From NCBI RefSeq assembly GCF_900109545.1, contig NZ_FOAP01000017.1:62001-126000 (forward strand): a DNA stretch of 64,000 bases. The letters are read 5' to 3'. The translations under genes and the position numbers were made by a program. Source of the stretch: Stigmatella aurantiaca (GTDB taxonomy: Bacteria; Myxococcota; Myxococcia; Myxococcales; Myxococcaceae). The notes beneath the pieces were generated by a model. That model ran no database searches and was not told the DNA's origin. It worked only from the letters and a program-made list of their open reading frames with translations. Of the stretch, positions 1 to 64,000 are shown piece after piece. Numbering within the stretch: position 1 is the stretch's first letter; each line of letters begins with the position of its first letter.

Positions 1-104
1 CTCTGGGCGAAACCTGGCTGGGCTTGCAGCACCGCCAGCAAGGCGCCGAAAGCGAGAAAGGGCGTTCGACGGGGACGTAACGGTGAGGATGGGAAGGGTT
101 TCAT
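1..104 (-). CDS. N-terminus of a secreted protein (partial)
   Basis: The reverse strand carries an ATG at 104 and stays open to the window edge, giving 34 residues. They form a clear Sec signal peptide: a basic, proline/serine-rich start (MKPFPSSPLRPRRTP), a hydrophobic core (FLAFGALLAVLQ) and a likely signal peptidase I site near QPGFAQ. The mature protein lies outside the window, so its function cannot be judged. The gene is divergent from the DUF1801-HEAT gene and shares with it the intergenic stretch containing a TTGACA-type dyad (216-238). Confidence 0.65.
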   Translation of the reverse strand, partial: MKPFPSSPLRPRRTPFLAFGALLAVLQAQPGFAQ

Positions 105-215
105 CAGGGTTCCGGGTGGTTGCAACCCCTGACTCAGCAACGGCCGTGCCGATGTTTGGCCAAGCGCTGCGCGAGGACGGAGCCCGGAGCGTGCGTGTCC
201 AAGGGCACCGCTGAC

Positions 216-238
216 ATGTCAACGGGCCGCTTTGACAT
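216..238. promoter_or_regulatory. TTGACAT inverted repeat between divergent genes
   Basis: ATGTCAA and TTGACAT are perfect 7-bp complements separated by nine bases. A further partial copy (CTGACAT) overlaps the left arm. The right arm contains a consensus -35 hexamer TTGACA (232-237) facing the plus-strand gene, but the best -10-like match (TAGAAC, 257-262) is 19 bp away, which is long. It could be an operator or a chance dyad. Confidence 0.3.
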
Positions 239-269
239 GGCGGAGCGGGGGCGAGGTAGAACGCCCGTC

Positions 270-412
270 ATGAAGCCCAAGTCACCGAAGCCCAAGCCGC
301 CGAGGGCCCCGCGAAGTGGAACGCGCCCAGCTTTCTCACCCAGGAGCACTTCGCCACCCTCAAGCTGCACCCACCGAAGGCCGTCCAGGTCGTCTTCCAC
401 ACGGGGGCCAAG
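270..412 (+). pseudogene. Frameshifted N-terminal part of a DUF1801 domain
   Basis: ATG 270 follows a GAGGTAGA ribosome-site-like sequence and reads MKPKSPKPKPP before turning into arginine/serine-rich nonsense. In the frame one base back, from about 290 onward, the sequence reads AAEGPAKWNAPSFLTQEHF and continues without a stop into the gene at 413. WNAPSF is typical of the start of DUF1801 (YdhG-like) domains. No start codon in that second frame lies upstream of this motif, because a TAG sits at 257. A single missing base between about 290 and 311 explains everything. It may be a real mutation or a sequencing error. Confidence 0.55.
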
Positions 413-1132
413 GTGAAGGCCGATGCCAGGCCCCTGAAAATCGACGATCCCTCCGGCCTGCTGAAGTGGGCTGCCCCGGACCGGGCCGTGGCCACCTTCG
501 CCAGCATGAAAGACATCAAGGCGCACAAGGTGGCCCTGGTGGGCCTCGTCCGGCAATGGCTGGCGCAAACCAGTCCCGCCCAGGACGCCACGCCCTCGAA
601 CTTCGAGGAGCTCTGGTCCACGGACCGGCAGGTGCAGCACCGGGCGTTCGTGGACGTGATGCAGGCCACGGCGCAGCCCGTGGACTGGGCCTATGACGTC
701 TGGGAGGAGCTGCTCCAGAACCTGACCCACGAGGACAACCACCACCGCGCCATCGCCGCCCAGGTGCTGTGCAATCTGGCCAAGAGCGACCCGAAGAAGC
801 GGATGCTCAAGGGCTTCGATGCGCTGTTCGCGGTGACGCGGGACGAGCGCTTCGTCACGGCCCGGCATTGCCTCCAGTCGCTGTGGAAGGTGGGCGCGGC
901 GGGCCCCGCGCAGCGCAAGCGCCTCCTCGCTGCGCTGGAGCGCCGGTTCGAGGAATGCGCCCCGGAAAAGAACTGCACGCTGATCCGCTATGACATCTCC
1001 CAGAGCCTGCGCGACGTGTATGACGCCACCCAGGAGCCCGGCGTCCGGGAGCTGGCCCTGCGGCTCATCGAGACCGAGGAGGACCTCAAGTACCGCAAGA
1101 AGTACGGTACCGTCTGGAAGAAGACGGGATGA
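413..1132 (+). CDS. DUF1801-HEAT repeat fusion protein (5' end frameshifted)
   Basis: Reading from GTG 413 gives 239 residues. Residues 1-55 are the C-terminal half of a DUF1801 domain (KIDDPSGLLKWAAPDRAV). Residues about 60-235 form an all-helical HEAT-like region with acidic and aromatic helices such as VDWAYDVWEELLQNLTHE and KDRHCLQSLWK-type repeats. The true start is probably ATG 270 in another frame (see the upstream pseudogene entry), so 413 is only the first start compatible with the visible frame. DUF1801 and the HEAT part occur as separate proteins elsewhere, as far as I recall, so this looks like a fusion. Biochemical function is unknown; HEAT repeats usually bind proteins. Confidence 0.6.
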   Translation: MKADARPLKIDDPSGLLKWAAPDRAVATFASMKDIKAHKVALVGLVRQWLAQTSPAQDATPSNFEELWSTDRQVQHRAFVDVMQATAQPVDWAYDVWEELLQNLTHEDNHHRAIAAQVLCNLAKSDPKKRMLKGFDALFAVTRDERFVTARHCLQSLWKVGAAGPAQRKRLLAALERRFEECAPEKNCTLIRYDISQSLRDVYDATQEPGVRELALRLIETEEDLKYRKKYGTVWKKTG

Positions 1133-1150
1133 GAGGGTTGAGAGAACGAT

Positions 1151-2311
1151 ATGGTGATTCGAAGCATCGGAAGCCGCGTGCTGCGTGCGGGGCGGTGGAG
1201 CGTGTTGGTGGGGATGGTGTTGATGGGCTGTTCCTCCGAGGAGTCCAAGCCTCCTGAGGTGGAGAACCCGGAACCCACCCTGCCCGAGGGGTGTACGGAA
1301 ATCACGCTGGGGACGCTGGTCAATGGCATTCAAATCTCTCCGGTGAAGTACGGGGGCCAGCCGACCTTTCAGGGAACGTTTGGCGCGTTTGGGGACCCGG
1401 CGGTGGCGGACACCGCCTTCATCCGGTTGGATGCGAACACGGTGCCGGGCGCGTATGACCTGGCCACGGGGGGCTCCAACCTCTTCACGTGTGAGCAGTG
1501 TGTGTATGGCTATCAGGACGCGGGCGCGGGGCAGAAGCTGTTCGTCGCGGTCTCGGGCTCGCTGACCGTGGTGAACCAGGTGTCGCTGGAGCAGGTGCAG
1601 GGCGTCATTGAGAACGTGACGCTGCGCGAGTCGGTGAACGCGGCGCCGCTCAGCGCGCCGTACCGGGGCAGCGCGGTGGTGGACGGGGGAGAGTGCAAGT
1701 GGATCCGCCGCGCGGAGTGGAGCACGGTGCGCCCGGGTGGGTGTGATCCCCGCCAGGGCTCGCCCACCGCGAACTTGCCTGGGCAGACGTGCGTGGCGGT
1801 GAGCTACGCGGCAAACGACGGCACGCTGGAGAACTCGCAGGGCACCAAGACCCAGGGCGAGGCCTGCACCTCCACGCCGCCCGCGAGCGCCGAGGGGCTG
1901 GCCACGACGGACTGTGCGCAGGGCTATGCGTGCTCGAAGCGGTTCACGGCCGAGGGCCAGTGCCTGAAGGTGTGCGATCCGCTGGCCGCGGTGCCCGGGT
2001 GCCCAGGCGGCACCGTCTGCGGCGTCTACGGCCTGTGCATCGAGCAGTCGGTCCTGGAGCCCATCGGCTTCGCGTTCGACTCGGCCCTCATCGGTCAGAC
2101 GTGCACCGATAGCTTCGCCGAGTTCTGTGGCGTGGAGGGCGCGCGCGGCATCTGCGCCGACCTGGGAGGCGGGGCTCCCGCGCTCTGCTACCCCTATGTG
2201 CGCGCCCGGTCAGACTGTGGCCCGGGCGAGGAACTGGGCTACGTCAGCTATCCGTTCTCCGGGGGTGGCTACGACCGCACCTTCGGATGGTGCTACCCCG
2301 ACGGCCTCTGA
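1151..2311 (+). CDS. Cysteine-rich secreted lipoprotein, unknown function
   Basis: 386 residues starting at ATG 1151 behind a GAGAG sequence. A basic N-terminus and the lipobox VLMGC place the lipid-anchored cysteine at residue 27. The mature part starts with a short acidic and proline-rich linker, followed by a beta-rich segment. The C-terminal half has many cysteine pairs (CEQC, CDP..C, CGVYGLC), as in extracellular disulfide-stabilised modules of myxobacterial surface proteins. It begins 18 bp after the preceding gene and may be co-transcribed with it. I do not recognise the family. Location in the outer membrane or cell surface is inferred from the lipobox. Confidence 0.75.
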   Translation: MVIRSIGSRVLRAGRWSVLVGMVLMGCSSEESKPPEVENPEPTLPEGCTEITLGTLVNGIQISPVKYGGQPTFQGTFGAFGDPAVADTAFIRLDANTVPGAYDLATGGSNLFTCEQCVYGYQDAGAGQKLFVAVSGSLTVVNQVSLEQVQGVIENVTLRESVNAAPLSAPYRGSAVVDGGECKWIRRAEWSTVRPGGCDPRQGSPTANLPGQTCVAVSYAANDGTLENSQGTKTQGEACTSTPPASAEGLATTDCAQGYACSKRFTAEGQCLKVCDPLAAVPGCPGGTVCGVYGLCIEQSVLEPIGFAFDSALIGQTCTDSFAEFCGVEGARGICADLGGGAPALCYPYVRARSDCGPGEELGYVSYPFSGGGYDRTFGWCYPDGL

Positions 2312-2336
2312 GCCCCGGGGCCTGCCCCGCCTGGCA

Positions 2337-2375
2337 GGCGTCCCGGTTCCGTAGAATACGAGGAGCCGGGACGCC
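2337..2375 (+). promoter_or_regulatory. Long inverted repeat enclosing a TAGAAT box
   Basis: Arms 2337-2350 and 2362-2375 pair over 14 bp with one G-T wobble around an 11-base loop that contains TAGAAT (2352-2357), a good -10 hexamer. The repeat lies 12 bp before ATG 2388. A second stem (GCCTGCC 2320-2326 with GGCAGGC 2333-2339) overlaps its left arm by three bases, so the two are mutually exclusive in RNA. There is no T-tract, so it is not a plain terminator. It may act as an operator over a promoter or as a leader hairpin. Confidence 0.4.
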
Positions 2376-2387
2376 GTCTGCGGTGGC

Positions 2388-2966
2388 ATGTTCATCCCCC
2401 GTTCGCACGTCCTGAAGGGTGGCAGTGTGGTCTTGGCCGCGGTGCTGTTCTCGCTCTCCGGCTGTGTCGGTGTGGCCAGGGCGGAGCCGCCGGTTCAAAG
2501 AGAGGGCTCACATGCTCATCGCCCACCCCCTCCTCCTCCCCCGCATCGGCCCCCTCCGCACCGGCCTCCTCCTGCTCCCCCCACGTCCACCTTCAGCGTC
2601 CCACCTGACCGCGTTCCACCCCATGGCCTGTGCCGCATCTGGTACACCGGCCTTCCTCCGGACCGGCAGCCCGCTTCGATGAGCTGTGGTTACGCGCACC
2701 GGACAGCCCGGTCCTCGGGAGGCCTGGTGATCAAAGCCCACTCGCCCCGGTCCTTTCAGACAGGGGAGGTGGCGGCGACGGACTACGGGCCGGTGGACTT
2801 CCATGGCGTGCCGCCGGACCGGCTCCCGCCCCCCGGGCTCTGCCGCGTCTGGCTGGAGGGGGTTCCTCCCGACCGGCAGCCTCCTCCCATGAAGTGCCGG
2901 GATGCCCATGCCGCTCAGCGCCGCTCGGGCGGCCGGGTGCTCTTCATGCCCGCCTCGGATCTCTGA
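2388..2966 (+). CDS. Proline-rich lipoprotein with duplicated PPDR motif
   Basis: 192 residues. The signal sequence ends in the lipobox SLSGC (Cys26). A PPPPPPHRPPPHRPPP-type linker (about residues 45-70) precedes two copies of one module: PPDRVPPHGLCRIWYTGLPP followed by DRQPASMSC, and PPDRLPPPGLCRVWLEGVPP followed by DRQPPPMKC. Each copy carries two cysteines, so each may close its own disulfide. Similar C-R-x-W...PP...C segments occur in assorted bacterial envelope proteins, but I know of no assigned function. It is probably anchored in the envelope, with the proline linker spanning periplasm or peptidoglycan. Confidence 0.7.
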   Translation: MFIPRSHVLKGGSVVLAAVLFSLSGCVGVARAEPPVQREGSHAHRPPPPPPPHRPPPHRPPPAPPTSTFSVPPDRVPPHGLCRIWYTGLPPDRQPASMSCGYAHRTARSSGGLVIKAHSPRSFQTGEVAATDYGPVDFHGVPPDRLPPPGLCRVWLEGVPPDRQPPPMKCRDAHAAQRRSGGRVLFMPASDL

Positions 2967-3023
2967 GCGGCCAGGGGCGTGTTAACGTGGCGGGCGCTTC
3001 GACGCCCCTGAGGTCCGCGCGCC

Positions 3024-3671
3024 ATGGCGATGATTCCTTTCACCCGCAACTACACCGACCGCTCCAACAACTTCGGGTTCCAGTTCGAGTTCCAGTGCGA
3101 CAAGTGCCGCAACGGCCACATGTCGCCCTTCATCGCCAGCAAGGTGGGCATGGCCACGGGCCTGCTCAAGGCGGCGGGTACGCTCTTCGGAGGCACCCTG
3201 TCGCGCGCCGCCTACGCCGGGCAGCACGTGAAGGATGCCCTGCGGGGCAACGCGTGGGACGAGGCCTACGGCGAGGCGGTGGCCGAGGCCAAGCCGCACT
3301 TCCGGCACTGCTCGCGCTGCGGGCACTGGGTGTGCCCCCAGGCATGCTGGAACGAGGCGCGGGAGCTGTGTGAGGACTGCGCGCCGGACCTCCACGAGGA
3401 GGCCGCGCACATCCAGGCCCGGGTGGCGGTGGAGCAGGCCTGGGACAAGGCGCGCAAGGTGGACCAGGTGGCGTCGCTGGACATGAAAGCCCCGCGCTCG
3501 GCGGCGGTCTCCGCCTGTCCGCATTGCCAGGCGCGAATCTCGGGCGGCAAGTTCTGCTCGGAGTGCGGCAAGCCCCTGGCGGCCGCCAAGGTGAACTGCA
3601 CGGAGTGCGGCGTGGCGCTGAAGCCCCGGGCCCGCTTCTGCTCGGAGTGCGGCACCCCCCAGGGCCCATAA
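3024..3671 (+). CDS. Zinc-ribbon protein
   Basis: 215 residues starting ATG 3024 (a second ATG lies two codons on). No signal peptide. An N-terminal CDKC pair and a central cluster (CSRCGHWVC, CWNEARELCEDC) suggest one or two metal sites. The C-terminus holds two tandem double-Cys ribbons (CPHCQARISGGKFCSECGKP and CTECGVALKPRARFCSECGT), typical of DZR-type zinc ribbons. A charged helical linker (about residues 125-160) separates the halves. Likely a cytoplasmic protein-protein or nucleic-acid adaptor; specific role unknown. An intrinsic terminator follows. Confidence 0.75.
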   Translation: MAMIPFTRNYTDRSNNFGFQFEFQCDKCRNGHMSPFIASKVGMATGLLKAAGTLFGGTLSRAAYAGQHVKDALRGNAWDEAYGEAVAEAKPHFRHCSRCGHWVCPQACWNEARELCEDCAPDLHEEAAHIQARVAVEQAWDKARKVDQVASLDMKAPRSAAVSACPHCQARISGGKFCSECGKPLAAAKVNCTECGVALKPRARFCSECGTPQGP

Positions 3672-3676
3672 AGACA

Positions 3677-3732
3677 CAGGGCACCTTCCCCGGAAGGAAG
3701 ATGCCCTGGCTCACCCCTCCAGAGGGGTTTTA
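3677..3732 (+). terminator. Intrinsic terminator region between convergent genes
   Basis: Two hairpins fill the gap between convergent genes. The first pairs CAGGGCA (3677-3683) with TGCCCTG (3702-3708) around a smaller CTTC/GAAG stem. The second, CCCCT-loop-AGGGG (3714-3727), is followed directly by TTTTA, so it resembles a rho-independent terminator for the zinc-ribbon gene. The T-run overlaps the stop codon of the opposite gene. Confidence 0.6.
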
Positions 3733-5067
3733 GAAGGTCAGCAGCGCGCCCGTCTCGATGCCCAGCGTGGTGCGCACCGGCTCGGCGCGGGGCACATCCA
3801 GCGCCTGGAGCCGGAAGTGCGAGTGGAAGAGGAAGCCCTCCAGCACCAGGGCGAGCTGGCGGGAGTGCCGGAACTCGTAGCCCACGCGCACCGAGCCGTT
3901 GTGCAGCATGCCCGGGCCGGTGCCGGAGAGGGCCGCGCTGCTGAAGGCGGGCGCCTCGCCGTTGGCCGGCGGGGTGCCGTAGCCGTAGCTGGGCAGCACC
4001 TTCTCGGAGTCCAGCACCTTCTGGTAGCCGCCCATGCCGTAGACGGCATGCTTGGGCGTCAGGCTCTGGCGCACGGAGATGAAGCCGCCCAGCTCCTGCA
4101 GGTCATCGGTGGCGCGGCCCGTGGCCAGGGTCAGCAGGCCCAGGTTGGCGGAGTTCTGGCCGTAGTTGAACTCCACGCGCACGTTGGTGTCCGCAGTGGG
4201 CGCCAGCTCGGTGAAGGCCGCGGCGGCGAAGGCGGTGCGGAACGTCTCGTCCGGCGTCTCCAGGTTGAAGGGCAGCCGCGTGGCGATGGCCGAGGCGCCC
4301 ACCCGGCTCTTGCCGAACTTGTAGGCGCCGCGCGCCGCGAAGGTGGGCAGGAAGCCCAGCTCGAACGCCGCGTCCTTGGCGGTGTTGTTGGGCGTGGGGA
4401 AGCCGAGCGCCACGCCCAGCTCCAGCGCCGGGTTGCTGTAGAGGTACTTCAGCTGCTGGCGCATGAAGGCGGAGTTACCGCCCACGAAGAGGGCGCCCAC
4501 CAGGTTGATGCCGTGCGGGTTGAGGGGCGCGTGCAGATCCCAGTCCTGGCCCAGCGACAGGGTGTGGCCGGGATGGAAGACATAGTCCACGTGGGCGATG
4601 CGCACGCGCGGCAGGCTGGCGACGGTGGGCGTGGCCTTGCTGAAGTCGACGAAGTCGAGCTCGAGCTGCGCGCGCGCCTGGCCCTTCTCGTTGAGCCAGA
4701 AGCCGACGCGGGACTGCGCCACCTGGAAGCTGAAGCGGGAGCGGTCCGGCAGGTTGGAGAAGACGGGGTTGCCCGCGGCGGTGATGGCCGAGGCGTTCGG
4801 CTGGCTGTAGGACTCCACCGCGCCCGAGGCGGCGATGATGCGCGGGTTGAAGGTGCCGTAGAAGCGGAAGATGTTCTCCTCGCCCGCGGGGGCGGCGGGG
4901 GGCGCGGGCGGCGGCGGGGGCGGCGGTGCGTCCGCCGGGGCAGGGGGCGGAAGCGGTGTGGCTACCGGCGCGGTGACTTCTCCAGCGGCGGGGGACTGGG
5001 CCAGCGCGGGGGTGGCAGCACAGAGTCCTCCAGAGACGAGCAGTGCGGCGAGTCGGGCAGAGGTCAT
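3730..5067 (-). CDS. Porin-like outer membrane beta-barrel protein
   Basis: 445 residues. The start is ATG 5067, behind GGAG and giving a clean signal peptide (MTSARLAALLVSGGLCAATP, cleavage after ALA). A 40-residue Pro/Ala linker precedes the barrel. Alternating amphipathic beta strands with aromatic girdles (RFSFQVAQSRVGFWLN, LSLGQDWDLHAPLNP, VRVEFNYGQNSANL) run to a terminal phenylalanine, the BAM recognition residue. The layout resembles DcaP/porin_4-type porins, with a proline-rich region in place of an N-terminal coiled coil. Probably a passive outer membrane channel; the substrate cannot be told. Confidence 0.7.
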   Translation of the reverse strand: MTSARLAALLVSGGLCAATPALAQSPAAGEVTAPVATPLPPPAPADAPPPPPPPAPPAAPAGEENIFRFYGTFNPRIIAASGAVESYSQPNASAITAAGNPVFSNLPDRSRFSFQVAQSRVGFWLNEKGQARAQLELDFVDFSKATPTVASLPRVRIAHVDYVFHPGHTLSLGQDWDLHAPLNPHGINLVGALFVGGNSAFMRQQLKYLYSNPALELGVALGFPTPNNTAKDAAFELGFLPTFAARGAYKFGKSRVGASAIATRLPFNLETPDETFRTAFAAAAFTELAPTADTNVRVEFNYGQNSANLGLLTLATGRATDDLQELGGFISVRQSLTPKHAVYGMGGYQKVLDSEKVLPSYGYGTPPANGEAPAFSSAALSGTGPGMLHNGSVRVGYEFRHSRQLALVLEGFLFHSHFRLQALDVPRAEPVRTTLGIETGALLTF

Positions 5068-5339
5068 GTCTTCTCCTGGGGCCGGGCACAATGGCCCCCT
5101 GCCGGGGCCCTGGCAAGAAGCTGCCTCGTGCCTCCGGGCGAGGGGACGCACCGGGGCCCGGGGCATGACACGCTGAGTCAGCCGTTGACGATGCAAGGTT
5201 CAGACGCTCCGGAGGAAAAGCCCGGGAGCCGGCACATGCCACGTCCTGGGGTCGGGGCCCCCTCCCGCCAGGGCCAGCACTCCTTACCTCATGGCCGCGC
5301 ACGGCATCCCGCCTGCCGCTTTCGAGCTGGAGCTCCGCC

Positions 5340-5669
5340 ATGAATCGACGCTCACTGCTGCTGCCGGCCTGTGCCGTCCTGCTCCTGCTCCTGCCGGGGT
5401 GTGGCGAGGCCCTGGCCGCGTGGGCTCCCGCGGACGGCGCGTTTCCAGGCGAAGAGGACGTGGCCGGGAGCGCGTTCGACACGCAGTGCCGGGCGGCCTG
5501 TTCGGTGTCCAAGACGGGCGCGGGGATGTGCCCGTACACCTCCGGGGGCCGGGGCAGCGCCTCGCTCCTGGAGGGCTGCGCGAAGGCCTGCGGCAAGGCC
5601 AAGGAAGAGGCCGGGGTGAAGATTCCCCCGGGGTGTGCGATTCAGGCGTGTGAGTACTCGGGCTGCTGA
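5340..5669 (+). CDS. Small cysteine-rich lipoprotein
   Basis: 109 residues from ATG 5340, with GGAG just upstream. The hydrophobic leader ends in LLLPGC, giving lipidated Cys21. The mature 88 residues contain eight more cysteines in pairs (CRAAC, MC, CAKAC, CAIQACEYSGC), so a compact four-disulfide fold is likely. I do not recognise the family. It stands alone, upstream of and in the same direction as the EcsC-like gene but 100 bp away. Confidence 0.65.
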   Translation: MNRRSLLLPACAVLLLLLPGCGEALAAWAPADGAFPGEEDVAGSAFDTQCRAACSVSKTGAGMCPYTSGGRGSASLLEGCAKACGKAKEEAGVKIPPGCAIQACEYSGC

Positions 5670-5690
5670 GCCCCGCGCCCGGGGCGTGGC

Positions 5691-5719
5691 TTGACAGCCC
5701 TGGCGATGTCGACAAGCGT
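5691..5719 (+). promoter_or_regulatory. Possible promoter upstream of the EcsC-like gene
   Basis: A perfect -35 hexamer TTGACA (5691-5696) lies 73 bp before ATG 5770. The expected -10 position, 17 bp on, reads AAGCGT, a poor match. The call therefore rests on the -35 alone. Confidence 0.25.
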
Positions 5720-5769
5720 CCCTGGCATTCCCGGAGCCCACGCGCCGGGATTTCCCGCCAGGGGGCCCC

Positions 5770-6504
5770 ATGCCGCAGTCCGAGGAGCAGAGCCAGGGAA
5801 GCCAGTTGCTGACGGCGGTCGAGCGGATCCTCGCGGACACGGACAGCCTGGTGGCCCTGGCCCAGGAGCACCTGCGCCGGGCCCAGGCGCGCGCGGGAGA
5901 GGACGGGCCCGCCACGCGCGACGCGGCCGCCGAGTCGGTGGTCCAGCACTTCTCCCTGCGCACGGCCATCACCGGAGGCCTGACGGCCGCCCCGGCGATG
6001 TTTCCCGGGGCCGGGACGCTGCTGGCCGTGGCGGGCGGGGCCCTGGCGGACATGGGGCTGATGCTCAAGTACGAGGTGGAGATGGCGCTGGTGCTCAGCC
6101 ATGTGTACGGCTTTGACATCACCCGTCAGGACGAGCGCCAGCTGGCGTTCCTGCTGGCCTCCGTGAGCGCGTATGACGCCAAGAGCGGGGGCAACTTCTT
6201 CATGGACGTGGCCCAGGCCGAGGGCGTCGCCGTCTGGCGCTACACGCCGCGCCAGGTGTCCAAGCTGCTGGTGAGCGTGATGGCGAAGCTCGCGCTCTTC
6301 AAGGTCTCGAAGGGGCTCCTGCGTGCGCTGCCGCTGGTGGGCATCGCGGTGGGCTCCTCCCTGAACAAGGTGCTCACCCAGCGCGTGGGGGAGCGGTGCA
6401 TCCGCGAGCTCAAGACGCGGCGTCAGCTCGTGAAGAAGCCCGCCCCCGCGAAGAAGGCCGCGAAGCCCTCCACCGCGAAGAAGGCCCGCAAGAAGGCGGT
6501 TTGA
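5770..6504 (+). CDS. EcsC-family protein with Lys/Ala-rich tail
   Basis: 244 residues. The core (about 55-215) has the features of EcsC-type proteins: an amphipathic glycine-rich segment (TAAPAMFPGAGTLLAVAGGALADMG), conserved VYGFDI and a second glycine-rich amphipathic stretch (RALPLVGIAVGSSLNKV). The C-terminal 28 residues are a lysine/alanine repeat (KKPAPAKKAAKPSTAKKARK), likely intrinsically disordered and able to bind acidic polymers or membrane. EcsC is associated with an ABC exporter in Bacillus, but none is adjacent here. Function is unproven; peripheral membrane location is inferred. Confidence 0.7.
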   Translation: MPQSEEQSQGSQLLTAVERILADTDSLVALAQEHLRRAQARAGEDGPATRDAAAESVVQHFSLRTAITGGLTAAPAMFPGAGTLLAVAGGALADMGLMLKYEVEMALVLSHVYGFDITRQDERQLAFLLASVSAYDAKSGGNFFMDVAQAEGVAVWRYTPRQVSKLLVSVMAKLALFKVSKGLLRALPLVGIAVGSSLNKVLTQRVGERCIRELKTRRQLVKKPAPAKKAAKPSTAKKARKKAV

Positions 6505-6597
6505 GCGTCATTCCGATTAGGCGTCGATTCACGTGAAATCGTGATTTGATAGGGGTTCGCCGGAACCTCTGTTGTGTCGCGGCGTGGGAGACGTCGA

Positions 6598-8256
6598 ATG
6601 CATTCGAGACGGTCGTGGCAGTCCCTTTCCTTCTTCGCGCTCACGGCGCTCCTGGGGTGCGCGGGGGGCGAGGAGTCCCTGGAGCCCGCTCCGGCCGAGC
6701 CCGCCCCTCCGGTGGTGGAGGCCGCGCTGGCGCCCAGTGGCTGGGAGCGCACGCTCGTCCAGGCGGGCCTGGCCGACCCGGAGGTCTACAAGGAGAACGA
6801 TGACCTGTTCTTCCTCACGGGCACGGGCGACTCCCGGTCCATCCCCATCTACGAGACGAATGACCTGACGGCCTTCCGTTTCAAGCTGGGCTACAACCCG
6901 TCGGTGGTCGACCCCGTCTACGACTACTGCCTGCTCTGGGCACCGGACCTCAACAAGTCCAACGGGGCGTACATCCTGACCTTCTCGGGCCAGCGCGTGG
7001 CCAACGGCGCGGCGTGCCCGGCGGCGGGGCTGGAGGTGACGACCTTCTCGGCCTCGGCGCCCGACCTGAACCTGCGCTTCGGCGTGCCCCAGCCCATCAA
7101 CCCGGGCACCCCGTATCCGCGCAGCCTGATCACCACCGGGTGCGTGGCGGAGGGCTGCAACCGGACCGTGCGCATCGACGCGGCCACGTACAACGACCCG
7201 ACGGGCCGCTGGTTCTTCTACGTGTGGTTCGACCGGGGCAACAACATCTCCGCGTTCAACACCGTCGCGCCGGGCACCGTCTACAACGTCACCGGCCCCG
7301 CGCTGAACGCGCTGCCCGCGATGGAGGAGGGCATCAACGAGGCCCCGGAGATCATCAAGCGCAACGGCATCTACTACCTGCTCTTCAGCCACGGCTGGTA
7401 CAACAGCCAGTACGCCATGAGCTACATCATGGCGGACTCGCTGCCGCAGCTCACCCGGGCGCGCGCGGTGCGGCGGCTCTCGCAGGCCATGCGCAACGCC
7501 TCCGGCCAGCTCATCCAGAGCCACGGCCACAACGCCATCGTCGAGCGGCGCGGCGAGTACTTCAACTTCTTCCACGTGGGCGTCTTCCAGCCCGCGGGCA
7601 CCTTCACCTCGCGCAGCACCTACAAGCAGAAGGTCGGCTTCAAGCCGGACGGCACGATGCACTCGCTCAACCAGGTCAACGTGCGCTGGCCGCACAAGGC
7701 GGGGTACAGCTACTCGTTGGACCTCGTCCTGCGCGACGGCTCGGTGGTGGGCCCCTGCCTGGACGTGAACCGGCTGGGCACCGCGAACAAGGTCACCTTC
7801 GACGGGGTGTGCTTCAGCGCGAGCAACCGCATGGTGAACAAGGGCGACATCGCCGCCATGCGCATCTTCTACGCGAACAACGGCGTCTGGGGCCCCTTCG
7901 CGGAGGCAGCCTATGACGGCATCTCCGACGACGTCCTTGTGTCCCTGCCTGGGGGCTCCCCCGCGTTCGTGGACCTGACGTGGAACGAGAAGCAGACCGG
8001 GGCGCAGTACTCCGTGGATGTGCAGCGCCGCGACACGGGGGCGTGGATCGGCCCCTGCATCGGCGTCAACACCATCAACAAGTCCTTGGCCTGGACGTAC
8101 AGCGGCCGGTGCACCACGCCGGGCATCGACGTGCCGCTGTCCAACATCAGCACGTTCCGCATCTGCTCGGCGGTGAATGGAGACTGGTCCCGCGCCACCT
8201 GTGGCGCCGCGGCCTATGACGGCCAGGGCATGCACGTGCCCGTCCTCATTCCCTGA
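6598..8256 (+). CDS. GH43-like beta-propeller lipoprotein
   Basis: 552 residues. ATG 6598 is preferred over GTG 6574 because GGGAGA lies six bases before it and it yields a lipoprotein signal (ALTALLGC, Cys21). Residues about 50-360 look like a five-bladed GH43/GH62-type propeller. LADPEVYKENDDLFFLTGTG supplies the likely catalytic base Asp60. EGINEAPEIIKRNGIYYLLF supplies the likely acid Glu248. Residues about 370-552 contain two copies of a beta module, each with a GPC[LI].VN motif and a paired cysteine, perhaps a carbohydrate-binding module. Probably cleaves arabinan- or xylan-like glycans at the cell surface. It is followed after 34 bp by a discoidin/GH13-like gene, so an operon is likely. 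Confidence 0.75.
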   Translation: MHSRRSWQSLSFFALTALLGCAGGEESLEPAPAEPAPPVVEAALAPSGWERTLVQAGLADPEVYKENDDLFFLTGTGDSRSIPIYETNDLTAFRFKLGYNPSVVDPVYDYCLLWAPDLNKSNGAYILTFSGQRVANGAACPAAGLEVTTFSASAPDLNLRFGVPQPINPGTPYPRSLITTGCVAEGCNRTVRIDAATYNDPTGRWFFYVWFDRGNNISAFNTVAPGTVYNVTGPALNALPAMEEGINEAPEIIKRNGIYYLLFSHGWYNSQYAMSYIMADSLPQLTRARAVRRLSQAMRNASGQLIQSHGHNAIVERRGEYFNFFHVGVFQPAGTFTSRSTYKQKVGFKPDGTMHSLNQVNVRWPHKAGYSYSLDLVLRDGSVVGPCLDVNRLGTANKVTFDGVCFSASNRMVNKGDIAAMRIFYANNGVWGPFAEAAYDGISDDVLVSLPGGSPAFVDLTWNEKQTGAQYSVDVQRRDTGAWIGPCIGVNTINKSLAWTYSGRCTTPGIDVPLSNISTFRICSAVNGDWSRATCGAAAYDGQGMHVPVLIP

Positions 8257-8290
8257 TGTGGCTGTTCCCGGACTCCAGCGAGGCATGGCG

Positions 8291-11248
8291 ATGACGAGCG
8301 GCATCACGCGGCTGTTGTGGGTTCTCGCGGTGGTGGGCGGCGTGTGGGCCCCCGCCGCGAGGGCGGCGAGTGGCAACCTGGCCCTGGCGGGCATCGCCAC
8401 GGCCTCGTCTTCGCAAGCCGATGCGGCCAAGGCCCGGGATGGGAGCCTGACGACGGCCTGGACGGCCAGCGGCACAGCCGTGCCGCAGTGGCTCCAGCTC
8501 GACCTGGGCGCGCTGTACACACTGAGCCGGGTGGAGCAGTCCTTCACCCAGTCCGGGACGTGGCGCTTCAAGGTCGAGGCCTCCCTCGACGGGGCGAGCT
8601 GGGCCACCGTGGTGGACCGGAGCACGGGCGTGGCGGGCCAGGTGTTCGGCGAGAGCCTCCACGGCACCTTCCGCTACGTGCGGTTGACCGTGACGGGCTC
8701 GCGCGAGGGGCTGCCCGCCTCCAGCCGCGAGTTTCGCGTCTTCGGCACGGACGAGGGGGACAACCTCGCGGTGGGCAGGCCCCTGTCCGCCTCCACGAGC
8801 CTCGTGGGCTATGAGCCCCGGAAGGCGGCGGATGCGAACACCTCCACGTACTGGGTGGCGGGCGCCGCGGGCCTGCCGCAGTGGCTGAAGGTGGACCTGG
8901 GCTCCCCGAGCCTCGTCACGGGCGTGGAGCAGAACTTCAAGGACGTCGATACCTACCGCTTCAAGATCGAAGGCTCCCTGGACGATGTGAGCTGGGCGGT
9001 GCTGCTGGACGGCGGGGCGGGCCTCGCGGGCCAGGCCTTCTCCCGGAAGGTGAGCGGCACCTACCGGTACGTGCGGCTGACGGTCCAGGGCTCGGCGTCC
9101 GCCTACTGGGCGAGCAGCACCGAGTTCAAGGTGTATGGCTTCGCCAACCTGGCCCTGGGCCGCTCGGGCACGGCCTCTTCCGTGTCGCCGGGCTATGACA
9201 TCACCCGGGCCACGGACTCAAACCCCGCCACCTACTGGTGCGCCACCAGCGCAAGCATGCCCCAGTGGATGATCATCGACCTGGGCGGCCTGTCCGCCGT
9301 GCGGCGGGTGGAACAGACCTTTGTCGATGTGGACACCTATCAGTTCAAGGTGGAGGGCTCCGTGGATCAGTCCGCGTGGACCCTGCTCCTGGACAAGACG
9401 GCGGGCGCCACGGGGCAGACGTGGGGCCAGGCCGTCACGGGCAACTACCGGTACCTGCGGCTCACCGTGCTCTCGTCCGCCGCCGGGCACTGGGCCAGCA
9501 GCCAGGAGTTCCGCGTCTTCGGCACGCCGCTGGAGCGCAACCTCGCCCTGGGCGTGTCCGCGTCCTCCTCATCCCTGGCGCCGGGCTATGAGCCCTCCCG
9601 GGCGGTGGATGGTGATGGCGTGTCGTACTGGTGCGCGAGCAGCCCCAGCATGCCCGAGTGGCTCAAGCTGGACCTGGGCCACCTGAGCCTCATCCAGCGC
9701 ATCGAGCAGACCTTCGTGGACCAGGACACCCACCGCTTCAAGCTGGAGGGCTCGAAGGACAACAGCACCTGGACGCTGCTCCTCGACAGGACCGCGGGGG
9801 CCTCGGGCAAGACGTTCGTCCAGACCGTGAATGGCGCCTACCGGTACATCCGCCTCACCGTGTACGGCTCGGCGGCCGGGCACTGGGCCAGCAGCCAGGA
9901 GCTGAAGGTGATGGGGGTGGGCGCGCCGCTCCGGAGCCGGTGGTGGGAGGAGTCGGCGGGGGTGATGCGGTACTACCCGAAGTATTACGGCATCACGCTG
10001 AACACCATCGCCAGCGAGCTGGACGAGCTGCGCGCCCGGGGCTACGGGGCCATCGAGCTGATGGCGCCCTACACCGGGCCCGCCGATGTGTGGGCGGGGT
10101 TGGGGGCCACGGACAACTACAGCATCGATCCGTCCATCGGGACGATGGCGGACTTCCAGAACCTGCTCACCCAGGCGCACGCCCGGGGCATGCGCGTGCT
10201 CATGTTCGGCAACGTCGGGTATGCGCGCGACACGGCGCCGTTCTTCCTCAAGGCGCAGGACGACAACCGCAACAACGTCTACAGCAAGGAGCGCATGTGG
10301 TTTCACTTCCGCGCGACGGGCGGTGAGCGCTGGTACTGGAGCAGCCGCGCAGGGGCCTACTATTACGCGTTCTGGGGACAGAACATCCCGTCCTACAACT
10401 TCAACACCCAGGAGTGGCGGGACGAGACGCGCAAGTACATCCGCTTCTGGATGGACAAGGGGCTGGATGGCTTCGCCCTGGACGCGCCCGCCGTCTACGA
10501 CGGCATCACCCCGGCCATCAACAATGCCCACATCACCGATGTGCTGCGAAGCTATGACACCTGGGCCAACTCCGAGGGAGCGCCCGGGCCGGGCTATGTG
10601 ACGGACTGGCACTACAACAGCATCCAGGACTACACGCTGACCAACTGGGGCGGGGACGGCTTCAGCACCCTCATCCCCGCCATCAACGGCCAGAACCCGG
10701 ACGGCCTGGAGAACATCCTCAAGGGCAACCGGGATGCCATCACCGCCGCGGGAGGAATTACCCAGACGCCGCCGAGCTGGGAGGTGGCCGGGGTGCCCGC
10801 GAACAAGCGGCTGCTGGAGATCGCCACGCTGACCACGCTGGGCACGCTGTTCTACCTGCATAACGGCCAGCACACGCTCCTGCCCCACGAGACCGTCATC
10901 CCCGATTGGTCCCAGGCGGATCAGAACCGGCTCTGGAGCCTGATGCGGGCCCAGGGGGCCTACAAGGCCCTGGCCCCGGCGGGCGCCCGGGTGAAGCTCA
11001 ACACCCAGGACAACCGCCGCTTCTATGCGTTCAAGCGCACGAGTAAGGACGGCGCTCTCCAGGCCCTGGTGATCCTCAACTACCAAGCCAGCCCCCAGGC
11101 CATCACCGTCAACCTGGCGAACACGGGCATCCAGACGTCCCAGACACCCGTGGACCTGCTGACCGGCGGCGCGGGGCCCGCCATCACCTCGGCGAGCTAC
11201 ACCGTCAACCTGCCCGCGTACGGCTACACCGTGCTTGGGGTGGATTGA
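8291..11248 (+). CDS. Four-discoidin secreted protein with divergent GH13-like barrel
   Basis: 985 residues. ATG 8291 is chosen because GAGG sits seven bases upstream; ATG 8285 in the same frame is too close to it. The signal peptide ends at ARA. Four F5/8-type C (discoidin, CBM32-like) modules start at about residues 28, 157, 285 and 416, each with the pattern NLALG...YW...PQWLKLDLG...RYVRLTV. From about 550 follows an alpha-amylase-like TIM barrel: DNYSIDPSIGTMADFQNLL, GMRVLMFGNVGY, and GLDGFALDAP with candidate nucleophile Asp731. The usual general-acid Glu position appears to be Asp (VTDWH, Asp772), and no FxDNHD motif is visible. Residues about 900-985 form a terminal beta domain. Secreted glycan-binding protein, perhaps a hydrolase with changed chemistry. 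Confidence 0.75.
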   Translation: MTSGITRLLWVLAVVGGVWAPAARAASGNLALAGIATASSSQADAAKARDGSLTTAWTASGTAVPQWLQLDLGALYTLSRVEQSFTQSGTWRFKVEASLDGASWATVVDRSTGVAGQVFGESLHGTFRYVRLTVTGSREGLPASSREFRVFGTDEGDNLAVGRPLSASTSLVGYEPRKAADANTSTYWVAGAAGLPQWLKVDLGSPSLVTGVEQNFKDVDTYRFKIEGSLDDVSWAVLLDGGAGLAGQAFSRKVSGTYRYVRLTVQGSASAYWASSTEFKVYGFANLALGRSGTASSVSPGYDITRATDSNPATYWCATSASMPQWMIIDLGGLSAVRRVEQTFVDVDTYQFKVEGSVDQSAWTLLLDKTAGATGQTWGQAVTGNYRYLRLTVLSSAAGHWASSQEFRVFGTPLERNLALGVSASSSSLAPGYEPSRAVDGDGVSYWCASSPSMPEWLKLDLGHLSLIQRIEQTFVDQDTHRFKLEGSKDNSTWTLLLDRTAGASGKTFVQTVNGAYRYIRLTVYGSAAGHWASSQELKVMGVGAPLRSRWWEESAGVMRYYPKYYGITLNTIASELDELRARGYGAIELMAPYTGPADVWAGLGATDNYSIDPSIGTMADFQNLLTQAHARGMRVLMFGNVGYARDTAPFFLKAQDDNRNNVYSKERMWFHFRATGGERWYWSSRAGAYYYAFWGQNIPSYNFNTQEWRDETRKYIRFWMDKGLDGFALDAPAVYDGITPAINNAHITDVLRSYDTWANSEGAPGPGYVTDWHYNSIQDYTLTNWGGDGFSTLIPAINGQNPDGLENILKGNRDAITAAGGITQTPPSWEVAGVPANKRLLEIATLTTLGTLFYLHNGQHTLLPHETVIPDWSQADQNRLWSLMRAQGAYKALAPAGARVKLNTQDNRRFYAFKRTSKDGALQALVILNYQASPQAITVNLANTGIQTSQTPVDLLTGGAGPAITSASYTVNLPAYGYTVLGVD

Positions 11249-11257
11249 GCCGCCCGT

Positions 11258-12430
11258 TCACTGCGCGGTGAGCACCTCCAGGAGCCGCTCGGTCATGTTC
11301 GAGAGGCTCCCGGACTCCGTGTTGACCAGGATGGCGATGGCCGCCCGCGGCTCCGGAAAGTAGGCGGCGTCCGCGGAGTAGCCGGGGAAGCTGCCGCTGT
11401 GGCCGTGCCCCGGCCCCACCGGGGTGGTGCGGCGCATGAGCGCCAGACCGTACTCGGGCACCTTGGGCTCCTGCGTTTGGATCCACTCCATCATCTCCCC
11501 GCGCTGCGTGGGGGCGAGCAGCGGGCGCTCGAACAGCGACTGGTAGAACAGGCTGATGTCGTCCGCGCTGGAGACCAGGGCGCCCGCCGCCCACGCCGCG
11601 GAGGGGTGGAGCGCCCCGGTGACATCGCTCCAGGGCTCGGCTTGCGTGGGCCGCTCGTAGCCGTGCACGGTGATGGGCAAGAGCACCTCGTCGCCATCGA
11701 GCCCCGTGCTCCGCAGGCCCAGGGGCTCGATGATGCGCGCGCGGAGCTGCTCCGCGAGCGGCGTGCCCACCACGCGCTCGAGGATGAAGCCCACGAGCAG
11801 GTAATTGGTATTGGAGTAATTCCAACCCGTGCCCGGCGGGCGCGCGGGGGACTCGCTGGCCCCCAGCGCCACCAGCTCGTCGAACGTCCATGTGCGGCCC
11901 AGGTGCGAGTGGGTCTCGGCGCGAAACGCGGGGTGCGCGGTGTAGTTGGCCACGCCGCTCGTGTGATTGAGCAACTGGCGCACTATGATGTGCTCCGCGT
12001 TGGGAAAGCCGGGCAGGTACTCCGCGAGCGTGGCGTCCAGGGACAGCCGTCCTTCCGCTTGGAGCTGTAGCGCCACCGTCGCAACGAACGTCTTCGTGAT
12101 GCTGCCCACGCGCAGCCGGCTCTCGGCCCTCATCTCGGTGTCCGGCTCCACCAGGGCCTCCCCGGCCGCGCCATGCCAGTGGCACCCCGGCAGGCGGACC
12201 GAGGCCGTCACGCCCGGCAGATCCTTCTCCCGCGCCAGCGCCTCGAGGCGCTCCTGGAACCGGGGAGCCAGTTGGGCACAGCGAGGGGAGGTCTCGTCCT
12301 GAGCCTCCCCACAGCCCGCGAGGGCCAGGCTCAGGGCCACGCCCAGCGCGAGCCGCGGGAGTCCTGGACGCCCCTCCCGGAAGAAGGTGCTCCGTGACTG
12401 CTGCCTCCTGGCGCTTGCCGTGGTCTCCAT
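11258..12430 (-). CDS. Serine hydrolase of the class C beta-lactamase / DD-peptidase family
   Basis: 390 residues from ATG 12430, after GAGAGG. Lipoprotein signal with LALAGC (Cys40). The catalytic set of the family is complete: S110-ITK-113, Y205-S-N207 and the KTG-equivalent H344-S-G346. Such periplasmic or surface enzymes are DD-carboxypeptidases, esterases or peptidases; true AmpC activity is not indicated. The gene converges on the discoidin/GH13-like gene with only 9 bp between stop codons. Confidence 0.8.
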   Translation of the reverse strand: METTASARRQQSRSTFFREGRPGLPRLALGVALSLALAGCGEAQDETSPRCAQLAPRFQERLEALAREKDLPGVTASVRLPGCHWHGAAGEALVEPDTEMRAESRLRVGSITKTFVATVALQLQAEGRLSLDATLAEYLPGFPNAEHIIVRQLLNHTSGVANYTAHPAFRAETHSHLGRTWTFDELVALGASESPARPPGTGWNYSNTNYLLVGFILERVVGTPLAEQLRARIIEPLGLRSTGLDGDEVLLPITVHGYERPTQAEPWSDVTGALHPSAAWAAGALVSSADDISLFYQSLFERPLLAPTQRGEMMEWIQTQEPKVPEYGLALMRRTTPVGPGHGHSGSFPGYSADAAYFPEPRAAIAILVNTESGSLSNMTERLLEVLTAQ

Positions 12431-12686
12431 GACACCTCTCACCTCTTCGTGGCCCCCGACGTGGATCCGGCCGACAGTGCTTGTAACGCGTGCTCGCGGC
12501 GCCCGGAGCTGTCCCCAGGGAGGCCACGAGTAGAGCAGCGTCAACAGTCACGTATTCCTTGCAAGCGAAGCTCAGTCTGTTTTCAAGGGAATGAGGCGCG
12601 GGGCGCGGGAGGCAAGCGTTCCGGGCACCACATCTGTCCAGGAACGTCCTGCGAGGGCCTCCGGGGGCGCGCCATGATGGCGTCAC

Positions 12687-13277
12687 ATGAAACCTCCCTC
12701 GTCTTATGTCGTCCTGGTCCGGCACGGAGAAACCGCCTGGAGCCGCAGCGGCCAGCACACGGGCCGCACGGACATTCCCCTCTTGGAAGACGGGCGGCGG
12801 ATGGGCACCGCCCTGGGCGCACCCTTGAAGGGCTGGAACTTCGCCGCGGTGTGGACCAGCCCCCTGAGCCGCGCCCGGGAGACCTGCAACCTCGCCGGCT
12901 ATGGCCAGGCCGCCGAGCCGCGCGACGAGCTGATGGAGTGGGACTACGGGGCCTACGAGGGCAAGACGGGGGTGGAGATCCGCTCCCAGCTCCCGGACTG
13001 GAAGATCTGGCGCGATGGCGTTCCCCAGGGCGAGACGCTGGACCAGGTGCGCGCCCGGGCCGACCAGGTCATCGCCGCGGCCCGCCAGGTGGACGGCAAC
13101 GTGCTGATTTTCTCCCACGGCCACTTCTTGCGCGTGCTCGCCGCGCGCTGGCTGGAGCTGCCCGCCTCCGAAGGGCGCCTCTTCTCGCTGAGCACCGCCT
13201 CCATCAGCGTGCTCGGCTGGGACGGCCAGCAGCCCCTCCTCATGAGCTGGAACGACACCACCCACCTCCGGGAGTGA
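12687..13277 (+). CDS. Histidine phosphatase family protein
   Basis: 196 residues. VLVRHGETAWS carries the phospho-accepting His13 with Arg12. TSPLSRARET, MEWDYGAYEG and the second histidine in FSHGHFLRVLA are canonical for the cofactor-independent phosphoglycerate-mutase-like (GpmB/CobC) branch. Length fits a broad-specificity phosphatase. Substrate is unknown, since members act on phosphosugars, alpha-ribazole phosphate and others, and no cobalamin genes are nearby. Cytoplasmic; no signal peptide. Confidence 0.85.
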   Translation: MKPPSSYVVLVRHGETAWSRSGQHTGRTDIPLLEDGRRMGTALGAPLKGWNFAAVWTSPLSRARETCNLAGYGQAAEPRDELMEWDYGAYEGKTGVEIRSQLPDWKIWRDGVPQGETLDQVRARADQVIAAARQVDGNVLIFSHGHFLRVLAARWLELPASEGRLFSLSTASISVLGWDGQQPLLMSWNDTTHLRE

Positions 13278-13417
13278 GCCGGGAGCCCCGCCAAGGTCTC
13301 GATTTCTCAAGTGGCGACAATGTAGGTGTTTTGAGTTACTTGTGCGAGGAGGTAGCAACTCGCCACGTCATGGCTCGATAACTGTGTATCCCCCGCTGAA
13401 ACATCGAGTTCAACGCC

Positions 13418-14647
13418 ATGACGACGCTCTCCAAGCTCCCCTCCGCCGCCCCCCGCTCCACCCCCACCGCCCGTCCCGAGGCGGAAGCGCCCCGCGCGCC
13501 CACGGCGGCCCCGGCCGCGCGCGCGGAGGTCCGCTCCCCGGCGGATGGCTTCGAGGGGGCGAAGGCGGCCCGCTCGAACTTCGTGGACCGCCCGGGCCAG
13601 AACACCTTCGTGGACCGGCCCACGGGCCTGCGCCCGGCCGCGACGCTGCTCTCCTCGCCGGAGCGCGCCCCCGTGGCCCCGCTGGCGCGCACCTCCAGCG
13701 TGGACGGGCAGCCGCCGGTGAAGCCCTCCGGTCCTCCCGTGGTCGCCATCTTCGACGGCGGCGTGGACACGAAGCACACGGACCTGGACGGCGCCCTGTG
13801 GACCAACCCGGGGGAGGTGGCCGGCGACGGCCTCGACAACGACGGCAACGGCATCAAGGACGACCTCCACGGCTTCAACGTGGGCTTCAACTCGGGTGAC
13901 CCGATGCAGGGCGCCGGCACGGACCACGGCACGCACGTGGCGGGCATCATCGCCGCCGAGGACAACGGCGAGGGCAACACCGGCGTGGCCGCGGGCAAGG
14001 CGCAGGTGCTCTCGGTGGGCGGCCTGTACGACGGCAACGACTTGCTGACGAACTTCGAGCGCTCGGTGGACTACGTGGTGGACCTGAAGAACAAGGGCGC
14101 CAACATCCGCGCGGTGAACGCCAGCTTCGGGGACGAGTACCGGGACGCCGCCTCGCAGAAGCGCTGGAACGCCGCCGTGCAGAAGCTGGCCGGCGCGGAC
14201 ATCCTCCTGGTGGCCGCCACCGCCAATGGCAACGGCAGCAACATGAACAAGGTGAAGGACTTCCCGGCCAACGTGGACCTGCCCAACGTCATCACCGTGG
14301 CCTCCATGGACAAGAAGAACGACAAGCTGGCGAGCTTCTCCTCGCACGGCGACAAGGTCGTCGAGCTGGCCGCCGTGGGCGAGGACGTGCTGAGCACCGT
14401 GCCCGGCAACAAGTGGGAAGAGATGAGCGGCACCTCCATGGCCACCCCGCGCGTGGCGGCCACCGCTGCCCTGATGTTCGCGGAAAACCCGGATCTCACC
14501 GCGGCCCAGGTGCGTGACATGTTGGTGAAGACGGTGGAAGTGGATCCGGATCTCAAGGGCAAGGTGAGCACCAGCGGCAAGCTGGACATCGAGGCGGCCG
14601 TGGCCTCGGCGCGCGCCTCGGCGGCCGCTGCCTTCGCCGCCCGCTAG
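13418..14647 (+). CDS. Subtilisin-like S8 serine protease
   Basis: 409 residues. The catalytic triad motifs are complete: Asp in VAIFDGGVDTKHTDL (about residue 114), His in DHGTHVAGIIA and Ser in MSGTSMATPRVA. GDGLDNDGNGIKDDLHGFNV is the usual insert before the His block. The N-terminal 105 residues are a disordered Ala/Pro-rich region with a repeated NFVDRP/TFVDRP element and no hydrophobic signal peptide. It therefore lacks the normal pre-sequence of secreted subtilases. It may be cytoplasmic or exported by another route. The C-terminus ends in an Ala-rich helix. Confidence 0.85.
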   Translation: MTTLSKLPSAAPRSTPTARPEAEAPRAPTAAPAARAEVRSPADGFEGAKAARSNFVDRPGQNTFVDRPTGLRPAATLLSSPERAPVAPLARTSSVDGQPPVKPSGPPVVAIFDGGVDTKHTDLDGALWTNPGEVAGDGLDNDGNGIKDDLHGFNVGFNSGDPMQGAGTDHGTHVAGIIAAEDNGEGNTGVAAGKAQVLSVGGLYDGNDLLTNFERSVDYVVDLKNKGANIRAVNASFGDEYRDAASQKRWNAAVQKLAGADILLVAATANGNGSNMNKVKDFPANVDLPNVITVASMDKKNDKLASFSSHGDKVVELAAVGEDVLSTVPGNKWEEMSGTSMATPRVAATAALMFAENPDLTAAQVRDMLVKTVEVDPDLKGKVSTSGKLDIEAAVASARASAAAAFAAR

Positions 14648-14843
14648 GCAACTGTTCACGAGTCGATGGGCTATCTTCCGCTCGCTTTCGGACGCCGATG
14701 TGTGTTCGTGGTTCCGCGAACACTTCCTGGGCGCCGGGGCGTGGCATTGTACAAACGGCGGATCCCTTCCAGCCCGTGCTGAGCAACTACAAGCACGCGG
14801 CACCCTCGGCCCCGGGGTGATACGCGACTGGAGGAGTCTCACC

Positions 14844-16268
14844 GTGCAACACATCCGCAGCGAGCCCATCCCCAACAACGTGGACTTGGAGAGCGCACCC
14901 GGCCTGGTGCGCGCGATGTCTCACTGGCAGTCCCGTTTCAAGAGCTGGTGGATGGAGCGAGGCCCTTCTGGATTCCAGTCTCACGAAGTGTATTTGCGTA
15001 CGGCGGTCAGCGTGGAGCCCGATGGCTGGGCGCGGTACGAGCACGTGCGGATGCCGGAGTACCGCTGGGGCATCTTCCTGGCGCCCTCGGTGCGCGAGCG
15101 CACCATCGGCTTCGGGGACATGCAGGGCAAGCCCGTGTGGGAGGAGCCCCCCGAGGAGCACCGGGACACGCTGCGCTGGCTCATCGCGATGCAGGGGGAC
15201 GCGGAGCCCGCGTCCGTGGAGCAGCAGCGGCTGCTGGGGAGTACCTGCCCCTCGCTGTACGACTTGCGCAACCTGTTGCAGGTGAACGTGGAGGAAGCCC
15301 GCCACCTGTGGGGCATGTCCTACCTGCTGTTGCGCTACTTCGGCACCGAGGGCTGGAACGCGGCCGAGGAGCTGCTCGACCGGAGCAGTGGCGACACCCA
15401 GCGGCCGCGCGTGCTGGATGCCTTCAACGCGCCGGTGCGCGACTGGCTGCACTTCTTCATGTACACGGCCTTCACCGACCGGGTGGGCAAGGTGCAGCTC
15501 CAGGCGGCGGCCGAATCCGCGTTTGATCCGCTGGCGCGCACGGCGCGCTTCATGGCCACCGAGGAGGCGCACCACCTGTTCGTGGGCGAGACGGGCGTGG
15601 GGCGGGTGCTCCAGCGCACCGCGGAGCTGATGAAGGCCTCGCCCAACGGCAGCGCCAGCGAGGCGGGCGGCATCGACCTGCCCGTCATCCAGCGCTACCT
15701 CAACCTCTGGTACTCGCTGACGATGGACCTGTTCGGCGCGGAGATGTCGCGCAAGGCGGGCGCCATCTTCGCCAGCGGCGTGAAGGGCCGGCCCAAGGAG
15801 GCGATGTTCGAGGACCACTGTGAGCGCAACCGCACGCTCCGGGTGGAGTCCTGGGACGCGGCGGCCCACACGCTCCAGCACCAGGACGTGCCGGTGCGTT
15901 TGGCGATGAACGAGGTGCTCCGGGGACTGTTCACGCTCGACTGCCGGGGTGTGGTGGAGCGCTGGAACAAGGTGCTGGCCAGCCAGGGACTTCAGGAGCG
16001 GTTGCAGTTGCCGTCCCGACGCTTCCACCGCCAGCAGGGCTTGCTGTCCTCGGGCCGCTTCGCGCCGGACGGAACCCCCGTGTCCGAGGAGGAGTGGGCG
16101 CGGCGCAAGGACGAGTGGCTGCCCACGGAGGCCGACGAGGTGGCGGTGCGCCATGTTCAGGCCCGGGCGGTGCTGGCCCGGGGCGAGATGGCGAACTGGA
16201 TCGCCCCGCCGTCCCGGGGCATTCACGGCAAGCCGCTCGACTTCGAGTACGTGCGCACGGAGACGTAG
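14844..16268 (+). CDS. boxB: Benzoyl-CoA 2,3-epoxidase oxygenase component BoxB homologue
   Basis: 474 residues, the usual BoxB length. The start is GTG 14844, with GGAGGAG seven bases upstream. The protein follows BoxB throughout: IPNNVDLESAPGLVRAM, EVYLRTAVSVEPDGWA, MPEYRWGIFLAP, and the di-iron ligand helices VNVEEARHLWGM and FMATEEAHHLFVGETGVG. In the aerobic box pathway BoxB, with reductase BoxA, epoxidises benzoyl-CoA, and BoxC opens the ring. No boxA, boxC or benzoate-CoA ligase is visible in this window, so it is an orphan here. It could act on another aryl- or acyl-CoA. A stem-loop (GTGTTCG/CGAACAC, 14702-14723) lies 120 bp upstream. Confidence 0.85.
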   Translation: MQHIRSEPIPNNVDLESAPGLVRAMSHWQSRFKSWWMERGPSGFQSHEVYLRTAVSVEPDGWARYEHVRMPEYRWGIFLAPSVRERTIGFGDMQGKPVWEEPPEEHRDTLRWLIAMQGDAEPASVEQQRLLGSTCPSLYDLRNLLQVNVEEARHLWGMSYLLLRYFGTEGWNAAEELLDRSSGDTQRPRVLDAFNAPVRDWLHFFMYTAFTDRVGKVQLQAAAESAFDPLARTARFMATEEAHHLFVGETGVGRVLQRTAELMKASPNGSASEAGGIDLPVIQRYLNLWYSLTMDLFGAEMSRKAGAIFASGVKGRPKEAMFEDHCERNRTLRVESWDAAAHTLQHQDVPVRLAMNEVLRGLFTLDCRGVVERWNKVLASQGLQERLQLPSRRFHRQQGLLSSGRFAPDGTPVSEEEWARRKDEWLPTEADEVAVRHVQARAVLARGEMANWIAPPSRGIHGKPLDFEYVRTET

Positions 16269-16367
16269 CGCCCACCTGGAGGGAGGGCCCAGGTCCGGGG
16301 GCACACGCGGGGCTCGTCCCAAGGTGCGCCTTCAGGACGCTGGGGTGGGTTACAACACTCTGGCGCC

Positions 16368-17579
16368 ATGGCCTCCTCTTTTCCCAAGCGCCTTCTGGCA
16401 CGCACGCTCATCCCCCTGCTGTTCATCGGGTGTGCCCGCGTCCTCCTGGGGCCCCCCGGGGAGCTGCCCCCCCGCGAGCGCATCGCGGCGGACCATCCGC
16501 TCCTGCGCTACACGGGCCGGTTTGACTTCACCGTGCCGCAAGCCCCGGTGTTCGACTGGCCCGGGGTGAGCATCGAGGCCGCGTTCGAGGGCACCTCGTG
16601 CGCCGTCCACCTGGTGGACGGGAACAACAACTACAACGTCTCGGTGGACGGGCAGCCACCCACGGTGCTGCGCACCTCGGCGCGGGACACGTACGTGCTG
16701 GCCCAGGGGCTCGCGGAGGGCCGGCACACGGTGCGGCTCACGCGGCGCACGGAGTCCGGCTTCGGGCCGGGCACCTTCCACGGCTTCCTCCTGGACAAGG
16801 GCCGCACGCTGGTGCCGCTGCCGCCCGCGCTGGGCCGGCGGCTGCTCTTCATCGGGGACTCGTTCACCGCGGGCTATGGCAACGAGGGGCAGTTGGGCTG
16901 CCAGTTCTCACGGGGCACGGAGAACGTGGAGCGGGCCTACGCGGCGCTGGTGGCCAGCGAGCTGGGGGCGGAGTTCTCCATCCTCGCCAAGTCCGGGCGG
17001 GGCGTGGTGCGCAACTACGCCGAGCCTGGCCCCGTTTCCGAGAAGCCCATGCCCGCGTACTTCGCCCAGGCGCGGGCCGAGCAGGCGCAGCCGCCCTGGG
17101 ACTTCCAGCGGTGGGTGCCCGATGCGGTCGTCATCAACCTGGGCACCAATGACTTCTCCACGCTGCCGCACCCGCCCCGGGAGGTGTTCCTCGCGGGGTA
17201 CGAGGCGCTCATCGCGGAGGTGCGCGCGGCGTACCCGGACGTGCCCGTGCTGTGCGTGGCGGGGCCTCGCATGAAGGAGCCCGGCACGGAGCTCATCGAG
17301 ACGCTCGTGGCGCGGCAGCACGCGAAGGATGGGGGCCGCACGCACCTGGCCCTCATCCACGACACCCTGGAGGTGCCCCACGACTATGGCTGCGACATGC
17401 ACCCGGGCCTCAGCGGCCACCGGAAGATCGCTGGCCAGCTCAAGCCCATCCTGGCCTCGATGCTGGGGTGGCGGCAGGAAGTCAGTCTGGGCGACAGTTT
17501 CCCGGGGATTCCATTGCAAGCCGGGCGGCTGCCCATTACGCCGGGGCCGCCTGCTTGGCCAGCACCCCACCCGAAGTGA
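16368..17579 (+). CDS. CE2-like SGNH carbohydrate esterase, lipoprotein
   Basis: 403 residues with a lipoprotein signal (LLFIGC, Cys22). Two-domain CE2 layout: an N-terminal beta-sandwich (about 45-150; EAAFEGTSCAVHLVDGNNNY) and an SGNH hydrolase domain with FIGDSFTAGYGNEG (nucleophile Ser165), the Gly/Asn oxyanion motif INLGTNDFS and the D-x-H block CDMHPGLSGH. CE2 enzymes deacetylate xylan or other polysaccharides. The last 40 residues are a Pro/Gly-rich tail of no clear role. Outer membrane or surface location is inferred. Confidence 0.8.
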   Translation: MASSFPKRLLARTLIPLLFIGCARVLLGPPGELPPRERIAADHPLLRYTGRFDFTVPQAPVFDWPGVSIEAAFEGTSCAVHLVDGNNNYNVSVDGQPPTVLRTSARDTYVLAQGLAEGRHTVRLTRRTESGFGPGTFHGFLLDKGRTLVPLPPALGRRLLFIGDSFTAGYGNEGQLGCQFSRGTENVERAYAALVASELGAEFSILAKSGRGVVRNYAEPGPVSEKPMPAYFAQARAEQAQPPWDFQRWVPDAVVINLGTNDFSTLPHPPREVFLAGYEALIAEVRAAYPDVPVLCVAGPRMKEPGTELIETLVARQHAKDGGRTHLALIHDTLEVPHDYGCDMHPGLSGHRKIAGQLKPILASMLGWRQEVSLGDSFPGIPLQAGRLPITPGPPAWPAPHPK

Positions 17580-17592
17580 CACGAGGACGCTC

Positions 17593-18027
17593 ATGGCTCC
17601 CATCTCCATCACCCCGCTGTACACCGCCACCGCCACCGCCCAGGGAGGCCGCAATGGCCGCGTCCGCTCGACGGATGGGGTGCTGGACCTGGCGCTCTCC
17701 ATGCCGAAGGAGCTGGGGGGCGCGGGCGGGGCCAGCACCAACCCCGAGCAGCTCTTCGCGGCCGGCTACGCCGCGTGCTTCGAGAGCGCGCTGCGGCTGG
17801 TGGCGGGCAAGGCGGGCAAGAACGTGAAGGAGGCGGCCATCACCGGCTCGGCCACCATCGGCAAGACGCCGGATGGCGGCTTCGGGCTGGCGGTGGAGCT
17901 CAAGGGCAAGCTGCCGGGCCTGTCGCAGGAGGAGGCCCAGCAGCTCATGCACGCCGCGCACGAGGTGTGCCCATACTCCAAGGCCACGCGCGGCAACATC
18001 GACGTGAAGCTCTCCGTCGAGACCTGA
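17593..18027 (+). CDS. ohr: Organic hydroperoxide resistance protein Ohr
   Basis: 144 residues from ATG 17593, with GAGG six bases before. It is a full-length Ohr: both redox cysteines are present (Cys62 in AAGYAACFESAL, Cys126 in EVCPYSKATRGN), as is the family phrase STNPEQLFAAGYAACF. Ohr reduces organic and fatty-acid hydroperoxides with lipoylated protein as reductant in the cytoplasm. No ohrR-type regulator is adjacent. It converges on the next gene with 3 bp between stops. Confidence 0.92.
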   Translation: MAPISITPLYTATATAQGGRNGRVRSTDGVLDLALSMPKELGGAGGASTNPEQLFAAGYAACFESALRLVAGKAGKNVKEAAITGSATIGKTPDGGFGLAVELKGKLPGLSQEEAQQLMHAAHEVCPYSKATRGNIDVKLSVET

Positions 18028-18030
18028 GGT

Positions 18031-19206
18031 CTACTTCGCGCCGCTCACCCAGGTGCCCCAGCCCATGAGCCGGGTGAAGTCCTGGGGCTTGCGCTTGCCC
18101 TGGGCGTCCAGCGTGTCCACGCCCTCGGTGAGGTAGCGGAAGCGGGCGTCGTAGGGCAGCCCCGCGAGCGAGGCGTCCCACGGGTCCGCCGCGTAGGTCT
18201 CGAAGCGGATCCGGCGCACGTTGCCCTCGCTCTCCGGCGTCTCGACGGTGACCGAGGGCACCGCGCGCTCCTGGATGCGGAAGGTGCCCCGCGTGGGGGT
18301 GCCGCCCGCGAAGGGCGGCCAGCCCTCGGTGGGCAGCGCGCCCGTGATGAGCCGCATCAGCCACTCCTCCAGCGGCGCCACCGAGGCCTCGGCGAAGTTC
18401 GGGCAGGCGGGGCCCTGGGAGGGCGCGGGCCCGTCCGCCTGGAGGATGTAGCCGCGCTCGGCGGTGACGCACGTGCGCAGGGTGGTGTCCTCGCCGCCCA
18501 CCTTCGCGCGGAAGTCGAACCACGTGCCGGGCCCCAGTGGCCGCTCCAGGGAGGGGGCCGCGGCGGTGCTGCCCTCGGCGCCCTGGTGGACTTCGAGGAG
18601 GGTGAGCTGCGTGCCGCCGCTGGCGCCAAAGCCCGACAGCGTGACGCTGAGGCTCAGCAGCCCCCGGGTGAGGTACAGCGGCCCGGGCTCGGCCGCGTAG
18701 AGCGAATTGACCAGGTTGCCATCCACCGGCCGCTGGTCGTCGAGGTAGCGCCGGGCCTCCCACTGCCGGCCCGCGGCGGAGAGCTGCTCGAGGCTCTCGA
18801 TGCCCCGGGGCGTCACCTCCAGGGGTCGGGAGGTCTCCATGCTCACCGGCAGCGTCAGGTCCCTGGCCAGCCAGGGGTGGCTGAAGGGCTTGCCCGCGTC
18901 ATCGGTGACGGAGAGCTTCAGCCACACCCACGGCGCCTGGACGGCGGTCACCTCCACCTGGAGCCGTCCCGCGAGCGCCCGAGGGGGGAGGGGACGGCGG
19001 CCGGGGCCTTGGTTGGTGGAGAAAGCATAGACGGCGCGGTCCCCCACGCGGGCCTTGCCCCAGGGCGTGGTGTTGGGCGTGGAGGGGGCCTGGGTGGGGG
19101 GCTCCTGCGGGGGCGGGGCCTCGGGGGCGGGCTGCCGCGTGCTGGCGCAGTGGGTGAGCAGCGCGAGGGCGGCACTGCCGGCGAGGAGGGAGGGGATGAG
19201 GCGCAT
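18031..19206 (-). CDS. Lipoprotein of unknown function
   Basis: 391 residues. ATG 19206 has AGGAGAG five bases upstream and opens a lipoprotein signal ending in LALLTHC (Cys20). A Pro/Gln-rich linker (about 25-50) leads into a beta-rich body with no motif I recognise (GDRAVYAFSTNQGPG, RGYILQADGPAPSQGP, RIRFETYAADPWDAS). It contains several short strands separated by proline turns and only one cysteine pair after the lipidation site. Divergent from the DUF4139 gene, 90 bp apart. Likely a periplasmic-facing or surface protein. Confidence 0.65.
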   Translation of the reverse strand: MRLIPSLLAGSAALALLTHCASTRQPAPEAPPPQEPPTQAPSTPNTTPWGKARVGDRAVYAFSTNQGPGRRPLPPRALAGRLQVEVTAVQAPWVWLKLSVTDDAGKPFSHPWLARDLTLPVSMETSRPLEVTPRGIESLEQLSAAGRQWEARRYLDDQRPVDGNLVNSLYAAEPGPLYLTRGLLSLSVTLSGFGASGGTQLTLLEVHQGAEGSTAAAPSLERPLGPGTWFDFRAKVGGEDTTLRTCVTAERGYILQADGPAPSQGPACPNFAEASVAPLEEWLMRLITGALPTEGWPPFAGGTPTRGTFRIQERAVPSVTVETPESEGNVRRIRFETYAADPWDASLAGLPYDARFRYLTEGVDTLDAQGKRKPQDFTRLMGWGTWVSGAK

Positions 19207-19296
19207 CGGAGCTCTCCTGGAGGGACGCAGGGTGTTTTCCCCGCGGGGGGTTGATACACCGGGGGCCCGCCAGTCCCCAATCTTCCGGAGCAGTCC

Positions 19297-21300
19297 ATGT
19301 CCTCCGTCCTGCCCATCCGCCGCGTCGTCCTCTACAAGCACGGAGTCGGTTACTTCGAGCGGAAGGGCTCGGTGAGCGGCAACGAGGCGCTGCACCTCGA
19401 CTTCAAGGCGCGCGACATGAACGACGTGCTCAAGTCGATGACGGTGCTGGACTTGTCGGGCGGCTCCGTGTCGGCGGTGAGCTACGACTCGACGAAGCCC
19501 CTGGAGCAGCTCCTCCAGGAGGCCACCATCCGGATTCCCGAGTCCGGCAGCCTCACGGCGCTGCTGGGGCAAATCAAGGGTGCGCGGGTGCGCGTGCGCC
19601 TGGGGGCCAAGGAGCCCCTGGAGGGCATCATCGTGGGGCTGGAGCCGTTCGCGGTGGTGGAGGGCAAGGCTTCGGTGATGCGGCCCTTCCTGTCGCTGTT
19701 GGTGGGCGCCTCGCTGCGCACCTTCGACTTGCTGGAGGTTACCGAGCTGGAGTTCCTGGACGATGCCGTGCGCAAGGACCTGGAGTTCTACCTGGCCACG
19801 GTGCTCTCCTCGTACAAGAAGGACAGCAAGCGCATGTCCATCATCACCTCGGGCACGGGCGAGCGAGAGCTGTTCGTCAGCTACGTGGTGGAAGCGCCCG
19901 TGTGGAAGACGAGCTACCGCATCCTCCTGGACGAGCAGAAGCCGCCGCTGCTCCAGGGCTGGGCGCTGGTGGACAACGTGGGCGACGAGGACTGGATGAA
20001 CGTGGACCTGGCGCTCATCGCCGGGCTGCCGGTGTCCTTCGTGCACGACCTGTACAACCCCCGCTACATGAAGCGCCCGGTGGTGCAGGTGCGCACGGAG
20101 GCGGCCGCCGCGCCCGTCATCCCCGAGGAGGCCTTCGGCCAGGCGTATGGCGGGGACGATGACGGGGAGAGCGAGAAGGCCTTCTTTCCCCCGCCGGCAC
20201 CCGCGCCGGCCGCGGCCCCCATGCGGGCCATGGTGGGAGGAGGGGGCCCCCTGGCCCGGAAGGGCGGGCGGATGCGCGAGGTGGCCGAGAAGAGCGTGGA
20301 GGTGAAGACGCTCACCAAGGAAGTCGGGGACCTGTTCGAGTACCGGGTGGACCACCCGGTGACGGTGCACCGCAACCAGAGCGCGCTGGTGCCCATCCTG
20401 CAGCGGCCGTTCGAGGGCCGGCGCGTGCTGCTCTACAACCGGACCACGCGCGAGAAGAACCCCATGGCGTGCATCGAGATGAAGAACACAGCGGGGCTCA
20501 CGCTGGAGGGCGGGCCCGTGACGGTGATGGAGTCGGACACGTACGTGGGCGAGGCGATGCTCGACACGATGAAGCCGGAGGACCGGCGCTTCGTGCCGTA
20601 CGCGGTGGAGCTGAGCTGCACGGTGTCGGTGGAGGACCGGGTGGAGGATGGGCCCGTGTTCCGCGCGGTGGTGAGCCGGGGCGTGCTGTCCGTGGAGTAC
20701 TACCACCTGCGCCGCACGAAGTACTTCGTGCGCAACAAGGCCCCGCGCCCGGCGGTGTTCTTCCTGGAGCACCCGCGCACGGGCTGGGAGCTGCGGGAGA
20801 CGCCGGAGCCGGCGGAGACGACGGACAGCTTCTGGCGCTTCAAGCTGGAGCTGGCCGCCGGGGCCACCCCCGAGCTGATGGTGACGGAGCGCTCGCGCGG
20901 CATCCGCCAGTATGCCTTCAGCAGCATCAACCTGGACGAGGTCTCCTTCTTCCTGAGCTCGCATTATATCGATGCGGGGCTCGCGGAGTCGCTGCGGGAG
21001 ATCATCGCCCTGCGCGACCGCGTCACCACGCTGGCGCGCGAGGCGCAGCAGTTGACCGACGAGCGCGAGCAGGTCTTCAAGGACCAGGAGCGCATCCGCT
21101 CGAACATCGAGTCGCTCAAGACGGGGGCCTCGCAGCGTGACCTGGCCGAGCGCTTCGTGACGAAGCTGAACGAGCAGGAGAACCGGCTGGATGCCATTGG
21201 CGAGGCCCTGGAGCGGCTCGCCGAGGAGCGCATGGTGGCGAGCGAAGAGGTGGCCCGCCGCCTCCAGGCGCTGAGCTACTCCGCGGACCTGGAGACCTGA
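19297..21300 (+). CDS. DUF4139 domain protein
   Basis: 667 residues, no signal peptide. The N-terminal third (VVLYKHGVGYFERKGSVSG, DMNDVLKSMTVLDLSGG) and the body (SYVVEAPVWKTSYRILLDE, GWALVDNVGDEDW) match the DUF4139 beta-rich family (related to mucoidy inhibitor A). A low-complexity Pro/Ala/Gly insert (about 270-315) interrupts it. The C-terminal 100 residues form a long coiled coil (LREIIALRDRVTTLAREAQQ onward). No enzymatic motif; possibly an assembly or scaffold protein. Its 3' end overlaps the opposite gene by 25 bp. Confidence 0.75.
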   Translation: MSSVLPIRRVVLYKHGVGYFERKGSVSGNEALHLDFKARDMNDVLKSMTVLDLSGGSVSAVSYDSTKPLEQLLQEATIRIPESGSLTALLGQIKGARVRVRLGAKEPLEGIIVGLEPFAVVEGKASVMRPFLSLLVGASLRTFDLLEVTELEFLDDAVRKDLEFYLATVLSSYKKDSKRMSIITSGTGERELFVSYVVEAPVWKTSYRILLDEQKPPLLQGWALVDNVGDEDWMNVDLALIAGLPVSFVHDLYNPRYMKRPVVQVRTEAAAAPVIPEEAFGQAYGGDDDGESEKAFFPPPAPAPAAAPMRAMVGGGGPLARKGGRMREVAEKSVEVKTLTKEVGDLFEYRVDHPVTVHRNQSALVPILQRPFEGRRVLLYNRTTREKNPMACIEMKNTAGLTLEGGPVTVMESDTYVGEAMLDTMKPEDRRFVPYAVELSCTVSVEDRVEDGPVFRAVVSRGVLSVEYYHLRRTKYFVRNKAPRPAVFFLEHPRTGWELRETPEPAETTDSFWRFKLELAAGATPELMVTERSRGIRQYAFSSINLDEVSFFLSSHYIDAGLAESLREIIALRDRVTTLAREAQQLTDEREQVFKDQERIRSNIESLKTGASQRDLAERFVTKLNEQENRLDAIGEALERLAEERMVASEEVARRLQALSYSADLET

Positions 21301-22346
21301 GCACCTGCCACGCCCAGGGTGCGCCAGACGCTCTCGCCCAGGAGGGCGAACAGCCGCTCGGCGTCCGCGACGCGCCAGAAGTTCCGGGTGCAGGCGGCGA
21401 TGACGGCGGGCTGGCCGGAGGGGAGCGTCAGGAAGCCCATGTCACAGGCCCGCCGGTGCTGGGTGCCCGTCTTGTGCGCCCAGGCCGCCGTCGCGGGCAG
21501 CCCGGCGGCGATGCGCGCGCTTCCCGTCTGGCACGCCCGCATCAGCGTGTGGGCCCGGGTGCAGCTCGCCGCGCTCAGCCCCTCGCAGCGGGCCACCTGC
21601 CGGAGGAGCTGGCCCATCTGCCGCATGGGGGCGGAGTTCACCTGCTCCGCGTAGAAGGCGCCAAACGCCCCATCCAGGTCCTTGCCCGTCCAGGCGGTGC
21701 GGGGCGCCAGCATCCGTGAGAGCACCTGGGCCCGGGACGCCGGGGAGTCATACCGGCCCAGGGTGCGGATCTGCTCCGGGGTGAAGGCGAGCGCCCGTGC
21801 GTCGAGCTGGGCGTAGATGCGGCGGCGCTCGTCCAGGAGGGACACGACCGGGCCCGTCTGGACGCCCCGGGCCGCGAGCTGGGCCTTCACGGCGTCCACG
21901 CCCACGCGCGCTATCAGGAGGTCCGCGGCGGCGTTGTCGCTGTCCACCATCATGTATTCCAGCAGGGTGGAGACCGGCAGCGCGTCTCCGGGCTGGGCCC
22001 GGTGGAGCCGGTGCATCCCATCGCGGAGGGCATCCGGGGTGAACGTCAGCGGCTCATCCCAGGAGAGCCGCCCTGCGTCCACTTGGTGCATCACCTCCAG
22101 CATCACCCCGAGCTTGATGGCGGAGGAGAGGTAGGTGGGGCGCTCGGCGTCGTAGGCGTATTCCTCGCCGGACGCGACATCGAGCACGTAGAGCGAGAGT
22201 TCCCCGTCGAAGTCCCGGGCGGCGGTTTCCACGAGCCCGTTCAGCTCGGCCGTCCAGCGTGGCGCCTCGGGGGGGCCGAGTGCTTCCGCGGAGGCGGTGA
22301 GGAGCACGGTGACCAGGAAGGCACAGAGGCAGGCGGTCCGGGTCAT
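21276..22346 (-). CDS. Class A beta-lactamase-fold serine hydrolase
   Basis: 356 residues from ATG 22346, behind GGAGGTGAGG. Sec signal peptide (CAFLVTVLLTASAEA). The penicillin-binding motifs are present in order: S75-AIK-78, S136-D-N138 and K292-T-G294. The omega-loop ExxLN of true class A beta-lactamases is not evident. It may therefore be a peptidase/transpeptidase-like relative rather than a resistance enzyme. Four cysteines in the C-terminal half suggest disulfides. Convergent overlap of 25 bp with the DUF4139 gene. Confidence 0.8.
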   Translation of the reverse strand: MTRTACLCAFLVTVLLTASAEALGPPEAPRWTAELNGLVETAARDFDGELSLYVLDVASGEEYAYDAERPTYLSSAIKLGVMLEVMHQVDAGRLSWDEPLTFTPDALRDGMHRLHRAQPGDALPVSTLLEYMMVDSDNAAADLLIARVGVDAVKAQLAARGVQTGPVVSLLDERRRIYAQLDARALAFTPEQIRTLGRYDSPASRAQVLSRMLAPRTAWTGKDLDGAFGAFYAEQVNSAPMRQMGQLLRQVARCEGLSAASCTRAHTLMRACQTGSARIAAGLPATAAWAHKTGTQHRRACDMGFLTLPSGQPAVIAACTRNFWRVADAERLFALLGESVWRTLGVAGAQVSRSAE

Positions 22347-22377
22347 CGTGTCCTCACCTCCGTGGGAGCGCTGGCGC

Positions 22378-23511
22378 TCACCCCCCACCGCCCCCCGCGC
22401 CGCCCATTCCGGTGTCCTGGAACTGGCTGTCCACGGGGGCCGGCTCACTCGCGGGAGCCGCCGGGGTGTCCGTGGGAGCGGGGGGCTGCGAAGTGGCGCC
22501 GCCGATGGCGTTCTGCCCGGCCGGTGCCGGCGGGAGGGTGGTGTCCTCGTCCGTGTTGCCCGCGCTGCCGGCGTTCAGGTCCGTGTTGCCCGCGCCGCCG
22601 GTGCCCAGGTCCGGGGCCGACTCACTCGCGGGAGCCGCCGGGGTGTCCGTGGGAGCGGCAGGTTGCGAAGCGGAACCGCCGATGGCGTTCCGCCCGGCCG
22701 GTGCTGGCGCAATGGTGACGTCCTTGTCTGTGTTGCCCACGCTGCCGGTGTTCAGGTCCGTGTTGCCCGCGCCGCCGGTGCCCAGGTCCTCGGCCGGCTC
22801 ACTCGCGGGAGCCATCTGGGTGTCCGCGGGAACGCTCTCCTCGGCGGTGGGGTCGCCGATGGCGTCCAGCCCGGAGGGCGCTGGCGCGGCGTTGATGCCC
22901 ACACCCGTATTGCCCGCGCCGCCGGTGCCCAGCTCGTCGGCCGGCATGTCTTCGGACAGGATGTCAGGAGGCGCCACGTCCCGTTCGCTGCGCGTCGCGG
23001 GCGGAATGATGGCGCTGTCCTGCTGGATGGAGCTTCCGATATTCGGCTGGCCAGGCTGCACTGGCGCGGGGTTGTCATCCACCTCCGCATTGCCCGCGCC
23101 GCCCACGCCCGTGTCCATGCCCATGTCCGTGTTCAGATCCTGGGGCTGGGACTCGGTGCTCTCCAGGGCCGAGCTGCTGACTCCGCTTCCGGTGTCCATG
23201 TTGCTCTGGCCGAGGGAGGGAGCCGGGTCCGTCTCGGACGGGACGCACTCGGCTGCGGCCGAGCCACCGGTTCCGGAGTCCTCCTGGAGGGACTGCGAGC
23301 GCTGGGTGGAGGAGGCGCCCGGGCGAACCACGGTACAGGACAGGGCAGGCGAGCCCTGCGAGGACGTCATGCCTCCGGCTTGCGCCTGCTGAGCGATGGG
23401 GCTCGTGTCCTGGGGATCAGGCACCTCGGCCCGGGCTTGCCCCTTCTGCCCGTGCGCGCAGCCGATGCCAAGCAAGGCCGCGGCGGCGATGGATCCAAGA
23501 ATCTCTTTCAT
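22378..23511 (-). CDS. Repeat-rich low-complexity lipoprotein
   Basis: 377 residues from ATG 23511 with GAGGG upstream. Lipobox LGIGC (Cys18). The whole mature part is low in complexity (Ala, Gly, Pro, Asp, Thr, Asn). The C-terminal half has tandem repeats of about 59 residues built from DLGTGGAGNTDLN, APAPAGRNAIGG and APTDTPAAPASEPA. It ends in GGAGGGGG. The composition suggests an extended, disordered surface protein. Just downstream in the same direction lies the class A-fold hydrolase gene (31 bp), so co-transcription is likely. No known family. Confidence 0.65.
   Translation of the reverse strand: MKEILGSIAAAALLGIGCAHGQKGQARAEVPDPQDTSPIAQQAQAGGMTSSQGSPALSCTVVRPGASSTQRSQSLQEDSGTGGSAAAECVPSETDPAPSLGQSNMDTGSGVSSSALESTESQPQDLNTDMGMDTGVGGAGNAEVDDNPAPVQPGQPNIGSSIQQDSAIIPPATRSERDVAPPDILSEDMPADELGTGGAGNTGVGINAAPAPSGLDAIGDPTAEESVPADTQMAPASEPAEDLGTGGAGNTDLNTGSVGNTDKDVTIAPAPAGRNAIGGSASQPAAPTDTPAAPASESAPDLGTGGAGNTDLNAGSAGNTDEDTTLPPAPAGQNAIGGATSQPPAPTDTPAAPASEPAPVDSQFQDTGMGGAGGGGG
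22444..22945 (-). repeat. 177-bp tandem repeat, about 2.8 copies, inside a lipoprotein gene
   Basis: CTCACTCGCGGGAGCC recurs at 22444, 22621 and 22798, exactly 177 bp (59 codons) apart. The first two units are complete and close in sequence; the third is shorter and more diverged. The period is a multiple of three, so copy-number change would keep the reading frame. Confidence 0.85.
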
Positions 23512-23751
23512 GATGCCCTCGATCGTTCACGTGGCTCATGAGAACGGTGAGGACCGCCCCCCTTGACGACAACGTGTCGGAATCCGGACACCGGTGGATT
23601 CCCGAGGGCTGGTGGGACCTACGGCGGACGCCGAAGGGCCTGCTTGCCCGTGAGGTCTCCTCCGCGAGTCTCATGCAAGGGGAAATAAGTTGTTACAGCG
23701 CCCGCACACGGTGCTTGACCCGGTGCGTTCATCCCTTTTTAGAAGGGGGGG

Positions 23752-26058
23752 ATGCTATCCGCACGAGCGCTCTCCTTCGCAGCGTTGATGGTGGCCGGCC
23801 TTGCCGCCGCGGCCCCCACACGGCAAGTGCCCGAGGGCGGACGTGCCATCGAAGCCGTCTCCCGGGGCATCATCTGCGGTCCGGTCCGCGGCGGGTGGAC
23901 GCTGTCCTCCGATGGGCGGTCCATCCGTCCTCCCGCGAAGGCCGACGAGAACTCGCGGACGCTCGAACTCAAGGTCGCCGACGATGAGGCCCTGTGCAAC
24001 ACCAGCCAGGAGACCGTCACGGTGATCGCCACCGGGCCCTTTCCCCGCATCGATGCCGCGGCCACCCTCTTCTACCCGGACGATGGGCGCCTGGAGCTCC
24101 GGGGCACGAACCTCCAGGGGGTGGCCATCGCCTGGTCGGGCGTCTCCCGGGCCGATCCCGCCCGGGGCCCCATGGAGGGGCAGGACCTCTGCCTCATCCC
24201 CAACCCGGGCAACAAGCCCTCCGACTGTGCCGTGCCCGTGACGCAGGGGCTGCCCACGGATGCGGCGCTCTACTGGGTTCCGCCCTACGGCAAGCGGGGG
24301 CCGGACGTGACGACCTATGACGCGGCCGGCAACGTGGTGGATCCCGAGATCTTCCGCATCCGTCCTGGCCGCATCGTCCTGACGCAGCCGCTCGTCCGGT
24401 CCAGCGGCATCGATCTGTCCAAGGGGCCCGAGGGCTCGCTGTCCGTGAGCCACCCCGAGGCGGTGGTCTCCGCGGACTGCGGAATCGCGCGCTGTGAGGT
24501 CAACGACGGCTCCATCGCCATCCGCAACGTGCCCGGGGTGGACGTGAGCGTGACGCTGCGGCTGCGCCTGGCGGCCCGTGTCTTCTTCGCCCGGGGAGAG
24601 GCGCTCGAACAGAGCGTCTCCGCGACGCTGCCCGTCCTGGCCTGTCCGCTGACCGCCGTGGAGGGCACGGTGCTGCGCGACATCGATGACTCGGCGCTCG
24701 TGCTCCGGCTGGACCCCTCGTGCGCGCTGGAGCCCCGGGCCCTGGTCTGGACGGTCAACGGCGAGCGGGCCCGCGTGGAGCGCGTGGTGAAGACGGCGGA
24801 GGGCATCTACGGCGTGCTGCGCACCCGGGGCACCTCCAACCCCCAGGTGACCATCACCGCGACGACGTCCCGGCTGGATGGGACCGTGGTGGCCTCGACG
24901 ACGGCGGAGACGGTGCCGCTGCCCGCGCCCCGGGCCATGCTGGAGCTGAAGGACGCGGGGACCATCGACTTCATCCCCACCAACCGTCCCGCCGAGGTGA
25001 AGGTTGCGGGCCTGGGCGGGGCCGGGCGCTTCGTGCTGCGGCCCCTGGACGGCATCTACTCCGTCACGGTGGAGGGCCATACCACGCTGATCCAGGGCGA
25101 CGAGACGGCCGGTGGGTTCGTGTCGCTGCGCTTTGGCTACCGGGTGCCGTCCCTGCCGGCGGAGCTGGCCACGACGGACCTGGTCTCCGTCCACGAGCGC
25201 ATCCAGCGCGTGGTGCGCGAGGCCAGCGTGCCCGTGGACATCGCGAGCATGGTGGAGTTCGTCTGCGCGGACCAGCAAGGCCAGGACCAGGTGCTGGCGC
25301 CGAGCCGGCCGCACCGCATCGAGTACAAGATGCGCAACTCCTGCCGCGTCATCGTCCACCGCGAGCGCCTGACGCCCGGGCAGGGCAACCAGGAAGTGGT
25401 CCTGCGCATCACCGTCAACAAGTCCAACGGCTCCGTCCGGGGCGAGAGCTCGCTCGAGCAGCGGATGATCCTGCGTCCCCTGGGAGAGCAGCGCATCATC
25501 CCCATCTCCGGCAGCCTGGACCAATACGACCGGATCCTCATCCAGGTGTCTCACGTGGCGGATGAGTCGCGCTATGCCCTGAACACGACGGACCGCCCCG
25601 GGCTGCCCTCCGCGCAGTGGACGGCCATCGTCGAGGGCGGCCTCCTGCGGCTCTACACGATGGCCACCATCCCCGCGGGCCTCTTCCGGGCCACCGCGCC
25701 GAGCGGCCAGCTCGCCATCAACTTCGGCGTGCTCTCGCGCCTGGCCGTGTTGAACAGCGAGGGGCAGGAGCGCCTGGTGGGCATCGAGCTGGGGCTGATG
25801 GGGCTGGGGCTCGTGCCCCAGTCGGGCGACATCCAGTTTCCCCCGACGCTGGCCGTGGTCGCGGGCCTGGGCCTGCGCGTTCCCATCGGTCCGGGCGCCG
25901 CCGTGGGGGCCCAGGCGTGGGTGGCTCGCGAGTTCCGTGGGGATATCACCCGGAGGACTAGCGGAGACCCGGCGACGGACCGGGTGGTGCCCTCCAGCAA
26001 GTGGTCCTTCATCTTCGGACCGAGCATCTCCATCGGCAACGTGGGCTTCAACCTCTGA
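23752..26058 (+). CDS. Large exported beta-rich protein, unknown function
   Basis: 768 residues from ATG 23752 behind a GAAGGGGGG run. Signal peptide (LSFAALMVAGLAAAAPT). The body is a chain of beta-sandwich-like segments with a few widely spaced cysteine pairs (CGIARC, ACPLTAVEG). The last 150 residues look like membrane-facing strands (LVGIELGLMGLGLVPQSG, VVAGLGLRVPIGPG, WSFIFGPSISIGNVGFNL). The chain ends ..FNL, so an outer membrane-associated or barrel C-terminus is possible. I do not recognise the family. The stop overlaps the opposite protease gene by 11 bp. Confidence 0.65.
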   Translation: MLSARALSFAALMVAGLAAAAPTRQVPEGGRAIEAVSRGIICGPVRGGWTLSSDGRSIRPPAKADENSRTLELKVADDEALCNTSQETVTVIATGPFPRIDAAATLFYPDDGRLELRGTNLQGVAIAWSGVSRADPARGPMEGQDLCLIPNPGNKPSDCAVPVTQGLPTDAALYWVPPYGKRGPDVTTYDAAGNVVDPEIFRIRPGRIVLTQPLVRSSGIDLSKGPEGSLSVSHPEAVVSADCGIARCEVNDGSIAIRNVPGVDVSVTLRLRLAARVFFARGEALEQSVSATLPVLACPLTAVEGTVLRDIDDSALVLRLDPSCALEPRALVWTVNGERARVERVVKTAEGIYGVLRTRGTSNPQVTITATTSRLDGTVVASTTAETVPLPAPRAMLELKDAGTIDFIPTNRPAEVKVAGLGGAGRFVLRPLDGIYSVTVEGHTTLIQGDETAGGFVSLRFGYRVPSLPAELATTDLVSVHERIQRVVREASVPVDIASMVEFVCADQQGQDQVLAPSRPHRIEYKMRNSCRVIVHRERLTPGQGNQEVVLRITVNKSNGSVRGESSLEQRMILRPLGEQRIIPISGSLDQYDRILIQVSHVADESRYALNTTDRPGLPSAQWTAIVEGGLLRLYTMATIPAGLFRATAPSGQLAINFGVLSRLAVLNSEGQERLVGIELGLMGLGLVPQSGDIQFPPTLAVVAGLGLRVPIGPGAAVGAQAWVAREFRGDITRRTSGDPATDRVVPSSKWSFIFGPSISIGNVGFNL

Positions 26059-27181
26059 GCCGCCGGCGCCCTCGCACCGCGAGCCAGCCGAGCAGCGCGG
26101 GCAGCACCGGGCCGGGCATGCCCTCGCAGCCGCCCGTTGCCTCCTGGGGCGCCGGGGCGGCGCACGGAGTGAAGCAGCGGCAGGCGTCCGCGCCCTCGGG
26201 TTCGAGCCGGGCGCACAGCCCGCCCGCGCCGCACGCCGCGTCCTCCGTGCAGGCCGTGCCGTAGTTTCCCTCCTGAAGGGCGGGCAGCAGGCAGCGGCCG
26301 GGGGCACCGTCGAGCGACTCGCACGTGAGGCCCGAGGGGCAGTCCGCATCCTGGGTGCAGGGCGCCTGGCACAGGGACTCGGCGGGGAGCGCGGGCGGGG
26401 TGGGGGAGGGAGGCTCCTCCAAGAAGGGCTGAAGGAAGGTGTCCCAGAGGGCCTCGGTGCGCACGTGGAGCGCCTCCGTTCGGCAGGCGAGGTCTCCGCT
26501 CACCGTGATGCCCGCGAGCACCTCCCGCGCGCCATCGTTCACCAGCACCGGGCCTCCGCTGTCGCCCACGCAGCTCATGGCGGGCGAAGGCCCGGCCCGG
26601 AATGCGCTGGCGCTGACCTCCTGCACAGAGAGGGTTCCCTGCCGGCGGTGGCCCGAGGGACGCAGCGGGTCCCGGGTGTCTCCAAAGCCCACGGCCCGGA
26701 GCGCCGTTCCCACCGTGAGGGGCAGGGTGCCCGGCATGGGGAGGGGAAGGGGCGCCGTGCTCACGGGGGTGGCCAGGCGCAGCAGGGCCGCGTCGAAGGC
26801 ATGGCTCTTCGGGTCATAGGCCGGGTGGCGCACCGCGCGGGTGACCCGGACGAACCGGCCCCGGGGCTCTGGCAGCAGCTCCAGGCCGAAGAAGACTTCG
26901 TACGGCCCTTCCGGGCCGAAGATGTCCAGGCAGTGCGCCGCCGTGAGCACCACGTCCGGGGCGATGAGCGCCCCCGAGCACAGCAGCGTCAGGGGCTCTC
27001 CCGTGCACCGCGTCCGCCGGGCCACCAGCGCGGCCGTGGCCTCGTCTCCGGGCGCGTCCGAGCCGTTCACCACCGGCTGCGTCCCCGTGGTGAGGGAGGG
27101 AGGCTCCTCGACGGGCTGGCAGCTCGCGAGGCCCGACAGGAGCAGCACCCCGAGCCGGGCCACCGTGGTGCCGGGCCTCAT
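26048..27181 (-). CDS. Trypsin-like S1 protease with MYXO-CTERM-like tail
   Basis: 377 residues. ATG 27181 overlaps the stop of the upstream gene (ATGA), so the two are translationally coupled. Lipobox LSGLASC (Cys21). The S1 triad is complete: His83 (LTAAHC), Asp130 (HAFDAALL) and Ser208 (CVGDSGGPV). A linker rich in Pro leads to two Cys-rich modules (CTQDADCPSGLTCES and CTEDAACGAGGLCARL). The end, CEGMPGPVLPALLGWLAV plus RGRRRLRG, has the cysteine, hydrophobic helix and arginine tail of MYXO-CTERM sorting signals. It is probably displayed on the cell surface. Confidence 0.85.
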   Translation of the reverse strand: MRPGTTVARLGVLLLSGLASCQPVEEPPSLTTGTQPVVNGSDAPGDEATAALVARRTRCTGEPLTLLCSGALIAPDVVLTAAHCLDIFGPEGPYEVFFGLELLPEPRGRFVRVTRAVRHPAYDPKSHAFDAALLRLATPVSTAPLPLPMPGTLPLTVGTALRAVGFGDTRDPLRPSGHRRQGTLSVQEVSASAFRAGPSPAMSCVGDSGGPVLVNDGAREVLAGITVSGDLACRTEALHVRTEALWDTFLQPFLEEPPSPTPPALPAESLCQAPCTQDADCPSGLTCESLDGAPGRCLLPALQEGNYGTACTEDAACGAGGLCARLEPEGADACRCFTPCAAPAPQEATGGCEGMPGPVLPALLGWLAVRGRRRLRG

Positions 27182-27747
27182 GGCTCGGGAGGTTCGCTCG
27201 CCGCTTGAGCCGCCAGCTTCGAGATTTCCTCCCGGAGGCTCGTCAGCCGGGCCTGCTCGCGGCGGATGAGGATGTCGAGCCGCTGGCGTTCGCCCGCGTC
27301 TCCGCGCGCCCGGGCTTCGTCCCGTTCGCGCTCCAGCCGCTGCACATCCCGTTCGAGGAGCTCCGTGATGCGCTCGGTCTTGCCCAGCCGCCACCGGGCC
27401 GTCTGGGGCCTCTCCGGCTCGATGGGATCATTCTCTTGCGGCAGGGGATGGGAGGACTCCAGCTCGGGGACCTCGTCCTCGGGTCCCAGTGGCACCACCG
27501 TGGCGTGGGGGTGGGAGTCGTGCTCCGCCGTCACGGAGGGCGCAGCGGGGGCCTGGGGCGGGGGCCGGGCCGTCCGGGCCGCCGGGGCTGCCGGTGGCGG
27601 AGGCGCCGGAGCGGCGGAGGGCCCTGCGTCCGGCGGAGGTGGCCGGGGCGGGGGCCTCGAGAAGAGAATGAATCCGGACGCCAAGAGGAGCGTGGTGCCC
27701 GCGAGGGCCCCGGCGACGAGCCGTGCTTGTTTCCGCAGGGACGCCAT
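27178..27747 (-). CDS. Membrane-anchored coiled-coil protein
   Basis: 189 residues. One N-terminal transmembrane segment (about 11-30, GALAGTTLLLASGFILFS) is followed by a 45-residue Pro/Ala linker. A charged coiled coil (about 118-180, ELLERDVQRLERERDEARAR) ends the protein. Middle gene of a three-gene minus-strand operon: 5 bp after the Cys-rich lipoprotein gene and overlapping the protease gene by 4 bp. Topology suggests a periplasmic coiled coil held at the inner membrane. Function unknown; it may organise the two partner proteins. Confidence 0.7.
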   Translation of the reverse strand: MASLRKQARLVAGALAGTTLLLASGFILFSRPPPRPPPPDAGPSAAPAPPPPAAPAARTARPPPQAPAAPSVTAEHDSHPHATVVPLGPEDEVPELESSHPLPQENDPIEPERPQTARWRLGKTERITELLERDVQRLERERDEARARGDAGERQRLDILIRREQARLTSLREEISKLAAQAASEPPEP

Positions 27748-27752
27748 GCCGC

Positions 27753-28664
27753 TCAGTAGCAGTTGGGCGCGAACAGCTCGTCGTCGCTGGCCGAGACGAA
27801 CTGATCATCGCAGTATCCGCTGGCCAGCATGTGCCCGTTGCGCACGCAGCCATCGTGGTTGGTGGCATCCAGCGTGTACTGGGTGTCCCCGCCGCAGCCT
27901 CCGCCGCAGCGGCCGAAGCAGTTGCCCATGACCTTGGGCCGCGACCAGTGGTCCGGCTCGCCGCACACCCACGCGCCGTTGCTCATGTAGAACTCGTCCC
28001 CGTCGCAGGTGCCGTGGTCTCCGAGCTGCGCGAGCTGCTGGTTGATCGCCACCTCGAAGCCGCCCTTCGCGCAGTCGTGCTTGGCGTAGGCGTACCAGTT
28101 GAAGGAGCTGCCGCAGCTGCCGGTGTTCTTGCCGTTGCACTTCGCGTAGCTGCACAGCATGGTGTAGCCGCGCCCCTGCTCGCCCATCACCGTGCGCTGC
28201 ATCGCCACCGTGTCCGGGTGCTGGACCCAGAGGCTGACGGTGCGCCGCAGGTACCTGGCCTCGGGCGTGGCCGCATCCCCCGAGGGCAGCTCCGCGTTCA
28301 GCGCGGCCGACAGCCCGGCGAGCACCTGGCGGTCCGCCTCCTGAATGCGCGTGTCCTGGCCCGTCGCCTCCGCGAAGCCGTCCAGCGTGGACACACCGCT
28401 CTCCGCGTCCAGCAGGGCCCGGAACATCGTCCCGTTGAGCCGCAGCTCGACGCGGTACACGCCCGGCTCCACCTGCCGCGAGGAGAACACCGCCTCGCCG
28501 CCGGCGCCCGTGAACGCGCCTTGCGTGAGCGCCTCCGCCACCGTGAGCGACAGCCCTTCCGCGGGCTGCACCGCGCCCGGGGCCGCCGGGGTTCCAGACG
28601 TGCTGCCCGGGCTTCCACAGGCAAACAGCATTGCTGCGGCGACGGCTCCTAGAAACGTCTTCAT
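27753..28664 (-). CDS. Cys-rich lipoprotein with phospholipase A2-like HD motif
   Basis: 303 residues from ATG 28664. Lipobox AMLFAC (Cys16). Residues about 40-180 are an unassigned alpha/beta segment. The C-terminal 130 residues contain about 14 cysteines. The run CFGRCGGGCGG, then ATNHDGCVRNGH, then GYCDDQF resembles the calcium-loop and HD-C signature of phospholipase A2-like folds in bacteria, though I cannot align it here. First gene of an operon with the coiled-coil and S1 protease genes. If the PLA2 reading is right it would hydrolyse phospholipid at the cell surface, but this is tentative. Confidence 0.6.
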   Translation of the reverse strand: MKTFLGAVAAAMLFACGSPGSTSGTPAAPGAVQPAEGLSLTVAEALTQGAFTGAGGEAVFSSRQVEPGVYRVELRLNGTMFRALLDAESGVSTLDGFAEATGQDTRIQEADRQVLAGLSAALNAELPSGDAATPEARYLRRTVSLWVQHPDTVAMQRTVMGEQGRGYTMLCSYAKCNGKNTGSCGSSFNWYAYAKHDCAKGGFEVAINQQLAQLGDHGTCDGDEFYMSNGAWVCGEPDHWSRPKVMGNCFGRCGGGCGGDTQYTLDATNHDGCVRNGHMLASGYCDDQFVSASDDELFAPNCY

Positions 28665-28849
28665 GCGGTACGGCCCTCCGGCCCGGGCCTCCGGCGGTGC
28701 CGGGAACCCGATGGTGAAATCTTCCCGGGTGCGTGAAACGTGTTCAAGGCGGGGTGCGTTGTTTTCAATCACATCCACGGGAGACCTTCGTGACGCGGAC
28801 AGGGAGCCTGCCTTCGGGTCCGAGGCACTGTGGTAGGGTTGACCCACCC

Positions 28850-29194
28850 ATGAGCGCGTTGATGAGCAAGGCCACAAGCTTGCTGTGGAGCTTGGCCGGA
28901 TTGGTCCTCGTGGCCGGTATCGGCTGGGGGCTCTACCGGCACTTTCCCTCGGATGCGGGGGCCGCGTTGCAGCAGGGGCGGCTCTACCTGGGGGGCGCCG
29001 TCACCCCGCTGTTTCTGCTGAGCGTGGGGCTCGCGGTGGTACTGGGGGTGGGGGCTTCGGCCGCCTCGAGGCTGGCCTCGCGCGCGCCGCCTCCCCTGGC
29101 CCGGCGCCCGGCGCTGTCGCCCCTGGAGGTGGTCAACGAGGACGTGGCCATCGCCGTGCGCGAGATGCTCGTGGAGCTGGGCCAGTACCTGTAG
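28850..29194 (+). CDS. Membrane N-terminus of a split PilB/GspE-type ATPase locus
   Basis: 114 residues from ATG 28850. Two transmembrane helices (about 8-28 and 46-68) are followed by a helical stretch (LEVVNEDVAIAVREMLVELG) that ends at TAG 29192-29194. The same reading frame continues after the TAG with 13 codons, all G/C-ending, that read into the ATPase ORF at 29234. The two pieces therefore look like one gene cut by an amber codon. It may be a nonsense mutation, a sequencing error or a real split. Confidence 0.55.
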   Translation: MSALMSKATSLLWSLAGLVLVAGIGWGLYRHFPSDAGAALQQGRLYLGGAVTPLFLLSVGLAVVLGVGASAASRLASRAPPPLARRPALSPLEVVNEDVAIAVREMLVELGQYL

Positions 29195-29233
29195 GGGCTC
29201 GCCTCCCGGCCCGAGCCGGACATCATCCTCTTC

Positions 29234-30382
29234 ATGGACACGCTGATGGATGGGGCCATCCGCCTGGGCGCCAGCGACGTCCACATCCATCCCCTGGAGG
29301 CGGGCACGCGCATCGCCTTCCGCGTCCACGGGGTGCTGGAGGAGGTGCTGACCGTTCCCCGCGAGGTGCACCCGCGCCTCATCAACCGCATCAAGGTGCT
29401 GGGCAAGCTCACCCTCTACAAGCTCGACAAGCCCCAGGACGGGCACTTTCCGTTCTCCACGCAGGAGGGGCCCGCGGACATCCGCATCTCCATCCTGCCC
29501 ACCAACCACGGCGAGGCCGTGGCGCTGCGCATCGCCCGCAGCGGGGTGCGGCTGCCCCAGCTCACCGCGCTGGGCTTTCCCCCCGCGCTGCACGCGAAGT
29601 ATCAGCAGCTCCTGGGCTTGCCCCAGGGCGTCATCTTCGTGGCGGGCGCCACCGGCAGCGGCAAGACGACGTCGCTGTATGCCTCGCTGGGCTACATCAA
29701 GGAGTCCCGCGGCGCGCTCACCCGCATCGCCTCCATCGAGGATCCCGTCGAGTTCGACGTGCCCCTCTTCGCGCAGACGCAGGTGAACTCCGAGCAGGGC
29801 TTCACCTTCGCGCAAGGCCTGCGCTCGGTGTTGCGCCAGGACCCGAACGTCATCATGGTGGGCGAGATTCGAGACCCCGAGACGGCGCGCACCGCCATCC
29901 AGGCGGGCCTGAGTGGCCACCTCATCCTCACCACCATCCACGCCAACTCGGCGGCGGGCGTCTTCAACCGCCTCATCGAGATGGGCGTCGAGCCCTTCCT
30001 GCTGGCCTCCGCCACGGTGGCCACGCTCTCGCAGCGGCTGGTGCGCGCGCTGTGCCCACACTGCCGCGCCCCCTCGCCCATCAGCCCCGAGGAGGTGGCC
30101 CGGCTGGATGCGGCCGGCCTCGCCAGCGGCACGTTCTACGGCCCGGTGGGCTGCGAGCGCTGTGGCGGCAGCGGGTATCTGGGCCGCACCGCCATCTACG
30201 AGATGATGGCCGTCAGCCCCGCCATCCGCGAGGGCATCAACGAGAAGCTCCCCTCTCCCCAGCTCCATGAGATCGCCAAGGGCGAGGGCATGGTGCCGCT
30301 GCTGGCGGCGGGGGTGGAGCGCGCGCGCGCGGGGGCCACCACCCTGAGCGAGGTGTTCCGGGTGGTGGGCGGTGGGGCCTGA
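29234..30382 (+). CDS. GspE/PilB-family secretion or pilus ATPase
   Basis: 382 residues if begun at ATG 29234. The N-terminal ASDVHIHPLEAGTRIAFRVH is the conserved opening of the T2SE ATPase core. Walker A GATGSGKTTS (about 137-146), the Asp box around IEDPVEFDV, Walker B LRQDPNVIMVGEIRD and a tetra-cysteine zinc site (CPHC at about 274, CERC about 30 residues later) are all intact. A normal GspE N1 domain is absent. Upstream, in frame but beyond a TAG, lies a two-helix membrane segment, an unusual N-terminus for this family. Such ATPases power type II secretion or type IV pilus assembly, but no pilin or secretin genes are adjacent. Confidence 0.8.
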   Translation: MDTLMDGAIRLGASDVHIHPLEAGTRIAFRVHGVLEEVLTVPREVHPRLINRIKVLGKLTLYKLDKPQDGHFPFSTQEGPADIRISILPTNHGEAVALRIARSGVRLPQLTALGFPPALHAKYQQLLGLPQGVIFVAGATGSGKTTSLYASLGYIKESRGALTRIASIEDPVEFDVPLFAQTQVNSEQGFTFAQGLRSVLRQDPNVIMVGEIRDPETARTAIQAGLSGHLILTTIHANSAAGVFNRLIEMGVEPFLLASATVATLSQRLVRALCPHCRAPSPISPEEVARLDAAGLASGTFYGPVGCERCGGSGYLGRTAIYEMMAVSPAIREGINEKLPSPQLHEIAKGEGMVPLLAAGVERARAGATTLSEVFRVVGGGA

Positions 30383-30400
30383 GACGTTGGGAGAGGACTC

Positions 30401-31087
30401 GTGAGCAACTCGCATCCACCGAAGACGCCCCCTGGGCACGCCCCCGGCTCCGACGACATGGAGACCGCCGTGCTGCGGCGTGACCAGGAGATGGCGCACG
30501 TGCAGTCGCGCACCGCCTCGGCCTCCTGGCAAGCTCCGCCGGGGGGCGCCTCTCCGGCCGCGCCGGTGGGGCGGGGGGGCACGGGCGGTACGCTCCTGAC
30601 GCCATCCAGGAGCGGCAAGGGAACGCTGGCCGCGGTGCTGCGGCTGGCGTCCGCCGCCTGTGGGCTGGGCGCGGCGGTGCTGTTCGTCCTGCCCGAGCTG
30701 ACGGGGACGTTCGTGGTGCCTCCGCCCCAGGCGGCCACGCCGGCCGCGCAGAAGGTCAAGGTCATTGCCCCCACCTTCGAGGATCCGGAGCCCGCCGAGG
30801 GCCTGGACGGCACGGTGTCCGAGCAAACCTCCGCCTTCGACGGGGCCACGGTCCTGGTCGTCTACTCCAACCCGAGCGGCGTGGCCGTCGAGGTGGATGG
30901 GAACGACCAGGGGGGCACCCCAGTCTCCCTCACGCTCGACTGCCTGCCGGGAAAGCCCATCCGCGTGGAGCTCTTCAAGCGTGGGTATGAGCGCATCCAG
31001 CACACCGCGTTCTGCCGGAAGGACACGATGATCAAGCTGTTCGCCCCCTTGAAGAAGGCGGCGAAGGCCTCCGGCGGGAAGCGCTGA
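30401..31087 (+). CDS. PEGA-domain membrane protein
   Basis: 228 residues from GTG 30401, with GAGAGG nearby. A disordered Pro/Gly-rich cytoplasmic part (1-75) is followed by one transmembrane helix (about 78-97, LRLASAACGLGAAVLFVLPE). A PEGA-like beta domain comes after about residue 150 (VYSNPSGVAVEVDGNDQGGT, VELFKRGYE) and ends in a Lys-rich tail. PEGA domains are common in surface-layer and kinase-linked proteins. It is 18 bp after the ATPase gene and probably in its transcription unit. Confidence 0.75.
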   Translation: MSNSHPPKTPPGHAPGSDDMETAVLRRDQEMAHVQSRTASASWQAPPGGASPAAPVGRGGTGGTLLTPSRSGKGTLAAVLRLASAACGLGAAVLFVLPELTGTFVVPPPQAATPAAQKVKVIAPTFEDPEPAEGLDGTVSEQTSAFDGATVLVVYSNPSGVAVEVDGNDQGGTPVSLTLDCLPGKPIRVELFKRGYERIQHTAFCRKDTMIKLFAPLKKAAKASGGKR

Positions 31088-31099
31088 GGGACGTGGGGC

Positions 31100-32776
31100 T
31101 CAGGGCGCCCGGTACACCTCGGCGCCCGCCACCACCGTGAGGCGCACCTGGGCGGTGAGCAGGGCTTCGGCCGCGCCGTCCACCGGATCCACGGACAGCG
31201 CGACGAAGTCCGCGTCCATGCCCGGCTTCAGTTGTCCCCGGACCCCTTCCGCGAACGCGGCGAAGGCAGGCCCCCGGGTGAAGCCTTCCAGGGCCTCCTC
31301 CCCGCTGAGGCGCTGCGCGGGAAGCCAGCCCCCCGGCGGCTGCCCGGCGGCGTCCTGCCGGGTGCGCGCGGCGTAGAGCCCCGCGCGCATGTCCGGCCGC
31401 TCCACGGGGAAGTCGCTGCCGAGCGCCAGCGTGGCCCCCGCCGCCTTGAGCCGCTGCCACGCGTAGGCGCCCTGGATGCGCTCGGGCCCCACGCGCGCCT
31501 CCGCCCACGGCATGTCGCTGGTGGCGTGGGTGGGCTGCACGCTGGCGATGACGCCGTGGGCTCCCAGGGTCTGGATGTCCTCCAGGCGCATCACCTGGGC
31601 GTGCTCCACGCGGTGCCGTCCGGCCCGTACGGCCTCGGGGCCCATCACCTTCAAGAGGGTGTCGAGCACGAGCGTGTTGGCCCGGTCGCCGATGGCGTGC
31701 GTGGCCACCTGGAAGCCGCGCGCGGTGAAGGCCCGCACCCGCGCCTCGTACTGCTCCGGGGTGAGCAGGAGCAGGCCCCGGTGGCCCGCCTCGTCGCTGT
31801 AGGGCGCATGCAGCGCCGCGCCCCGGCTGCCCAGGGCGCCGTCCGCGAGGAGCTTCACCGCGCGCATCGTCAGCCGGTCTCCCTGGAAGGGGCCCTGGGC
31901 GAGGTAGGCCTCATGCTCCGCGCCCTGGCCGTCCGCCATCGCGTAGACGCGCAGGGGCAGCCGCCCCTCGGCATCCCAGCGCTGGAGCAGCCGGAAGGTG
32001 CGCAGGTCCATGCCCGCATCGTGGACGCCCGTCATGCCCTCCGCGGCGCAGCGGGCGAGCGCCGCCCCGAGCTGGGCCTCGTGCTGCGCGTCCGTGGGCG
32101 GCGGCATCACCGCGTAGACGAGGTTCATGGCGTTGTCCACGAGCACCCCCGTGGGCTCTCCGTCCGGGCCGCGCAGGATGCGGCCGCCTTCCGGATCCTT
32201 CGTGTCCCGGGTGATGCGCGCGCGCCGCAGCGCCTCGCCGTTCACCCACAGCGCATGGCCATCCACGCGGTCCAGCGCCACCGGGGTGGAGGCCCAGCGC
32301 GCGTCCAGCTCCGTGCGGTCCGGGAAGGCCTTCTCCGGCCAGTCGTTCTGGTCCCACCCGTTGCCGACGAGCCAGTCCCCCTGGAAGGCCGAAGGAGGGG
32401 CGGCCTTCAGGCGCTCCAGGATCTCCGCGCGGGAGCGGGTCTCCTCCAGCCGCACCGTGGCCAGGGCGCGCCCGAGCGACGCCAGGTGGCCGTGTGCATC
32501 GGTGAGGCCCGGCACCACCGTGGCCCCGCCCAGGTCCACCACCCGGGCACCGGCGCCCGCGGCGGCGAGCACCTCCTGCCGGCGGCCCACCGCCAGCACC
32601 TTGCCGTCCCGGACGGCGAAGGCCTCGGCCCGGGGCCGCTCCGGGTCCTGCGTGCGCACCGTCTGGGCGGTGTACACCGTCACGGGGGAGGTGGAGGGTT
32701 CGGCGGCGCGCCGGGCACAGCCGGCCGCGCAGGCCACGAGGAGCACCGCCACGAGGGAACACCGGACACGTCGCAT
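31100..32776 (-). CDS. Amidohydrolase family 3 lipoprotein
   Basis: 558 residues from ATG 32776. Lipoprotein-type signal (LVACAAGC). Amidohydrolase_3 (YtcJ-like) features: metal motif TDAHGHLASLG, VGNGWDQNDWPE, the lysine/aspartate region AVKLLADGALGSRGA, THAIGDRANTLVLD, RVEHAQVM and LALGSDFPVE. Complete length. It would hydrolyse an amide or ester of unknown identity in the periplasm or on the surface, since the lipobox argues against a cytoplasmic site. Convergent with the PEGA gene, 12 bp apart. Confidence 0.85.
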   Translation of the reverse strand: MRRVRCSLVAVLLVACAAGCARRAAEPSTSPVTVYTAQTVRTQDPERPRAEAFAVRDGKVLAVGRRQEVLAAAGAGARVVDLGGATVVPGLTDAHGHLASLGRALATVRLEETRSRAEILERLKAAPPSAFQGDWLVGNGWDQNDWPEKAFPDRTELDARWASTPVALDRVDGHALWVNGEALRRARITRDTKDPEGGRILRGPDGEPTGVLVDNAMNLVYAVMPPPTDAQHEAQLGAALARCAAEGMTGVHDAGMDLRTFRLLQRWDAEGRLPLRVYAMADGQGAEHEAYLAQGPFQGDRLTMRAVKLLADGALGSRGAALHAPYSDEAGHRGLLLLTPEQYEARVRAFTARGFQVATHAIGDRANTLVLDTLLKVMGPEAVRAGRHRVEHAQVMRLEDIQTLGAHGVIASVQPTHATSDMPWAEARVGPERIQGAYAWQRLKAAGATLALGSDFPVERPDMRAGLYAARTRQDAAGQPPGGWLPAQRLSGEEALEGFTRGPAFAAFAEGVRGQLKPGMDADFVALSVDPVDGAAEALLTAQVRLTVVAGAEVYRAP

Positions 32777-32874
32777 CAGGACACCTGCCAGGGGCCGCCC
32801 CCGGGCACCGGGGCGCGGGCGCGGCACTGTGGCGTACCTGGCGGGCGCTGGCTACGGCCTTGGGAGCTGGCGGC

Positions 32875-33648
32875 TCAGGGGTGGTCCGGGTGCAGCCGGT
32901 GCCGCCACGAGGTGCGCCGGTCCGTGTAGCTCCGGTTCTCGAACAGCTTGATGAGCACCATGCCGGCCACGAAGCCGCCGATGTGGGCCCACACGGCCAC
33001 GCCCCCGGACACCTCCGGCCGCAGCGTCATGAGCTGGGGCAGGCCAGTGATGACCTGGAGGACGAACCAGTAGATGAGCACCACCCAGGCCGGCAGCGAG
33101 ATGAAGGTGAGGAAGATGAACAGGGGCACGAGCAGCTTCACCCGCACGCGCGGGTAGAGCACCAGGTACGCGCCGAGCACGCCCGAGATGGCCCCCGAGG
33201 CGCCCACCGTGGGCACCGGCGAGCCCGGGTCCACCAGCACGTGGGCCCCGGCGGCCACCAGCCCGCACAGGAGGTAGAACACGAGGAAGCGCCCCCGCCC
33301 CATGCTGTCCTCGACGTTGTTGCCGAAGACCCAGAAGAACAGGCAGTTGCCGAGGATGTGGCCCCAGCCCCCGTGCAGGAACATGGAGGTGAGCGGGGTG
33401 AGCCAGTTGAACGGCTCGTTGTCCACCACGCACGCGAGCCCCTCGCCCAGTGGCACCGCGAAGCCGAGCTGCGCCCGGCCGCTCAGTTCGCCGGGCACCA
33501 TGCCCCAGTTGCACACGCTCGAGGCCAGGGCGACGGTGTTGAAGCCCGCGCCCTGGACCAGCGCCCAGACCGCCACGATGACCCCCAGCAGGCCATACGT
33601 CATCACCGGAGTACGAAGGGTCGGGTTGTCGTCACTGATGGGAAACAT
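32875..33648 (-). CDS. Rhomboid-family intramembrane serine protease
   Basis: 257 residues with about six transmembrane helices. Catalytic GASGAISG (Ser151) and helix-6 His222 (WAHIGGFVAGM) are present, as are the family HGGWGHILGN and the WR-type loop replacement GRGRFLVFYLLCG. The soluble loop between helices 1 and 2 (about 45-85) is moderately long. It cleaves membrane-spanning substrates within the lipid bilayer. Substrate unknown; no genetic partner is evident. Confidence 0.88.
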   Translation of the reverse strand: MFPISDDNPTLRTPVMTYGLLGVIVAVWALVQGAGFNTVALASSVCNWGMVPGELSGRAQLGFAVPLGEGLACVVDNEPFNWLTPLTSMFLHGGWGHILGNCLFFWVFGNNVEDSMGRGRFLVFYLLCGLVAAGAHVLVDPGSPVPTVGASGAISGVLGAYLVLYPRVRVKLLVPLFIFLTFISLPAWVVLIYWFVLQVITGLPQLMTLRPEVSGGVAVWAHIGGFVAGMVLIKLFENRSYTDRRTSWRHRLHPDHP

Positions 33649-33774
33649 GGTGGGGCGCCATCATGGGCATTGGGTTGGACTGAGGACAGCGCCGAAGCGG
33701 TGGCGTGTATGACGCCTGACGTCTGTCCCGGAGTACGCTTTTCCTTCATGCGCGCCTGACTAGGGTCAAGGCCC

Positions 33775-34668
33775 ATGACTGCCCTTTCCACGCTCTCGTT
33801 GCCGTTGCCGTCGCTTCGCATGCAGGCCCTGGAAGCCGGGCCTTCGGATGGACCCCTCGTGCTCCTGCTGCACGGCTTTCCGGAGTCCTCGGAGAGCTGG
33901 CGCGAGGTGCTGCCCATCCTGGGCGCGGCGGGCTTCCGGGCGGTGGCGCCCGACCTGCGGGGCTACGGCGGCACCGACCGGCCGAAGTCCGGGTATGACA
34001 TCGACACGCTGGCGCGCGACATCCAGCAGCTGGCCCGACACCTCCAGCCGGACCGGCCCGCGCACGTGGTGGGGCACGACTGGGGCGGCGCCATCGCCTT
34101 CCACCTGGCCGCCTGGCACCCGGGCTCCGTGGACCGGCTGGCCGTCGTCAACGCGCCGCACATGGAGGCCATGGTCCGCAACCTGACGAACCCGGTGCAG
34201 CTCCTGCGCTCCTCGTACATGTTCTACTTCCAGCTGCCCTGGCTGCCGGAGCACCAGCTCTCCCGGAAGGGGGGCGCCGCCGTGGCCCGGCTCATCCGCC
34301 GCTCCCTGGTGGACCCCTCGCGCGTGTCCGAGGAGCGCCTGGCGCGCTACGCGGAGAACTTCTCCCGCCCGGAGGCGGTGAGCGCGGCGCTGGCGTATTA
34401 CCGCAAGGCCCTGATGGGCCTGCTCCTCCAGCGGCGGCCCCGGCGCACCCCGCGCATCCGCGCCCCCTTCCGGCTCATCTGGGGCAAGGAGGACAAGGCC
34501 CTGGGCATCGAGCTCACGAAGGGGTTGGATCCCTGGTTCGAGCAGCCCATCCAGGTGGACTACCTGCCCGGGGTGGGGCACTTCGCGCCCCTGGAGGCCC
34601 CCGAGCAGGTGGCGGCGCTCGTGCGCGAGCACCTGACCGTCAGTCCCGGAGCGGCAGCTCCACGGTGA
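33775..34668 (+). CDS. Alpha/beta hydrolase, epoxide hydrolase-like
   Basis: 297 residues, cytoplasmic. HGFPESSESW is the oxyanion HGxP motif. GHDWGGAIA contains the aspartate nucleophile used by epoxide hydrolases and haloalkane/fluoroacetate dehalogenases. IWGKEDKALG supplies the acid and GVGHFAPLEAPEQV the histidine. A helical cap (about 125-220) fits this group. Substrate cannot be told from sequence. Its last 29 bp overlap the end of the RNase Z gene on the other strand. Confidence 0.85.
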   Translation: MTALSTLSLPLPSLRMQALEAGPSDGPLVLLLHGFPESSESWREVLPILGAAGFRAVAPDLRGYGGTDRPKSGYDIDTLARDIQQLARHLQPDRPAHVVGHDWGGAIAFHLAAWHPGSVDRLAVVNAPHMEAMVRNLTNPVQLLRSSYMFYFQLPWLPEHQLSRKGGAAVARLIRRSLVDPSRVSEERLARYAENFSRPEAVSAALAYYRKALMGLLLQRRPRRTPRIRAPFRLIWGKEDKALGIELTKGLDPWFEQPIQVDYLPGVGHFAPLEAPEQVAALVREHLTVSPGAAAPR

Positions 34669-35563
34669 GCCCGTCGTGGGCCACCTCCACCGGCCCCGAA
34701 AACTCCTCCCGGGCCTGGCCCAGGAGCTTCGAGGGGTCGGTGTCGTGGCGGCTGGACAGGTGCGTGAGGATGAGGCGCCGCACGCCCGCCTCGCGCGCCA
34801 CCCGCGCCGCCTCGCGCGCCGTGGAGTGCCGCGTCTCCAGCGCCCGCTCCTGCTCGTCGTCGCTGAAGGTGGACTCGTGCACCAGCAGGTCCGCGTCCTT
34901 CGCGGCGCTGATCAATGAGGCGCAGGGGCGCGTGTCCCCGGAGATGACCAGCCGCCGCCCGGGCCGCGAGGGGCCCACCACGTCCTCGGGCCGCACGGTG
35001 GTGCCATCCGCCAGCGTCACCGCCTCGCCGCGCTGGAGCTTGCCGAAGCTTGGCCCCTCGGGCACGCCCAGCTCGCGCGCCTTCGCCAGGTGGAAGCGCC
35101 CGGCCCGGGGGTCCTCCGCCAGCACGTACCCCAGCGCGTTGATGCGGTGGTCCACCCCCACCGCGTGCACGGTGTAGCCGTCGCGGCGCACCGAGTCCCC
35201 GTCCTTCAGCTCGTGGATCTCCACCGGGAAGGACAGCGAGTCCACCCCCAGGTGCACCGCCTGGTGCAAGAGCCGCCGCGCCGGGGGCGGGCCGTACAGC
35301 CGCAAGGGGTGCTCGCGGCCCATCATGCCCAGCGTGCGCAGAAAGCCGATGATGCCCAGGTAGTGGTCCGCGTGGAAGTGCGTGAAGAAGGCGGCCTCCA
35401 CGGTGAAGCCGGTGCCGAAGCGCACCATCTGCCGCTGGCTGCCCTCGCCGCAGTCGAACAGCAGCAGATCCGAATCCGCCTTCACCGTGAGCCCCGAGAG
35501 GTTGCGGTGCAGCGTGGGCTGCGCGGCCGAGGTGCCAAGGAAGGTGAGCCTGAGGAGGGACAT
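34640..35563 (-). CDS. rnz: Ribonuclease Z
   Basis: 307 residues, the usual length of the short form. ATG 35563 has GGAAG seven bases upstream. The metallo-beta-lactamase zinc motif is H62-F-H64-A-D66-H67. Further ligands and family motifs are GVDHRINALGY, ISGDTRPC, LVHESTF and LTHLSSRH. It matures tRNA 3' ends by endonucleolytic cleavage. It converges with the alpha/beta hydrolase gene, with a 29-bp overlap of coding ends. Confidence 0.9.
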   Translation of the reverse strand: MSLLRLTFLGTSAAQPTLHRNLSGLTVKADSDLLLFDCGEGSQRQMVRFGTGFTVEAAFFTHFHADHYLGIIGFLRTLGMMGREHPLRLYGPPPARRLLHQAVHLGVDSLSFPVEIHELKDGDSVRRDGYTVHAVGVDHRINALGYVLAEDPRAGRFHLAKARELGVPEGPSFGKLQRGEAVTLADGTTVRPEDVVGPSRPGRRLVISGDTRPCASLISAAKDADLLVHESTFSDDEQERALETRHSTAREAARVAREAGVRRLILTHLSSRHDTDPSKLLGQAREEFSGPVEVAHDGLTVELPLRD

Positions 35564-35728
35564 GCCGGCGCTTCCCACGGAACAGTAGTCTCCCACGCCC
35601 GCGTCCCGGCCTCCCGGGCAGGGGAGGACTCCACGGGCGCACACGCTGGGGAGGCCCTTTAGCAGGCTTGGGCGGCGCTGCGCTTCCCTCTCCGGCACGC
35701 GGTACGCTATGCAGCCGCGCCCTGTCCC

Positions 35729-36418
35729 ATGCCTGACTCCCTGACGGTTGCCCCCACCCCGGACCCGCGCCGCGTGCGCGCCCCCGATGGTTCCCTGCTC
35801 ACCCCCCCCGCCGGCTGGGCCCTGCTGCCCCCCGGGGACGCGGGCCTCACGCGCCGCGTGAAGGCCGCCGGCCCCAGCTGGACGGTGGTGGAGAAGGTGG
35901 GCCGCAAGCTCTTCTCGCGCGGGGTGTGGGCGCCCGAGGCCCACATCCTGGCGGCCCGCGCCGGGCTGGAGGCCGAGCGCGCCACCCCCGCCTACGCCAA
36001 GCGCCGCGCCTCGGACGTGGCCCGCCGCGAGCGCGAGCAGGCCGAATACGAGGTGGAGTTCGCCAACGCCGTGCTGCGCTTCCTGCGCTTCGCGCCCGCC
36101 TTCGCCGCGCTGGGCAAGCGCCTGGCCGTGGCGGTGACGGCCCACGCCATTCCCGTGGGCAGCGGCACCGTGGCGCGCACCGAGCGCATTCCCCTGGAGC
36201 GCCGCGCCGAGGCCGCCGTCATCGCCTGGCTGCGCCACCAGACGACGGCGTACGACCACATGCGCATCGCCCGGGTGAAGGGCGCCCGCCGCGAGGTGCG
36301 CCGCGAGCTGGCCGAGGTGTCCCGCGCCCTGCTCGACGTGCACCGCCGGGACGTGCCGCACGCCCCGCCCTCCTGCACCCTGTGCACCGCCGTGGAGAAC
36401 CCGCCCCGGCCCCCGTGA
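35729..36418 (+). CDS. DUF2293 domain protein
   Basis: 229 residues. The C-terminal part, with RAEAAVIAWLRHQTTAYDHM followed by VKGARREVRRELAEVSRALL, is diagnostic of DUF2293. The N-terminal part is rich in Pro, Arg and Ala (LFSRGVWAPEAHILAARAG). A strongly basic, helical protein that could bind nucleic acid, although function is unassigned. The final residues include a CTLC pair. A perfect terminator hairpin follows 15 bp after the stop. Confidence 0.8.
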   Translation: MPDSLTVAPTPDPRRVRAPDGSLLTPPAGWALLPPGDAGLTRRVKAAGPSWTVVEKVGRKLFSRGVWAPEAHILAARAGLEAERATPAYAKRRASDVARREREQAEYEVEFANAVLRFLRFAPAFAALGKRLAVAVTAHAIPVGSGTVARTERIPLERRAEAAVIAWLRHQTTAYDHMRIARVKGARREVRRELAEVSRALLDVHRRDVPHAPPSCTLCTAVENPPRPP

Positions 36419-36433
36419 GGGGTGGCCTCAAAA

Positions 36434-36458
36434 GGGACACCCCCCGGTGTCCTGTTTT
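36434..36458 (+). terminator. Rho-independent terminator of the DUF2293 gene
   Basis: GGACACC (36435-36441) pairs perfectly with GGTGTCC (36446-36452) around a CCCC loop, followed by TGTTTT. It is well placed to stop DUF2293 transcription before the purL leader. Confidence 0.75.
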
Positions 36459-36610
36459 CGGACAAGGGGGGAGAGGCCTCAAGACCTTGAATTCTCAGCC
36501 TCTTTCTCGGCTGACGAAGCGCGTAATCAAGAACAGGCTGGGAAACCGGTGGAGCATGGTTGCTCCAGTATTATGGGACTCTGGTTCTCGAATCCTGAGT
36601 TTACCCGCGT

Positions 36611-36639
36611 TTGAGGGCTGGCCTGGCCTTTGCTATGGT
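36611..36639 (+). promoter_or_regulatory. Probable purL promoter
   Basis: TTGAGG (36611-36616), a 17-bp spacer and TATGGT (36634-36639) form a fair sigma-A promoter. Transcription would begin near 36646. The same DNA also holds a good sigma-54 match, TGGCCTGGCCTTTGCT (36619-36634), with the GG and GC 12 bp apart. Only one may be real. The start point would fall at the first leader hairpin. Confidence 0.45.
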
Positions 36640-36644
36640 CGCGT

Positions 36645-36759
36645 CACGCTTGGACGGGTTTCAATCCCCCGGCCGTCCAGGCGTGTTTCCCAAAAGTCCT
36701 CCGTTCCGCCCCCCTGCCGCTGGGGGGCTTCGTCCGCTTTGCCTGCCCTGGAGGCAGGC
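36645..36759 (+). promoter_or_regulatory. Structured 5' leader of purL with three hairpins
   Basis: Three strong stems follow one another: 36645-36657 with 36673-36685 (13 bp, one G-T), GCCCCCC 36708-36714 with GGGGGGC 36722-36728, and GCCTGCC 36741-36747 with GGCAGGC 36753-36759. Another 85 bases separate them from ATG 36845. The remaining 36459-36610 stretch shows TCAGCC/GGCTGA and TGGAGCA/TGCTCCA stems but no gene. A cis-acting RNA control element is possible; high GC also favours chance pairing. Confidence 0.4.
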
Positions 36760-36844
36760 GGGCCGGGCAGAACTCTTCCGGACGGGCCTTCGGGCATCGG
36801 TGATAAGCACACCTCGGCCGTTTTCCCCGGTCCTGGTGATCACC

Positions 36845-39800
36845 ATGTCCCCCATGAATCTGCTCACCCTGCGCGGCGCCCCTGCCCTTTCCCTGTTCCG
36901 CCGGGACAAGCTGCTCGCCCAGTGCCGCGAGCGGGTGTCCGAAGTCACCTCCGTCTACGCGGAGTTCATGCACTTCGTCGACGTGGATGGGAGCCTGTCG
37001 GCCAAGGCGTTCAGCACCCTGCTCCAGCTCCTGGAGTACGGCCCGAGCATCCCGCGGGGGGACTGGCTGGGCAGCCGTCTGGTCATCCTGCCCCGGCCGG
37101 GCACCGTGTCGCCCTGGTCGTCCAAGGCCACGGACATTGCCCGCAACTGCGGCCTCACCCAGGTGCGGCGCATGGAGCGCGGCACGGTCTTCTTCGTGGC
37201 GGGCGAGGACGGGCTGCCCCTGGAGGACGCGGACCTGGAGCAGCTCAAGCCCCTCTTGCACGACCGGATGACGCAGGTGGTGCTGGGGCGCATGGAGCAG
37301 GCCTCCTTGCTGTTCTCCGCGCAGGAGCCCCGGCCGCTCACCTCCGTGGACGTGCTGGGCGGCGGCCGCGCGGCGCTGGTGGCGGCCAACCAGGCGCTGG
37401 GGCTGGCCCTGGCGGAGGATGAAATCGACTACCTGTGCGCGCGCTTCGGGGCGCTGGGGCGCAACCCCACGGACACCGAGCTGATGATGTTCGCGCAGGC
37501 CAACAGCGAGCACTGCCGGCACAAGATCTTCAACGCGAGCTGGACGGTGGACGGCGTGCCCCAGGAGGGCTCGCTGTTCCAGGCCATCAAGAACACCCAC
37601 GCCGTGCACAGCGAGGGCGTGCTGTCGGCCTACAAGGACAACGCCTCGGTCATCGAGGGGTTCGAGGCCGAGCGCTTCTTCCCGGATGCCACCACCGGCG
37701 AGTGGACCTCCGTGCGCGAGCCCACGCACATCCTCATGAAGGTGGAGACGCACAACCACCCCACGGCCATCTCCCCGTACCCGGGCGCGGCCACGGGCGC
37801 GGGCGGCGAAATCCGCGACGAGGGGGCCACCGGGCGGGGCGCGAAGCCGAAGGCGGGGCTCACGGGCTTCACCGTGTCGAATCTTCTCATCCCCGGCCAG
37901 GAGCAGCCCTGGGAGCAGCCCTATGGGCGGCCCGGCCGCATCGCCTCCGCGCTCGACATCATGCTGGAGGGACCCATTGGCGGGGCGGCCTTCAACAACG
38001 AGTTCGGCCGGCCGAACCTGAGCGGCTACTTCCGCAGCTTCGAGGTGCAGGTGCCCACGCCCGAGGGCGTGGAGGTGCGCGGCTACCACAAGCCCATCAT
38101 GATCGCCGGCGGCCTGGGCAACATCCGCGCCGGGCACGTGCGCAAGGGCCAGCTCCAGCCGGGCGATAAAATCGTCGTGCTGGGCGGGCCCTCCATGCTC
38201 ATTGGCCTGGGCGGCGGGGCCGCCTCCTCCATGACGCAGGGCACGAGCGCGGCGGACCTCGACTTCGCCTCCGTGCAGCGGGACAACGCGGAGATGGAGC
38301 GCCGGTGCCAGGAGGTGATTGACCGGTGCTGGGCCCTGGGCGAGCAGAACCCCATCCGCTCCATCCACGACGTGGGGGCGGGCGGCCTGTCCAACGCGGT
38401 GCCGGAGCTGGTGCACGACAACGGCCTGGGCGGGCGCTTCGAGCTGCGGGAGGTGCCCAACGCCGAGCCGGGCATGTCCCCGGTGGAGATCTGGTGCAAC
38501 GAGGCGCAGGAGCGCTACGTGCTCGCCGTGGCGCCGGAGAACCTGGCGCGCTTCGTGGCGCTGTGCGAGCGCGAGCGCGCCCCGTTCTCGGTGCTGGGCG
38601 AGGCCACGGCCGAGCAGGTGCTGAGGCTGGGAGACCGGCTGCTGGGCGCCGCCCCCATCGACTTGCCGATGGACGTGCTGTTCGGCAAGCCGCCGCGCAT
38701 GCACCGGGACGTGAAGTCGCGCCCGCTCCCCCTCGCGCCGCTGAACCTGGAGGGCGCGGAGCTGGGGGACATGGTGGCGCGGGTGCTGGGCCACCCGACG
38801 GTGGCGGACAAGTCCTTCCTCATCACCATCGGGGACCGGACGGTGTCGGGCCACACGAGCCGCGACCAGATGGTGGGGCCCTGGCAGGTGCCGGTGGCCG
38901 ACTGCGCGGTGACCACCACCACGCTCACCAGCCACACGGGCGAGGCCATGGCCATGGGCGAGCGCACGCCGCTGGCGCTCCTCGACGCGGCGGCCTCGGC
39001 GCGCATGGCGGTGGGCGAGGCCATTACGAACATCGCCGCGGCGCGCATCGCCCGGCTCCCGGACGTGAAGCTGTCGGCCAACTGGATGGCGGCGGCGGGC
39101 AGCCCCGGCGAGGACGCGAACCTCTTCGCGGCCGTGCGGGCGGTGGGCCTGGAGCTGTGCCCGGCGCTGGGGCTCACCATCCCCGTGGGCAAGGACTCGC
39201 TGTCCATGCGCACCGTGTGGGAGGAGGAGGGAGCGCGCAAGGCCGTCACCGCGCCGGTGTCGCTCATCGTCTCGGCGTTCGCGCCGGTGCTGGACGTGCG
39301 CCAGTCCCTGACGCCGCAGCTCCAGGTGCCGGGCGAGGACACGCGGCTGCTCTTCATTGATTTGGCGGCCGGGAAGCAGCGGCTGGGCGGCTCGGTGCTC
39401 GCGCACGTGTACCGGCAGGTAGGGCACGAGTGCCCGGATGTGGAGCGCCCCGAGGCGCTCAAGGGCTTCTTCGCGGCGGTGCAGGCGCTGAACGCGGCGG
39501 GGCTCCTGCTGGCCTACCACGACCGCTCCGACGGCGGCCTGCTGGCCACGCTGTGCGAGATGGCGTTCGCGGGCCACTGCGGGCTGGACGTGGACCTGTC
39601 GGGGCTGGGCGGGGATGCCACGGCGGCCCTCTTCAACGAGGAGCTGGGCGCGGTGGTGCAGGTGCGGGCCTCGGAGGTGGCGCGCGTGCGCGAGGTGCTC
39701 GGCCAGCACGGGCTGGGCGGCCACTGCCACGAGCTGGGGCGGCCCCGGGCGGAGCTGGAGGTGGGCCTGCGCCACGGCGGGCAGACGCTGCTCGCGGTGC

Positions 39801-40759
39801 CCACCATGGCGCTGCGGCAGACCTGGTCCCGCGTCAGCTACGCGCTGCAGCGGCTGCGCGACAACCCGCGCTGCGCCGACGAGGAGTACGCCGCGAAGTG
39901 TGACGTGGCGGACCCCGGCCTGTCGCCGAAGCTCACCTTCGACCCTGCCGAGGACGTGGCGGCGCCGTTCATCGCCCGGGGCGCCCGGCCGCGCGTGGTG
40001 GTGCTGCGCGAGCAGGGGGTGAACAGCCAGTCGGAGATGGCGGCGGCGTTCACCCGCGCGGGCTTCACCGCGGTGGACGTGCACATGAGCGACGTGCTGG
40101 CCGGGCGCGTCTCGCTGAAGGACTTCGCGGGCGTGCTCGCGTGCGGCGGCTTCTCCTACGGTGACGTGCTGGGCGCGGGCGGCGGGTGGGCGAAGTCCAT
40201 CCTCTTCAACGCCCGGGCGCGGGACGAGTTCGCGGCCTTCTTCGCGCGCCCGGACAGCTTCGGCCTGGGCATCTGCAACGGCTGCCAGATGATGGCGCAG
40301 CTCAAGGAGCTCATCCCCGGGGCCGGGCACTTCCCGCGCTTCGTGCGCAACACCTCCGAGCAGTTCGAGGCGCGGCTGGTCCAGGTGGAGGTGGCGCCCA
40401 GCCCCTCGCTGTTCTTCCAGGGTATGGCCGGCAGCCGCATGCTCATCGTCTCCTCGCACGGCGAGGGGCGGGCGGAGTTCGCCAGCGACGAGGAGGCCGC
40501 GCAGGTGAACGGGCTGGGGCTGGTGACGGCGCGCTTCGTGGACAACCACGGCCAGGTGACGGAGGCCTACCCGGCCAACCCCAACGGCTCGCCCTTCGGC
40601 ATCTGCGGGCTGACGACGCCCGAGGGGCGCTTCACGCTGATGATGCCGCACCCGGAGCGCGTGCACCGCACGGTGCAGCACTCGTGGCGGCCGGACGGGT
40701 GGGGCGAGGACGGGCCGTGGATGCGCCTGTTCCGCAACGCCCGGGTGGCGCTCGGCTGA
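36845..40759 (+). CDS. purL: Phosphoribosylformylglycinamidine synthase (FGAM synthase), single-chain
   Basis: 1304 residues, the large proteobacterial/eukaryotic form. ATG 36845 is preferred; the frame is open further upstream, but that sequence is the hairpin-rich leader. N-terminal PurS-like region, then the linker and synthase domains ([64 protein letters not shown]). The C-terminal class I glutaminase domain has nucleophile Cys1144 ([10 protein letters not shown]) and PHPERVHRT. It converts FGAR, glutamine and ATP to FGAM in purine synthesis. It stands as a single gene, not in a pur operon. Confidence 0.95.
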
Positions 40760-43714
40760 TTACCGCGCCAGCGGCAGCTCCACCGTGAAGAGCGTGCGCA
40801 CGTTGGGCTCGCTCTCCACGCGGATGGTGCCGCCGTGGGCCTGGACGAGCTCCCGGGTGATGTAGAGCCCCAGCCCCAGGCCCCCGTAGTGGCGCTCGGA
40901 CACGGCGCGCTCGAACCGCTCGAAGATGCGCGACAGGTGCGTGGGCTCGATGCCGATGCCCTGGTCCATCACCGCCACCACGGCGCGCTCCGCCTCGGCG
41001 CGCACGTGCAGGGACACCGGGCGCCCGAAGCCATACTTCAGCGCGTTGTCCAGGAGGTTGGTGAGCACCTGCTCGATGCGCGCCGCGTCCCACGAGCCCA
41101 CGCACGCGTGCTCCACGCGCACCGAGAGCGTGGAGCCTGCCAGGGCCGCCGCGGGCTCGAAGCGGGAGGCCACCTCGCGCGCCAGCGCCCCCAGGTCCAC
41201 CTCGGTCCGCGCCAGCTGCAGCCGGCCCGCGCCGATGCGCGACACGTCGAGCAGGTCCCCGATGAGCTCCGTCAGCTTGCTGATCTGCTTGCGGCCCGTG
41301 TCGATGTAGCCCTGCACCCGCCGGGTGAAGGGCGTGTCGGGCTGCTGCGCCACCTCGCGCGCGAGCACCTGGAGCTTGATGCTCAGGGGGGTCAGCGGCG
41401 TCTTCAGCTCGTGGCTGGCCACGGAGAGGAACTCGTCCCGCACCTGGATGGCCTTCTGGAGCGCGGTGTGCAGGCGGGCGTGGTCGATGGCCACGGCGGC
41501 GCGCGAGGCCAGCTCCTCCAGGAGCCCCACCTCGTCCGGATGGAAGGCGCGGCTGGGCGGGGCCACCACCGACATGGTGCCCAGCGTCCGGCCTCGCACG
41601 CGCAGCGGGAGGATGCACACGGCGCGGCCCTCGCGGAACACCAGGGGCCGGTCCGCGCCCAGGGCCTCGTGCCTTCGCTCCAGGGGGGCGTTCAGCGTCC
41701 AGTCCCGGTACGGCTCGTGCGCGGTGGCCGGCTTGTGGGGAATGGCCACGGCCTGCTCCAGCCGGCCCTGCTCGTCGAGCAGGTCCACCAGGCAGCCCTC
41801 GGCGAGCGTCTCCACCATCAGCCGCGCCACCTGCTCGAGCGTCTCCTTCTCGTCGAGTGAGGCGAACACCCGCTGCCCGGCCTCGGCCAGGAGCGCCAGC
41901 TGGCGGCGGGCCTTCACCTGGTCCGTCACCTCGATGAAGGTGGTGCCCACGCCGGCCACCTCCCCATCCGAGCCCTTCACGGGGAAGTAGCTGGAGAGGT
42001 AGTGGCGGATGACGCCCGGGTGGGTGGAGGACTCGGTGGAGTTCTCCTGGTTGATGAGGGGCTCGCCCGTCTCCAGCACGTGGCGCAGGGGCTTCTCCAC
42101 CTCGCCCCAGACCATGGGCAGCACCTCGCGCACCGAGTGGCCCACGTGCTCGTCCTCGGGCACGCCGTTGATGCGGGCCAGGGCAGGGTTCACCTTGAGG
42201 TAGCGCAGCTGGGTGTCGAGCAGCGCGAAGCTCACGGGGCTGGCGGCCACCAGCGAGTCCACGAGCGCCAGCGCCCGCTCCGTCTCGCCCCGCGCCTGGC
42301 GCTCGCGCTCGGCGCTCTGGCGCAGCGCCTGCTCCACCTCGATGCGGGCGGTGATGTCCCGGTGGATGCCGATCCATTCCCGGAGGGTGCCGTCCTCGTT
42401 CTTCACGGGCACGGCGCGCCCCTGCATGTAGCGGTACACGCCATCATGGCGCCGCATGCGGTGTTCCACCTGGTAGGTGGTGCGGTTGTGCACCGCCTCG
42501 TCCCAGGCCCGCCGGGACAGGGCCCGGTCCTCCGGGTGGACGGCCTCGAGCCAGCCCCAGCCCTTCAACTCCTCGAAGCGCTGGCCGGTGAAGGCGCTCC
42601 AGCCGGGCTGCTTGGTGGTGAACTGCCCCGAGGGCGGGGTGTTCCAGACGATCTCCGAGGTGGCCTCCACGAGCGAGCGGTAGCGCTCCTCGCCCTGGCG
42701 CAGCTCGGTGGCCAGGGCCTCCACCTTGCGGATGGTACGCACCTGGGCCGTCACGTCCTGGTGGACGCTCACCCAGTGGCGCGCGCCGTCCAGCTCCGTC
42801 GCGGTGATGCGCACCCGCGTCATGACGGAGGTGCCATCCTTGCGGAGGTTGAGCCACTCCCCGGTCCACTCCTCCTGGGTCTTCAGGGCATCCCGCACGG
42901 CCGTGGCGCGCAGGAGGAAGTCCTCCGCGGCGGCGTCGTACAGGCTGGAGACGTGCTGGCCCAGGAGCTCCCCGGGCGCGTAGCCCAGCAGCCGTTCCAG
43001 GGCGGGATTGGCATAGCGCACGGTGCCCTGCCCATCCGTGACGCTCACCCCTTCCGCCAGGCTCTCCAGGATGCGGGTGTGCAACGTAGGTTCCTCGGAC
43101 GGGAGGGGCAGCCGCGCTGGGCGCCCCTCGGCTTTCTTGCGCGAGTGCTGCGCGGCCTCGAGCAGGCGCGCATCGTGGAGACGGAACGCGGCCCGGTCGG
43201 CCAGCTCCTGGAAGAGATCCAGGTCCTCCTCCGTGAGGGGAACCTCCCGGCCCACGGCCAGCACGCCCAGCACGGCGCCCGGCACGCGCAGGGGCACCGC
43301 GAGCATGCTCAGCGGCGGGTGCCGCTCCAGGAGCGCGAGCATCTCGGCGGGCAGGCGGTCCGCCTCGGGTGGCAGGGCGGTGTCGAGCTGGGCCCGTCCG
43401 GTCTGGATGGCCAGGCCGGGAAGGCCCTCACAGGGCGCCAGACGGATGGGGGTGGCGCGCACCTGGAGCGCCTCGGTGAGCGGGGGGGTGACGTGCTGCG
43501 CGGCGTGGAGCACGAGGCTGGCATCCTCCGCGGGGCAGAACACGGCGGCCAGCTCCGCGAAGGGGCCCACGGAGAAGCGCGCGAGGGTGCGCAGCAGGGC
43601 CTGGGGCTCGAGCCGGGTTTCCATCAAGGCGCGCGAGGCGTCCGAGAGCCACTGGAGCCGTCCGGGCGCATGCCGCACGGGCGTTGCATCCGAGATGAGT
43701 GCCGCGAAGCCCAT
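40760..43714 (-). CDS. Hybrid GAF/PAS sensor histidine kinase
   Basis: 984 residues from ATG 43714 (a GTG precedes it by one codon; AGGGGGAAAAGG lies upstream). No transmembrane helix, so a soluble sensor. Order: GAF (about 20-180), three PAS domains (about 210-330, 345-470, 490-610; DGQGTVRYANPALERLLGY is the first), a second GAF (about 620-755), HisKA with phospho-acceptor His768 (SHELKTPL) and HATPase_c (NLLDNALKYG, DQGIGIEP, GGLGLGLYI). No receiver domain and no adjacent response regulator, an orphan layout common in myxobacteria. It converges on purL, the stops being adjacent. Confidence 0.9.
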   Translation of the reverse strand: MGFAALISDATPVRHAPGRLQWLSDASRALMETRLEPQALLRTLARFSVGPFAELAAVFCPAEDASLVLHAAQHVTPPLTEALQVRATPIRLAPCEGLPGLAIQTGRAQLDTALPPEADRLPAEMLALLERHPPLSMLAVPLRVPGAVLGVLAVGREVPLTEEDLDLFQELADRAAFRLHDARLLEAAQHSRKKAEGRPARLPLPSEEPTLHTRILESLAEGVSVTDGQGTVRYANPALERLLGYAPGELLGQHVSSLYDAAAEDFLLRATAVRDALKTQEEWTGEWLNLRKDGTSVMTRVRITATELDGARHWVSVHQDVTAQVRTIRKVEALATELRQGEERYRSLVEATSEIVWNTPPSGQFTTKQPGWSAFTGQRFEELKGWGWLEAVHPEDRALSRRAWDEAVHNRTTYQVEHRMRRHDGVYRYMQGRAVPVKNEDGTLREWIGIHRDITARIEVEQALRQSAERERQARGETERALALVDSLVAASPVSFALLDTQLRYLKVNPALARINGVPEDEHVGHSVREVLPMVWGEVEKPLRHVLETGEPLINQENSTESSTHPGVIRHYLSSYFPVKGSDGEVAGVGTTFIEVTDQVKARRQLALLAEAGQRVFASLDEKETLEQVARLMVETLAEGCLVDLLDEQGRLEQAVAIPHKPATAHEPYRDWTLNAPLERRHEALGADRPLVFREGRAVCILPLRVRGRTLGTMSVVAPPSRAFHPDEVGLLEELASRAAVAIDHARLHTALQKAIQVRDEFLSVASHELKTPLTPLSIKLQVLAREVAQQPDTPFTRRVQGYIDTGRKQISKLTELIGDLLDVSRIGAGRLQLARTEVDLGALAREVASRFEPAAALAGSTLSVRVEHACVGSWDAARIEQVLTNLLDNALKYGFGRPVSLHVRAEAERAVVAVMDQGIGIEPTHLSRIFERFERAVSERHYGGLGLGLYITRELVQAHGGTIRVESEPNVRTLFTVELPLAR

Positions 43715-44093
43715 CACCTTTTCCCCCTGGGTGGCATGGGAGTGTACTTCAGTGTGACGTGAGTGGTGCTGTCCTGCCTGTCACGCGCCCAACACTCACG
43801 CCGATGGGAGGCTCCGTCTTGGAGATTGATAAACCGATGCTCTCCAGCGGTGTGCTCGGACACGGGCAATCCCAGGCAAGGGTCTGACATCCAGCGTGAC
43901 GCGGCTGCACGGCTTTCGTAGCAGACGGGAGCGACAGCCAAGCCGTGTCCGTGACGCGGATGTGAACAGGAAGACTCGGAGAACCCGGTGGCAGGGGGCG
44001 CCGCCGCGGCGACTGTGGCGCAGGACACGGTGCGCGCGGTGAAACGTTATCAGAGAGACACTTTGCGGCGGCCCCCCGCAGAGGCTTGCGGCC
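43715..44093. other. Intergenic stretch without a visible gene
   Basis: Between the histidine kinase start and the cold-shock gene terminator I see no convincing coding frame, RNA gene or repeat. It should hold the kinase promoter, but no hexamer pair with proper spacing stands out. Confidence 0.5.
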
Positions 44094-44133
44094 TGAAAAG
44101 ACGGAAGCCCGGCCTCCGTGAGGAGACCGGGCT
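44094..44133 (-). terminator. Terminator of the cold-shock gene
   Basis: On the minus strand AGCCCGG pairs with CCGGGCT, and an inner CTCC/GGAG stem extends it. TCCGTCTTTT follows. It begins 26 bp past the csp stop codon and is a strong intrinsic terminator. Confidence 0.8.
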
Positions 44134-44158
44134 CCGGCACTTCACCAAGAATTCCGAA

Positions 44159-44362
44159 TCAGGCCGCGCGAACGTTCTGCGCCTGGAGCCCCTTGGGGCC
44201 GCGCGTCACTTCGAAGGAGACCTTCTGACCCTCGGCCAGGGTGCGGAATCCATCCATGTTGATGGCGGAGTGGTGGCAGAACACGTCCTCGCCGCCCCCG
44301 TCCTGCGTGAGGAATCCGAAACCCTTCGCATCGTTGAACCACTTCACAGTACCAGTTGCCAT
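44159..44362 (-). CDS. Cold-shock (CspA-family) RNA-binding protein
   Basis: 67 residues: a complete cold-shock domain with RNP-1 KGFGFLTQ and RNP-2 DVFCHHSAI. The usual DVFVH is DVFCH here. ATG 44362 has AAAGG close upstream and an approximately 100-base A/G-rich leader of the kind expected for csp mRNAs. It is an RNA/ssDNA chaperone in the cytoplasm. Monocistronic, ending in a strong terminator. Which paralogue it is (cspA, B, and so on) cannot be decided from sequence alone. Confidence 0.92.
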
Positions 44363-44571
44363 GAGCCTTTTTCTTTCGTTGCGAGGCGGCTTCCGCCACC
44401 CTTCTTCTACCCAAAAACGGGCGCCATCGACTTAGCCCGCGTGGATCGGAAAGTCGAGCCAACCCCGGGCAGGTCTGCCCCCGTGGCTATCGCCCGGTGG
44501 ACAATTGGGCAAACACCCTGGCCAGGAGAGAACATCCCGCCCCATCCTCTCCGGCCCCGGCCATGCCTAGC

Positions 44572-44591
44572 TTGGAAGGGTACCTTCCCAA
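44572..44591. promoter_or_regulatory. GGTACC-centred imperfect palindrome before a membrane/regulator operon
   Basis: TTGGAAGGGTACCTTCCCAA reads nearly the same on both strands (two mismatched pairs) and overlaps the AAGGAG ribosome site of the gene at 44602. Binding here would block translation start or transcription. The second gene of the operon encodes a winged-helix/zinc-ribbon protein that could be the ligand; this is inference. Confidence 0.35.
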
Positions 44592-44601
44592 GGAGTTCCA
44601 C

Positions 44602-45147
44602 ATGGCCGATTCCCCTCCTGGCGAGCGCTCTTCCCACCTGCGAGGCGGCGCCTCGCACACCGTGCAGGGCTCCCTGCGCCACATGTGGGACCGGAGCGCG
44701 GCGGCGGGAATTCCCGCCCACCCCCTTCCCGGCGAGCTGCCCTTGCGCCGCTGGGTGCCTCAAGGCACCCACTCCCTGCTCGACTATGCCGTGGGCCTGG
44801 GCGTCGCCGGGGCCGGCTGCCTCTCTTCCGAGCCGGCAGCCCGGCGGGCAAGCGTGGCCCTGGGCCTGGGGTTCGCCGGCCTGAGCCTGCTCACGGACAC
44901 CCGGCTGAGCCTCTCGCGGCTGGTGCCCATCGAGCTGCACGAGCTGGCCGACTACGGCTGGGGCCTGGCCGTGCTCGCCGCGCCCTTCGTGGGCGGCTAT
45001 GCCCGCCGCGCGCCCGCCGTGGCCGCGGTGCAGGTGGTGGCGGGCGCCGCGCTGCTCGTGGCCTCCCTGCTCACGGACTACCGCTGCACCAGCGGCATGC
45101 ACCTGGGCCGGGAGCGGATGACGGACCTGGGGCCCGTGGGCGGATGA
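44602..45147 (+). CDS. Small integral membrane protein
   Basis: 181 residues from ATG 44602, with AAGGAG six bases before. A polar 50-residue N-terminus precedes three or four hydrophobic helices (YAVGLGVAGAGCLSS, VALGLGFAGLSLLTD, WGLAVLAAPFVGGYA, VVAGAALLVASLLTD). It is a full-length membrane protein of unrecognised family. Its stop overlaps the next start (ATGA), indicating translational coupling with the winged-helix/zinc-ribbon gene. Confidence 0.7.
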   Translation: MADSPPGERSSHLRGGASHTVQGSLRHMWDRSAAAGIPAHPLPGELPLRRWVPQGTHSLLDYAVGLGVAGAGCLSSEPAARRASVALGLGFAGLSLLTDTRLSLSRLVPIELHELADYGWGLAVLAAPFVGGYARRAPAVAAVQVVAGAALLVASLLTDYRCTSGMHLGRERMTDLGPVGG

Positions 45148-45464
45148 GCGAGCAAGTCCCTCAAGCGCGAACCACCACGGTGCGCGCCGCGCTGGAGGCC
45201 GCGCTCGTGGCCGCCCCCGAGGCGGGCCTCACCGCGCGCGAGCTGTCCGCCGCGGTGGGCATCTCCGAGAAGGATGTGGCCGAGCACCTCGTCCACCTGC
45301 AGAAGTCCCTCCAGGCCTCGGGGGGACGGCTGGAGGTGCTGCCCGCGGAGTGCCTCGCCTGCGGCTTCGTCTTCCGGGACCGCAAGCGCTTCACCCGCCC
45401 GGGCGCCTGTCCCCAGTGCCGCGCCACCCGCGTGGATCCGCCCGCTTTCCGCGCGGCGCGCTGA
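45144..45464 (+). CDS. Winged-helix protein fused to a zinc ribbon, putative regulator
   Basis: 106 residues from ATG 45144, overlapping the preceding stop. The N-terminal helix-turn-helix (LTARELSAAVGISEKDVAEH) is followed by a C4 zinc ribbon (CLACGFVF and CPQCRATRV). This matches the predicted HTH plus Zn-ribbon regulators of the COG3357 type. It may control its own operon or sense metal or redox state. The last 74 bp overlap the 3' end of the fatty acyl-AMP ligase gene on the other strand. Confidence 0.8.
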   Translation: MSEQVPQARTTTVRAALEAALVAAPEAGLTARELSAAVGISEKDVAEHLVHLQKSLQASGGRLEVLPAECLACGFVFRDRKRFTRPGACPQCRATRVDPPAFRAAR

Positions 45465-47151
45465 GCCATCTCCAGAGGGCAGCGACAGGGCCGCGCTTCC
45501 GGACGTCGAGCAGCGAGCCAAAGAAAAGCCGTTGCGCGCGCATCCTCAGCCAGTCCGCGCGCAGCTCCATGGGCGTGGCGATGCGGATCTGCCCTTGCAC
45601 GTAGGCCTCGGTGATGGCCCGGCGCTGGAGCTTGCCGCTGCTCGTCTTCTGGAGCTGCCCGTAGCGGATGAACAGCACGTCCTCCTGCGCCACCGACACG
45701 CCCACCACCGCCAGCAGCTTCTCGCACACCTGGAGCTGGCTCTGGGCTCGCTGCTTGAGCGCCGCCGCGTGGCTGACCTCGGCGAGCACCACCACGCGCC
45801 CCTGCGTCTGGATGACCACGGACCTCCCGGGGCGAATGAACGGGAGCTGCTCGATGGCCTGCTCGAAGTCACTGGAGAAGTAGCTCTGCCCGTTGACCTT
45901 GATGCGATCGTTGATGCGCCCGGTGATGAACAGCTCGCCGTCCTGCAGGAAGCCGAGATCCCCGCTGGGGTAGTAGCCCTCGCCGTTCCGCAGCGGGCGC
46001 TCGTCCGTGTAGTACGAGTCCGCGAGGCTGCCGCCCTTCAGTTCGATCTCCCCCAGCTCCCGCTCGCCACAGAGCGCGCCGTCTTCGGTGCGCAGCCGCA
46101 CCTCGAACTCCGCCAGAGGCCGTCCCACCGAGATGGCCTGCTGCCCGTTGGGGGCGGTGACGGCCCGCCAGGCCTCGTCCCGGCCCACACAGGCCACCAT
46201 CAGCACCGCCTCGGCCATGCCGTAGCAGGGCTTGATCGCCTCGCGCCTCAGCCCCCGGGGCGCGAGCATCTCCGTGAACAGCTCCAGGTTCGGGATGTTG
46301 ATGGGCTCGCTGCCCAGGTAGACGTTGCGCAGCGCGGAGAGCTCCACGCGCGCCAGATGCTTGGGCTCCAGCTCGCGCATCGTCTTGAGCGCGTAGTCGA
46401 TCGCGAAGTTCGGGATGACGGAGAGGGTGGCGCGCCGCTCGGACATGAACTCCAGCCAGCCCATCGGATCCATGAGGAAGCTGACGGGCTGGCTGACGTA
46501 GGCATCGACGCCCGCGTAGATGCACGTCAGCAGGCCGATCAGTCCCATGTCATGGTAGAGCGGCAGCCACATCACGCCCCGGTCCTCCGCCGTCCGGCCG
46601 TCGTGCTGGCTGATCATCCGCAGGTTGGCGAGCAGATTGCGCTGGGTGATGGGGACGCCCTTGGGAAACGACGTCGAGCCCGACGAGAACTGCACGAAGG
46701 CCAGCTCCCCGGGCCCCATCTCGCGCAGCCGGACGCCTTCCAAGTGGGCCCCCGCCGGCGGCAGCGGCACCCGGCGCAGCGGCAGCTCCAGCTCGCCAAG
46801 GCTCGGCACGTCGAGGATCCGGTGCACCGGGTAGCGCTCGGAGAGCCGCCCCAGGAACTCGCGGTAGCCCTGCCGGGGCGTGCTGAGAATATAGGGCTTC
46901 ACCGAGAGCGGGATGGCCCCCACTTCCATCAAGCCGAACAGCGAGAAGAGTGCCGCCTCCGTTGTCTCGAAGGGCAGCACGACGTGGTCGCCGCGCTGAA
47001 TGCCCTGGGCCCGGAAGTGCTCCGCACAGGCCGCCACCCGGGCCGGAAAGCGGGCATAGGGCAGCAGGACCGGCGGCGTGAAGAAGTCTTCGACCAGATA
47101 CAGCCCGCGGCGGGCATCGGTCCCGGCCAACCGCTGGATGACGTCGAGCAT
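45391..47151 (-). CDS. Fatty acyl-AMP ligase (FAAL-type adenylating enzyme)
   Basis: 586 residues. ANL-superfamily motifs: FSSGSTSFPKGVPITQRN (AMP/phosphate loop), WLPLYHDMGLIGLLTCIYAG (the WLPxYHDMGLIG block typical of FAALs), GMAEAVLMVAC, SGDLGFLQDGELFITGR and the C-terminal hinge KTSSGKLQRRAI. FAALs activate a fatty acid as acyl-AMP and transfer it to an acyl carrier protein rather than to CoA. Last gene of the five-gene ACP cassette, 18 bp after the alpha/beta hydrolase gene. The final 25 codons overlap the opposite regulator gene and are probably not part of the fold. Confidence 0.85.
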   Translation of the reverse strand: MLDVIQRLAGTDARRGLYLVEDFFTPPVLLPYARFPARVAACAEHFRAQGIQRGDHVVLPFETTEAALFSLFGLMEVGAIPLSVKPYILSTPRQGYREFLGRLSERYPVHRILDVPSLGELELPLRRVPLPPAGAHLEGVRLREMGPGELAFVQFSSGSTSFPKGVPITQRNLLANLRMISQHDGRTAEDRGVMWLPLYHDMGLIGLLTCIYAGVDAYVSQPVSFLMDPMGWLEFMSERRATLSVIPNFAIDYALKTMRELEPKHLARVELSALRNVYLGSEPINIPNLELFTEMLAPRGLRREAIKPCYGMAEAVLMVACVGRDEAWRAVTAPNGQQAISVGRPLAEFEVRLRTEDGALCGERELGEIELKGGSLADSYYTDERPLRNGEGYYPSGDLGFLQDGELFITGRINDRIKVNGQSYFSSDFEQAIEQLPFIRPGRSVVIQTQGRVVVLAEVSHAAALKQRAQSQLQVCEKLLAVVGVSVAQEDVLFIRYGQLQKTSSGKLQRRAITEAYVQGQIRIATPMELRADWLRMRAQRLFFGSLLDVRKRGPVAALWRWLSAPRGKRADPRGWRGTGDRRPGG

Positions 47152-47169
47152 CGCCGTCCCCCTTCGCGG

Positions 47170-48129
47170 TCAGGCGCCGCCTGCGTGGGCGCGCATCCAC
47201 TCGTGGACGCGCGGGAGGACCTCCTGCTGGGCCCGGCTGCCGCGGAGGATATCGAAGTGACCGAAGTCGCTCGCGAAGCCGTGAGAGCGCCCGCAGATGA
47301 CGAGCGTCTTGTCCCCACTGCCCAGCTTCTCCACGAGCTTCCCGGCGCGGCGCGGCGAGGCATGGAACACATCGGCCTCCCCCACGCCGGAGAACACGGG
47401 GAGCGTCACCTGCCCCAGGGCCTGCCAGTAGTCCGTGGCCCCGTCCAGGCTCCGGAACGCGCCCGTGGGAGCCCAGTCGGCGAACTGCCGCATGAGCGCG
47501 GCGGGCTCATCCGCGGGCCCCTGCTTGAGCGCCTTGGCGGGGAAGCGGCCCAGCAGCCCGGAGAGCAGGCTGGAGAAGCGGACCATGAGCGCCTTCTTCA
47601 GCCCCCCATCGCTGTAGTCATTCACGGCCGAGGACAACACACACACACCGCTCAGCATGCGCTGGACCTCGGGCTGGAGTCCCAGCCCAGCGAGCGCCGC
47701 ATAGCCGGCCATGCTGTGGGCCAGCAGAAAGAGGGGGCCGGTGTGCCGCTCCCGGGCCGCGCGCACCAGGGCCGGGATGTCCTGCTGCGCGTAGGTGTCG
47801 AAGCTCCAGTCCCACACCCGCTTCTCGGGCCACCGGCTGCCGCCGTGGCCCCGGAGCTCCGCGGCGTAGACCGTGCAGCCTTGATCGATGAAGTAGCGCG
47901 CGGGGCCCGTGCCGTTCGAGCTCAGGAAGAAGCGCGCATCGGAGAACAGCCCGTGCAGGCACAGGATGCCTACACCCGCCGCGCCCTGGGCCGTCTCGCT
48001 GCGCGCCTCCAGGACGTGGAGCTGATGGCCTCCGGTGGGCTCGGTCCACCACTCGTTTCGGAGCAGCCCCGTGGCGGGCGCGGGGCGGGTGGAGGAGGGC
48101 GGCGTGCTGACGGGGGTAGGCTGAGACAT
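47170..48129 (-). CDS. Alpha/beta hydrolase in the FAAL cassette
   Basis: 319 residues, no signal peptide; the first 20 residues are Pro/Thr-rich. CLHGLFSDARFF is the oxyanion loop, LAHSMAGYAAL the nucleophile elbow (Ser139) and RSHGFASDFGHFDIL the histidine region. GVGEADVFH supplies a candidate acid. Members of this group are lipases, thioesterases or acyltransferases. Placed between the thioesterase and FAAL genes with 18-bp gaps, it is likely to act on the acyl product (hydrolysis or transfer). Confidence 0.75.
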   Translation of the reverse strand: MSQPTPVSTPPSSTRPAPATGLLRNEWWTEPTGGHQLHVLEARSETAQGAAGVGILCLHGLFSDARFFLSSNGTGPARYFIDQGCTVYAAELRGHGGSRWPEKRVWDWSFDTYAQQDIPALVRAARERHTGPLFLLAHSMAGYAALAGLGLQPEVQRMLSGVCVLSSAVNDYSDGGLKKALMVRFSSLLSGLLGRFPAKALKQGPADEPAALMRQFADWAPTGAFRSLDGATDYWQALGQVTLPVFSGVGEADVFHASPRRAGKLVEKLGSGDKTLVICGRSHGFASDFGHFDILRGSRAQQEVLPRVHEWMRAHAGGA

Positions 48130-48147
48130 GTTTGTCGAGACCTTTGC

Positions 48148-48576
48148 TCAGGAAGCCGGTTGGCGGGCGGAGGCGAGGAACTCCTGCACGGAGCGCACGG
48201 CGCGGTCCTCCGTGCTGACGAAGGCCGCCTGCACGCGCGCCTCGACCGCCACGGTCCGCCCGGAGTCCACGAGGATCTGCTGATGGAAGCGCGCCCGGTA
48301 GTGGATCGCATCCACGTCCTGCACCTCCTCCGCGAGCGGCTCTTCCAGCCGTGTGCGCACCACCACCTCTTGTGGGGCGATCTCGCGCTTGTAGTCCACC
48401 TCGATGCGCAGGGTGACGGCGATGATGCCGCCCCCCCGGCGCAGGGAGTGCAAATCCATCCACGCCCACCGCCCCGCCTCCAGGTACTCCAAGGCGATCG
48501 CGTTGTTCACGTGGCCCAGGCTGTCCAGGTCATTGGGCCGGACGCGCAGGAGCAGAGACGATTCTTCGAGACGCAA
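48148..48576 (-). CDS. 4HBT/FatB-type acyl thioesterase
   Basis: 142 residues, a single hot-dog domain. RPNDLDSLGHVNNAIALEYL is the 4HBT active-site block with catalytic Asp (DLDSLGHVNN). IEVDYKREIAPQEVVVRT and YRARFHQQILVDSG are conserved strands. These enzymes release acyl groups from CoA or ACP. Third gene of the cassette, 28 bp after the desaturase-like gene, so a role in product release or editing is plausible. Confidence 0.85.
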   Translation of the reverse strand: MRLEESSLLLRVRPNDLDSLGHVNNAIALEYLEAGRWAWMDLHSLRRGGGIIAVTLRIEVDYKREIAPQEVVVRTRLEEPLAEEVQDVDAIHYRARFHQQILVDSGRTVAVEARVQAAFVSTEDRAVRSVQEFLASARQPAS

Positions 48577-48604
48577 GACAGGAGACTCCCGGAGCCGGGG
48601 CCGA

Positions 48605-49594
48605 TCAGCAACCGACCAGTTCCATCCACTTGTCCTTGACCTCTTCGGCCGAGGAGACGGTGATGCCGGTGATGCGCTTGAGCGCGTTGAAGATCAGCAT
48701 CTCCTTTTTGTCGATCGCGTCCGGCGAGTACATGCCCTCGCGGTACTCGAGCTGATCCCACCAGTTGACGTGGGTGTCCCGCTGCACCACGCGCTCGCGC
48801 TTGCTGCCGTGCACCTCTCCGTCATCGCGCAGGAAGAAGTAGGCCACCGCGAACGCCTCCTTCGCGTGGTACTCCCCGCTGTCCACCAGGGCCTTGGCGA
48901 ACGCGACGAAGTAGTTCATGTGCTGAATCTCGTCCGCCCCCACCTGCTTGAAGAGCGCCTTGAGGCCCGGTTGTTGGATGACGCGCGCGCAGTTTCCGTA
49001 ATTGACCGCGGCGACGATCTCCGAGACCGCCAGCAGCGTCAGCGTGCGGAGCATGTCGTCATCCGGGAAAATCTTCCGGAACTCGATGAAGGTCTCGTCC
49101 GAGACGCGCTCGAGCCCGAACAGGGTGGCCAGCCGGTTGAAGCTGGTCTCGTGGTGCGCCTCCTCCTCGTTCCAGTAGCGGCTCCAGGTGCCGCAGGCCT
49201 GCATGATGGAGGCGACGGTGGCGTTCTTGCCCTGCCACCGGCGGCACTCGCTGTCGGACAGCCGCGCCAGCCGGTCCGCGCCGGGCTTGGTGGTGAGCTC
49301 CGCCCGCCCCGCGTTCCACACCAGCAGCCGATCCGACTGGGACACGCTCTCCACGTCGATCGCGGACAGCGCCTCCATGACGCTCCAGCGCCGGGACTCG
49401 TGCAGGCGTTGCTGCTCCCAGGTGATGTCCACCAGAGAGCGGCCCTCCTCGGTGAATGCCCGGTAGAGGTCCGCGACGATGACCGGCTTGCCGGCCTCCC
49501 GGGTGTCCTCGGCCTGCACCGGCATCTCCACGTGCTGCGCCGTGACATGGGGTTGCGGCTGTCCACTGCCGGCGAGCTTGTTGTGCGTGCTCAT
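48605..49594 (-). CDS. Soluble di-iron acyl-ACP desaturase-like protein
   Basis: 329 residues from ATG 49594, overlapping the ACP stop (ATGA). The ferritin-like four-helix ligands are present: ExxH at 144-148 (WNEEEAHHETSF), a Glu at 192 (LAVSEIVAAVNY) and ExxH at 222-225 (VGADEIQHMNYF). This resembles plant-type stearoyl-ACP desaturases (FA_desaturase_2) rather than membrane desaturases. The N-terminal 50 residues are a polar extension. Paired with its own ACP, it would oxidise an ACP-bound chain (double bond, hydroxyl or triple bond). Confidence 0.75.
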   Translation of the reverse strand: MSTHNKLAGSGQPQPHVTAQHVEMPVQAEDTREAGKPVIVADLYRAFTEEGRSLVDITWEQQRLHESRRWSVMEALSAIDVESVSQSDRLLVWNAGRAELTTKPGADRLARLSDSECRRWQGKNATVASIMQACGTWSRYWNEEEAHHETSFNRLATLFGLERVSDETFIEFRKIFPDDDMLRTLTLLAVSEIVAAVNYGNCARVIQQPGLKALFKQVGADEIQHMNYFVAFAKALVDSGEYHAKEAFAVAYFFLRDDGEVHGSKRERVVQRDTHVNWWDQLEYREGMYSPDAIDKKEMLIFNALKRITGITVSSAEEVKDKWMELVGC

Positions 49595-49896
49595 GCCGTC
49601 CTCCCCTGCTGACGTGCGATCTCTTCCATGAGGAGCTCGAGGACCTTGGAGATCGGCGCGTCCAGCGCGAGCGCGGGCAGCCGGATGCGGATGTCGTGAT
49701 CCTTGCGCAGGGCGTTGGCGGTCCGCGCGAACGACTCCATCAGGTCCACGCTGTTGGTCATCTTCTCGGAGCGGGCGATGATCTCCGCCAGCGTCAGGTC
49801 GGGTCCGAACACGGCCTCCGACGGCATCCCCACGCTCTCGCAGAACTTCTTCTGGATGTACGCCTTCAACTCGCTGGTGTCCGTGGTGTCCGCCAT
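49591..49896 (-). CDS. Acyl carrier protein (dedicated)
   Basis: 101 residues from ATG 49896, with GAGGAG just upstream. Acidic helical ACP fold. The phosphopantetheine attachment serine is probably Ser49 in TNSVDLMES, where the usual DSL is NSV, an atypical site. First gene of the five-gene cassette and coupled by a 4-bp overlap to the desaturase-like gene. The standard fatty-acid ACP would be elsewhere. This one is probably the scaffold on which the FAAL loads the chain. Confidence 0.8.
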   Translation of the reverse strand: MADTTDTSELKAYIQKKFCESVGMPSEAVFGPDLTLAEIIARSEKMTNSVDLMESFARTANALRKDHDIRIRLPALALDAPISKVLELLMEEIARQQGRTA

Positions 49897-50001
49897 GGGC
49901 TCCTCCTCGACAGGGAAGGGAGGCGCCTCGTGCAGCGAGAGCCTTTGGCTCCTGGACCTGCGAAGCCTCAAGCGATGACCTGGCCCCTCCCTCTGTGCAG
50001 G

Positions 50002-50030
50002 AGTTAACGCTCAATGCCGGGGCAAATCAA
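50002..50030 (-). promoter_or_regulatory. Possible promoter of the ACP-FAAL cassette
   Basis: Minus strand: TTGATT (-35, 50030-50025), 17-bp spacer, TTAACT (-10, 50007-50002). Transcription would begin about 100 bp before ATG 49896. The hexamers are only 4/6 and 3/6 matches. Confidence 0.3.
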
Positions 50031-50071
50031 TAGCGGCTCACGTACCCATGACACACAGAAGGGACGAAGGC

Positions 50072-51454
50072 TCAGGGCTGCACGGGCAGCAGGAACCCCT
50101 CACGGGAAGGCCCCTGGCCGGGCCCCCGCGCCTGCACCAGGCTCCCCGCTACGTGGGCCTGTCCGGTGGCGTCGATGCCCAACGTGTGGGCCCGGGCCTC
50201 GCCCCGGCTGGCATAGCCCCGGGACCACACGGACGTGCCATCCTCGGGCAAAAGTTTACTCACATAGAGGCCCGAGCTTCCCCCTGCCTCCCAATCCCTT
50301 CCACCGTCGTGCTCGCCGGCCACCAGCACCTGGCCCGCGCCATCCGTGGCCAGCGCCGTGGCCGAGGCGGCGAAGGAGCGCGCCCAGCGGGAGTGGCCCT
50401 GTGGGTCATAGGCAATCAAGAACCCATCCTGCCAATCGGACTGGAACGTCGCGCTCTGGAAGAAGAAGCGGCCCGTGTACGTGCCGGACACGAAGACGCG
50501 CTCGGGCCCCACGGCCACCGCCTGGGCGGTGCCCTCCGCGCCCGTCACGTCATGGCTCCAGCGGTGGCGGCCTTCCGGCGACAGCTTGAGGAGGTACGGC
50601 GTCCGGGACAGGACGGTGGCGAACGTGGCGCCGCCGAAGCTCACCGCGCCCGAGTAGCCGCCCGCGACGAGGATGTCCCCTTCCGCGTCCACCGCCACGG
50701 CACGCGCGGAGACATCCCCCCGGAGGCCGCCCAGCGCGCGGCTCCAGCGCGGCTCGCCCGCCGCGGAGAAGCGCGCCACGAAGGCGCCGAACCGGTCCAC
50801 CGGCACCGAGAGGGGGCCGGTGCCGAAGTCCCTCCGGCCGCCGAAGTCCCCCGTCATCACCAGTTCGCCCGAGGAGGGCTCCACCGCCAGCGCCGTCACC
50901 GTGAAGGGGCCCTCGCCGGGAAAGGAGCGCGTCCAGTCCAGGCGCCCCTCCGGGGACAGCCGCGCGAGAAAAGGCCCCTCGGCGAGCCACGCGCCGCCGA
51001 GCTGGAAGCCCGCGGAGGTGCCCGCCAGCACCATGCCGCCTTCGGGCTCCACGGCCACGGCCCCCACCTGGGCGCGCACGGCGCCCGTGCCCGCAGGGAC
51101 GAGCCCCTGGGCCCAGCGCAGCTCTCCTTGAGAGGACAGACGGGCCACCAGCATGTGGGGCCCCGAGACTTCACGTTCGAAGGGCAGGGGTTTCCCGCCC
51201 AGGCTCACAGGTCTCTCGTAGTCAGCCGCCAGGAGGACATCCCCATTGGGTGCCACCGCGGCACGTAACGCCTGGCTGACCCCCAGCGCCAGCGCCCGCC
51301 GCCCCTCGGCGCCACCCATGCCCTCACCCGCGGCCGGCCGTACTTCCTCGAGACCCGCTCCTTCCACCCCCGCGGCAGGGGGCGCTTTCTCGCATCCCGC
51401 GAGGAGCCACCCCACCGCGAACACCCCGCCCACGCCCCGAACCCACCCCACCAT
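50072..51454 (-). CDS. Lipoprotein with beta-propeller repeats
   Basis: 460 residues from ATG 51454; in-frame GTGs lie upstream but ATG gives the best signal (FAVGWLLAGC, Cys21). The body repeats a blade motif: DxxGD/G..VAG.Y.G....GG, and LSPEGRxxWSHD or LSSQGELRWAQG, about every 40-45 residues, at least seven times, as in SBBP/PQQ-like propellers. It ends in LLPVQP. Probably an outer membrane or surface binding protein. The start could be longer by up to 13 codons. Confidence 0.7.
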   Translation of the reverse strand: MVGWVRGVGGVFAVGWLLAGCEKAPPAAGVEGAGLEEVRPAAGEGMGGAEGRRALALGVSQALRAAVAPNGDVLLAADYERPVSLGGKPLPFEREVSGPHMLVARLSSQGELRWAQGLVPAGTGAVRAQVGAVAVEPEGGMVLAGTSAGFQLGGAWLAEGPFLARLSPEGRLDWTRSFPGEGPFTVTALAVEPSSGELVMTGDFGGRRDFGTGPLSVPVDRFGAFVARFSAAGEPRWSRALGGLRGDVSARAVAVDAEGDILVAGGYSGAVSFGGATFATVLSRTPYLLKLSPEGRHRWSHDVTGAEGTAQAVAVGPERVFVSGTYTGRFFFQSATFQSDWQDGFLIAYDPQGHSRWARSFAASATALATDGAGQVLVAGEHDGGRDWEAGGSSGLYVSKLLPEDGTSVWSRGYASRGEARAHTLGIDATGQAHVAGSLVQARGPGQGPSREGFLLPVQP

Positions 51455-51732
51455 CCCCAGCCCCCGCCTCACCCCACCTGCCCGCCCTGCCACCCCTGCC
51501 CTTCGAACCTGCGAAGGGTTTCATTGCATGGGGGGTGCCACCCGCCCTCCGCGCGCACTTCCGCTCGGAAAAAGGAGGCGAAGCCGGCCCGGGGGGAGGG
51601 GCTCGAAGTCCGCTGAACCTGCAAAGTTTTCCGCCCCCTTTCGCGCAAAAAGGAAGGGGTGCCCACCCAGGCAAGCGTCCCTGAGGGCAGGCAGGCGTGG
51701 GGCGCCGAACGGCTGCGTCCGGCGACCGTGAC
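51455..51732. other. Intergenic stretch, no gene seen
   Basis: Two GAACCTGC[GA]AAG sequences (about 51507 and 51618) and scattered G/A runs are the only notable features. No open frame, RNA gene or terminator with a T-tract is convincing. Confidence 0.45.
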
Positions 51733-52251
51733 TCAATTCACTTTGACCTGGATCTCCTGGAGTACTTGATCTCCCCGGAGAATCGCGATCGTCCAGTTTC
51801 CCGGCTTGTTCAGCCGGAGGCCGGTCCACTGGCGGGTGCGCCAGCCCTCGCCCTTGAGCTTCACGTCCTTGGTCTCGCGCACGGTGGTGCCCTGCTTGGT
51901 CTGGACCATGATGTCCTCGACGACGGCACCCTGCGGGACGAGGTAGGACTGCCACAGCATCAGCCCGGTGGCATTGGCCTTCACGCCCACGGCGGGGTCC
52001 ACCTCGGTGAGGCAGTCGAACTTGTTGGGGCCGTCCTTGGCCACCTCGGTGCAGACCTTGGCCTCGACGAGGACGGGGCCCTGGTCCTTGCCCTTGTAGA
52101 AGTAGCTCCAAGTGTCCTTCACGGCCTCGGCGCTCGGCTTGTTCACCGCGGGCGCCTGGGGCGCCGCCGCCGTCTCCGCATCCTGGGCCAGGGCGCCCGA
52201 CGACAGGGCCAGCGCCGCACACACCACGCTCCGGGTCAGCATCTTCTTCAT
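51733..52251 (-). CDS. Small exported protein, unknown function
   Basis: 172 residues from ATG 52251. Signal peptide (LTRSVVCAALALSSGALA, cleaved before QDAET). A Pro/Ala linker is followed by a compact domain with one cysteine pair (EAKVCTEV, FDCLTEVD) and beta strands (NATGLMLWQSYLVPQG, TRQWTGLRLNKPGNWTIAIL). The last part reads like an immunoglobulin-like strand pattern. Divergent from the HlyD gene, 67 bp apart. No family recognised. Confidence 0.65.
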   Translation of the reverse strand: MKKMLTRSVVCAALALSSGALAQDAETAAAPQAPAVNKPSAEAVKDTWSYFYKGKDQGPVLVEAKVCTEVAKDGPNKFDCLTEVDPAVGVKANATGLMLWQSYLVPQGAVVEDIMVQTKQGTTVRETKDVKLKGEGWRTRQWTGLRLNKPGNWTIAILRGDQVLQEIQVKVN

Positions 52252-52318
52252 GGGAAACCATCCCCCTTGAGGGTGAGGGGGTGGCTCTTAGCGCACGCGC
52301 GGGCGAACCGGAACTATC

Positions 52319-53260
52319 ATGGCGCCCGTCCAAGCGGGGAGCCGTGGCACGGTGCGAGGAGGCGTGAGCAGCAAGGTGGCGTGGGGCCTGGCGCTGGCCG
52401 GGGCCCTGGGCGTGGCCCTCTGGGCCGGGGCGCGCTCGTCGCGGCCCGCGGAGGCGCCCCCGGCGGTGACGCACCGGGCGGTGCCCGCCGGGCCCGCGCG
52501 CCGGGAGCCCCGGGGCTTCGTGGGCGTCGCCGTCAGCGAGAGCGTGGAGATCCGCGCCCCGTTCGAGGGCCGGCTGGAGCAGCTCACCGTGCGGCCCGGC
52601 GACGCGGTGGCGGCGGGGGCGGAGCTGGGGCGGCTCGATCCGCGCCCCGTGCAGCAGGAGACGGCCATGGCGGAGGCACGGCTGGCGGCGGCGGAGGCCG
52701 AGGTGAGCCGGCTGGAGCTGGAGACGCGCGAGGCGGGGGAGACGCTGGCGCGCTACCTGCGCTCGCCGGCCGGGGCGTTCTCCGAGCAGGAGCTGGCCAC
52801 GGCGCGCCACCAGGAGCAGAGCGCGCGGATCCGCCTCACGGCGGCCCAGGCGCAGGTGCGCGAGCGGCGGGCGCTGCTGGCCCAGTCCCGCCAGCGGCTG
52901 GAGGAGGCGACGCTCCGGGCTCCGGGGGCGGGCAAGGTGGTGGAGCGCCGGGTGGACCCAGGCGGGTGGGTGGCCAGTGGCGCGCTCCTGCTGCGGCTGC
53001 TCCGGGAGGGGCCCGTGCAGGTGCGCTTCGCCATTCCCGAGGAGGCGCTGGGCGAGGTGCGCGTGGGCTCGCCCGTGTGGGTGGAGCTGCCGTCGCTGGG
53101 GCGCACCGTGAAGGGGCACGTGCGGGAGGTAGCGCCCGAGGTGGATGCGGCCTCGCGCATGGTGTTCGCCCAGGCGGCGTTCGAGGCGCAAGGGGAGGTG
53201 GAAGGGCTGGTGGTGGGCACCGCGGCGCGCGTGCTGCCCCACGGAGCGCAGGCCCGCTGA
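52319..53260 (+). CDS. HlyD-family periplasmic adaptor
   Basis: 313 residues. One N-terminal transmembrane anchor (about 19-38) is followed by a biotinyl-like half-motif (EIRAPFEGRLEQLTVRPGDAV), a coiled-coil hairpin (about 115-210, AEARLAAAEAEVSRLELETR onward), the second half-motif (TLRAPGAGKVVERRVDPGGWV) and a beta-barrel domain (VRVGSPVWVELPSLGR). Typical membrane-fusion protein that links an inner membrane exporter to the outer membrane. First of three export genes; a second HlyD-like gene follows after 76 bp and an ABC exporter after that. Confidence 0.85.
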   Translation: MAPVQAGSRGTVRGGVSSKVAWGLALAGALGVALWAGARSSRPAEAPPAVTHRAVPAGPARREPRGFVGVAVSESVEIRAPFEGRLEQLTVRPGDAVAAGAELGRLDPRPVQQETAMAEARLAAAEAEVSRLELETREAGETLARYLRSPAGAFSEQELATARHQEQSARIRLTAAQAQVRERRALLAQSRQRLEEATLRAPGAGKVVERRVDPGGWVASGALLLRLLREGPVQVRFAIPEEALGEVRVGSPVWVELPSLGRTVKGHVREVAPEVDAASRMVFAQAAFEAQGEVEGLVVGTAARVLPHGAQAR

Positions 53261-53336
53261 GGGCCCCGCCGGGCGAGAGATTGCGGGGCCCTCGGGGGGG
53301 GGCTACGCTGGACCTTTCCGGAGGAGAGAGGCCGCT

Positions 53337-54272
53337 GTGGAGGACGAGGGCGCGGGGCTGTTCAGGACGGAGGCGCTCCAGCACTACGCGCAGGGCGGCG
53401 AGCGCGGCGGGCTGTTGAAGCTCTCCCCCCAATGGACGGGCCCGGTGTTCTGGGTGCTGCTCGGGGCGTGCGTCTTCGCGCTCGTCTTCAGTGCCCTCGT
53501 GCACGTGTCCGAGTACGCGGAAGGCCCGGCGGTGGTGCAGCTCGAGGGGCGCATGGACCTGCCCTCGCCCGTGCGCGGCACCGTGGCCTCCGTGGAGGTG
53601 CGCTCGGGCGAGCGCGTGGCCGCGGGGCAGGTGCTGGCCCGGCTGGGCGCTGCGGCGGAGCTGGCCGAGCTGGAGCGCTACGAGCGGGAGTTCGAGCTGC
53701 TGCTGCGCCAGCGCCTGCGGTCGCCCTCGGACGAAGGGGTGAGCCAGGCGCTGGCCTCCGTGCGGGCGCAGCTGGAGCTGGCGCGGGCGCGGCTGGAGCA
53801 GTGGACGGTGCGCGCGCCCGAGGCGGGCATCGTGAGCGACGTGCGCATCCGCCGCGGCCAGCACCTCGCGGAAGGGGAGCTGGTGGCCTCGCTGATGCGG
53901 GAGGACTCCGCCGCGGTGGTGACGGCCATGCTGCCCGGGGAGTACCGGCCGCTGCTCGCCGTGGGCAAGCCGCTGCGCCTGGAGCTGCGCGGCTTCCACC
54001 ACCAGTACCAGGAGCTCACCATCGATGAGGTGGGGGGCGAGCTGGTGGGCCCCCAGGAAGTGCAGCGGGCCCTGGGCCCCACGCTGTCGGCGAGCCTTCA
54101 GGTGAACGGGGCGGTGGTGCTGGTGCGCGCACGCGTGGCCTCCCGCTCTTTCCTGGCGGATGGCGAGCGCTTCCCGTACTTCGATGGGATGCTGGGCGAG
54201 GCGGATGCCCGCGTGCGCTCGCAGCCCATCCTGTTGATGCTCATTCCGGGGCTTCGGGCCGTCTGGCCCTGA
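53337..54272 (+). CDS. HlyD-like adaptor of the C39 ABC exporter
   Basis: 311 residues from GTG 53337, with GGAGGAGAG about eight bases upstream. One transmembrane helix (about 40-60, WTGPVFWVLLGACVFALVFS) is followed by the lipoyl-like halves (DLPSPVRGTVASVEVRSGER and TVRAPEAGIVSDVRIRRGQH) flanking a short helical hairpin (about 105-150), and a C-terminal barrel region. The hairpin is shorter than in canonical HlyD. Nineteen bp separate its stop from the ABC gene, so it should be the adaptor of that exporter. Confidence 0.85.
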   Translation: MEDEGAGLFRTEALQHYAQGGERGGLLKLSPQWTGPVFWVLLGACVFALVFSALVHVSEYAEGPAVVQLEGRMDLPSPVRGTVASVEVRSGERVAAGQVLARLGAAAELAELERYEREFELLLRQRLRSPSDEGVSQALASVRAQLELARARLEQWTVRAPEAGIVSDVRIRRGQHLAEGELVASLMREDSAAVVTAMLPGEYRPLLAVGKPLRLELRGFHHQYQELTIDEVGGELVGPQEVQRALGPTLSASLQVNGAVVLVRARVASRSFLADGERFPYFDGMLGEADARVRSQPILLMLIPGLRAVWP

Positions 54273-54291
54273 GGCCCGCGCCCCTTCCGTC

Positions 54292-56487
54292 ATGTCCGAG
54301 TCCTCCCTGTCCCTCCTCGAACGGTTCCCGGTGCTGAAGCGGCTGGGCCTGGAGCCCGCCGGGAAGCGCATTCCGCACGTGCAGCAGGTGAGCGTGTCCG
54401 AGTGCGGCGCGGCGTGCCTCGCCATGGTGCTGGCCTACTTCGGCCGGGACGTCCCCATGGAGGAGGTGCGGGACGTGATGGGGGTGAACGTCAACGGGGT
54501 GAGCGCGCTGGACATCCTCGATGCCGCGCACCGGTATGGCCTGCGGGGCCGGGGCACGCGCCTGGAGATGGAGGACCTGGAGTACCTGCCCAAGGGCTCC
54601 ATCCTCCACTGGGACTTCCGCCACTTCGTCGTCTTCGAGGGGCTGCGCGCGGGGCACGTGGACATCGTGGACCCGGCCATGGGCCGGCGCGCGTTGCCGC
54701 TGGAGCAGTTCCGCAGGCACTTCACGGGCGTGGCGGTGCTGCTGGAGCCCTCGGAGTCCTTCGAGCGGGCCGGGCGCGAGGCGCGCTCCTCCTGGCGCTA
54801 CGTGCGCCACCTGCTGTCGCACCGGGCGCTGCTGGGGCGCATCCTCGTCACCTCACTCATGGTGCAGGTGTTCGCGCTGGGCCCGCCGGTGCTCATCGGG
54901 CTCGTCACGGACCGGGTGATTCCCCGGGGCGACACGGCCCTGCTGTGGGTGCTGGGCGCGGGCTCCGTGGGGCTCCTGCTCTTCCAACTGCTCACCTCGC
55001 TGGTGCGCTCGCACCTGCTCCTGCACCTGCGCACCGAGTTCGATGCGCGGGTGACGCTCGGCTTCCTCGAGCACTTGATGGAGCTGCCCTATGCCTTCTT
55101 CCAGCAGCGCACCGCCGGAGACCTGAGCAACCGCCTCAACAGCAACACCACCGTGCGCGAGCTGCTCACCTCGGGGGCGCTGTCCGGCCTGCTGGATGGG
55201 ACGATGGTGCTGGGGTACCTGGGGGTGCTGCTCGTGGCCAGCCCGGCCATGTGCGCGGTGGTGCTGGTGCTGGGGTTCGCCCAGGTGTCCATCTTCCTCG
55301 TCTCCCGCCGCAAGCAGCGCGAGCTGATGGCGCGCAACCTGGAGACGGAGGCGCGCTCGCAGGCGTACCAGATTGAAGTCCTGGCGGGCATCGAGACGCT
55401 CAAGGCCACCGGCTGCGAGCCCCGGGCGCTGGAGCACTGGTCCAGCCTCTTCGTGGACGTGCTCAACGTGGCGCTGGAGCGGGGCCGGCTGTCGCTGCTC
55501 ACCGAGTCCCTCATGGGCACGCTGCGCCTGGGCTCACCGCTCCTCATCCTGTGCTTCGGCGCGAGCCAGGTGCTCCAGGGCGAGCTCAGCCTGGGCGCCA
55601 TGCTGGCGCTCAACGCGCTGGCGCTCGGGTTCCTGGGCCCCCTGTCCAACCTGGTCTCCACGGTGATGCAGTTCCAGCTCCTGGGCACCTACCTGGCGCG
55701 CATCGACGATGTGCTCGACACCCCCCGAGAGCAGTCCGCGCAGGTGCGGCCGTGTCCGAAGCTGCACGGGGGCATCTCCCTGGAGAAGGTGTCCTTCCGC
55801 TACGCCCGCCAGGGGCCGCTCATCCTGGAGGACATCTCGCTCGACATCCGCCCCGGCCAGCTCGTGGCCATCGTGGGGCGCTCCGGCTCCGGCAAGTCCA
55901 CCCTGGCGCGCCTGCTCCTGGGCATGTACCGGCCGGACACGGGGCGCATCCTCTACGACGGGCAGGACCTGTTCGAGCTGGACCTGCGGGGCGTGCGGCG
56001 CCAGCTCGGCATCGTCATGCAGAACCCGTACGTGTTCGGCTCCACCGTGCGCTCCAACATCGCCCTGGCGGACCCCAGCCTGACCCTGGACGCGGTGGTG
56101 GAGGCGGCCCGGCTGGCGCAGCTCCACGAGGAGGTGCTCGCCATGCCCATGGGCTACGAGTCGCCGCTCGTGGACCAGGGCACCTCGCTGTCCGGCGGGC
56201 AGCGGCAGCGGCTGGCGCTGGCGCGGGCGCTGGTGCGCAAGCCCGCCATCCTCCTCTTGGACGAGGCCACGAGCGCCCTGGATGCCATCACCGAGTCCCA
56301 GGTGCAGCAGGCGCTCTCGGGCCTGTCCTGCACGCGCATCGTCATCGCCCACCGGCTCAGCACCATCATGGACGCCGACCTCATCCTGACGCTGGACGAG
56401 GGCCGGCTGGCCGAGTCCGGCCGCCACGAGGAACTGCTGGCCCGCGGGGGGCACTACGCCGAGCTGGTGGCGGCCCAGCTCCGCTGA
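54292..56487 (+). CDS. C39-peptidase-containing ABC exporter (PCAT)
   Basis: 731 residues. The N-terminal C39 protease has Cys38 (SECGAACLAMVLAYFG), His111 (HWDFRHFVVFE) and Asp127 (DIVDPAMGRR), the catalytic triad that cleaves double-glycine leaders. Six transmembrane helices follow (about 165-450). The nucleotide-binding domain has Walker A GRSGSGKST, signature LSGGQRQRLALARAL, Walker B ILLLDEATSALD and the H-loop HRLST. Such exporters remove the leader and secrete the peptide. The RiPP-like precursor 5 kb away has a GG leader, so it is the likely substrate. Confidence 0.92.
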   Translation: MSESSLSLLERFPVLKRLGLEPAGKRIPHVQQVSVSECGAACLAMVLAYFGRDVPMEEVRDVMGVNVNGVSALDILDAAHRYGLRGRGTRLEMEDLEYLPKGSILHWDFRHFVVFEGLRAGHVDIVDPAMGRRALPLEQFRRHFTGVAVLLEPSESFERAGREARSSWRYVRHLLSHRALLGRILVTSLMVQVFALGPPVLIGLVTDRVIPRGDTALLWVLGAGSVGLLLFQLLTSLVRSHLLLHLRTEFDARVTLGFLEHLMELPYAFFQQRTAGDLSNRLNSNTTVRELLTSGALSGLLDGTMVLGYLGVLLVASPAMCAVVLVLGFAQVSIFLVSRRKQRELMARNLETEARSQAYQIEVLAGIETLKATGCEPRALEHWSSLFVDVLNVALERGRLSLLTESLMGTLRLGSPLLILCFGASQVLQGELSLGAMLALNALALGFLGPLSNLVSTVMQFQLLGTYLARIDDVLDTPREQSAQVRPCPKLHGGISLEKVSFRYARQGPLILEDISLDIRPGQLVAIVGRSGSGKSTLARLLLGMYRPDTGRILYDGQDLFELDLRGVRRQLGIVMQNPYVFGSTVRSNIALADPSLTLDAVVEAARLAQLHEEVLAMPMGYESPLVDQGTSLSGGQRQRLALARALVRKPAILLLDEATSALDAITESQVQQALSGLSCTRIVIAHRLSTIMDADLILTLDEGRLAESGRHEELLARGGHYAELVAAQLR

Positions 56488-56491
56488 GCCC

Positions 56492-57502
56492 TCAGCGGCA
56501 GATGGCCTCCAGCAAGTCCAGGGGCTGGAGCGGGAAGGGCGGGTGCGGTGGCTTGCGCGCCTGGATGACCTGCTCGATGAAGCTGTCGCCCCACGTCTGG
56601 GCGATGCCGGGGTCCTCCGCGTAGATGGGGTCCTCCATCGCCGCGTCGAGGGTGATGAAGCGGACGCCCGCCTTCTCATAGCTGGTGAGCAGCGCGTCCA
56701 GGGTGTCGGCCTGGAAGGAGCCCGCGTGCAGCAGCAGCACGTGGCGGATGCGGCGGCCGAACACCTGCTGCGCGGCGGCATCCGCCCAGCGCAGGAAGGA
56801 GCGCGCGGTCTTCTGGTAGCCCTTGCGCAGCGACTCCTGGAGCTGGGGCTTGCCCTGGGCCGCGCAGCGCGCCGCGGCCTCGTTCCACGCCCAGTCCCCG
56901 AAGTCGATGGTCACCTGCGCCACGCGGTAGCCCTTGCCGGCGAGGTGGGCGCGGATGGCGGTGCGGGACTCCGCGTCCACGCCCTCCTGGAGGAAGGGGT
57001 AGCGGAACGTCTTCCATGCGCGCTCCGGGGTACCCGGGCCCGCCAGCTCGCGCAGCAGCGGCTCGTTGCGGTCGATGTCCTGGAGGTACGCCGCGAGCCC
57101 CACCTTCCCGAGGTCCACGTGGGACCAGGTGTGGTTGCCCAGCAGGTTGCCCGCCGCGAGCCACGCTTCGAGGACGGCCCGGTCCGCGGGCTGCTGCTCC
57201 ACGAGCTGGCCGTTGACGTAGCCCACCGCGGACGGCACGCCGTGCTTGCGCAGCGTGGCGTTGATGGACTCGATGACGGCCATGCGCGACACGCCGGGGA
57301 ACGCCGGGCCGTGGCTGGGCAGATCATCGAACGTCAGCGCCACCTCGATGGGAGGCTGGGGCGCGGCTTCGGCCGGGGGCGGGGCGGCGGAGGGCGTCAT
57401 GGGCGTTTCCGGGCGCGCGGTGGCGCAGGCGCAGAAGGAGAGCACCGTGACCGGGGCGAGCCAGCCGGCCAGGCGCCGGAGCACGGGGGACAGCAAGGAC
57501 AT
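56492..57502 (-). CDS. Polysaccharide deacetylase-family lipoprotein
   Basis: 336 residues from ATG 57502, with GAGG six bases before. Lipoprotein-like signal (VTVLSFCAC). NodB homology: LTFDDLPSHG (metal Asp), NHTWSHVDLG (HxxxH), a YPFLQEG-type motif and LLLHAGSFQADTLDALL near the end. It removes N-acetyl groups from a polymer or a small glycan in the periplasm. It lies between the exporter and the first glycosyltransferase of the cluster but on the opposite strand, so it may or may not belong to the same pathway. Confidence 0.8.
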   Translation of the reverse strand: MSLLSPVLRRLAGWLAPVTVLSFCACATARPETPMTPSAAPPPAEAAPQPPIEVALTFDDLPSHGPAFPGVSRMAVIESINATLRKHGVPSAVGYVNGQLVEQQPADRAVLEAWLAAGNLLGNHTWSHVDLGKVGLAAYLQDIDRNEPLLRELAGPGTPERAWKTFRYPFLQEGVDAESRTAIRAHLAGKGYRVAQVTIDFGDWAWNEAAARCAAQGKPQLQESLRKGYQKTARSFLRWADAAAQQVFGRRIRHVLLLHAGSFQADTLDALLTSYEKAGVRFITLDAAMEDPIYAEDPGIAQTWGDSFIEQVIQARKPPHPPFPLQPLDLLEAICR

Positions 57503-57598
57503 GGAGAACCTCGGCGAAGCGGGGCATGCCCGGCAGAGCCCGCCGAAGATGACACAATGGGGGTTCACGACAAGCACGGCTTGGCCCACTGTGCGCCC

Positions 57599-59035
57599 AT
57601 GCGCGTTGCCCTGCTTGGATTCGGTCCCCACCCCTGGCCCAGCGTGGAGCGGACCCGCCGCTTCTACGAGCGGGCGCTCTCCGCCCGCTTCACCCTGGAG
57701 GTGGTGGAGGAGGGGGCCCCGGTGCCCGAGGGCGTGGACGCCGTGCTCTCCTTCTCTGGCCGCCGGGGTTGGGAGGAGCGGCCCCGGGTGCCGGTGCCCT
57801 TCCTCTTCGCGATGCACGGGGGGCCCATCCTGGAGCAGGAGGCCCTCACCTCGCGGCTGGGCACGCTGGCGCGCTCGGACGTGCTGCTCGTCAACTGCAC
57901 CTCGGACATCGCCATCTTCCGGGAGGTGTTCGCCGGGGAGACGCCGCACCTGTGCCATCTGCCCCTGCCGGGCAACGCGGCGCTCTTCCACCCACGCGAG
58001 AAGGCGGAGTGCCGCGAGCTGCTCGGCATCGAGTCCCATGAGCTGGTGGTGGGCTTCGTCGGCCGGCTGGTGCCGCAGAAGAACGCGCACCGGTTCCTGC
58101 GCATGCTGGCGGAGCTGCGCCGGCGGCTGCACCCGCGCCGCGTGGCCGGCGTGGTGATTGGCAACTACTGGGTGGACTACCCCGTGCTGAGCTACACCCC
58201 CGACTACCCCGGGGAGATCGCCCGCCTCATCTCGGGGCTCCAGCTCACCGACGACGTGTTCTACTTCCCGGCGAACCTGGAGGATGAGGACCTGGCCTCG
58301 GCGTATGCCGCCATGGATGTCCTCATCCACCCCACGCACTCCATCGACGAGAACTTCGGCTACGTGCCGGTGGAGGCCATGGCCTGCGGGGTGCCCGTGG
58401 TGGGCGCGGCGTACGGCGGGCTGAAGGACACCGTCGTCCCGGGAGAGACGGGAGACCTCATGCCCACCTGGGTGACGCGCTCGGGCCTGCGCTCGGACTT
58501 CCTGCGCGGGGTGGACGCGGCGGAGCGGCTGCTCACGGACGTGGCGCTGCGCCAGCGCTTCTCCGAGGCGGCCGTGAGGCGGGCGCTCTCTCATTATAAT
58601 GAGGAGACCTGCGCCCGCGTGCTGTGCGACGCGGTGGAGGGCGCGGTGAAGGCCCGCCGGGAAGGGCCTTCCCGGCCCCTGGTGCTGGCGCCCCGGCCTC
58701 CCATGCCGGAGCCCTCGGGCCTGTTGCCGCCCCTGCCGACGCCCTGGGAGTTCTACGCCCGCGAGGTGCGCCACTACGCGAGCTGCTCTGTGCCGGTGCC
58801 AGGGCCCCGGTCCCGCCTGTCCCTGGCGGCCCCGCTCACCGAGGAGTCTCCCGGGCTCTGGCGGCTGGAGGATGCGGCGTGGCCCGCGCGCTTCCGGCTG
58901 GATGCGGCCGGTCAGGCTCTGGCCGAGCGCTGCCGCGAGCCCGTCACCGTGGCGGAGCTGGAGCGCGAGGGGCTGTGGCACCGCGAGCGGGTGGAGGACT
59001 TCCTCCAGCAGGGGCTGCTCCTGTGCGGAGATTGA
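57599..59035 (+). CDS. GT4 glycosyltransferase with C-terminal winged-helix-like tail
   Basis: 478 residues from ATG 57599. GT-B fold: MRVALLGFGPHPWPS (Rossmann start), VVGFVGRLVPQKNAHRFLRM, and the GT4 donor-site E-x7-E block VPVEAMACGVPVVGAAYGGL. A 50-residue Pro/Arg-rich linker (about 360-400) leads to a separate C-terminal domain (431-478; RFRLDAAGQALAERCREP then TVAELE...VEDFLQQGLLL). Its spacing resembles PqqD-like RiPP recognition elements. That would let the enzyme bind the precursor leader directly. The tail assignment is inference, the GT4 call is firm. Confidence 0.8.
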   Translation: MRVALLGFGPHPWPSVERTRRFYERALSARFTLEVVEEGAPVPEGVDAVLSFSGRRGWEERPRVPVPFLFAMHGGPILEQEALTSRLGTLARSDVLLVNCTSDIAIFREVFAGETPHLCHLPLPGNAALFHPREKAECRELLGIESHELVVGFVGRLVPQKNAHRFLRMLAELRRRLHPRRVAGVVIGNYWVDYPVLSYTPDYPGEIARLISGLQLTDDVFYFPANLEDEDLASAYAAMDVLIHPTHSIDENFGYVPVEAMACGVPVVGAAYGGLKDTVVPGETGDLMPTWVTRSGLRSDFLRGVDAAERLLTDVALRQRFSEAAVRRALSHYNEETCARVLCDAVEGAVKARREGPSRPLVLAPRPPMPEPSGLLPPLPTPWEFYAREVRHYASCSVPVPGPRSRLSLAAPLTEESPGLWRLEDAAWPARFRLDAAGQALAERCREPVTVAELEREGLWHRERVEDFLQQGLLLCGD

Positions 59036-59067
59036 CGGGGGAGGCCCCCCGTGGCTTTGCTCCCCGG

Positions 59068-59934
59068 GTGAGCGCCCGTCCCGAACTGTCCATCATCATC
59101 CCCTGGAAAGACCGTCCCGAGCTCGGCATCGCCCTGCGGCGCAACCGCCGCGTCTTCGTGGCGAATGGCTACGAGGTGCTGGTGGTGAGCTGCGGCGGCG
59201 CCCCGAAGCCCTTCCGGGAGCTGCTCGGCGAGCACCGCTTTCCGGGCCTGCGCGGCGTGGAGCTGCCGGACACCATGTTCAACAAGGGGCTGGCGCTCAA
59301 CATCGGAGCGTCCCTGGCCCAGGCCGAGCGCCTCTTCTTCCTCGATGCCGACATCGTCCTGCGCGGCGACTTCCTGGGCGAGTCCATGAAGCGCCTGGGC
59401 ACGAAGTACTTCCTCACCGTGGACCGCGTCTTCGAGTCCGAGAAGCCCGAGACCGAACGCAGCTCGTACCTGCGCGAGCTGTCCTACGCGATGAGCTTCG
59501 TGGACAACAAGGGCCGCACCGCCCACGTGGAGACCAACCACCTGAACCTGCGCGACGGCAGCCGCAGCGGCCCCGGAATGGTGCTGCTGCGCCGCAAGCA
59601 CTTCGAGGCGGTGAACGGGATGAACTCGGACCTGTTCGGCTGGGGCTGGGAGGACCTGGACCTGCTCGTGCGTCTGCAACTGGAGCTGGGCCTGTCGCAG
59701 CGCAAGCACGGCAACATCGTCCACCTCTCCCACGGGGACGAGCGGAGAGACCTCGGCGGCGAGAGCCGGGGCATCAGCGAGCACCGCAACCTCGCCCGCT
59801 GCCTGGAGAACTACCAGCGGGGCCACTACTGGGGCACGCGCGTGGACGACGTGCAGACGTGGGAGGGGCGCGCCGTCCGGATTGAGCCCGAGCCCCGCAA
59901 GCGGAGCGGCAAGCGCCTCACCCCGGCCGCGTAG
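59068..59934 (+). CDS. GT2-family glycosyltransferase (galactosyltransferase-like C-terminus)
   Basis: 288 residues from GTG 59068 (no good ribosome site is seen). GT-A fold: LSIIIPWKDRPELGIALRRN, DxD metal motif D93-A-D95 (FFLDADIVLR) and a C-terminal WGWEDLDLLVRLQLELG (Glu195-Asp196) as in polymerising glycosyltransferases such as chondroitin synthase-type GT2. FNKGLALNIGAS is also typical of that group. It follows the GT4 gene by 32 bp, same strand, so co-expression is likely. Acceptor could be the RiPP core or a glycan. Confidence 0.82.
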   Translation: MSARPELSIIIPWKDRPELGIALRRNRRVFVANGYEVLVVSCGGAPKPFRELLGEHRFPGLRGVELPDTMFNKGLALNIGASLAQAERLFFLDADIVLRGDFLGESMKRLGTKYFLTVDRVFESEKPETERSSYLRELSYAMSFVDNKGRTAHVETNHLNLRDGSRSGPGMVLLRRKHFEAVNGMNSDLFGWGWEDLDLLVRLQLELGLSQRKHGNIVHLSHGDERRDLGGESRGISEHRNLARCLENYQRGHYWGTRVDDVQTWEGRAVRIEPEPRKRSGKRLTPAA

Positions 59935-61594
59935 GCGCGGACGCCCAGGGCCCCACGGGCACGGTCAACTGGGTGGCCGCCGTGTCGAGCGCCGCGAAGG
60001 TCTCGTCCACGAGCTGCTGGACGCCCTCGGCCACGGACTCGGGCGCCAGCTCCTGGGGGAAGAGCACCTTCAGCCGGCCCCGGCCCTTGGACCAGTCCCC
60101 ATCCCAGCGCACGTCCCGGCCAGGGAAGCGCCGGGCCACGCGCTCCACCAGCTCCTTCACGCGCGGGCCCATGGGGCGCACCGCGTCGCTCTCCAGGTGG
60201 ATCTCCACGCCCACGTCGCCGCCGTAGTCGAGCAGCTCGTAGTGCATGGCGCGCGGCCAGGACGGGGGGCCCATGCGGCGGAAGTGCGGGAAGCCGCCCC
60301 GGGCCTGGAGGTGGGGCGGGGCGTTGCGCGAGTAGCGCGCGACGATGTCCTCGAACTCCGGGCGTCCCCCGGGCGCGGGCGGGGCCAGCGTGTAGAGCCC
60401 TTCCTCCACGGGCGAGGGGCCGCGCGGCTCCAGGGAGACGCCGGCCGGCAGGGGGGGCAGGGCGTCGAAGTCCACGGTGAAGCGCGCGAAGTCCTCCTGG
60501 GTGAGGGCCCGGCCCTCGGCGCGGGCGCGCTGCGCCTCCTGGAGCAGGGTGATGCCGCGGCGGTAGTGGCCGAAGTGCAGGAAGCACTCCTGGAAGTCCG
60601 TGTACGGCAGGAAGCGGGGCAGGGTGCGGTTGAGCCGGTTGGCCACGAAGGCCATGGCGTTCCAGTGCTCGGGCGCGATGGGGTAGCCCGCCGCGTGCGC
60701 CAGCCCCGCGAGCTCGATGAGGTGCCCGGCGTAGTAGCAGTGGTTCTCCAGCGGGCTCTCGATGAGGATCGCCTCGCGAAGCTGGGTCAGCAGGGTGCCC
60801 GGCCCCGCCCGGCCGCCCGAGGCCGCGAGCACGTCCACCTGCTCCAGCACCGCGCCGAGCAGGAAGAGAATGTCGAGCTGGCCCGTCAGGAAGCCCTGGG
60901 CGTCCTCCCGGAAGCCCTTCATGCCGCGAATGCGCGCCGCCGCGGCGCAGAGCCCCTCCGTGAGGTGAACCTTGCGGCAGACCTCGAAGCCGCCGTAGTG
61001 GTGTGCCTCCACGGCGCACGCCAGCAGGGACTTCACGTCGTGGACCGCGTCGCCCATGAAGAAGGGCGCCTGGGCGGGCTCGGGCTCCAGGTAGGCCAGG
61101 GCGAAGAGCAGGTGCCCCAGCTCGATGCCGTCCGTCACGTTGAGCTGGCGGCTGTTGAGGGCGATCTCCCGGAAGGAGGCGCGCGCGCCGGGCAGCGGGT
61201 GGCCCGGGGAGACGCCGGCCATCACCGTGTAGGCGATGCCCTGCCAGGGGTGGAATTCGCCCTCGGGGTCTCTCTGGAGGATGAAGGGGCGCCCGGCCTC
61301 GTTGCGGTGGACGAAGGGCTCCAGGTGCTCCAGCAGGGGCCGGCCCCGCAGCCGCGCGTTGCCCCAGCCATTGAGCAGGTGGCCGGTGTGGGGCAGCGAG
61401 TCGCGCTCCAGGATTTCATCGATGTGCCGCCCCATCATGTGGGCCAGCAGGTCCGACGCCCTCTGGCAGGCGTCCACCTCCAGGGCACAGGGTTCGCGCC
61501 GCATCCGCTCCCGGAAGGCGTCGAACGCCTCTTGCTCACGGGGGGACAGCTCGAAGGGCCACCAGAAGCGGTTGTCGGACGGGGATTCGGACAC
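59918..61594 (-). CDS. Unrecognised 558-residue protein beside the RiPP precursor
   Basis: From GTG 61594, in the only long frame. The sequence is mainly helical. It contains several His/Cys/Asp-rich blocks: HLLNGWGNARLRG, FHPWQGIAYTVMAG, VEAHHYGGFEVCRK, NHCYYAGHLIELAG and CFLHFGHYRRGI. These could be metal or cofactor ligands, but I recognise no family. The last 200 residues are mixed alpha/beta with acidic patches. A GTG at 61663, two bases after the precursor stop, could be an alternative, coupled start. It lies 70 bp downstream of the precursor in the same direction, so it is the strongest candidate for a core-modifying enzyme. It overlaps the GT2 gene end by 17 bp. Confidence 0.65.
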   Translation of the reverse strand: MSESPSDNRFWWPFELSPREQEAFDAFRERMRREPCALEVDACQRASDLLAHMMGRHIDEILERDSLPHTGHLLNGWGNARLRGRPLLEHLEPFVHRNEAGRPFILQRDPEGEFHPWQGIAYTVMAGVSPGHPLPGARASFREIALNSRQLNVTDGIELGHLLFALAYLEPEPAQAPFFMGDAVHDVKSLLACAVEAHHYGGFEVCRKVHLTEGLCAAAARIRGMKGFREDAQGFLTGQLDILFLLGAVLEQVDVLAASGGRAGPGTLLTQLREAILIESPLENHCYYAGHLIELAGLAHAAGYPIAPEHWNAMAFVANRLNRTLPRFLPYTDFQECFLHFGHYRRGITLLQEAQRARAEGRALTQEDFARFTVDFDALPPLPAGVSLEPRGPSPVEEGLYTLAPPAPGGRPEFEDIVARYSRNAPPHLQARGGFPHFRRMGPPSWPRAMHYELLDYGGDVGVEIHLESDAVRPMGPRVKELVERVARRFPGRDVRWDGDWSKGRGRLKVLFPQELAPESVAEGVQQLVDETFAALDTAATQLTVPVGPWASAPTRPG

Positions 61595-61619
61595 GGGCTC
61601 GGCTCGGAAAGGGGCAAGA

Positions 61620-61656
61620 GGGCTTTCGCCCGGGAAGAAGCTCCCGGGGAAAGCCC
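61620..61656 (-). promoter_or_regulatory. Strong hairpin after the precursor stop codon
   Basis: GGGCTTTC-CCCGGG pairs with CCCGGG-C-GAAAGCCC: a 14-bp stem with one bulged base and an 8-base loop. It starts 8 bases past the stop at 61665. Only TCTTG follows, not a full T-tract. Such a partial terminator or RNA-stabilising hairpin is common between a peptide precursor gene and its biosynthetic gene and makes precursor transcript more abundant. Confidence 0.6.
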
Positions 61657-61664
61657 AGGACACA

Positions 61665-61829
61665 CTACTTGGACACGTCGGGCAGCTGGGGCTGCTCACA
61701 GCAGCCCTGGGTGCAGCAGCCACGGATGAGGGCTCCGCCCACGGTCTTGGACAGATCCTCACGGGTCAGCTTGCGGCCAGGGGTACGGCCCTGGAACTTC
61801 TCGTTCTGGTCGATCTTCTTGTCGCTCAT
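61665..61829 (-). CDS. RiPP-like precursor peptide with GG leader and Cys-rich core
   Basis: 54 residues from ATG 61829; AGGAGG lies eight bases upstream, a near-perfect ribosome site. The N-terminal part is charged and polar (MSDKKIDQNEKFQGRTPGRK). The leader end LTREDLSKTVGG has the helix and double glycine (Gly31-Gly32) recognised by C39 peptidases. The 22-residue core ALIRGCCTQGCCEQPQLP plus DVSK contains four cysteines as a tandem GCCxQ repeat (Cys38, 39, 43, 44). Only Thr40 and Ser53 are hydroxylated. I know of no named family with this core. The PCAT exporter, three glycosyltransferases and an unknown large protein lie around it. Confidence 0.75.
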   Translation of the reverse strand: MSDKKIDQNEKFQGRTPGRKLTREDLSKTVGGALIRGCCTQGCCEQPQLPDVSK

Positions 61830-61884
61830 CGCATGCGCCTCCTTTCAAGGTCGCCCGGTGACGCTAAGGGAAGCTCTGGGAAAG

Positions 61885-61900
61885 GGTCAATCCGTTGACC
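61885..61900. promoter_or_regulatory. GGTCAA/TTGACC dyad between precursor and third glycosyltransferase
   Basis: A perfect 6-bp inverted repeat with a 4-base loop in the divergent promoter region. Each arm is a TTGACC -35-like hexamer for one direction. On the precursor side a TAGCGT -10-like box lies 18 bp away, the better of the two promoters. It could be an operator that switches both genes. Confidence 0.4.
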
Positions 61901-61929
61901 TGGAAGACGAGGCCCGCCGAAATGCTCCC

Positions 61930-62790
61930 ATGGACACGGAACGGCGGGACGAGCAAGCGCACCGGGCACCTGTGATGGCTTTCACCATCATGCATGCGGC
62001 GTTTGACACCAGCCGCTCGGGAATGGTGCGGCGTCTGGAGGAAACCCTACGCGCGGAGCTGGGAAGCGGCGACCGGCTGCATGTGGAGCGTGACACCGTG
62101 CGGCGCGGCGTCTGGTCCGTGGCGAGCGCCTGCTGGGAGTGGGGCATCGCGCAGGCCGCCCAGGGCATCACCCACGTGGTGCTGCTCAACGACGATGCCG
62201 AGCCCTGCCCAGGCTTCGTGGAGGCGGTGAGGCGGGCCCTGGCTGCACGCCCCATGCACCCGGTGTGCTTTTATTCCAACCACGAGACGGCCCTCCTGGC
62301 CTACGAGCAGGGGGATGCGTGGTGGACCTCCGATGATGGCCTGGTGGGCGTCACGTGTGCGCTGCCCGTGGCGCTGGCCCGGGACTTCCTGGCGTGGGAG
62401 CGGGTCTCCTTGGTGGAACGTCCCTTCCCAGGAATGCCCGACGACGCGCGCCTGAACATCTGGGCCATGGCCCATGAACGCCCCATCTGGCATGCCCGCG
62501 GGCTGGTGGAGCACGGCGCGCCGGCCGCGAGCCTCGTGGGCAATGACGGCCACGAGGGACGGCGCTCGCTCACGCCGGTGCCCGCCACGCGCGAGGAGGC
62601 GCTGGCCATCGACTGGAGCCAGGGCCTCGAAGCGCCCCTGCATGACCTGGTGTACGGACGTTCGCCCATCCATTTGCTCCACGAGGTGAAGCCCGAGGTG
62701 CGTGAGCGCATGGGGCTGGAGCGCATCGTTGACCAGCTCTGGGGCGAAGAGGCCCCCCAGGCCCGCGCCTTCTACGGACGGAAGCGCTGA
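61930..62790 (+). CDS. GT-A-type glycosyltransferase, divergent from the RiPP precursor
   Basis: 286 residues from ATG 61930; ATG 61975 is an alternative. No ribosome site is obvious for either. THVVLLNDDAEPCPGFVEAV has an NDD metal motif (87-89) like the DxD of GT-A enzymes, followed by a donor/acceptor pocket region (VCFYSNHETALLAYEQG, DGLVGVTCALPVALARDF, PGMPDDARLNIWAMAHERP). It is a third, unrelated glycosyltransferase of the cluster, transcribed away from the precursor. Family assignment is moderate. Confidence 0.65.
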   Translation: MDTERRDEQAHRAPVMAFTIMHAAFDTSRSGMVRRLEETLRAELGSGDRLHVERDTVRRGVWSVASACWEWGIAQAAQGITHVVLLNDDAEPCPGFVEAVRRALAARPMHPVCFYSNHETALLAYEQGDAWWTSDDGLVGVTCALPVALARDFLAWERVSLVERPFPGMPDDARLNIWAMAHERPIWHARGLVEHGAPAASLVGNDGHEGRRSLTPVPATREEALAIDWSQGLEAPLHDLVYGRSPIHLLHEVKPEVRERMGLERIVDQLWGEEAPQARAFYGRKR

Positions 62791-62883
62791 GTTGCCTGGG
62801 TCCCTCCAGAACGTGACGCGGCCCAGTGCCGCCAGAAACGGGGCTAGACTGGCCTCACCCTGAAGCAGCAGGGCGGGAGTTTC

Positions 62884-64000
62884 ATGCGAGAGCAGCCCCT
62901 GGTGGACATCTCGACGGTGGACGCGGTGGAGCGCCGACGTGGGCCGCAATCGTCTTCGCTCGTGCCCGCGCTGACCCTCGTGTCTCACCCCATGGCGGAC
63001 CGCGCGGGAGAGCGGGTGCTGCTCTCCACCCAAAGGGGCGTGGCCGTCTCTCGCAATGAGCCCGCCTTCATGCGCCCAGGCCAGGGGCCCGGCGCGCACC
63101 TGGCGGATCCGTTCCTGAGCCGCAAGCCCGTGATGTTCTTCGCGCAGCCGGACGGGCGTGTCCGGCTGGAGCCGGGCGAGGGCAGCCGCGTGGCCGTGGC
63201 GGGCCTCGTGCTCGAAGGGCCCTGGGAGTTCTCCGCCGAGGAGGTCGCGGCCGGGGTGCCGCTGGAGCTGGCCGGGCGCGTGGTGCTGCTGCTGCACCTG
63301 GCGGAGCCCGCCTCGGCGGAGGCGCCGGACGCGCTGGACATGGTGGGCAGCAGCGTGGGCCTTCAGCGCGTGCGCCGGCTCATCGAGCAGGTGGCGGACC
63401 TGAACGTGCCGGTGCTCATCCGGGGCGAGACGGGCTCGGGCAAGGAGCTGATCGCCCAGGCCATCCACCGGCGCAGCCCCCGCCGCCACAAGCCCTTCGT
63501 CAGCGTGAACCTGGGCGCCATTCCCAAGGAGCTGGCGGCCGTGGAGCTGTTCGGGGCGCGCAAGGGGTCCTTCACGGGCTCGGTGCGCGACCAGGAGGGC
63601 TTCTTCCAGGCGGCCCACGGGGGCACGCTCTTCCTGGACGAAGTCGGCGAGGCCCCGCCCGAGGTGCAGGTGATGCTGCTGCGCGTGCTGGGCACCGGGG
63701 AAATCTACCCCGTGGGCGAGCGCTCCCCCGTCACCGTGGACGTGCGGCTGGTGGCCGCGACGGATGCGCTGCTGGAGCAGCAGATTCAAGAGGGCCGCTT
63801 CAAGGCGCCCCTGCTGCACCGGCTCTCGGGGTTCGCCATCCGCGTGCCGCCCCTGCGGGAGCGGCGGGAGGACGTGGGGATGCTGTTCCACCACTTCGCC
63901 CGCGAGGAGCTGGAGCCGCTCGGAGAGCTGAAGCGCCTGAGCCCGGAGGAGGCCACGGCCGAGCCCTGGCTGCCCGCGGCGCTGGCGGTGCGGCTGGTGC
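62884..64000 (+). CDS. Sigma-54 activator with N-terminal FHA-like domain (partial)
   Basis: 372 residues visible; the gene runs off the window. ATG 62884 with GGGAG upstream. N-terminal region (about 25-150) has a forkhead-associated-like pattern (LSRKPVMFFAQPDGRVRLEP), as in many myxobacterial activators that respond to Ser/Thr kinases. AAA+ domain: Walker A GETGSGKE (181-188), the GAFTGA loop as G228-S-F-T-G-S233, Walker B GGTLFLDEVGEA. The DNA-binding Fis domain is not seen. Adjacent to the RiPP-like cluster, so it may control it. Confidence 0.88.
   Translation, partial: MREQPLVDISTVDAVERRRGPQSSSLVPALTLVSHPMADRAGERVLLSTQRGVAVSRNEPAFMRPGQGPGAHLADPFLSRKPVMFFAQPDGRVRLEPGEGSRVAVAGLVLEGPWEFSAEEVAAGVPLELAGRVVLLLHLAEPASAEAPDALDMVGSSVGLQRVRRLIEQVADLNVPVLIRGETGSGKELIAQAIHRRSPRRHKPFVSVNLGAIPKELAAVELFGARKGSFTGSVRDQEGFFQAAHGGTLFLDEVGEAPPEVQVMLLRVLGTGEIYPVGERSPVTVDVRLVAATDALLEQQIQEGRFKAPLLHRLSGFAIRVPPLRERREDVGMLFHHFAREELEPLGELKRLSPEEATAEPWLPAALAVRLV

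Follow-up and report, generated by a model that had tools for sequence, protein, structure and literature searches.

A 54-codon gene on the minus strand of the window, the whole 64-kb stretch of DNA analysed here, encodes a short peptide whose frame, leader and core are conserved and which occurs, in all six loci compared, with the same three larger genes. These stable partners are a GT4 glycosyltransferase, a GT2 glycosyltransferase and the directly downstream gene for a 558-aa protein. We consider it fairly probable that the peptide is the start of a rare glycosylated RiPP, in which leader-guided glycosylation by GT4 and GT2 would be joined by a step of the 558-aa protein, leader removal and export. 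That the core is glycosylated is a conclusion we draw with moderate confidence, and its exact chemistry is proposed with low confidence. The central claim of the initial annotation, that the frame encodes a RiPP-like precursor, unannotated and with a core of unfamiliar type, is well borne out by the conserved frame, leader and core together with three co-occurring partner genes. The locus has two features expected of a RiPP: a short precursor with conserved leader and core, and co-encoded enzymes that co-occur with it.

Characterized glycosylated RiPPs are few, and this cassette links a short core, two glycosyltransferases and a protein of no assigned family. It is kept across lineages at about 50% protein identity, and two of the genomes carry genes for an activated heptose-like sugar. 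The four-gene set is compact enough for reconstitution in E. coli, which would address GT4 activity on a ribosomal peptide, the modified residue, the sugar and the role of the toroid-like protein.

The precursor gene and its conserved leader and core

The precursor and its closest elements are:

61665-61829, minus strand: gene for the 54-aa precursor peptide (five other loci hold homologous frames; codon-level constraint)
61734-61829, minus strand: leader, residues 1-32, with RTPGRKL and a double glycine at 31-32 (10-precursor alignment)
61698-61721, minus strand: core motif GCCTQGCC (10-precursor alignment; DNA-pattern search)
61838-61843, minus strand: ribosome-binding site AGGAGG, 8 nt 5' of the ATG
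61620-61656, minus strand: strong hairpin between the precursor and the 558-aa gene (MFE -30.7 kcal/mol, z -2.3)

The gene runs from an ATG to a TAG and encodes MSDKKIDQNEKFQGRTPGRKLTREDLSKTVGG-ALIRGCCTQGCCEQPQLPDVSK, in which the leader ends in KLTREDLSKTVGG and the core is ALIRGCCTQGCCEQPQLPDVSK. The 54-codon frame and its AGGAGG spacing, noted earlier with no strand given, are confirmed, and the strand is minus. AAGGAGG or AAAGGAG also lies 5' of each of eight other precursors (first L022 copy excluded). The 70-base gap to the 558-aa gene, on the same strand, contains the hairpin, which has no U tract and which 3 of 200 shuffles equalled in stability. It is a possible attenuator, and its position 3' of the precursor would fit excess precursor synthesis. 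In 61500-62100 we found neither a sigma-70-type promoter nor a terminator consensus; the 64-kb window has no tRNA, and a search from 9-base seeds gave no repeats of at least 10 bases at the precursor gene (the hairpin likewise went unlisted there).

The window is G000:C17:62001-126000, and its genome (9.37 Mb, 99.99% complete) holds no second good copy; three further matches, at E 0.2-3.3, lie inside larger frames. The pattern CC-x(1-5)-CC matches three times across the six frames of the window; judged by eye, only the match in the precursor follows a leader-like frame. Among 96 genomes of the family, the precursor was found in four (E<=0.01): the window's, G038 from the same genus, and G004 and G007 from another genus, these last two with two copies each. 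Searching a named genome collection with an alignment of the 558-aa protein brought in two metagenome-assembled genomes (MAGs), with that protein alone, and not the peptide, as the query. They are L022 ('Acidobacteria bacterium isolate MAG45'; 54% identity in the 558-aa protein) and L023 ('Deltaproteobacteria bacterium isolate P_S1_bin.14'; 50%). Near the 558-aa gene, L022 has three precursors (ending at 16431, 16660 and 16925) and L023 has one (8990-9127).

Conservation of the frame had been put forward as the way to check the gene, and like leader and core motifs are present in all 10 peptides from the six loci. Invariant in every peptide are R19, K20 and L21 of the leader (RKL, mostly within RTPxRKL) and I35, G37, C38, T40, Q41, C43 and C44 of the core. 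With residue 39 either C or T and residue 45 either E or D, the shared core is I-x-G-C-[C/T]-T-Q-x-C-C-[E/D]. Its cysteines form adjacent pairs within 7 residues, and three of them are invariant. Two copies stop right after GCCE, so the C-terminal tail is dispensable. The core had also been described as a tandem GCCxQ repeat, and this part fell: the second Q is absent at that place in all copies outside the window's genus, and the alignment of 10 precursors rejects the 5-residue repeat as the core unit. As aligned, the conserved unit is GC[C/T]TQxCC[E/D], and the GCCxQ repeat is a coincidence of the window's genus.

Codon changes among the precursors fall mostly at third positions. Over 21 alignable codons, comparison of the window's copy with the five copies of G038, G004 and G007 shows 2-5 synonymous and 0-2 non-synonymous changes; with the four MAG copies, the counts rise to 8-9 and 5-7, respectively. 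Along the whole frame, five bases separate the window from G038: four of these are third codon positions and the fifth is a second position. We also searched 189 genomes, drawn from a larger set of the phylum, with a degenerate DNA pattern for the core, which matched eight places. Six of the eight are the precursors of the four genomes, and the other two encode GCRTQRCC and GCRTQTCC; the reversed pattern gave 15 scattered matches in the 189 genomes. We have high confidence that the precursor at 61665-61829 is a real gene, beyond chance.

Stable partners and lineage-specific neighbours

The partner genes lie downstream of the precursor:

59918-61594, minus strand: 558-aa protein with a GTG start, a candidate modification enzyme that co-occurs with the precursor
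57599-59035, plus strand: GT-B glycosyltransferase of family GT4, MshA/BshA/PimB'-like and extended by an extra domain at its C-terminus (Pfam, Foldseek)
58796-59032, plus strand: C-terminal domain of GT4, candidate leader-binding (RRE/PqqD-like; structure model)
59065-59934, plus strand: GT2-type glycosyltransferase with a Glyco_transf_7C region (Pfam; six of six loci)

The two glycosyltransferase genes, on the plus strand, converge on the minus-strand 558-aa gene. By tblastn (E<=1e-4) over the 64 kb of the window and about 20 kb of each other locus, the cassette of precursor(s), 558-aa gene, GT2 and GT4 is present in all six loci. Its three larger proteins show about 47-62% identity to the two MAGs, and the flanking genes differ between loci. 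The L022 copy of GT4, with 240 of 478 residues in its tblastn match, seems frame-broken in the MAG.

In the family, the 558-aa protein (E<=1e-5) and GT4 (E<=1e-60) are found in the same four of 96 genomes as the precursor. Of the seven genomes in the window's genus, five gave no match to any of the three at these cut-offs. Across the phylum, the 558-aa profile matched 6 of 195 genomes, four at full length and two through the C-terminal part alone. Among 396 genomes drawn from a larger group of L022's phylum there were three matches, full length in both MAG genomes and confined to the C-terminal part in G465. The search of 195 genomes had listed neither MAG genome, and the system therefore probably extends over two phyla. 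The 558-aa protein had no match among PLSDB plasmids.

This recurrence bears on a reading in which the peptide binds a metal or has a redox role: its CC-x3-CC core would coordinate the metal or be locked by disulfides, and the glycosyltransferases would come from an unrelated surface-glycan locus. The core does contain three or more closely spaced cysteines, GT2 occurs in G036 and G037 without other cassette genes, and glycosyltransferases encoded next to a peptide could act on a cell-surface glycan instead. We nevertheless judge this reading quite unlikely, as GT4 and GT2 accompany the precursor in six of six loci at the divergence given above and amid different flanks, and the invariance of the core reaches T and Q, residues for which a simple set of cysteine ligands would have no need.

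G036 and G037 belong to the window's genus, lack the precursor, the 558-aa gene and GT4, and keep GT2 at the matching place (L057 8562-9446 and L059 7780-8664, respectively), where it adjoins a homologue of the 51733-52251 gene. This suggests either a remnant left after loss of the other genes or an independent role.

Other neighbours are confined to particular lineages:

54292-56487, plus strand: C39 peptidase-ABC exporter (best NCBIfam model NHLM_micro_ABC1, under that model's cut-off)
52319-54272, plus strand: two HlyD-type adaptor genes, one at 52319-53260 and the second inside 53145-54272
61972-62790, plus strand: unassigned gene, GT-A glycosyltransferase-like by eye, divergent from the precursor

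A double-glycine leader next to a C39 exporter was part of the initial case for a secreted modified peptide. The double glycine is present in the four window-type genomes, which account for the 6 of 10 precursors that have it, and absent from both MAG loci (none of four precursors), so cleavage at this site is not a general processing step. The exporter, together with the HlyD genes, is near the precursor in two of six loci, both in the window's genus, but not in the other four, read over about 20 kb each. DNA like the exporter gene (66-70% identity) also occurs in other genomes of the genus without the peptide. The two clues are lineage-specific, and at these frequencies the pair was rejected as a defining feature. 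Because neither is stable, the usual search clues miss the stable features of this precursor family, and the GC[C/T]TQxCC core with the 558-aa gene is the better handle for new members.

The true start of the second HlyD gene is probably near 53265. L022 carries two ABC genes without a Pfam C39 domain, and a prolyl oligopeptidase gene is also present there. The 61972-62790 gene has no Pfam or NCBIfam match and, among the six loci compared, is at the precursor locus only in the window's genus. A polysaccharide deacetylase gene lies inside the cluster (56492-57499, minus strand); it is matched in the G038 and G004 loci, with no match in the G007, L022 and L023 loci.

The partner proteins and the sugar

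The best PDB sequence matches of GT2 are to beta-4-galactosyltransferase 7; the search gave 10 sequences at E<=0.1, mostly beta-4-galactosyltransferases, with no SunS-type enzyme among them. The structure model of GT4 matches MshA, BshA and PimB' by Foldseek, although the model, built on a 3-row alignment, is poor overall (pLDDT 54.6). Its structural matches, in a VIA list that covers residues 1-354 only, include peptide-bound SdgB and the S-glycosyltransferase LmbT, and many other GT4 enzymes match as well as or better than LmbT. A DxD motif (LDAD) in GT2 and an E-x7-E motif in GT4, which we take to be those of their families, are readable in the sequences.

GT4 carries about 110 extra C-terminal residues. 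In the model, the last 79 residues form four strands, three helices and a strand (b-b-b-b-a-a-a-b, residues 406-477), with block-mean pLDDT of 79-93 from residue 401. RRE domains, which are PqqD-like, have a winged-helix fold of three strands followed by three helices, an order that the modelled one resembles. An hhalign comparison with 13 of 17 PqqD matches aligned this part at a weak score (Prob 13, E 0.0022), and the domain in the window has no Pfam or NCBIfam match. We regard it as a candidate leader-binding domain.

Neither Pfam nor NCBIfam matches the 558-aa protein up to E 1, its alignment reaches a best E of 0.3 against PDB sequences, and its model has no Foldseek match at E<=0.001. 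That model (pLDDT 74.4, pTM 0.71; three-row alignment) comprises an alpha/alpha-toroid N-terminal domain and an alpha/beta C-terminal domain. The helical domain, at about 36-364, aligns with alpha/alpha-toroid proteins, the best VIA match being a squalene-hopene cyclase entry from Cystobacter (Z 15.2, rmsd 3.7, 254 residues); AprG, transcobalamin, GH105 and sugar epimerases stand 1-3 Z units behind. Since mostly helical models without a clear match typically reach a best Z of 14, and since Foldseek returned nothing, the match is a statement about fold at most. Six sequences share many invariant His and Cys residues, for example H198, H199, C206, H210, H285, C286, H291, H340 and H343.

Two other genomes (G123 and G122) encode a 402-aa nuclease-like protein that shares the C-terminal part of the 558-aa protein; in G465 this part stands alone, and the domain was accordingly rejected as a clue to RiPP function. 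The 402-aa genes lie at L029 6795-8003 (G123) and L030 1850-3058 (G122). Weak matches to PADLOC PDC-S11 and Pfam NERD were obtained for the L029 copy, which by eye sits among methylase-like and integrase-like frames, in what is perhaps a defence island.

Genes that could supply a sugar accompany some of the loci. A SIS gene is present in three of six (G004, G007 and L023), and gmhA is the best NCBIfam model for the two SIS proteins scanned. G004 and G007 each also have a GHMP kinase, with HddA as the best NCBIfam model, and a fusion of a nucleotidyltransferase with a HAD kinase whose models include mannose-1-phosphate guanylyltransferase, GmhB and HddC; kinase and fusion are absent from the window. 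None of these sugar genes scores above the NCBI equivalog cut-off for any heptose enzyme. Activities of the gmhA, HddA, GmhB and HddC types together make up steps of nucleotide-heptose synthesis. Because the models cover these steps, our reasoned guess is that the sugar is a heptose, and where the heptose genes are present it is probably a nucleotide-activated one.

A proposed pathway and its relation to known systems

We infer the identity of the sugar, the linked residue, leader binding, the reaction of the 558-aa protein, export and function from these data, and picture the pathway as follows. The RKL leader would be recognized by the pathway enzymes, most simply through the C-terminal domain of GT4. 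GT4 and GT2 may next decorate the core with one or more sugars, with the invariant Thr or a Cys as acceptor: GT4 would glycosylate that residue, and GT2 would extend the sugar or add a second one. An S-linkage is attractive because one GT-B enzyme, LmbT, is known to attach a higher sugar, activated with GDP, to a thiol; the data leave Thr and Cys undecided. The alpha/alpha-toroid protein would modify the core or its sugar further. In the window's genus, the double glycine and the exporter neighbourhood point to leader removal at that site and export by the C39 exporter; elsewhere other means would remove the leader, after which the product would leave the cell.

A fuller version of this glycosylated-RiPP reading would make the system a new RiPP class. 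In it, a heptose-derived sugar sits on an adjacent Cys or the Thr of GC[C/T]TQxCC, GT4 installs the sugar by way of a built-in leader-binding domain, GT2 elaborates it, and an undescribed family of alpha/alpha-toroid enzymes performs a new core modification. We think this version unlikely as a whole.

The invariant Thr lies N-terminal to two cysteines in all 10 cores, an arrangement that would also suit a lanthipeptide-type product, in which the Thr is dehydrated, a Cys adds to give methyllanthionine, and sugars follow later. L022 speaks for this idea. Its cores carry an extra Thr (GCTTQKCC, GCTTQCCC), its three precursors adjoin genes for a LanB-type dehydratase and a radical SAM protein, and a LanC-like gene lies about 12 kb off; it is the only one of the loci read with genes of these three kinds nearby. 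Against the idea, neither Lant_dehydr_N (PF04738) nor LANC_like (PF05147) has a match in the window's genome, for all the completeness of that genome. As far as these two models reach, class I-IV enzymes are therefore not the shared chemistry, and as a shared mechanism this was ruled out. G038 and the second MAG genome also lack a Lant_dehydr_N match and have one and three LANC_like matches, respectively. Over the six genomes, PF04738 occurs in three and PF05147 in five, and among the loci read they lie near precursors in L022 alone. We therefore consider a lanthipeptide-type product very unlikely. In L022 itself (16237-21212), the three tandem precursors are followed by the radical SAM/SPASM gene, on the opposite strand, and the LanB-type dehydratase, and the LanC-like gene is at 2775-4250; this locus is a possible hybrid of the precursor system with lanthionine chemistry. 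Class I lanthipeptides thus resemble the system through the LanB- and LanC-like genes near the L022 precursors and differ from it in the window's genome, which matches neither enzyme family.

The peptide might also act as a scaffold or primer: a small molecule or glycan would be built up on it and later released, and the peptide would not itself be the secreted product. A very short conserved core, a tail absent from the two copies ending in GCCE, and sugar genes and two glycosyltransferases around the precursor would agree with this. Yet the Lant_dehydr_N search of the window's genome recognized no PEARL-type amino-acid-adding enzyme, and the C39 exporter and double glycine of the window's genus better fit a secreted peptide; we give the scaffold reading little credence.

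The glycosylated peptide that we favour is most naturally compared with the glycocins (sublancin, glycocin F, thermoglycocin). By analogy, we read the system as one that may work like a glycocin, with no claim that it is one. Alike are the short Cys-containing precursor with a glycosyltransferase, the C39 peptidase-ABC exporter (here in the window's genus only) and a sugar on Cys or Ser/Thr as the likely modification. Peptide S/O-glycosyltransferases of the SunS/ThuS type are GT2 enzymes, and glycocins have a cysteine spacing typical of nested disulfides. Judged by its letters, the present core does not have the nested-disulfide arrangement. It has instead about 10 conserved positions with adjacent cysteines, and the accessible text of PMC12457901 describes two nested disulfides in a longer core for glycocins and thermoglycocin as likewise without a double glycine. 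The system further departs from glycocins in having two glycosyltransferases, one a GT4 with an extra domain, a GT2 nearest in PDB sequence to the galactosyltransferase named above, and the additional 558-aa toroid-like protein.

Fusions of glycosyltransferases to RRE domains were noted by RRE-Finder, with PF00535 (GT2) named, in the accessible text of PMC7470986 and PMC12710340. Here too a glycosyltransferase is fused to a small domain that may bind a leader, but the enzyme is a GT4 and the RRE assignment of the domain is that of a candidate. Since such fusions had already been noticed, a glycosyltransferase guided by a leader would be a variation on something already anticipated. LmbT and CcbT of lincosamide biosynthesis share with GT4 the GT-B fold, and LmbT is among its structural matches. 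The available portion of PMC12945683 describes LmbT as a GT-B enzyme joining a GDP-activated higher-carbon sugar to a thiol, the acceptor of LmbT/CcbT being the small thiol ergothioneine and not a peptide.

The precursor cluster has probably not been described before. In a literature collection that covers few subscription papers, and is no proof of absence, the CCTQGCC core was not found, nor, in the same collection, were RiPP, glycosylated, heptose and precursor peptide found together. Among the titles and opening lines of abstracts listed, there was no system with this make-up of precursor and 558-aa partner.

Elsewhere in the window's genome, L058 (G000:C8:168000-187000) holds, within about 9093-12980, a relative of GT2 with 76% DNA identity. 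It adjoins two radical SAM/SPASM genes and a gene that by eye resembles a GT1-type glycosyltransferase, and the region is possibly another peptide-modifying cluster. GT2 thus occurs without the other cassette genes in two genomes of the genus and has a relative beside radical SAM genes, so it may have other substrates.
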